A DNA stretch of 33,206 bases from Zarea fungicola (Eukaryota > Ascomycota > Sordariomycetes > Hypocreales > Cordycipitaceae): contig FWCC01000056.1 of assembly GCA_900169235.1 (NCBI GenBank), positions 1 to 33,206 of the forward strand, written 5' to 3'. The notes under the pieces were generated by a model that was not told the DNA's origin, searched no databases, and saw nothing but the letters and a program-made list of their open reading frames with translations. Made by a program: the position numbers and the translations under genes. This document shows positions 1-33,206 of the stretch, in pieces (position 1 is the stretch's first letter; every line of letters starts with the position of its first letter).

Positions 1-1
1 T

Positions 2-271
2 GGTCCTCCTGGTCCTCCTGGTCATCCTGGTCCTCCTGGTCCTCCTGGTCCCCGCGGTGAACAGGGAGATCGTGGGCTACAGGGAGAACGGGGACCGCCC
101 GGTGCGGCCCGAGAATGTTGCTGTAAAAGACCACAAACAGTTCAATGTTCCTGTCCTTGCAATCAGCAGGCCCCATGTACGTGTCAAGGAAGCACATGCT
201 CGATATGCAAGCATCAGTGGAGCGAAGTGGTTATACCAATTAGAAAGCTTCAACAAGAAAGGTCGGCATAA
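2..271 (+). CDS. Collagen-like Gly-X-Y protein with Cys-rich C-terminus (5' partial)
   Basis: The frame is open from the first base of the window to a TAA at 269-271 and gives the last 89 residues of a protein. Residues 1-36 are twelve uninterrupted Gly-X-Y triplets, first GPP-rich and then charged (GEQ, GDR, GER). The remaining 53 residues hold ten cysteines (39, 40, 41, 49, 51, 53, 59, 61, 66, 69), as CCC, CxCxC, CxC and CxxC clusters, and end in a short charged tail without a GPI-type hydrophobic end. Gly-X-Y runs form collagen triple helices; in fungi such repeats occur in surface or secreted proteins, for example the Metarhizium MCL1 coat protein. The Cys cluster could cross-link chains, which is inference. 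The 5' part, including any signal peptide, lies outside the window. The first 50 nt are nearly a 9-nt tandem repeat, which favours length changes. Confidence 0.6.
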   Translation, partial: GPPGPPGHPGPPGPPGPRGEQGDRGLQGERGPPGAARECCCKRPQTVQCSCPCNQQAPCTCQGSTCSICKHQWSEVVIPIRKLQQERSA

Positions 272-897
272 ACACCCTTTTAGTTTATTTAGCTGAATAT
301 AAACGTGTACCAGAATAGAAAAGTAGGAAGCTTGACGAGTGAGCCTATAGCTGCCCAAGCGGAAATGTGCTTTATTAGCATGACATTGTTAAATCAAACA
401 TCTTCATTAGTACCAGTAGACTTTTAGAATAACTAATAAATATATATTCTTTTTTTTTTTGAAAAAAGAAAATCTATTGGTAAATCGAAAGATAAACCCT
501 CCAGGTCAAGTAAATCACACGTATGATCAGTTTGGATCAAAGTACACGCGGCTTTAAGCCTTTAACCGATATTGGCTTTTTGCCACCGAAACCAACAAGG
601 TTCACTTATCAAAAAACACCCCAAGAAATTGTCTCCTCCAACCTCTATCGTCATCTAGATCAAAAACTTCAATGAATGGTGACATGGGGAAGCTGTGGTC
701 CTTGACGAGGCAGCCTCGCGGCCTGCTGGTTCGGATCGGCAGTGAAGCTGCAGCTGCCAGCCAAAATGGATGGTGATCGGGGCGCCGGCAGCTTGCGAAA
801 TCCCCCCCCTTCTTCAGCGCAGCTGCCGCTCCCAGGATGGAGGTTTCGGTTTCTCGCAGTTTAGCGATATTTGTTGTTTTCGACTATTAACAATTAA
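272..897. other. Intergenic, no clear gene
   Basis: AT-rich spacer with a T10 run near 450-460 followed by an A-rich stretch. An ATG at 766 opens a 32-codon frame (stop at 862) in the same phase as the Cys-rich gene that follows, so it may be that gene's first exon. No convincing splice donor links the two. Confidence 0.4.
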
Positions 898-1694
898 AAA
901 GTTCCTTCTCGCGAGACGGCCACTGTTGCTCCAGCGATCACAGGTCCTGCTCTATCCGTTGAGCCCTCTGGCGACGGAAGAGAGCTTGTTTGGGTAGCTC
1001 CTGAAACACCAAAATCTACGTCGGCTTCGAGTCCTTCCGCTCCTTTTGCTCCTAAGCTTTACGTGCGCGATAATCAGCGCCCTGTGCCCTGTCTTTGTTG
1101 TGTGAAAGCGCTGTTGGGCAGTCCGTCCGCCGATGGGCTTTGCTTTGATTCAAAGCTGGCTGATGGCGAGCGCAAGGCTGGTGGCTCTACAAGTCGCTAT
1201 CATTGCTGGAAGAGCAGTGCTCAATGTACTGAGCTGGAGTGAGTTAACTATTTGGCCATTCTTCTTCCCGAGAAGTCGTTCTCAGCTGACATTTTTTCTC
1301 AAGACCTTTCCTCATTCCGCTTATTGCTCCCCTCTATAAGCATAAAGAAGCCTTCATGAGGAGCGTGAGCGATGCCGATATTCAGCTTGTTGGCACGACG
1401 GACTGGATCGGTCAGGTTGAAAGGGCTATCAAGGGAAAGCTGCCCAAGACCAAAAGAAAGGCCGACATGATGAACACTCCCAAAGCTGCTGTAGTCCAGG
1501 CTCTCTCCAATTGGGAAAAGGTACGTGAGTATTTTAAGTATACCCGTCAACAAGTAAGGTCAGGGTTCCTTTCCGGCCTTTCGCTCGTGCCTAATGATAG
1601 ATTGAAGGAATTAGAGGATTTCATGGAGACCTATCAGAAGGTAGCGGATATGCAGACGAGAATGATGCCAGTAAGAAAATTCAGTGGTCATTAA
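898..1694 (+). CDS. Small Cys-rich fungal protein, at least two exons, 5' end unresolved
   Basis: The exons seen are 898-1238 and 1304-1694. The intron, 1239-1303 (65 nt), has a GTGAGT donor, a CTGAC branch point and an AAG acceptor, and joins the frames in phase (codon GA|A). Exon 1 has no ATG; a possible start at 766 would need another intron across the stops at 862 and 895. The product has a Ser/Pro-rich leader, then a Cys-containing segment (PCLCC, LC, HC-x6-C), then a charged alpha-helical C-terminus of about 110 residues. The layout resembles small fungus-specific hypothetical proteins with paired CxxC motifs, found in accessory regions of Sordariomycete genomes; that comparison is from memory and no function is known. 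It could also be a decayed copy. Confidence 0.4.
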
Positions 1695-2484
1695 GTAAAG
1701 GCTACTATTATCTTAGAAAAGAAAATGGCAGTACTATCCCCCCTACTATCTGATCTACTATTACATTTTTGCAGTAAAAGTAACGGTACCCTTCTTAACA
1801 GCACCGCCAGAATAAATAATACGGGCATGAAGAGAGTCAGGTCAGGACGGGTGTAGATGACGCAGGAATGCCAAGGCAGTGCTGCATTCCGTGTTCAGTA
1901 TTTTATGCAAGAGCACTTGAATTATTGAGTGATATAAAACCACCTAGAATGTGACATGTCTTGAAACTATGCATGACGATGACGTGCAGACTGCACCTTG
2001 TTTGGGGAGTTAAGAGTTGCCATATAAGGAAGCTCGGAAGTCTCTAAACAGAAAATGGAAACATAAAACAACTATAAACACCGATCGGTCCTTTGACAGT
2101 ATCAAAGTACCAAAATATGGTTCACTCTGTATTTAAATAGCAACAGTGTCCTGCCGACAGCCCGCATATATTGGCGTCGCCTGAAGAGGGCGTACCCACC
2201 TTGCTGTCACTCGGATGCTTCTTCCGCGTAGCTGTCGTCTTTGTTGAGTTAATTTAGAGGTGCGTGGGCTAATGAAAAGGCGAGAAAACAATGAAAATGA
2301 CGTAATGACTAACGTATTTTATTACTGAGTCACGCATTTCACCAAGCTGCTCATTTCACCGAGCTACGCACTTGGTTCTTACACATTAAAATGATCGTTG
2401 GCCTTCACCAAGTCGTTGCGATGAAAGACTACACCAGGTGGCATTTAATCCAGCCGCAATGACCTTATGGAAGCCTGGATTGCT

Positions 2485-2623
2485 CACATTGATGTGCAGA
2501 AAATCCCAGATGTAGTATTCTGTGGATGCGGTCTACGTACAGAAAGAATATGCCAACAGCCTTACTAAACAAAACATCACTTCTAATTTCAATTACCTTG
2601 CGCAGCTACTGTGGTGGGACTAG
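2485..2623 (+). mobile_element. Possible decayed Ty1/copia RNase H relic
   Basis: From 2485 one frame reads HIDVQ; from 2531 a second frame reads YV-x6-A-x2-LTK and runs to a TAG at 2621. In Ty1/copia polyproteins the end of the RNase H domain has K-H-I-D-[IV] about 25 residues before Y-[VI]-P-T-x4-A-D-x-L-T-K. Order and frame suit such a relic with a frameshift and a small deletion. The match is short and no LTR or integrase remnant was found, so this is tentative. Confidence 0.3.
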
Positions 2624-3050
2624 TGAAGCTGGCCGTGGCTTCCATCTAGTCGGCGTTCGTATGACGCGCATAAAGTGAGGGAGCGTAATAAGGTGGGTAG
2701 GAGTCGGGTTGCGGGTGCTCATTTTTTCTGCCAGAAGGAGTTGAACTGCAAATTGCTGCAGCGTAAGGCCGGCACTAGACCAACCATGTCTTCCAATGTG
2801 GCCTGATGGCAGGAACATTAATGAACTGTTTGTGCGCATCGGCCCACTCTCGCAGTCGACGGCTTGATATCTGGTGCAGTGAAGCCTGCAGGGGTGATAT
2901 TGATAACTGATAAAAAAGATTCTAAAACCCCTCAATGTAACATCTAGCAAAGGCGGTTAGACCCAGACCAGCCAATCCATCGTCAGAACACAGGTTGATC
3001 TATTACAATATAATCTATTAATATATAGAACCCGTGACTAGTAAATACGT

Positions 3051-3081
3051 CAATATATTGGACGTGCGAACCAATATATTG
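3051..3081. repeat. Two copies of palindrome CAATATATTG
   Basis: The 10-nt self-complementary word CAATATATTG occurs at 3051-3060 and 3072-3081, with starts 21 nt apart. The first copy is flanked by ACGT on the left and GACGT on the right, extending the symmetry. Degenerate versions follow (near 3110 and 3130). It lies in an AT-rich spacer and has no known function. Confidence 0.5.
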
Positions 3082-3348
3082 AGTCAGTGACTATCTAATG
3101 GATTAGTATATTGAACACGTCAACCTATTGAATGCACAGCTCTTCTGCATGCCAAGCCCCAAGAAAAAGACAAGTATAATAGCATTTATCTAATAGTATA
3201 TATATATATATGTATGTATAACCAGTGATTGTAAAATCCCCTGTAGCACTATTCTACATTGGTCTCTATTGCACAACGGATAACTTGCCATCTTTATACA
3301 TTCTCTGAAACATTTGCATAGTATTACTGCGCTACATCAATAAGCACT

Positions 3349-4019
3349 ATGTCTGGCCCAACTGCTGAGAGATACTTTGCCGGCGCACTGGTTCAAGAGA
3401 ATCAGGTGACGGATTACTCTATACCTCGTGATGAGGCTCTTTACATCATACACGACACCTACTCTCTCGGCTATCGATGGGACCTGATCTATGGCTTTGA
3501 TAATAGCAACGCGACCTCTGATTACAAAACAACAATAGAGCATACCTACAAGACTAGGACGACAACCTCGAACCAGGATGAAATATCTAAAAACATTGGT
3601 CTCCAGCTGGGGGGTTGAAGCTTTGAGATTGGCAGCAAACACGTGACCATCTCCGAAAAAGAAGTTACGGAAGAAAGTAGGCAAGTAACCCAGATCCATG
3701 TCAAAGCTGGAGAAAAGCTTTACTTTATAAAAAGACGGTTGTGTTCCGAATTGTCACCTGGTTCGTCAACTACGCCTGGGACGAACGGTGGCGAGTTGGT
3801 AGGCACAATAACTACTCGCCAACCAGAGTTGAAAACATTGTTGAGCATGACACCAAGAACCATCTTCGCATGCCCTATGAACTACGAGGATCCGCTCCTA
3901 TCGATGTAGCAGAAGTTAGGCGCACAATTCATTATTACGCTACCAGGAAGTTTGAAAATTGCACCAAACGTTGCAAGAATAGAATCAAGGAATTGAAAGT
4001 TCACCCCCCACAGCCGTAA
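3349..4019 (+). pseudogene. Broken gene resembling aerolysin/ETX-type beta-pore-forming protein
   Basis: An ATG at 3349 opens an 89-codon frame ending at a TGA (3616-3618). The same frame continues with protein-like sequence beyond that stop, and from about 3725-3745 the coherent reading moves to another frame, ending at a TAA at 4017-4019. So there are two lesions, one nonsense and one frameshift. The middle part has alternating Thr/Ser/Lys strands before and after a Gly-rich turn, followed by a segment around 'VKAGEKLYF'. That arrangement is typical of the insertion-loop and strand region of aerolysin/ETX-MTX2-like proteins, which also occur in fungi. Family assignment is by pattern only. 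An intron covering the stop is possible but no good donor/acceptor pair was seen. As it stands no full-length product can be made. Confidence 0.4.
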
Positions 4020-4369
4020 GTTCATTAACAATACTTTTTTTTTTCTTGTACGGTATTAGGAAGTAGTTACTAACCTTTGGTTAGGGGTTACCTCGTTCAA
4101 TCAAGCACTATACAAGACGAGGCTACTACCAGTTCAGATGAACGTATGCCCGCTCCTTGAACTAGAGCCCTACTAGATTTCTTTGGGACCTGTAGGCAAG
4201 GAATAAGGAGGGCAGCTTTTGGTGGCCCCAATGGCCTCTGCTAGCCTCCTGGCATGGTTATTCTAGTCATCGTCATTTTCAACACAAATGGAGTCAATTA
4301 TCTTGCACTGCTGCGCCACAACAGGCTCTCTTATTGATTCTAGTAGTACAGATACTATTATTTCTACTA
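4020..4369. other. Intergenic, no gene seen
   Basis: Spacer between two broken genes. It contains a poly-T stretch near 4036 and a TAG/TAC-rich trinucleotide patch near 4340-4380. No frame has a recognisable product. Confidence 0.5.
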
Positions 4370-4840
4370 CTACTGTACTAAAGATGCTTGTAAAATAGTA
4401 AAATATTTTTTTTGTCTATATAGTGCCTGAGCTTTAGCAATCCCTCTGCCAGTGCCGTAGCCCTCCATCACTAATTGCCACGGTAATAATGCCAAAATAA
4501 CCCGCCCAACGGAGTTTCCCATGGAGAGACCAGTTTGCCGGGCATCGGGTATAGCGTAGCTGCCTTCAATGAGAACGCCGTATTTCTTTGCAAATGCTGG
4601 CACCGCAAAGAGATTGCCAAGCAACTGCGGATCAAATGCGACCATAATAGCATCAATAGAGACGTAGACTGACCATCCAATTGCCTTGTGCTATAGCTTT
4701 AAAGCGTCTATAAACCCTAGCTCATGCTCGGCACAGATAGCTTTGATGATTTCAGCCTAGCTATGATCGATGGGGTCACCATGGGTGGCGTGTTGCGCCT
4801 CATGAGTCTTCTTCTCATTATGGTGAGTTTCGAGTGCCAT
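4370..4840 (-). pseudogene. Decayed 5' part of MFS sugar (maltose/alpha-glucoside-type) permease
   Basis: On the minus strand an ATG at 4840 starts one continuous frame to 4370, broken by two in-frame TAG codons (4757-4759 and 4691-4693). The readable parts match the N-terminus of fungal sugar permeases of the MAL31/alpha-glucoside type: a charged leader, 'EHELGFIDALKL', a first membrane segment, then 'PQLLGNLFAVPAFAKKYGV', the 'QTGLSMGNSVGRV' helix and a 'MEGYGTGR' loop that normally reads G-R-[RK]. Similarity ends near 4440. Only about 140 of the usual 520-550 codons remain, so about three quarters of the gene is gone. The gene is clearly dead; assignment to the sugar-porter family is fairly safe, the substrate is not. 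Confidence 0.7.
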
Positions 4841-5027
4841 CTTTGAATGCATAAGAAGACGGGTGGTAGCTGTGAAGGGTGCGGGCAAAAGTTCACGCAA
4901 AACGAGAATTTCCAGGCAAATCAAGCTGTCTGTCTTTGATAATATGTCTTAAAATACAGAGGGAAAGAATACAAATACATTATAGAAAGGTCCAATGACG
5001 GTTTCGACCTCGAGATCACTTTGTTTG

Positions 5028-5504
5028 CTATGATGTTGCATAGTCAACAACTTTGGTTCCGACAACGTACGCCGCTGTAATAGCGACGGTTTCTTGGATG
5101 TCGCGCCCTTCTCGCCATGCTACCAACAGGAAAGCACTGGAAGCAAGTGCCGAAACCCATGCTGCTAGGCATTGTGGAAACCCCCACCAGCTGCTATGGC
5201 AGAAGTCTTGACACCTGCTTCTGGCCCAATTGGTCCAATAAAGGCTGTTGAAACAGATTGCCATGAGCCATTGCATATTCTGCGTAGTTAAGTGCTTGCA
5301 AATCGTATTTGCAAACCTCTTCCTATATGACTGACTCTTGGCGCTGTAAACATCGTGGATCTCAATGTTTGTATTCTTCGGACTAAAATCCGGGTACCAA
5401 ACACCCGCGTCGCGATATTGTGCTGGGTCAACCTTTCCAAAATAGTACGCTGTAGAACAGACTCCCAAAATCAATAACGATGCTATCCCTATTAGGACGT
5501 TCAT
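5028..5504 (-). CDS. Small hypothetical membrane or secreted protein
   Basis: A 158-codon frame starts with ATG at 5504. The N-terminus (residues 3-22, 'VLIGIASLLILGVCSTAYYF') is a strong hydrophobic segment that could be a signal peptide or anchor. A second hydrophobic stretch lies near residues 112-130. Between them is a Trp/Cys-rich part (CFNSLYWTNWARSRCQDFC). The TATA-like TATTTATA lies just before the ATG, and a 29-residue ORF on the same strand (5572-5661) precedes the gene. I do not recognise the family. The composition looks like real protein rather than a chance frame, but the gene sits among pseudogenes and may be decayed or contain an unseen intron. Confidence 0.4.
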   Translation of the reverse strand: MNVLIGIASLLILGVCSTAYYFGKVDPAQYRDAGVWYPDFSPKNTNIEIHDVYSAKSQSYRKRFANTICKHLTTQNMQWLMAICFNSLYWTNWARSRCQDFCHSSWWGFPQCLAAWVSALASSAFLLVAWREGRDIQETVAITAAYVVGTKVVDYATS

Positions 5505-7073
5505 TTTCTATAAATACCTTCCAGGTACCAGTCAGTATAGTTTCAGTTGTGGTTTTGGCTGTTGAGGGTGTTTACTTGTTGGTTGAAATCATGAAGTTCT
5601 TTTCATCCTGTTGCGAGTGTGTAGAGGACACAACTGGTTGCTGGGTTGAAAGAGTCTTCATATTTGCAGAGAATCCACATGCAAACGTAAGCCGGCGACC
5701 AGGGTCACCGGAGAAATGCCAAGCAGGATAACTACTAAGTTATATGGGATAATGTACCACAGCCTTGTTTTTGACTGGACAGTGGCTTAGTTGCAAAGGG
5801 GACGCCGTGACTCTACCAATTTCCAACAGGCAAAGTGTTGCAATGCAGCATGGAATAGTTGACCTAATAAATCAAATGCGATGAGAAATTCCCGAGCGTA
5901 ACGCATTTCACATGTTGTCTCAAAAGGGCGGCGCCTCTGGTTTGATTGCCAGCCTGGGACAGCCCCAGTCTTCAAGAGCCAGGAGTCCAAGGGTTTGCTT
6001 TCTAGTTACTCGCTGGAAAAGTCCCGATTGCAGGAAGGTGTCTGCTGAAGAGCCTTATTAGCTCCGGCTTTAAACCCACACCAATTCCATGGCGCACACT
6101 AGCGTGTAGATGGCGGGATTTTGCCTGCTAACTGGATCAAAATAGTTCAATGCAAACTATAAAAGCGGCCTCAAATGGGTATAACTATGTATACCTGGGG
6201 AGGAGGCTTCGTAAAAAGGGCATGTTACTTCGTCGTAATATGTACGTTGGCACTAGTTTGGGTTCAGCATCGACACAGCGCGAAGCTACTTTAGTTCCCG
6301 ATTTTACAAAACGCCAGCTGCCTTCTTCCAAGACATGTACAGACTTAGAGGGCGCTTCTACCCAAAAGATGAATACTTGTCGTACAGCAGCCTATGCGAC
6401 AATGAGTCACTGCAGCTCATATAAATTCACGGTAACGGTATCTAATAGCATGTTACGCGAAAAGGCATTACCAGAAAGATATACAACACGATAGAGACTA
6501 GCCAACCAACTAGCCCAAGTCCCTGAAAATACCCCAATCCCCGCTAAACATAATTAAAGCCGCTGGCTTGACCCGTATTCCCTGGACCAATCTACCCGGT
6601 CAGGCCGGAATGATCCGTCCAACCTAGCTAGGGCTGAGGTTGGCATCGGTTTGGTGTCGTATTATTTGAATCACGCCCATTCGGGCGGTTACCCCCAAAT
6701 TAACGTAGATCATGTCCAAGGAGGCAATATACCTAGAATGCCGCAGCAGGCGAACCAGGCGAACCAGGCGCAACACCACCAGAGCCTGAGATCCCGGTTA
6801 GCACCTGCGCTATCAGTAGTAAAGGTATTCAGCCATCCTACAACCGTAGCCATTTCCATGCCAATTTACAGCCATTGTATATCCAGAGGTGTCACACAGT
6901 AGACTGGTGTTATCGCCTAAATTGTACGTGGACAATTGCAACTTGCTTCTCAATTGGCGAGAGACAGTGGAGAGTGGCGCAAGTCCGTCGGGAAACATCA
7001 GATCAGCTGGCCATTGATGCATTAAGCATCCCTGCTCCTGCAGCTACGGACCGTAGAGGGGTACTTCTGTACC
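5505..7073. other. Intergenic stretch with coding debris, upstream of the NLR gene
   Basis: No intact gene. It contains the two-frame remnant at 6175-6424 and three tandem copies of GCGAACCAG-like sequence near 6749-6772. The last 500 nt must hold the promoter of the NLR gene. I saw no clear TATA box or operator. Confidence 0.4.
6175..6424 (+). pseudogene. Possible two-frame remnant of a small membrane protein
   Basis: Frame 6175-6294 encodes 39 residues with a hydrophobic segment (ACYFVVICTLALVWV) after a short basic stretch. An overlapping frame, 6257-6424, encodes about 55 residues rich in Tyr, Phe and Arg (for example MYRLRGRFYPKDEYLSYSSL) and ends at TAA 6422-6424. Both have protein-like composition, and a frameshift near 6260-6290 would join them. 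I do not recognise the family; a chance frame is possible. Confidence 0.25.
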
Positions 7074-10000
7074 ATGAGGCAGCCTGCTTTGGGGCTGAGC
7101 ATAACTAGTGTGGCAGAATTATTCAGCCTTGAAGCATTTCCGCGTGACCTTTACCACAAGGATCGATCTCTCGACTTTTTGGATTCGTATCCCCCAAAGT
7201 CGCTTCTTGAGGTCTGCCGTGACAGCAAGAGCGGCTGTCGATTCTGTCAAACACCGGGTTTGGCCTTGTATGAGCAGCCCCAAGGCGACGCAGAGATGCT
7301 AGCTTTTCATAGCATCCACACAAGTCGAGAAACAAGCGACGATGAGGGGCATGAGGCCAGGGCCGCAAAGCGACAGAGGCTAAATGGCCGGGCACACACA
7401 AGCGCCCCTGTCACGACCGCACTTTCTCATGACGAATACACAGTTGGTTGGATATGCGCCCTGCCAAAGGAATTGTCTGCTGCAACAGCCATGTTGGACA
7501 GCACACACAAGGACCTACCGAGGGCGGAAAACGACTTCAACACATATACGTTGGGCAGCATTGCCGCGCACAATGTCGTTATTGCTTGTCTTCCGTCGGG
7601 CTACTATGGCAACAACAATGCAGCTACGGTAGCGAGCAACATGCGCCGAACGTTTCCTCGCGTGCGCCTTTGCTTGATGGTTGGCATTGGCGGCGGGGCT
7701 CCTGGCAAGGCCGACGTACGACTCGGCGACGTAGTTGTTGGCGAAGGGGTGCTGCAATACGACCTGGGAAAGACCATTGGCCAGGGCTGTTTCATGCGAA
7801 CAAGCAGCATGAACAAGCCGCCGCTAGAGTTGCTAACGGCCGTCGCCAAACTGCGAGCGACGCATGCGCTGGCCGGTAGCCGAATTCCCTCAATTCTAGC
7901 CGAGATGCTTGAGCGCCATCCATCAATGGTGCATTACAGTTGTCGCGGCTCGCTGCAGGATCGGTTATTTGATAGTACATACGACCATGTCCAATCGAGG
8001 GACGTGCCGACGGAAAACTGCGAGCTTTGCGATACATCTCGTCTGGTGAAAAGACCGCCACGTGACGATATGAATCCAAAGATTCACTACGGAACTATTG
8101 CGTCTGGAAACCAAGTCATGAAACATGGCACAACTAGAGATGAGATGTCGCGCGATCTAAATGCGCTATGCTTCGAGATGGAAGGGTCAGGCATGATGGA
8201 TGGCTTTGCGGGTTTAGTTTTCCGTGGAATTTGCGATTACTCTGATTCTCACAAAAGCAAGCAATGGCAAGAAGTTGCAGCGGCCATCGCTGCTGCCTAC
8301 GCAAAAGAGCTCCTCTTAATCATACCGTCAGACACGGCCAAACCAAGGCCAATAGTTGCGGTGCCGTCAGCTGATATCGATGTTGGTAAGTAAGCTATCA
8401 GGCCATTTCCTCGTGCTGCATCTAGCTGAGACCAAGAATTCAGATCATCAACAAAATATCCTCGATGCCTTGAAATTCGCTCAAATTAATGCACGTCGAT
8501 TCAATATCCGGCCAAAATACTCGACAACCTGCCAATGGCTCTTGACGCAGCCTGAGTATCTAGACTGGCTAAACCCCGAAACAGCAGTCCAACACCGTGG
8601 CTTTCTCTGGATAAGGGGTGGTCCCGGCACTGGCAAGTCGACAATTATGAACTTTGCCTACAAAGATTCAGCAAAAGACAAGCAAAAGACAACCATCTCA
8701 TTCTTCTTCAACGCAAGAGGCGAGATTTTAGAGCGCTCTATTGAGGGCATGTATCGATCTCTCCTCTATCAGATTCTCGAAGCGCTGCCTCATCAGCTCC
8801 AGGTATTTGATGAGCCAGAACATCAGACTTCTTTGCACCAACTTCACGCAGCAATGGCGGGACAACAACATCCTACGTGGCAGGTCACCGTGCTTCAGGA
8901 TTTGTTACGAAGTGCTTTCGTAAAACTGGGCCCGAACGCGCTGACAATCTTTGTCGACGCTCTTGATGAATGCCCTGTTGATCAGGTGGAGGAGCTAGTG
9001 GAATTCTTTGAAGATGTCGGAAACAGTGCAGTACTGAACCATACGAGGCTTAATATCTGCTTTTCGAGCCGTTACTATCCACAAATCAATATCCAGTACG
9101 GGCACAAAATTGATCTGGAAGAGCAAGATGGCCACGAAAAGGACATTGCCATGTTCATACGAAACAAGCTCAAGGTTGGCACGGGAAAAGGCGCGGATGA
9201 AGTCAAGGCCGGGGTCCAAGCGAAAGCAAAAGGCATCTTCATGTGGGTTGTTCTAGTTGTCGACATTCTCAAGGCAGAATACATTGGTGGTCGGATTTTT
9301 AACGTTAAGAAGAGACTTGCTTCTTTACCAGCAGAGCTAAGTGACCTATTCAAAGAAATTTTGTCTAGAGATCAGAAAAACTTGGGAGACTTGCGGCTTT
9401 GCATTCAATGGGTTTTATTTGCAAAGCGTCCGCTAAAGCTAGAGGAGTACTATTTTGCGGCGGTATCTGGCCTCAGCCCCGAAGAGCTACAGGAATGGGA
9501 CCCAGACGAAGTTACTACAGACGCCATGGGCAAATTCGTGGTCAGTTCCTCTAAGGGACTTGCCGAAATCACGAAATCTAAAGGCCAAACGGTTCAGTTC
9601 ATTCATGAATCGGTACGAGAGTTTTTTCTAAAGGATGGGCTGCGAGAGCTCTGGCCCGACCTTGCTGCATCAGACTTCGAAGGTGCAAGCCACAGTCGTC
9701 TGCAGCAGTGCTGCTATGCCTACTTCAGGTTCAGCACATCCTCCACAATCAAATCTCTTCCGCAACCACTCCCAAAAGCCTCCTCTGGAGAAGCAAAGCA
9801 ACTGCGTGGCGATGTAGCGAGCAAGCTCCCCTTTTTAGACTACGCAACCCGCCATGTCCTCCATCACGCTAATGTGGCGGCCTATGCGATTTCACAGCAA
9901 GAGTTCCTGGTGAGCTTTCCCTTGAAAGATTGGATTATTCTTGACAATGTTTTGGAAGGTTTCGAGATCCGCCGTCACACACTGAATGCAAGTCTTCTCT

Positions 10001-11222
10001 ATATTTTGGCAGAGAAGAATTTCGCGAAACTTATAAAATATGCGTTATGCCTCAACCCCATAACTGATATCAAAGGCGAAAGATATCATTATCCACTGTT
10101 TGCTGCTTTGGTTACTGGCAATCAGGATGCCGTCAAGGCACTGTTACAGGCAGAGCCAGGCCACACAGATAATGAACTGTTTGCGCAGCTGCGTTACGGG
10201 GCAGATTTCGTAATTGACAAGGGCCAGACACCGCTATCGTGGGCGGCCACGAATGGATACGAAAAATTGGTGCGGATATTTCTTGAACAGGGCAATGATA
10301 TTGATGTAGAGGATATATACGGTGAGACGCCACTATTGGCGGCTGCTAGGGAAGGGNNNNNNNNNNNNNNNNNNNNNNNNNNNNNNNNNNNNNNNNNNNN
10401 NNNNNNNNNNNNNNNNNNNNNNNNNCAGATATCATGGCTAAGGATAGATACGGTGAGATGCCACTATTGGCGGCTACTAGGGAAGGGCATGAGACTATTG
10501 TGCGGCTACTAGTTGGAAAAGGTGCAGATATCATGGCTAAGGATAGACACGGCGATACGCCATTGAGCATGGCTTCTACAAGAGGGCATGAGGCTATTGT
10601 GCGGCTACTGGTTGAAAAAGGTGCAGATGTCATGGTCAAGGATCAAACCGGCAAAACACCACTACTAAGGGCTGCTGCGAGACGAAATGAGGCCATTGTG
10701 CAGCTTCTAATTGACAGAGGTGCAGATATCATGGCTAAGGATAGACACGGCGATACGCCATTGAGCATGGCTTCTACAGGAGGGCATGAGGCTATAGTGC
10801 GGCTTCTGGTTGGAAAAGGTGCAGATGTCATGGACAAGAATACAGATGGCTATACGGCATTGACAAGTGCTGCTGAGAGAGGACACGAGGCAGTTGTGCG
10901 GGTACTAATTGAAAAAGGTTCAGATATTGAAGCGAAGGTAGCCATTTCGGGCCAGACGCCACTGATGAAAGCTTCTGCGGCAGGGCATGAGGAGGTTGTG
11001 CGGCTACTAGTTGAAAACGCTGCATCTGTCATGGCCAAGGATGCGAATAATTGCACAGCACTAATGGCGGCCATTAAGATGGGGAAAACGAGGGTTGCAC
11101 AGCTCCTATTGAAGAGTGGAGCTGATATCAACGCAACAAACCTGGAGGGCGACACGGCAATGTCCTTGGCAATTAGGACAGGACAGAAAGAAATGATACA
11201 ATTACTAGAATCGCATCAGTAG
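7074..11222 (+). CDS. NLR-type STAND protein: PNP_UDP - NACHT - ankyrin repeats
   Basis: Exons are 7074-8385 and 8444-11222. The 58-nt intron (GTAAGT..CAG) restores frame at a GAT codon. Residues about 120-430 form a nucleoside-phosphorylase-like domain starting 'YTVGWICALPKE', with 'MVGIGGG', the ribose-site 'FEMEGSGMM' and the base-site 'CDYSDSHK'. A NACHT NTPase follows, with P-loop GGPGTGKS near residue 500 and Walker B 'IFVDALDE' near 605. Ankyrin repeats start near 10200 and run to the stop (TAG 11220-11222): about two before and eight after the 69-N gap. The gap breaks the apparent frame only because its length is an estimate. Fungal NLRs with this architecture are thought to sense non-self and trigger cell death; the PNP-like domain would be the effector. 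The start is uncertain: an ATG at 7296 is the alternative and would remove a 74-residue extension. Confidence 0.85.
10222..11216 (+). repeat. Ankyrin-coding tandem repeats, 99-nt period
   Basis: About ten 33-codon units with the ankyrin pattern D-x-x-G-x-T-P-L-x-x-A...G-H-x-x-[IV]-V-x-x-L-L-x-x-G-A-D-I. Two units 198 nt apart (around 10520-10634 and 10718-10832) differ at only four of about 115 positions. The units flanking the gap (10318-10356 and 10449-10487) differ at two of 39. Later units (10840-11216) are much more diverged. Such near-identity points to recent duplication or gene conversion. Confidence 0.85.
10357..10425. other. Assembly gap (69 N) inside the ankyrin repeats
   Basis: Codons are in phase 1 before the gap and phase 0 after it, so an in-frame gene needs a missing length of 1 modulo 3; 69 does not fit. 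If the missing part is repeat sequence, the units on either side predict 37 nt plus a multiple of 99 (37, 136, 235...). The gap most likely marks collapsed or unresolved repeats. Confidence 0.9.
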
Positions 11223-11945
11223 GCAGCTACCCGCAAAAGAAAAATTACAGAAAGCAAAGTTCAATGGGGAAGCAACCTATTATAAGAGTTGTAGTATGTA
11301 TATGGTCTATGGCGTTATAGATATTTTATGCATTTAAATTCATGGAAATATTATTTAAATATGACTATTTAATAATGCTGCTGTGAGAGAGGGCTCTTTG
11401 GTCCTCTCTAATTCTGACCAACTGGAAGTTGGGTCAGCTGAGTGTTCATTAGAAATGACGAGCGTATACTCTCAACAGAATTCAAATGAGTAGGTTCGCT
11501 AGGATATACCGTTCTCGCTATCATGATCTGCAGCAAACAGTTCAAGGTTAAGTTCAATCTTGTCATTTTACCTATATTTATTTGTGGCCTCCTGGCAGCC
11601 ACATGTGTGATTGGGGTCCGGCTGCACTCTCTGGTACAGTTTATATATCTCTATAACAGCTTGCCCAAATGGACACTTATGAGCGGCGTGCAATACTATG
11701 ACGATTAGTAAACATACTAGTCATTATTCCTCTCAAAATATCTCAGTTTCCGTCGAGAAAAAGAAGCGCTGCTGACTTGGCCCGTATCCCCGAAATGGCG
11801 GCGGGGCTCATGATAACCGACTTACTTTTATCCGCCACTGTCAAAGCCAAGATAGGCGCATCAAGACTAAACCCTTCAACAGAACATAATCCCATCTACA
11901 TTCCATCATTCATACATAACTCAAAGCTCATATACGTCACTCGCA
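11223..11945. other. AT-rich spacer between NLR and nicotinamidase genes
   Basis: No gene seen. It carries AT-rich sequence near 11290-11375 (several ATTTAAAT-like words), likely the 3' end region of the NLR transcript, and then the promoter and leader of the nicotinamidase gene. Confidence 0.5.
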
Positions 11946-12691
11946 ATGTCGGAACCATTCAAACCAGCGCTCATAATCGTCGACCTACAGGAAGATTTCT
12001 GCCCCCCTGTAAGTCCAACCCCTCACCCGTCATGTAATTATATTCACTCACTCACTCACTCTCTGCAAATCAGAATGGCTCCCTCGCCGTGCAAGGCGGC
12101 CGCGCCCTCGCCCCTGTAATAAACACCCTCCTCTCCTACCCCTTCACCCTCAAAGTCGCCACCCGCGACTGGCACCCGCCCAACCACGCCTCCTTTGCCG
12201 TGAACCACCCCGGCGCATCGCCATTCACGTCCACGCACACAATCACCCACCCGTCGGACGCGGGCCGGACCTACACCACAACCCTATGGCCGGTGCACTG
12301 CCTCGCCGACTCCCTGGGGGCGGCGCTCATCCCGGAGCTGCACACCTCCCTCGTCGACGCCGTCGTGGATAAGGGCCAGCGGGTCGATCGGGAAATGTAC
12401 TCTGCGTTTTACGACCCCTTTGGCGAGTCCGACAGCGGATTGGCGGCGATGCTCAAGGATAAAGGCGTGACGCATGTCTTCGTCACGGGCGTGGCGTTTG
12501 ACTACTGCGTGCGCGCGACGGCCGTGCATGCCGCCGCGGAGGGCTTCGCGACCGTCGTCGTGGGCGATGCGACGAGGGCCGTCAAGGCGGATGATTGGGA
12601 CGCCGTGGTCGAGGACCTTAAGCGACAGGGCGTGCGTGTCGTTGCTTCCGACTCGGCAGAGGTGCAACGGGTCAAATCTATAAGAATTTAA
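11946..12691 (+). CDS. PNC1: Nicotinamidase (nicotinamide deamidase)
   Basis: Exons are 11946-12008 and 12074-12691. The 65-nt intron (GTAAGT..CAG, phase 0) contains a TCAC repeat. The product has 226 residues, close to yeast Pnc1 (216). It converts nicotinamide to nicotinate and ammonia in the NAD+ salvage pathway and keeps nicotinamide, an inhibitor of sirtuins, low. The isochorismatase-fold triad is visible: D13 in 'IIVDLQEDF', K121 in 'VVDKGQ' and the nucleophile C166 in 'VTGVAFDYC'. Metal ligands are D53 and H55 ('RDWHPPNH') and H96 ('LWPVHC'). The start follows CGCA and gives the conserved N-terminus. It is convergent with HMG-CoA reductase, with 274 nt between the stop codons. The gene is intact and GC-rich compared with the accessory region to its left. 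Confidence 0.93.
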
Positions 12692-12700
12692 TCCAACACA

Positions 12701-12732
12701 CACACACCTATATATACATACATATATATATT
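12701..12732. repeat. CA and TA microsatellite in 3' intergenic space
   Basis: Just after the nicotinamidase stop there is an (AC)n run followed by alternating TA/CA sequence. It lies in the short tail-to-tail space shared with the HMG-CoA reductase gene. No terminator or polyadenylation signal can be placed with confidence. Confidence 0.6.
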
Positions 12733-12965
12733 AAAAGTCGACTTGGAAAGAGGGCACGGCAATTTAGGATACATAAAATTTAATTCTTGTTTTAAAAATT
12801 GTATGAATAACACCTTCTTTTATATCGCTCTATAACAAACCGAAACGAGGGAATAGCCCTGTATATACATGCACCACGGCATATCCATGTTTATTGGTAA
12901 TGATTGTGTCCATCTCCCCCAATAGTAAGAAAATTCACCAATCCACTTCTACCATCTTTTTCCGT

Positions 12966-15900
12966 CTACCGCTTGGATCGTTGCTGAGCGGCCGCGCTCT
13001 TGGCATTGGCCACCTTTTCCAGTCCATTCGTCATCGCCAACGAAACCGGCGTGGCCGGCGGCGCAGGCGTCGTCGTCCGTGACGGCGCCGCACTGCGGTT
13101 GTGCTGCATGTGTGCGCGGACCAAGTGGCCCGCCGCCAGCGCACTGCACAGCGACAGCTCACCGGCGAGGACAGACGCGGCAATGATGCGGGCCAGGCGG
13201 CGCGCATTGTCGCCGGGGTTGGTCGGGTGCGAGCCGCGCACGCCCAGCAGGTCCAGCATGGCGCTCTGCGGCTCCAGGATGGTGCCACCACCCAGCGTGC
13301 CCACCTCCAGCGACGGCATAGACACGGATATTTGCAGCGAGCCGCGGAGGTTCTTCATAATGGTGATGCAGTTGGCACTCTCGACAACCTGCGCAGGATC
13401 CTGGCCAGTGGCAAGGTACATGGCCGCAACAATGTTGGCGGCGTGCGCATTGAATCCACCCATGGCACCGGCCATGGCGGAACCAATCAGGTTCTTGCTG
13501 ACGTTGAGCTCAACCAGCGTGTCGACATCGCACTTGAGCACGCTCTTGACCACATCCGCCGGGATAATGGCCTCGGCAACAACACCCTTGCCACGTCCCT
13601 CGATCCAGTTAATGGCAGCAGGTTTCTTGTCGCTGCAGTAGTTGCCAGAAACAGAGATGATGGACATGTCCTCGAAGCCGCCTTCGGTAGCCATGACGTT
13701 CAGGGCATGCTCAACACCCTTGGAAATCATGTTCATGCCCATGGCGTCACCAGTGGTCGTGCGGAAGCGGATATACAGGTTGGTGCCAGCGAGTGCCGTC
13801 TTCATCGTCTGTAGTCGGGCGAAGCGGCTGGTCGAGTTGAAAGCCTTCTTCATCATGCTCTGGCCGTCTTCCGAGTCGAGCCACAGCTTGGCGGCACCAG
13901 CACGCTCCAGTGTCTCAAAGCTCACACAGGGACCACGGGTCATGCCATCGCCCGTCAGGACAGTAATGGCACCGCCGCCAGAGTTGATGGCCTTGCAGCC
14001 TCTGCTGGCACTGGCAACCAAGACACCCTCGGTGGTGGCCATGGGGATAAAGTAGCTCTGTCCGTCAATAACCAGGGGACCGGCGACACCGACGGGGATG
14101 GGCATGTAACCAATGACGTTTTCGCAGCAGGCGCCAAACACGCGCTCCCAGTCGTAGTTTTTGAATGGCAGCTTGGAGTGGTCCAGGCTGTGGGTAATGT
14201 GAGAGGTGGCCTTGGTGTGGGCAATAATGGTACGGCGAATCTTGACAGCGCGAGTAAAATCTTGGAGAGTCTTCTCGAGGGCATATCCGGGAATCTTGCC
14301 ACGCATGGACATGGAGACAACTTCCTCGTCAGTCATTTCGGGGACACGCTTCTCAAGCAGCAACTGGTCGAGCTCAGCATTGCTGCGGACGGCGGCAGGA
14401 GCAGGCTTCGATTTGGTCATGGCGAGACCCTCGCCTTCGTCGTCGGTAAGAGCTGGGGTGGCGGGCTCGGTGTGCAGGGGAGTGGGGGCGACATATTGAC
14501 CAAGAGGAATGGAGTTGGGCTCGGTATCGTTGAATCGTTGAGCGCGGGCAAGCTCCTTGCGGTCAATGTGGTGGTCAGAGGTCTCGGACATGGCAGGATC
14601 GTTGATGCCCCAGCGGGCAATGTTGAACAGATAGCCGTTGAGACCAACGCTCAGGGCGAGGGCGACAATAATCCATTTGGACAGGATAGGGTCCTCGAGG
14701 CTCTTGAGCAGGCTGCCGACAACACGGCCACCCATCCCGTAGCTGTCAAAGTGGCTGGCCTCGGATCCGTGCACGGCGGCATCGACGAGAGAAGCAGGAA
14801 GGGCGTAGTGGATAGAAGGGTATTCGAGCTCATACTTGATGGGGGTCAAGACAGAGACGAGCACGGCATGGCCACGGGCCTTGGCAGCAGCCAGGACAAC
14901 ATCCAGGCCGTTGGCGGCAACCTTGAAAGGATCCACGGGCGGAGTAGAAACGACACCACCAAGACCACCGGCCCAGGAGCGCAGAGTAGCAAAGGAGCTG
15001 CCGCTGCGGAAGGGAATGGTGCAAATGTTGACGACGTTGATCAAGACAAAGCCAGAAATCATGAGAACCTTGAAGGTCGGGACGCTGCTGCTCTTCATGC
15101 CACGACCAAAGAGAGCCTTGTCCTTGGAAGCCTTGGCATCGCCGTTGGGCCAGTCATTGCTAGAGGCGACGTTCTCGGCGACACGGCGGCTCACACCATC
15201 GGCCTCGAGAGCCTGGCGCATCTCAAAGTGGCGCTTAATGCGGTTAATCTCGAGCTTGATGCTGAGAATAGCAGTGTAAAAGGTAAAGAGCAGAATGCAG
15301 TCAAAGAAGAGAATCCAGGCGGCGAGGAAGCAGAACTGCTGCAGGCCACCCTGGACACCAGAAGCAGCTCCAAGAACGAGGATGGTGATTTCAATGGCGT
15401 AGTCGCGGATAATCTCGTAGCCCTTGTCCTTGATGGCGGCAAAGATGGCGGTCTGAATGGCATCTTGAGGAGGCGAGTTCTTGCCCTTGGTCTTGGTGTC
15501 TTTGGCCTGGTTGCGACGAGCCTCGATGGCATGGTTCAGCACGGCGCGTGTGAGGACAATGTTCTTCTCAAAGCCAATCGTGACGACGAGGAAGGGCAGA
15601 CCCTCGGAAAGAAGGACCACGCTAATGGGAACACCGAGCTTGGTGGTGACGGCCAGACCAAAGACAAAGGCAAAAGCAGAGGCAAAGAGAGTGCTCAGGC
15701 CGAGCCAGAGGTTGGAGCCCATGCGGCGCATAGAGAGGAAGAGGGAGACAAAGGTCAGATGCATGGACAAGTACCCAAGGACCATGATGACAATATCAAG
15801 GGTCTCGGCATTCTTGAGCAGATCCAAAAACTCGGTCCAGGAGTTGCGCGCCCACTCGACAAAGGTGTTGCGGGTGTGAACTCGGGCGGCCTTCATGATC

Positions 15901-16631
15901 CACATCTTCTCCTCGCGTCCATGGCGGGTGAGGACAGACTCGGTGCCCTCGGCGGGAATCTCCTGGGCGACGGTGAGGAACTCGCGGGCCTGGCTGTAGG
16001 GGAGCGAGTAGGCGAGGATGCTGTCCTGGGTGTAGGTGGTAAAGGAGTTTTGGGTGGCCGGGAGGGTGGTGATGGAGAGGTTCTGCGGGGCCGGGACGGC
16101 CTTGGCGAGGGGTGCGACGCCGACAGACTCGGCGGAGAGAGTATCGGGAAAGACAAAGGTCAAGAGGGCGAGGTGGTCAGACTGGGTAGTGCTCTGGGCA
16201 CCAGCCTCGACGCTCTGCCACTTCCATGCCGTCTCGGGGCCGGCAAAGAGCTGGCGGCTGCCCTCGGTCAGGGAGGACCAGTCGGCTTTGCTAACGGTGG
16301 CGGTCCGCTCGAACAAGCGCTCTTGAATCAGGCCAACATAGGAGGAGCTGGCGAGGACGGCGATGAGGACAATGGTGTGGATGGGGTGGGAGCCTGCCAG
16401 TCGGCTTAGGCAGTGTAGAAAGGGCGTAATGGTCTTGGTTGCCCAGGTCGGGGGGGTGGATTTGGCAGGGCCGGCGGTCTCGCCGCGGAACCGCATGGGA
16501 AGAAAGTTCATCTCGACGGTATCTGAAAAGGTGACTCGGCGGTTCGGTTTACGACATTTGCGAGGGCGCGGGGGTCGGAGATGGGTCCTAGGCGGGGTGT
16601 AAGTAATTGCTGGCGAACGGGGCAGCTCCAT
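12966..16631 (-). CDS. HMG1: HMG-CoA reductase (NADPH), class I
   Basis: One uninterrupted frame of 1221 residues, the usual size for filamentous fungi. It reduces HMG-CoA to mevalonate, the committed step to ergosterol and other isoprenoids, in the ER membrane. A first membrane helix lies near residues 84-103. A sterol-sensing-domain-like set of helices lies near 275-450 ('[15 protein letters not shown]'). A linker follows, and the catalytic domain runs from about 760 to the end. Active-site residues by comparison with the human enzyme: E868 ('TTEGVLVAS'), K1002 ('[10 protein letters not shown]'), D1078 ('GQDPAQ') and H1174 ('VRAHMQHN'). The Ser of 'HNRSA' (1180) matches the AMPK site of the animal enzyme. 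The start gives a basic N-terminus, but see the upstream ATG at 16653. M41 ('MNFLPMRF') is an alternative start. Confidence 0.95.
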
Positions 16632-16653
16632 GAGAGTGGCAGGACCTGTCCAT
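16588..16653 (-). promoter_or_regulatory. Candidate uORF overlapping the HMG-CoA reductase start
   Basis: An ATG at 16653 lies 22 nt before the HMGR ATG, in another frame. It opens 21 codons that run through the start of HMGR and stop at 16588-16590. If present in the mRNA it would lower translation of HMGR. Splicing at the CAG at 16647 would remove it; splicing at the CAG at 16665 would keep it. Confidence 0.35.
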
Positions 16654-16662
16654 GGGGACGGT

Positions 16663-16804
16663 CTGGGAATAGCAGCAAAAGAGTAGCAAAAGAACGGGAA
16701 AAGAAGAAGAAAGAAGAAAGAAGAAAGAAGAAAGAAGAAAGAAGAAAAAAGAAAAAAGAAAAAAGAAGGGATCGTGGGCGGTCTGGGTTCGGTATTAAGC
16801 TTAC
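16663..16804 (-). other. Candidate 5'-leader intron of HMG-CoA reductase
   Basis: On the minus strand a CAG|GTAAGC donor at 16804 is followed by a long pyrimidine tract and a TTCCCAG acceptor at 16663-16665, or alternatively GGACAG ending at 16647. Long leader introns with C/T tracts are common in highly expressed fungal genes. No coding frame tests it, so this is inference. Confidence 0.35.
16682..16770. repeat. Polypurine/polypyrimidine tract (GAAGAAA repeats)
   Basis: The plus strand shows almost pure A/G in AAGAAAG-type repeats over about 85 nt, and the minus strand, which is the HMGR leader strand, shows C/T. It may be a promoter CT box or the pyrimidine tract of a leader intron. Confidence 0.8.
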
Positions 16805-18427
16805 CTGAGATGGCGTGGCTAGTGACGTCCAGCTTTGTGGTGGTGAGCAGGATCGTGTGGCGTCAGCGCAATAGCTCAGCGGCAGCGGCAGGCAGGGTAT
16901 GATTGATCGTTTGATGCTGGGACGGCTGCGAGTGATGACAAACTTCAACGCCGGTTATGTCGATGTGGATGTCGGGCTAAGTTTCTTCTTTGTTGAGTGT
17001 AACAGGTTTGCAGGAACAATAGCAGCGGATGCAGTAGGATGCACCAAGCGTCAATTGGATGGGCGTGTAGCAACACAATTGGAGGGCAAGTCGGTGGCGG
17101 ATCGGAGCAAACACCACTGTACAGACAAGAGTCAATCGTCGAGCACGCTGCAATCGTTATCAATCTGTCGACCGCAAGCTGCTGTCGGTGGTAAAAAGAA
17201 GGACAAGAGCCGGTCTGATTCCCCTCAGGGTTTGGAGATGAAGGCGGTATGGGAAGGAAAGAAAAAAAGGAAAGCCCCAGTAAATAGTAACTTGGTCATA
17301 GATAGACTGGCTATGATGGAGAAGGGACCCGAGACGAGCCAGTGATAAGGACGATCCCCTGGCGAGATTCGAATTGCGGGTCCGAGAGTTGGGTAGCGCG
17401 TGAATAGTAAAAGAAAAAGATGGAACCAAAAAAGAAGATAAAAAATTTGAACGATGCCGAATTGTCGATGCGAATGCGCTCGCTAATACGCTTTGGTTCA
17501 GTCCTTGGTTTGTTAGTGTGTCGGCTCCAGTAGCAGGTGCTGTGCCACAGAAAAGTACCCCCTTAGCAATAGAGTGCCTGTTGTTACTGCCGTATTACTG
17601 TCATCATTACTGTCTGCTGCTACGCCGGTACCTAGGCCCCGTCGGCGAATACGCAGGCCTGATAGCCGGTGTTCGTCCGCGACAAGCCTCATGCACAATT
17701 CTCGCCCGGCCTGTGCTAGCACCATCTCTATACGCAGCCAATTGGCGACTCTACCGTTGAGACAGGGCCCCACTGATGCAGGGAAAGCAAGAAAATAGCA
17801 GGGAAAAGGCAGTGAAAAATTGGTGAAAAAATAAAATGGCTGGCTAGGGGGCGGCCCCCAGCCTTGTTGCGGTGAGGCCACAGGCGATTGGGTACCTGAG
17901 CTGCTACCCGGGGCTGCCAACTGGCACTGCTCCAGCGGCATTAAGTACACGCTAGCCAAAGTACTACTAACCAAAGTACTAACAAAAAATATAGGGGTTC
18001 GTTATACGCCGTACATTTTGCGAATACGCATACGCATGCCCCATTGCCGAACGGATCATTCCGTGTCCAGCAGCAGCATCATACAAACGCAATCTTGGGC
18101 GATCCCAATTCGCACTGCCACGTTTAAAACTTGATTCCATCATCAATGATTGCAATTTTATTAACTTCAATTCACGAAATCAGCTGCGTTAAATAATAAT
18201 ACTGCGCGTAAATCTTGCCGCCTCGTCACGCTGGGTATGATCGCCACGCAATAACTGCACTTTTCCCCAACAAAAATGTGGTAGTAGATGCCACAAGCTC
18301 AATGCTGAAACAGCCCTCCGCGCATTCGAAAAAAAGGAAAGAAAAACAAAATGCGCCAAAATCATAAGTATGCTTCGGAAAAAATCATAAGATCAGCGGC
18401 AAGCGACATCATATCATCGTACCCTTG
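16805..18427. other. Intergenic region between oxygenase and HMG-CoA reductase genes
   Basis: About 1.6 kb with no credible gene. The right end is the 3' side of the oxygenase gene and the left end the promoter of HMGR. I looked for the fungal sterol regulatory element near the HMGR leader and found no clear match. Frames of 60-150 codons here have random-looking composition. Confidence 0.45.
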
Positions 18428-19997
18428 CTATGCAGCTGGTAGTTCGACACTCGACACTGCCGGGTAGCCACCTCGTTGCATCCCGCCGCTCTCTGCCTCC
18501 GCACCGGCTGCAACCACCCCCGGCGGCGGGCCATTGGGCCGACTACTATCACCACTACCTCCGCCGCCACTCGTTGCTGACGGCGTCGTCGTCGTCGTCG
18601 TCTGCCGCAGCTGGGGCTGTGCCAGCATCCTGCACCTGTCTTCCTGCTGCAGCTTCTTGGTCGTGATGCGATCGGGGTAGTTGCGCAGGAACATGTTGGT
18701 AAAGTGTGTCCCGTAGTGGATGCCATCCTCCGCCGCACTCTGCTTACTCCGGCCCTCGTACCCCGGCAGCGGCTTCAGCACCGACGAAAAGTTGGGCTCG
18801 TGAAAATACGCGAATGCGAAGCGCTCGCGTGTGTTGAGGCCGACCTTGTGTGGCGTCGACTTGAGATGGCTATTTGTCATGTACTGCATCATGTCGCCTA
18901 CAGTGGAAAGTCAGCTTGCCGTGCAGCATGCAAATCTTATTCGTTGCTTACCCGGAAATACGGTAAAGACACCGGGAACTGGCGGCACATAGACCCAGCC
19001 GGAATCATTCTCGCGGAGACCGGCCGCGCTCTTTTCCCAGTTGGCAAAGTGTTCGCCTTGGTGTGGCGGTCGGACAAAGAGACCTGCTTACGCATTTAGA
19101 ACCAAAAAACGCCGAGACTTTATTTGACAGTTATCCGCGTACCACCGACATCATCTTGGGCAGCCATGACCAACAGCCCGTAATCTGTATGGGACCCGAT
19201 CCCACGGCCCTTTTTGCCCTTGCCGTTTGTTCGGTCTCGATGGGGGAATCTGGAAATTTACACATTAGCCAAACAAACAGACAACAGACAACACCCCCCC
19301 TTATGGTACTCTTGTCTTATCGCCCGACATACCGTAAAACTCGCATATGGTGCCACCCGTCCTCGGTATACCGCTTCAGTGAGCCCTCCGGCACATTGAG
19401 CCCCAGCTCAACCAGCGAGAGCAGCTCGTCGCCGCTCCTCGACAAGTCGTCCATGTACGCCGTCATGTGCGTCTTCATCTCCGCGCTCGGCCACGGACAC
19501 GGCCCATGACACGGCCACTTGCTCACCACCCGCCGATCGTCAGCCGGCAGGTCCTTGGTCACGGTGAAAATCTCCGAGTAGTCCGCCACCCCGTCCGTAA
19601 TCTCCTCCCCCGAGGCAATGTACCCAGAGTAGCTGTGCGCGTCCACGCACGCCCGCTTATCGGCGGCGGCGCTGCGCTGGAAGAAGTGCCGGCTCGCCGC
19701 GTTGGCGTTGTGGTAGATGCGCTGCTGCTCGGGCGACATGGCCACCTGGAAGATGCCGTCGCGCCGCCACGCCGCAATCATGGCCCGCGCCATGGACCGG
19801 TCAAAGACGGAGCCGGTAATCTTGGCCGGCAGGCAAAATGTGTCTAGACGGCCCACGCGAGCGGTGAAGCCAGGCGGCATGGTGCCGGCGGCCGTAGTGG
19901 GAGTAGGTGTAGATGTAGTGGCCATCATGACCCTCGTGGCGGCCGCCTTGCCACCACCAGACAGCAACGTCTGGGTGCGTCCTACCAGAGATGGCAT
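18428..19997 (-). CDS. Ethylene-forming-enzyme-like 2-oxoglutarate/Fe(II) oxygenase
   Basis: Four exons on the minus strand: 19333-19997, 19143-19249, 18952-19083 and 18428-18897. All three introns are GT..AG and in phase, giving 457 residues. It has the jelly-roll 2OG-oxygenase fold of the isopenicillin N synthase group. Iron ligands are H242 and D244 ('GSHTDYG') and H318 ('STPHKV'); R327 ('NTRERF') would bind 2-oxoglutarate. The similarity is specifically to Pseudomonas and Penicillium ethylene-forming enzyme: 'YSGYIASGEE', 'DGWHHMRVLR', 'AAQDDVGGL', 'FAYFHEPNF' and 'THFTNMFLRNYPDRITT' are near-matches. Counterparts of the arginine-site residues are present (E132, T134, R373, Y375). It differs in a 40-60-residue N-terminal extension and a 60-residue low-complexity C-terminal tail. 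EFE makes ethylene from 2-oxoglutarate, and hydroxylates arginine. Whether this one does is open: many fungal homologues are untested. Confidence 0.88.
18583..18603. repeat. GTC trinucleotide repeat in the oxygenase tail
   Basis: CGTCGTCGT-type microsatellite on the plus strand. On the coding (minus) strand it is ACG codons and encodes the run of Thr in the low-complexity tail of the ethylene-forming-enzyme-like protein. Such repeats vary in length between strains. Confidence 0.8.
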
Positions 19998-22031
19998 TGT
20001 GTATACAAGCAATATATAGATGTGTAGATGTGTATTATATAAATGTAAAGATTGATTAAAGGATTCAATGTGAGGGTAAAAAAGTGACAGAGATTAAGAA
20101 TGTAATGCAATTCAAGTTCAAAAACATGAATCTCATGTAGAGAAAGTGCTGCATTCAAATACCATTTCTTGCATCTTGTGGCTCGGCATCTGCACAGCCC
20201 AGGTGACCACGGAACTTGCCACAAAATGTGCAACGCGTCCCCTAGCTTACCGGTAACAACGCCTAAATGAATGAGAAAAAATCTAGACTTTACAAAACCT
20301 GCAAATCATCACGATTATATGCTGTCGTACCCATAAACCATGGACGTCCAGCCAATGGTTTCCCTCGACTGACAGGTTGGGAGGGTGGGGAGACCCTGTG
20401 AGACCATCGTTTTTCCTGCATGAAAAAAAAAGAGGCCTACCCTGATCGGCAAAGCCTACCCTGATGAGCATCAATTTTGTGAAACGGGGTCTACTGCCGT
20501 CCGAGTATCACCTTTATTTCCCGAAAAACGTCGCCCTTGTAGTATATGAATGGCCCTGTTTCCCTCGGAAACCTTGCTTGTTGTAGCTCTTTACACCACG
20601 CACACCACCTACACCACGCGGGCCGACATTACTCGAGCCGGGATTTTTGCTTCCCAACAGCATACTCTTTATTGAACATCTTTATTGAACATGTTCATTT
20701 TATTGAATCAATAACGAGAAACCAGTTTCAGATACACGTCGTTTCCGTGAAGCGGTCTGGAAGCGAGATACGTGCCTGGCGGAATGCCATGTCCTTGGCC
20801 TTTCATATAATTCAATGCAATATTATTCAGCTCCCATCTATTTTAATCTATTTTGATTAACATGGCTGTCACATCTACCCGAGTGCCACCGACATGATGC
20901 TTCACTAGTCCCCTCTGCTGAAGAAAATGTGGCTTGTTGTAGGATTTCGCCCGCGGGAGATCGTCGAATGCACAAACATGCGGTGTAAGAAATGTGTGGC
21001 AATCCACCCCATATCACAAAACCGCTCCCAGCAAATCCCCCATTCTCAAATGGCTTTCTCAACTTTCCGCTGAAAAATATATATAGAATAATAAGAGAGA
21101 ACACGTATTAATGGGGACCATACCACCCTCCCCCCTCTCTTCCGGTTGTACCATGAAGTCTTTTGTGACCAAAAAAAATCATGTACTGCTCAAGGCTGCG
21201 TTGTACATGAGACGAAATGTTTGCCACCACGAACGACCCTCCACGCTAAAAGATGGGTGCGCCACGACCGGTCTCGCCATATGGGGATTGCAAATTGCGA
21301 TTATTGGAACGATCCGCAGCAGCGACATCCCCTTACCCTCCCGAGGGGACGTGGTATCAAGGTATGGAACCCAAACGCTTCCGAGGGTTCGGACGGTTCG
21401 TCTAGTACCGAGTCAGCAAGGAGCAAACAACGTCTCAAAAACATGCCCATACAATTGCCCCATCAACGACACAATGGCCTGGGGAACCGAATCGTCGCTA
21501 TGCTACCAAGCCCAGTCACCCGTGACCCGTTTTCAAGAGAGATTCGCATCCATTACAACCAGTCTTTCTGCAAAAGATGCATTGGGAAAAACATGAGAAA
21601 GTACAAGGGTTTCAAGGGTTCACATTGTTTGCTAAGCTAGTACGGGAGGATTCCTTGGCCGTTGGGACAGTTTGTTTCCTCTCATATTGGGGATATTTTC
21701 GCCTCGTGAAACAGCAAAATGGCGGTATTTTTAATACAGAAAAATGTACATTACTGCAGTCCTTCATCAGCCCCGTAGACGGCCTGCCGAGGGGAGGCGG
21801 GAATGGACCACGCTCTAGTTCCTTCGTGGCGTACATGTGATATGCGACTGAATTGACACTTGCCAGCGCACCACCCACCGGAGCAAGGGTTTTTTTCTTG
21901 TGCCAAAGGGTTCTCCGTTACGCAAATCTTGCATTTTTGGACGATTTCTTCCTGCTCGTCGTCTTCTTCTTCATGGGAATCTGCGACAGTGGGTGGCCGA
22001 GAATGGCAGACGAGGATGCCGACGCGGACAG
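19998..22031. other. Intergenic region, oxygenase promoter side
   Basis: About 2 kb. The first 60 nt upstream of the oxygenase ATG are TATA-rich (TATATATT and TTATATAA on the minus strand). Short direct repeats occur: GCCTACCCTGAT twice near 20436-20465, and TTTATTGAACAT twice near 20670-20695. Two overlapping plus-strand frames of about 160 codons (21111-21640) have no recognisable features and are probably chance. The right end is the 3' side of the Sub1 gene. Confidence 0.45.
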
Positions 22032-22606
22032 CTAGCCCTCATCCTCATCACTGGTGGCGTCAATGTTGGCCTTGTCCGACTTGTCCTTCTTCTGCTTCTT
22101 CACGGCTACGGGAGAGACGGCCGTGGCATCTTCCGACGCGTCGACGAGCTTTCCCATCTCGCGAAGCTTGTTATTGATTGATGGCACGAGCTTCAGCAGA
22201 GTGGCGTACTGCTCTGGAGAGAGGGAGATGCCCTGGGCAGAATTAGTTTATTATTTGAACAATTTTTTTTTATAAAAAAAGAAATTAATGAAACAATTGG
22301 ACTAGTTACCTTTTTACCCGGGAGCATTTTACCATCCTTTTCGTAATACTCTCGAATGTTAATCAGACAGGTATTCTTAAACTGGGACACGCCAACGCGG
22401 CGTTTGCTGGTGAGCTGTGGCGGGTCAGCGTTAGTTGAGGTTACACGCCTGGTTATATCTGGACAACTTGCCTCCCAGTAAGCATTGCCGTCGTCGTCTT
22501 TGCCCGCAGGAGAGACTAGACCGGAGCTAGTCTTGGTCTTTTTGGCAGCCTTGTGAGCGATCTCGGTGTCGCTGGCCGACGACACACTGGCGCGTCGCTT
22601 GACCAT
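22032..22606 (-). CDS. SUB1: Transcription coactivator Sub1/PC4 (p15)
   Basis: Exons are 22472-22606, 22310-22414 and 22032-22232 (minus strand), giving 146 residues, all introns in phase 0. The second intron is GTAACT..CAG. The first, 57 nt, begins GCAAGT and ends CAG with a CTAAC branch point, so it is a GC-AG intron. Reading through it would insert 19 unrelated residues into the conserved domain. The PC4 domain spans residues about 43-105: '[16 protein letters not shown]', '[19 protein letters not shown]', 'ISLSPEQY'. It binds single-stranded DNA and melted promoters and helps RNA polymerase II initiation, elongation and reinitiation in the nucleus. The Ser/Lys-rich N-terminus and the acidic C-terminus ('SDEDEG') are typical of the fungal proteins. 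It is divergent from the PXA-PX gene, with 825 nt between the starts. Confidence 0.93.
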
Positions 22607-23431
22607 GGCAGGAGGATCTTGGATTGGCGTATATGCAAAGGACGGCGTGTGCAGTGTGCAGTTTTCTTATATTGCCCCTTGTAGGATTCAGTTACCGTGA
22701 TGGAGATGACTCAGTCGGCTGATTGGCTGTGTTGGTGAGTCGTTGTGAATGTAAGGTGAGATGAACGACGCGCTGCCAGGTGTTGGGTGAAGGCATTTAG
22801 CGGACGCGTGCCCCCAGTAAGCCTATTTAACTTTTAATAAGGGACCGACACTGCCAAACGCTACATTGACGCCAGCGCACGTGATCATCCTTTTTGGCAG
22901 CTGGCTCATCTTCTACAGGGTCTGCAGGCAAACAAAAAAGCCAGATAAACAGACTCAATCCGTCTGTGTTTAATCCCATCAATAGATTGATGCCGTCGAA
23001 TATGCACATGCCCTTTTACGCACCTCAACCGCTACGGCCTATACATCACGGCCTCTAGATGGAGCCACCAAGACACAACTACGGCCCGGCATTGAGCTAG
23101 CATCAGGGGTGGCCCGATTTATGCCTTAATTGGTACACTATCCACTGTTTCCCCCCTGAGAGGTCTCCCCGGCCTCAAGCAATCTAAATTTGGATTTATT
23201 ACGCAGCCTAGGAGCTCCAAATTTTTGAACAAGGGAGGTCTGCGACAAGGTTCTCGCCCGGCCCCCATTCGTCTTCTATTGTCGCAGCCCTTCCCTATCG
23301 CTCGGCGGCCATCTTTCGCTTTCATCCTTGACATGCTGTCGACAGGTCGCATTTTACCAACGTATTTGCCAGTACGCACTCCGCTAATCCTGGAGCTTTC
23401 CTACAACGACGCGACGTCGTGACGTACTCCG
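22607..23431. other. Divergent promoter region, SUB1 / PXA-PX gene
   Basis: An 825-nt space between two head-to-head genes, holding both promoters and leaders. No coding frame of interest. No specific binding site can be named with confidence. Confidence 0.5.
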
Positions 23432-26400
23432 ATGGCCGACGCCGCCGAGCCTGCGCAGGGTCTCGAAGCCCCTCCTCGCCATGGTGCAGACCCTGCCACC
23501 CCCGACGCCAGCGAACCGCTCTTGTCGGAATTCGAAAAACCAGAAAAACCAGAAATCCAAGAAAAGCAGAATGCAGCTGCTGAATCTATAGCAGAGCAGA
23601 CAAAGGCCGACTTGCCGGAGCCGGCGGGACCGGGTAGTAATAGCCAGTCTGCAGCGCTAACAAGAATCATGGAGTTCCTCGCAAAAGCGTCCCCCGCGAC
23701 ACTTGCCGGCATTGCTGTTGGCTTTGCGGGCGTAACGTATGCCGTGCTTGGCCAGCTTGGTCTACTCGTCATTGGCGCTGTTGGCGGTGCCGCAGCTTTT
23801 GCTGTCTTGGAAGGTCGCAATCCAGACATTGCTCGAACAGTTCGAGGTGAAAAAGGCCCGGATGCGCTGGAACGCATTTGGACCGATTTACAGACCGTCA
23901 AGCTGTCAGAAAACGAACCCGAGGACGACGGTCCGGATAATGTCATTTTCAAAGCTTTCGACGACTTTCGACCGGAAACGCGAGACGCTCTTGGAGGGCT
24001 TGTCGATGCCATTATAAAAGACTACGTCAAATGGTGGTACTCTCCCATCATTCCCACAGACCACTCCTTCCCTCTTGCTTGTCGCAAGACCCTTACCGCA
24101 TATATCCTCGGCGTTTCGAACCACATGGCTAGAAAACGGCCAGCCGACGCCTTTCTCGATCTATTGACCAACTCTTCTTCCATCGCCATTGCCTTCATGG
24201 CAGAGCTTGCCTCTGCCTTTGCCGACGTGCCCGCCGACTCCACCATGACAGCTGTCGATGCCGTTTACATGTATCTTGCGGATAATCCCGACTCACGCCT
24301 GGCCAATCTGCTCAACCAGAAGCAGCAGGCGGCCAAATTCAAAATGGTATCCGAGGATCTGTTGGCGTTCATGGAACCCAGTGCCTACAACTGTGACCCA
24401 GCGCGTGCACTTCTCCGAGAAGTTCTCGCAAACACAGTGTTGGAGAATTTATTGCAAACCTGCAGCAAGCCAGAGTGGATCAATGGCTGGATTGTCTATC
24501 TTTTGGAGGCCGGAGAGCCCGACATCAACCAGGCCATTGACGTCGGCATGCAAACCGCTCGAGATACTGCCAATAATATTTTTGCCGATATTGACGGAAA
24601 TGTTGGCAACATTGGCATCGCAAAGCCCGCCAGTCGCTCCTCTGGAGAACTTGAACGAGGTAGACGAAAGGAGATCCAGACGCATAGAAAGCGACTAAGC
24701 AAAGCCGATGAAGAGGTCGAGGTCGCAATTGAAGAGATGAAGAGAATGAGTGGAATGATGGAACATGACAACGAGAGCAGACAATCAATTACCAACGATT
24801 CGTTACCACCCTCCAAGAAAAGTATGGATCTGTTCTCTGCGGAAGGAACTGCTTCGAACCGAACTGTCGGCACCAATGCGCAAAACTCAACACCACCCTT
24901 GGCTCAAGGCCGCTCTTCTCCCTTTGGAACTACTTCTATTGATGGTGCAAGTGAACCTGCATTCACCCCCATCACGCCTCGTTCTACAATGGAAACCTCC
25001 AGCCCAAACTCGTCATCACCAAAGTCGGGAAGTCGAGATAGCCAGCAGTTTACAAGCTTCGAACAGATTGTGCCGCCGGCAGAGCCCGAACAAGAGGAAG
25101 ATGCTCCACGCAAGGCGCCCCTCACGCTTCACAATGCATCGTTTACGCTTCATGATGACGCCACAGGTGATACCGCCAAAATTCGCAGCAAGCCAAATTG
25201 GGACTACTTGATCCAAGTTGAGCCATCGTCTTCTTCTCACTCTGGTTGGATGATTGTGAGACGATACTCTGATTTTGAGACACTGCACGAAATCTTGCGA
25301 AGAATCGCCACAGTCTCTGGCGCCACAGCGTTTACAGAGCTGCACAAAGAGCTGCCGAGCTGGAAGTTGCATAACAGAGAGTCGCTACGCGGCGAGCTTG
25401 AGCGCTATCTGCGCGATGCTTGCTGGTATCAGTCTCTGGCGGAGAGCGAAGGTATGAAGCGATTCCTGGAAAAGTCACAGGGGCACACGCATGGAAACAG
25501 CAAATCCTTTGCCTGGGAGAGTGTAGGCAAAAATATGCTCGACGTTCTCGCCATTGCGCCCAAGGGTGCAATGGAGGGCGGCAAGACCTTTGTGGACGGC
25601 GTCACTGGTGTATTTGGCAACTTTCCCGGCATCGGCAAGAAAGCACCAAGCCAGTCTGTCGACTTGACACCGAATAGCAAACGACTGTCGCTGTCTACCC
25701 CGGTTCGTACGGATACCATGAGGTCATCGCCTGCCAGATCAGAGCGTGGCAGTATCGACAGCCAGCGCTCATCCGTCGTCTCTACACAGCCTGGCAGGAT
25801 GCCCATGATGGAGCGTCGGCCAAGCTTGCAGTTCCAGGGAGATGGAGACGGTGACATGGTACGGGTCGGGCGGTCGGAGCGCATGGACTCGACTGCATCG
25901 GCGTCGGTCAGTGCCCGGCCGAGTAGAGAGCACAGCCGAGCCTCGAGCCTGGCACCACCGATGCGCTCCCCCTCATCCATCAGCCTCGAGTACGTCAAAC
26001 TACCACCACCACCAGACGAGATGGCAGACGACTACGAATCTCCTATACATATGAACGAGAGGGCCCACAGCAAGAACCGCTCCATTGGCCACATGTCACA
26101 GGCATCGCTCGGCTCGACACAAGGCGCTGCCACAAACGGGAAGAAGTCTGTCGTGCGACCGACGAAGGTACACTCGAAGCTCAGCGAGGGAGAAACGAGG
26201 GTCGCCGTGGAGTTGCTGTTTGCCGTCATCAACGAAATGTACACGCTGTCGTCTGCGTGGAACATTCGCCGCACGCTGCTGACTGCCGCCAAATCATTCC
26301 TCCTCCGCCCCGGGAACCCGTCGCTCCTCACAGTGCAGACTCTGATTCAATCATCGGTGCTGGATGCCTACACGGCCGACTCGGGCATCGCGGAGCAGCT

Positions 26401-26671
26401 CCGCAATATTCGAGAGAATAGCATGCCGACGGAGGAGGAGCGCGCGGCCTGGCCGGCGGAACTGACGACGGAAGAAAAGGAGCAGCTGGCCGCCAAGGCG
26501 CGCAAGCTGCTCATCCAGAGCGGCGTCCCGACGGCGCTCATGGGTGTCATGGGCCAGGCCGCCACGGGCGAGGCCCTGGGAAGAGTCTTTGACTGTCTCC
26601 AGATTGAAGAGGTGGCGAGAGGTCTCATTTTCGGCTTAATTCTGCAGGGCGTCAGGGTGCTCACCCACTAG
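23432..26671 (+). CDS. PXA-PX-Nexin_C protein, Mdm1/SNX-like membrane tether
   Basis: One intronless frame of 1079 residues starting at an ATG in good context (CCGATGG). After an acidic, Pro-rich leader there is a hydrophobic hairpin (residues about 86-130, Ala/Gly/Val-rich), then a PXA domain (about 180-390, including 'VDAIIKDYVKWWYSPI'). A long disordered Ser/Pro linker follows, then a PX domain (about 560-690) with the lipid-binding 'RRYSDF' near 607, a second disordered part, and the C-terminal nexin domain (about 915-1075). The order matches yeast Mdm1 and animal SNX13/14/25, which tether ER to vacuole/lysosome or lipid droplets, but no RGS domain is seen between PXA and PX. A role at ER contact sites through phosphoinositide binding is inferred from the family. 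Confidence 0.9.
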   Translation: MADAAEPAQGLEAPPRHGADPATPDASEPLLSEFEKPEKPEIQEKQNAAAESIAEQTKADLPEPAGPGSNSQSAALTRIMEFLAKASPATLAGIAVGFAGVTYAVLGQLGLLVIGAVGGAAAFAVLEGRNPDIARTVRGEKGPDALERIWTDLQTVKLSENEPEDDGPDNVIFKAFDDFRPETRDALGGLVDAIIKDYVKWWYSPIIPTDHSFPLACRKTLTAYILGVSNHMARKRPADAFLDLLTNSSSIAIAFMAELASAFADVPADSTMTAVDAVYMYLADNPDSRLANLLNQKQQAAKFKMVSEDLLAFMEPSAYNCDPARALLREVLANTVLENLLQTCSKPEWINGWIVYLLEAGEPDINQAIDVGMQTARDTANNIFADIDGNVGNIGIAKPASRSSGELERGRRKEIQTHRKRLSKADEEVEVAIEEMKRMSGMMEHDNESRQSITNDSLPPSKKSMDLFSAEGTASNRTVGTNAQNSTPPLAQGRSSPFGTTSIDGASEPAFTPITPRSTMETSSPNSSSPKSGSRDSQQFTSFEQIVPPAEPEQEEDAPRKAPLTLHNASFTLHDDATGDTAKIRSKPNWDYLIQVEPSSSSHSGWMIVRRYSDFETLHEILRRIATVSGATAFTELHKELPSWKLHNRESLRGELERYLRDACWYQSLAESEGMKRFLEKSQGHTHGNSKSFAWESVGKNMLDVLAIAPKGAMEGGKTFVDGVTGVFGNFPGIGKKAPSQSVDLTPNSKRLSLSTPVRTDTMRSSPARSERGSIDSQRSSVVSTQPGRMPMMERRPSLQFQGDGDGDMVRVGRSERMDSTASASVSARPSREHSRASSLAPPMRSPSSISLEYVKLPPPPDEMADDYESPIHMNERAHSKNRSIGHMSQASLGSTQGAATNGKKSVVRPTKVHSKLSEGETRVAVELLFAVINEMYTLSSAWNIRRTLLTAAKSFLLRPGNPSLLTVQTLIQSSVLDAYTADSGIAEQLRNIRENSMPTEEERAAWPAELTTEEKEQLAAKARKLLIQSGVPTALMGVMGQAATGEALGRVFDCLQIEEVARGLIFGLILQGVRVLTH

Positions 26672-29600
26672 ATGGCCATGTGGTCCTCTTGTTGATTACG
26701 AACTACGACACAACGAATTACTGATGGCGCAGTTGTTATTTTGCTGTCTTTTGCATTTTTGGGAGTTTTCATGACATGATGCTAATACGCAAGACCCTAC
26801 ATTCAAAGGGCGTGTGGAACAGCACGGGAGAATTGAAAGTAAATTGCGCGAGTACCTCGGAACGAGTTTCTGTTCCAGGCGCAAGTATTTGGGATTGGAG
26901 TCAATTGGGCAATGCTATGTCTTGAATGAAGCTCGGTATAGATGTCATGGCAGGCTGGGCCGCGATGAACTGCTGGGAAACCAGCCACCCGGAGCCCGTC
27001 GATTGTATTCACTGCATTGGTACTCTAATTCTTTTTATTTCTCTTTGTTTCTACTTGGACTAATGAATTGTAATACATTATCATTCTTAGAAGAATTCAT
27101 ATACTAATTCTATTCAACTATGTACTTTTGGCCTGATTCCCCCAGAACAGATATCGGAACTGAATCGTTTATTCTTTCTTACGTCCAATAATATTAATGG
27201 GGCTGGATTTATTCTTCCCTCGTTAAACGACCCGGTTTAGAGGAGCGACATGCTAACCGAGCAAATATTAATGTCGAAAGGATGGAGACCTGCAGTGAAG
27301 TGGAACAGGTGGAAAATGTGTACCGACGGCGCATATCAGTGTCGACTCCTCCTTAGAGTTGAGCTGGTTAGGGAGCTCTCCATTCTCTGTAAACTTGGAG
27401 TGATTTAATTCCATTGATACTAATATTATAAGCTATAACGGCAGAGAACATGGATTGATGTCCGTCCTCGGCACTGGACCGCACCACTGTGTCTTAAACA
27501 TGGCCAGCAGTGCGGCGGAGACGGCAAGGGGTGTCGGTGGGTAGTGGATTGATAGCACAGATCAACATATGGTTCGTGAAAGGCGGCATTGTACAGAAAA
27601 AAATGGATTGCAGAAGGGGTAGGTAGTTGGTAGTTTACCCCGGATTGTCTTGCTATTTCCAGTGTCCACATGCAATACACCCCCTCCCCGGCGGGCGTTC
27701 CTGTCATTGCCGATGCTCTGCAGACACCCGCGGGACACCCACTGTGCCTCCTTGACGCAGTTGTAAGAAACTCCATCCTTTGAGTAGTTTTTCTGTCTGT
27801 ATTGTCGGCTGTTAGAGACGTGCCGAAATAGCGGTGTCAACGTCGACCCAAGACAGAGGCTCGGTAGATACACAGTCCGGTTGATCCTCTGCATTCTCAC
27901 GGCGCAGCAGTTAATATATTCCGATAAAAGTTTGGAGTGTGTGTAACTGCCGGAGTATTTGTATTACATGATTCAATTCGTTATATACCGATCAATATAC
28001 CTGCGGCCTCTCCACGCCTCCCACGTTTTTGACGTCTCATATTTCTGCGCCGCCAAGCAGACCCCGTTTTGGACGAAGCAATGACACAAATTAAAATAAA
28101 TTGCTGCCAATATTAAAGCCTCTAATATTGGACAAGGAATAGAGCTGAAAATGTGTATACATCGAATCTAGACAGCGGGGTAGCACATGACGTCTCGTGA
28201 TTTGAGTACCAGAACCCTTTTCTACGATGTTTTGCGCCTCTTTCCTGCATATTCATCGCCCTTTGCTGTGCGGCAGTCATTCTTTTCAAATCCTCATGGT
28301 AGCGGTAGCCACGGCTTCCACCATGCCGGCATTTCCTGCATTCCATGTCATAAAAAACCCCGCCAATCCGTGAAAGCGAGATGCACGGCGCGCCATCTAC
28401 CCGGTTCCATGTCTGGTTCAGGCTCGGCGAGATGATCTGTAGTTTTCCATACCCCACGCCCTGGGCTGTGTTAATGCAGGGGGAATCATTAACATGCACC
28501 CGGCTGCTTTGTCTGCCATGATAAGAAGTGTATACAACTCAAACTCCAATGTTGGTAAGTGCGTGCCGCTGTTTTTGGCCGCGGCGTCCAAACCTGCATC
28601 AATGGGTATCAGCTGAGCCTGCTTCCCCAGGTTCGAAAGCCTGGGTTTTTTTAGGTGCCGCAGAGCCACGCGTGCCACGTTGGGCGTGCATGCATGTGCC
28701 TGGCATGATCTGCGCCGCAGCCACACGTCTATAATAAAGGACCAATTAATGTGTACGTGCGCTGGATTGAAACTGGAGGGGAACAAAAGCGTGAGGCGGG
28801 TGAATGAACGACTTGGAAATGCAATGATTATCCTTGCACACCGACGGAGGTCGCTCCTATTATAAACTAGTTTGGCTTGTTCTAACCGCTTTCCGTAGCC
28901 ATCGTATGTTTTTATCGTGGGGCCGTGGTATCTTTCGTGGGGTACAAGATAGTCGGGCGAGATGGTAGTGAGCCATGTACTTTAAGGAAGAGAGTCGCTT
29001 GGCAGCCGAGGGAAGAAAGTCCCCAATCTTATGATGCCATGTCTGGTATCAAGAGCTATTATTGCGGACCGGACCGATAGATGGTAATATTTCAAATCAC
29101 AAATGTATATTTCGGACTTCTTTCTTTTCACGTCCCATCATCTACATCTATTGCGTCCGGGCTGTAGATCAAGGCTCGGCCGAGGGGGACCCGGACCCTG
29201 AAATGCCCGCAACTCTTTCAGGTGACCATTTTAGATATCGTATTCCAATCAAGACTGCAGCTCTTACAAGCTCAGGACGTAAAAAGTTCAGACGAACGAT
29301 GCCTAAACTCTCCAGTCAGTATTAACTAGCATGCAATATTCCAGACAGTTCACTTACAAGAGCCGGAACTTGCCATGCTCTACTCAGATCCACCATCCCC
29401 GCTCCGCGCCGTTACATTTTCCACTTTTGCCTTCTTGTCGCCTTGACGGCATCTTGCGGTCAAGGCTGTACTTTGCGCCGAACAGCATCGGATCTCTCCA
29501 CACCTGTGAATAGAACGAGGATGGACGCTAAAACGAGTTGAGCTGCCACATCCTTTTTGTCATGATGCCGTGCATGTAGTCGACGACCATTTTGTTTCAG

Positions 29601-30552
29601 GTCAAATGGGACAAGTGCACCCCCTTCAACTGCCATCCATCTAGTTTAGGGCATGATAATAGAAATAAAAAAAAAGAAAACTGGCTTATTTAGTTATTTG
29701 TTATTTAATGTGGGAACAGCTCAATGGACCGACGAGGCTTGTCCTCATACACTGTCTGTCGAGGGCAGTGGTAAATTTCGCTTATTTTTGAAAAAGCGTT
29801 AATAGAGCAAAGTTGATGAAGAGAATAAGAGAGTATTGTGCCTCTTATATTCCCTTTTGCGTTAGCAATAGAAGATATTTTCAACGTTGACAGGGCTCCC
29901 TGGCAAATTGCTCAAGTCCCTTGTCTAGACTAAAAAGATGTGCATTTTTACATACCAACCCACATTACTGTAAATAATTAATTAAATAAATAAACGTGGT
30001 TTTTTTTTTCAATTAAAATACCAGAGTCTTTAACCATTTTCTGTCCATAGGCTTCCCGATCCAGCGGCGTAGGATTCTATCCTGGGTGGCTTTGTCCAAG
30101 TTGGTCCATGCGAGGCTCACCTCCGCCCACCTGAAAGTGGCGACGGTTTTATATTACATGCATAACCGATGCAGTAGCGATAAATGGACAAGCCGAGCAA
30201 AAGCAAAGAAGAGTAAAAATACCAAGAAAAAAGTTTCTGTAAGCTGGGCATCATTACGACAAGTACACTTGAAAGTAAGACCAGACCAAGTATTATAAAA
30301 TATCTTTATATATTTCCTCCCTCTAGCCATGTATTAAGTAAATATAAAAGGAAAAATAAAACTGCTAAAGGAAATTTGCGTAATGAGAGTAAAACAAATG
30401 GGGTATCTTGGGACCGTTCAAAAAATAATAAGCCGTTGGGTCTCTGATATTTCCGCACTTCGTTGAGACGTAAAAATAGCAAAACATCCAAAATGTCAAG
30501 TATCATTATCATCAAATTATTTCTCCGTATACTCGTTCTCTTTGTTGTCTTT
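26672..30552. other. Gene-poor stretch of 3.9 kb
   Basis: No intact gene recognised on either strand. It has AT-rich patches (27050-27200, 29650-30010), a hairpin followed by T7 at 28626-28652, an orphan exon-like fragment at 30013-30130, and poly-T/poly-A runs near 29670 and 30001. Frames of 60-125 codons are present but have random-looking composition. A non-coding RNA cannot be excluded. Confidence 0.5.
30013..30130 (-). pseudogene. Orphan 3'-exon-like coding fragment
   Basis: On the minus strand, after a CCACTTTCAG acceptor (30131-30133), 38 codons run to a TAA at 30013-30015. The sequence has strong protein character, with Trp, charged helices and the phrase 'LDKATQDRILRRWIGKP'. No preceding exon with a start is visible, and an in-frame stop lies about 30 nt upstream. 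It could be the last exon of a lost gene or of a gene whose other exons I missed. I do not recognise the family. Confidence 0.3.
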
Positions 30553-32850
30553 CTAGGGCTTGAAGACGGCACTGGTCAGTAACATCTGTACTTCCGGCGT
30601 CGACCACTTTTTGGGCGGGCTGCTGGCCTCCAGCACCAGCAGCGGCGCCGGCGTCGTGGAAGCAGTCGAGCCCACGCTCCTCATGCTCGCTGCGTCTCCA
30701 TTCAGCATCTCGTGGCTTCGCTTCCTTGCCTGCTCGGTGAGGGTCTCCTGCGAGGCACCACCCAGCATGCTGCTGGCGTCCTCGTCGCCGTTGCCGAGAC
30801 GGGATATCTCGTCCTCGACGTCGGCTAGGAGGGCGTAGAGGTCGTCGCCCGCATAGATGCGGATGCTCTCCACGCCGGGCCGCCCCTTGATGGTCGCGTC
30901 GCTCGTGGAGCGGCTCAGATCCTGGCCGGCGGTGGCCTGCGCCTCAATCAGAGGCTGCTCCAGGATGGTGCTGGGCACTTGGGCCACCACCCGCTGCGGC
31001 GAGGGCGAGCTGCTGCCCGTGCGGCGCGGCGATGATGATGTGATGAGGGTCTGCTTCGTTGGGCTCCTCGGTGGGGTGGATACATCCTGCATCATCATCC
31101 TGCAGGACGAGCTCGTGGCACCACCACCGCCACCACCGCCACCATGTTGTGCCTGGTAGGGGGACGCCACCACCGTTGTGCTGATGCTGCTGCCGTTGGT
31201 GCAGTCAGGTACGGGCAGGATGGCGGCCGCGGCGACGTGCTCCAGCAGCTTCTGGCGAACCCTGGTCCGGCGGTTCTCAGCCTGCTCCAGCTTGGTCACC
31301 CAGTCGTCAATGGACGAGTCCAGCTCGGCGAGGGCCTCTTCCTGCTTGAGCATGGAGTCGTGGCTAAACTTGGCGACGCGGGGGGAGCGCAGGTATTGGC
31401 AGATGCGTGAGTGTAGATTGCGGCGACCGGCGCGGAGGGAAGTGTATGTGCGGCGTAGGTACTCTGTTCTGTCATCAAGCTGGCGGAGTTCCTTTTGTAG
31501 CCAGTTAGTATGTACACAAAATTTAATTGACTAGATATGGGAACTTGTCGTACCTTGGAGAGCGCTTCAACATCCTCGACTCTCAACACTTCAAATCGCT
31601 CTGCTTGCCCCAAGGCTTGCTTGTGGAGCGCAGTGACATCGTTGGCATTGAGCTTTCCAATCGCTTCGGCGGGCTTGAATCCCCATGGGAGTTCCTCGAA
31701 AGCCCGGCGCTCCGAGCTTTTCGTCTGCTGTGCCTCCGTCGTCTTGATCGGCTTGCAGGCTTCCGGTCGCTTTCGTGGTCTGCCTCTATCCATGATGCTC
31801 ATGGTGGAGGACTCCGAGGCCCCTCTTCTGTGGCCCATTGCGCTTGCACTTCGGGTGCCTTCGTCGTGTGTAGTCATCGGTCCTTCCCAGGGATGGGGAG
31901 AGACTCTATAGTCGATATGAGGAGCAGATATGGGTGTGGGAAGAGAAGAAGAAAAGGTTTCTGGCGTCGTCACATTGGATCGAGAGTTGTACAGGTCAGG
32001 AGTGGAAGCGGGTGTCAAGCGACCCAGGCTCGGAGTGCTCGTTTCGAATCGTCCGTATCGCTGGGAATCTGCAGGCGGCGTGCTTCCAGACCGAAGCTGG
32101 CTGCTGGAATGCTTCGACTGCAGTCTGGGGATGGGGGCGTTTGTGGAGGGAATGACAAGAGGAGTCAGCTTTCTCGACGACAGCAATGAATCTGTGCCGT
32201 CTAGTTCATGCATATCATCTAGAACCATGTTTAGGTCTGGCGTTCTCATTGTCGCTCTTAGAATGTGCTCGATTGGTCCATAAAATCTCCCACTACCATT
32301 TGGAGCGCTCGATGATCTCTCATGAAGTGGCGGACGGCCAGGTATTGTAGCTACTGCAGTGTCAGCAGGGTCAGCCAGCGAAAGGACAGGGCGTACATAC
32401 GAGAGTCCATTGAAATTTCCTGTACTGTAGTCATTGGCCCCAGTTCCGGGACGCTCACTTTGCGACGCCTGACCAGATTGTTCTGATTCAGTCGAATGCG
32501 GATTCCTGCCAAAGAAGTGACCTTTGGGGTCGCCTCGGCAGCAGGCTGGGGGACGGGCAATGCTTTGTTTGTGTTGGGTGCATTGGGAACTGGCAATGGC
32601 TTATCCTTGGGAAACAGCTGATAGCGTTGCGGCTGCTCTGCCTGTGCCGCCTTGAGGGCAGCAAAAGACTTGCCGCTGTGCTTTGGTGGTGAAGCCGGCT
32701 GTACAGATTGCATGTTAGTGGTAGTTGGCATACAGCAAACGAATGTGTGGTGGTGGTGCTCACGCAGTAAAATGTTCCGAGTGTGGGCGACGAAGGCTTT
32801 GATATAGTAGCAGACTCGACCGGAGTCATGCAATTGGCAATGTGCGCCAT
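30553..32850 (-). CDS. Uds1-domain ('up-regulated during septation') protein
   Basis: Four exons on the minus strand: 32764-32850, 32401-32698, 31554-32353 and 30553-31491. The introns (65, 47 and 62 nt) are GT..AG and in phase, and the third uses an AAG acceptor with a CTAAC branch point. The product has 707 residues. The Uds1 region spans residues about 348-484: 'EELPWGFKPAEAIGKL', then 'ELRQLDDRTEYLRRTY' and 'ICQYLRSPRVAKF', ending in a charged helix likely to be a coiled coil. The flanks are disordered, Ser/Pro-rich, with a Gly8 run and SP/TP sites. The founding member is a fission-yeast gene induced at septation; filamentous-fungal homologues are poorly studied. A link to septum formation is inference. 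The first exon is supported by splice sites and phase only; an ATG at 32728 within the first intron is the alternative. Confidence 0.82.
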
Positions 32851-33206
32851 ACCTGCAGCAGCACAGATGCAAACTATATGCTAAAAGTGGCGTGCGATAA
32901 TAAGAAACACTGGTGCTCGGACGGGTGACTTGGGATCGTTTTATGTTTGGCGTTTGACAGTAGTGAAGAACAGTGACGAGCTTTTCAGGGCCAAATTGAG
33001 CAGCGCCCGTCCGTATATGTGAGCAAACGTATGGAAAGGTTTCATGAGAGCCACACGTTTATGATATATACAATCAAGAGCCAAGGGAACGGGCGGTGGA
33101 GCGCGCGGACCATGGCAATGGGACTCGACCTGAGCATGGCTATGGAGCCCGTGGAGCAGCAACGTCTCAGGGACAAGGCGAACCAGGCAAGGGGGTGACA
33201 AAAAAA
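32851..33206. other. Upstream region of the Uds1-domain gene
   Basis: About 350 nt to the end of the window, containing the promoter and leader of the Uds1-domain gene. A minus-strand frame of 86 codons is present without recognisable features. Nothing else seen. Confidence 0.4.

What the first reader, a model, noticed from the sequence alone, without database searches (positions are those of the whole stretch)
18428..19997. Fungal homologue of ethylene-forming enzyme with an intact active site
The spliced protein keeps the iron ligands (H242, D244, H318), the 2-oxoglutarate arginine (R327) and counterparts of the residues that place L-arginine in bacterial EFE (E132, T134, R373, Y375). Ethylene made by this single enzyme from 2-oxoglutarate is known from Pseudomonas and Penicillium digitatum. 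A producer carrying this gene could affect plant hormone signalling or its own development.
Basis: partly seen in the sequence, partly recalled or inferred. Interest (0 to 1): 0.75.

Follow-up and report, generated by a model that had tools for sequence, protein, structure and literature searches.

The report
Fungal ethylene-forming enzyme homologue
A fungus closely related to the mushroom parasite Zarea (Lecanicillium) fungicola carries one intact gene of the known ethylene-forming-enzyme family; it probably makes ethylene, but the intact active site does not prove it, because a relative with the same active site made none when tested.

Summary
It is an EFE-family orthologue: best solved structure P. 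digitatum EFE 9eir (E 1.1e-167); core identity 65.9% to P. digitatum EFE, 54.4% to PK2 EFE. The tree puts it with Cordyceps, Beauveria and Aphanocladium (100/99). All 23 published contact positions match P. digitatum EFE, but so do those of the P. rubens homologue, reported to make no ethylene in yeast (PMC4202696). "Intact active site" therefore does not separate producers from non-producers. At second-shell sites that lowered ethylene when mutated, the query has the active state at 199 and 304 but not at 212/213. The family is widespread and close relatives already bear the EFE name: a new member of a known kind. A neighbouring gene is 96% identical to Zarea fungicola, the dry-bubble mushroom pathogen. 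Since ethylene is reported to inhibit Agaricus primordia, a mushroom host is a better target to test than plant signalling. That link is untested.

The parts
18428..19997 (-). EFE-family gene, start codon to stop codon, 4 exons, 457 aa
   Evidence: Pfam DIOX_N and 2OG-FeII_Oxy
19333..19997 (-). exon 1; holds E132 and T134 (arginine site) and R219
19250..19332 (-). intron 1, 83 nt, GT-AG
19143..19249 (-). exon 2; holds H242 and D244 (iron)
19084..19142 (-). intron 2, 59 nt, GT-AG
18952..19083 (-). exon 3; holds the loop with E268, counterpart of PK2 E215
18898..18951 (-). intron 3, 54 nt, GT-AG
18428..18897 (-). exon 4; holds H318 (iron), R327 (2OG), R373 and Y375 (arginine site), and the C-terminal tail with TAG stop
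19881..19997 (-). N-terminal extension of 39 residues with no acidic residue, possible mitochondrial presequence
   Evidence: helix moment not above shuffles
12966..16862 (-). neighbour: HMG-CoA reductase frame (HPIH, sterol-sensing and reductase domains)
22193..22666 (-). neighbour: PC4 coactivator exon
23423..26671 (+). neighbour: PXA-PX-nexin protein, 96% identical (684 of 709) to Zarea fungicola over the aligned part

Best explanation
[quoted passage not shown] It would bind Fe(II) with H242, D244 and H318, hold 2-oxoglutarate with R327 in a hydrophobic pocket, and place L-arginine with E132, T134, R373 and Y375. It would split 2-oxoglutarate to ethylene and CO2 as the main reaction, with a smaller share of arginine C5-hydroxylation (giving guanidine and pyrroline-5-carboxylate) and of uncoupled succinate formation, in proportions like P. 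digitatum EFE. Shown here: gene structure, family membership, conservation, contact residues identical to P. digitatum EFE. Inferred: expression, activity, product ratio, import into mitochondria.
For: 9eir E 1.1e-167, and the ten best of 37 solved-structure matches are EFEs. Query equals P. digitatum EFE at 23 of 23 contact positions and PK2 at 20 of 23. Hydrophobic 2OG pocket (L173, F175, I186, V196, A198, L206, A279, A281, F283 in PK2 numbering) and the loop glutamate E215 kept. Active state at A199, F278, I304 and I322. No departure at 129 conserved columns. Tree place 100/99 with Cordycipitaceae. PMC12329707 (sections 14, 16, 19 read): reconstructed ancestors with the fungal-type I85, F280 and N317 (Nodes 253, 326) make ethylene.
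Against: P. rubens has the same contact residues and no departures at the conserved columns, yet made no ethylene in yeast (PMC4202696). The query has H and Q at PK2 212/213, where V212Y/E213S lowered ethylene, and F at 280, where C280F lowered it in PK2, although active P. digitatum also has F (PMC4202696). Giving the P. chrysogenum protein all ten PK2 residues did not restore ethylene, so unknown determinants exist. The tree groups active and reported-inactive Penicillium proteins together. No expression or assay data.
Confidence: 0.65

Rival explanations
1. An EFE-family protein that keeps the fold and first shell but has lost useful ethylene formation, like the tested P. rubens homologue; it would hydroxylate arginine or another substrate, or turn 2OG into succinate.
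For: P. rubens precedent (PMC4202696) with identical contact residues; query differs from both active enzymes at PK2 212, 213 and 235.
Against: Query has the active state at 199 and 304, where P. rubens does not; of 47 core columns at which P. digitatum and P. rubens differ the query sides with P. digitatum at 15, P. rubens at 6, neither at 26. Absence of ethylene in yeast could also reflect poor expression of the P. rubens protein.
Confidence: 0.27
2. Another 2OG oxygenase (ACC oxidase, PaIPNS-like or secondary-metabolite enzyme) that merely resembles EFE.
For: Shares the Pfam domains of the large family; 19 PF03171 stretches in this genome.
Against: ACC oxidases match only a short stretch at E 8.8e-6 or weaker, PaIPNS (6jyv) at 2.5e-31, against 1.1e-167 for EFE. 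The PaIPNS replacements at PK2 175, 279, 281 and 316 are absent.
Confidence: 0.03
3. A gene no longer used (silent or decaying).
For: No expression data were available.
Against: Open frame through four exons, canonical splice sites, third-position GC 75%, no departure at 129 conserved columns, C-terminal end like that of six Cordyceps and Beauveria proteins.
Confidence: 0.05

Closest known systems
Cordycipitaceae EFE homologues (Cordyceps javanica P0001, C. militaris P0002, C. fumosorosea P0003, Beauveria bassiana P0004, Aphanocladium album P0007)
   Same: 80.4-83.1% core identity; one tree group 100/99; C-terminal end GYPxxxxE in P0001-P0006
   Different: I found no activity test of any of them in print; the tail is absent from the P0007 model
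Penicillium digitatum EFE (efeA; PDB 9eir, 9eis; P0075)
   Same: 65.9% core identity; 23 of 23 contact residues; long N-terminal extension
   Different: Query has V, H, Q, S, M at PK2 172, 212, 213, 235, 254 where P. digitatum has I, A, D, E, I, and M for L at 22; 58-residue C-terminal tail against 2
Pseudomonas savastanoi (syringae) PK2 EFE (PDB 5v2t and others)
   Same: 54.4% core identity; iron, 2OG and arginine ligands
   Different: I, D, N for V85, A87, C317; N-terminal extension
Penicillium rubens (chrysogenum) homologue, reported to make no ethylene in yeast (P0096)
   Same: 63.1% core identity; the same 23 contact residues
   Different: T, G, Y, N, V at PK2 172, 199, 278, 304, 322 there against V, A, F, I, I in the query

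Membership tests
2OG-dependent ethylene-forming enzyme (EFE) | Iron triad H189, D191, H268 (PK2 numbering) | tested here: met
   H242, D244, H318
2OG-dependent ethylene-forming enzyme (EFE) | 2OG arginine R277 and hydrophobic 2OG pocket | tested here: met
   R327; L173, F175, I186, V196, A198, L206, A279, A281, F283 unchanged
2OG-dependent ethylene-forming enzyme (EFE) | L-arginine site E84, T86, R171, Y192, R316, Y318 | tested here: met
   E132, T134, R219, Y245, R373, Y375
2OG-dependent ethylene-forming enzyme (EFE) | Long loop with E215 | tested here: met
   E268 in a loop of about full length
2OG-dependent ethylene-forming enzyme (EFE) | Groups with active EFEs in a tree | tested here: inconclusive
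   Inside the EFE family, but that family holds both active P. digitatum and reported-inactive P. rubens in one group
2OG-dependent ethylene-forming enzyme (EFE) | Second-shell residues whose mutation lowered ethylene in PK2 (A199, I304, V212/E213) | tested here: inconclusive
   A and I kept, V212/E213 are H and Q (PMC4202696)
[quoted passage not shown]
   needs enzyme assay
Mitochondrially imported fungal EFE | Basic N-terminal presequence free of acidic residues, forming an amphipathic helix | tested here: inconclusive
   0 acidic and 3 basic in 39 residues; helix moment reached by 33% of shuffles
ACC oxidase | Closest solved relatives are ACC oxidases | tested here: not met
   best ACC oxidase E 8.8e-6 over residues 277-350
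EFE-like IPNS (PaIPNS type) | Y, S, P and K at PK2 175, 279, 281 and 316 (PMC12329707) | tested here: not met
   query has F, A, A, R

The most novel reading that the evidence does not exclude
The producer is a mushroom parasite (Zarea fungicola or a near sibling) that releases EFE-made ethylene into its fungal host. Ethylene is reported to inhibit Agaricus mycelial growth and primordium formation and to bind two Agaricus histidine kinases, so parasite-made ethylene could contribute to the undifferentiated tissue of dry bubble disease: one fungus using a fungal hormone against another. Against it: the EFE family is widespread in fungi that are not mushroom parasites, and efeA deletion in P. 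digitatum left citrus infection incidence unchanged (PMC7558865).
Probability: 0.06. Interest if true: 0.75.

Novelty: new member of a known kind. Interest (0 to 1): 0.35.

Why it matters
EFE is a one-enzyme route to ethylene, and P. digitatum EFE is called the first structurally characterised eukaryotic one (PMC12060275). An orthologue with the same first shell but a different second shell would help to find what decides ethylene output, which the known active-site residues do not. If it is active in a mushroom parasite, a role of ethylene between fungi becomes directly testable.

Tried and rejected
Active-site residues as proof of activity: rejected, because P. rubens passes the same tests. 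ACC oxidase and PaIPNS-like identity: rejected. Second EFE in the genome: none found. Specialised gene cluster: of the 18 open frames that I gave to Pfam (56 were listed, at 120 aa or more), those with a match are housekeeping or unrelated genes; the frames between HMG-CoA reductase and the EFE gene were not scanned. Ethylene receptor domain PF25487 in the same genome: no match, but none of 14 control genomes rang, so uninformative. NCBIfam: no family. Direction of transfer between bacteria and fungi: undecided; outgroup branches of 8-10 changes per column make the root unreliable. Mitochondrial helix: not above shuffles. Structure prediction: not available. Literature on EFE with Beauveria, entomopathogenic fungi and Cordyceps: 2, 2 and 0 papers; I read passages of one (PMC13106811; a pine enzyme in its references) and only listings of the others. 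'Lecanicillium fungicola' with 'ethylene': 10 papers; I read passages of two, which do not report ethylene made by that fungus. The older name Verticillium fungicola was not searched.

Full report
Observation. The gene reads on the minus strand from ATG 19997 to TAG 18430-18428 through four exons and three short GT-AG introns (83, 59, 54 nt), giving 457 aa. Exons are GC-rich (57-65%, third position 75%), introns are not (42-46%). Pfam finds DIOX_N and 2OG-FeII_Oxy. No second EFE was found in the 43.1 Mb assembly; beyond the gene's own exons the best match is 29% identical at E 1.5e-9, although the assembly holds at least 19 PF03171 stretches.

Family. Of 37 solved sequences matched, the ten best are EFEs, led by P. 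digitatum EFE 9eir (E 1.1e-167) and then Pseudomonas EFE (E 4.6e-115); ACC oxidases match a short stretch at 8.8e-6 or weaker. The protein search scored 979 proteins at E <= 0.001 and listed 120. The top seven are Cordyceps, Beauveria and Aphanocladium proteins, several already named '2-oxoglutarate-dependent ethylene/succinate-forming enzyme'. Identity over 331 core columns is 80.4-83.1% to five of these, 65.9% to P. digitatum EFE, 63.1% to the P. rubens homologue and 54.4% to PK2.

Tree. 73 rows: the query, 58 of the 120 listed hits, 12 of the 120 listed hits and 2 own-genome outgroups. The PK2 row is P0121, a synthetic EFE-FLAG construct 98% identical to PK2. The query joins the six Cordycipitaceae rows used (100/99) inside a 29-row group (100/99) of Hypocreales. 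P. digitatum (active) and P. rubens (reported inactive) lie in one 8-row Penicillium group (100/100). The root is unreliable because of very long outgroup branches, so I do not say whether the gene moved from bacteria to fungi or back.

Active site. At the 23 contact positions listed in PMC9101411 (parts 1-2 of 6 read) the query equals P. digitatum EFE at 23, PK2 at 20; P. rubens also equals P. digitatum at 23; 51 of the 120 listed hits do. A 22-site set is intact in 90 of 120, P. rubens included. At 129 columns at least 95% conserved among the 120 hits, the query, P. digitatum and P. rubens each depart at none.

Ten-position test. At the ten positions of Johansson et al. (PMC4202696, parts 1-2 of 4 read) P0096 has all ten P. 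chrysogenum residues. The query has V, A, F, I, I at 172, 199, 278, 304, 322 as in PK2; M at 22 and 254 as in P. rubens; H, Q, S at 212, 213, 235 as in neither. That paper found clearly lower ethylene for A199G, I304N and V212Y/E213S in PK2, no significant change for the other six mutants, and lower ethylene for C280F; the query has F at 280, as does active P. digitatum. Giving the P. chrysogenum protein all ten PK2 residues did not restore ethylene. The pocket changes and the shortened loop that PMC12329707 (sections 14, 16, 19 read) connects with near-inactive relatives (Y175, S279, P281, K316) are absent, and ancestors with fungal-type residues (Nodes 253, 326) make ethylene there. On balance I put ethylene formation at about 0.65.

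Ends. The 39 residues before MPPG hold no acidic and three basic residues. Among the 92 of 120 hits with an extension of 20 or more residues acidic residues are 3.0% against 12.2% in the core. This fits the mitochondrial presequence proposed for P. digitatum (PMC4202696; PMC12060275, sections 3, 20, 22 read), but the helix moment is reached by 33% of shuffles. The 58-residue C-terminal tail ends like those of P0001-P0006 (GYPxxxxE, 6 of 120 hits), which supports the modelled stop.

Genome and neighbours. HMG-CoA reductase lies on one side, a PC4 exon and a PXA-PX nexin on the other; the frames between HMG-CoA reductase and the EFE gene were not scanned. The nexin is 96% identical (684 of 709, about 66% of its length) to Zarea fungicola NQ176_g10992, with part of the mismatch at what looks like a mis-modelled start of that record, against 82-85% for Akanthomyces, Cordyceps, Aphanocladium and Beauveria. 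Zarea is in Cordycipitaceae. The published L. fungicola 150-1 assembly is 44.6 Mb in 781 contigs (PMC6509529, whole text); the window's is 43.1 Mb in 456. I conclude Z. fungicola or a close sibling. EFE and nexin bear locus tags two apart in Aphanocladium album (PWT90_09319, 09317) and C. javanica (V2A60_000691, 000689), and equal longest-contig lengths in C. fumosorosea, a B. bassiana cluster and Purpureocillium lavendulum; the lengths differ for C. militaris (other assemblies), Metarhizium rileyi, Conoideocrella and Tolypocladium paradoxum. So the locus looks old in this family; this rests on tags and contig lengths, not on sequence read here.

Role. In P. digitatum, efeA deletion abolished ethylene in culture without changing growth, sporulation or infection incidence, though one of two mutants gave lower severity in two of three experiments (PMC7558865, passages). 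EFE homologues in Fusarium are described as widespread and needing functional tests (PMC6746940, passages), and the EFE route is cited for F. oxysporum and P. cyclopium besides P. digitatum (PMC9866368, passages). Agaricus bisporus is reported to be inhibited by ethylene in mycelial growth and primordium formation and to have two ethylene-binding kinases (PMC9603746, abstract and passages). L. fungicola causes undifferentiated host masses (PMC6509529; PMC8000694, passages). The link is mine and untested; the wide spread of the family argues against a role special to mushroom parasites.

Verdict. A genuine, intact member of a known enzyme family in a new genome. Activity is likely but not shown, and not decidable from the residues cited.

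Noticed in passing
window 7026-11222 (+): NLR-like frames: phosphorylase (PNP_UDP_1), then NACHT-type NPHP3_N and ankyrin repeats, in overlapping frames; whether one gene with introns or more was not settled, and part of the ankyrin array is unresolved.
   Followed up: partly
window 18428-18700 (-): Low-complexity C-terminal tail of 58 residues whose last residues (GYPxxSxE) are shared with six Cordyceps and Beauveria proteins but not found in the other 114 listed hits; role unknown.
   Followed up: partly
P0029: A protein filed under the rust fungus Austropuccinia psidii groups with Diaporthe batatas (100/91): contamination or transfer.
   Followed up: no
window 13815-16409 (+): An 864-residue open frame antisense to HMG-CoA reductase with no Pfam match, probably a by-product of the coding strand.
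   Followed up: no
P0009 and Trichoderma hits: Cladobotryum mycophilum and several Trichoderma, genera that include other mushroom parasites (PMC8000694 passages), also have EFE homologues.
   Followed up: no
window 12038-12691 (+) and 30553-32600 (-): Isochorismatase-domain frame and Uds1 (up-regulated during septation) frames.
   Followed up: no
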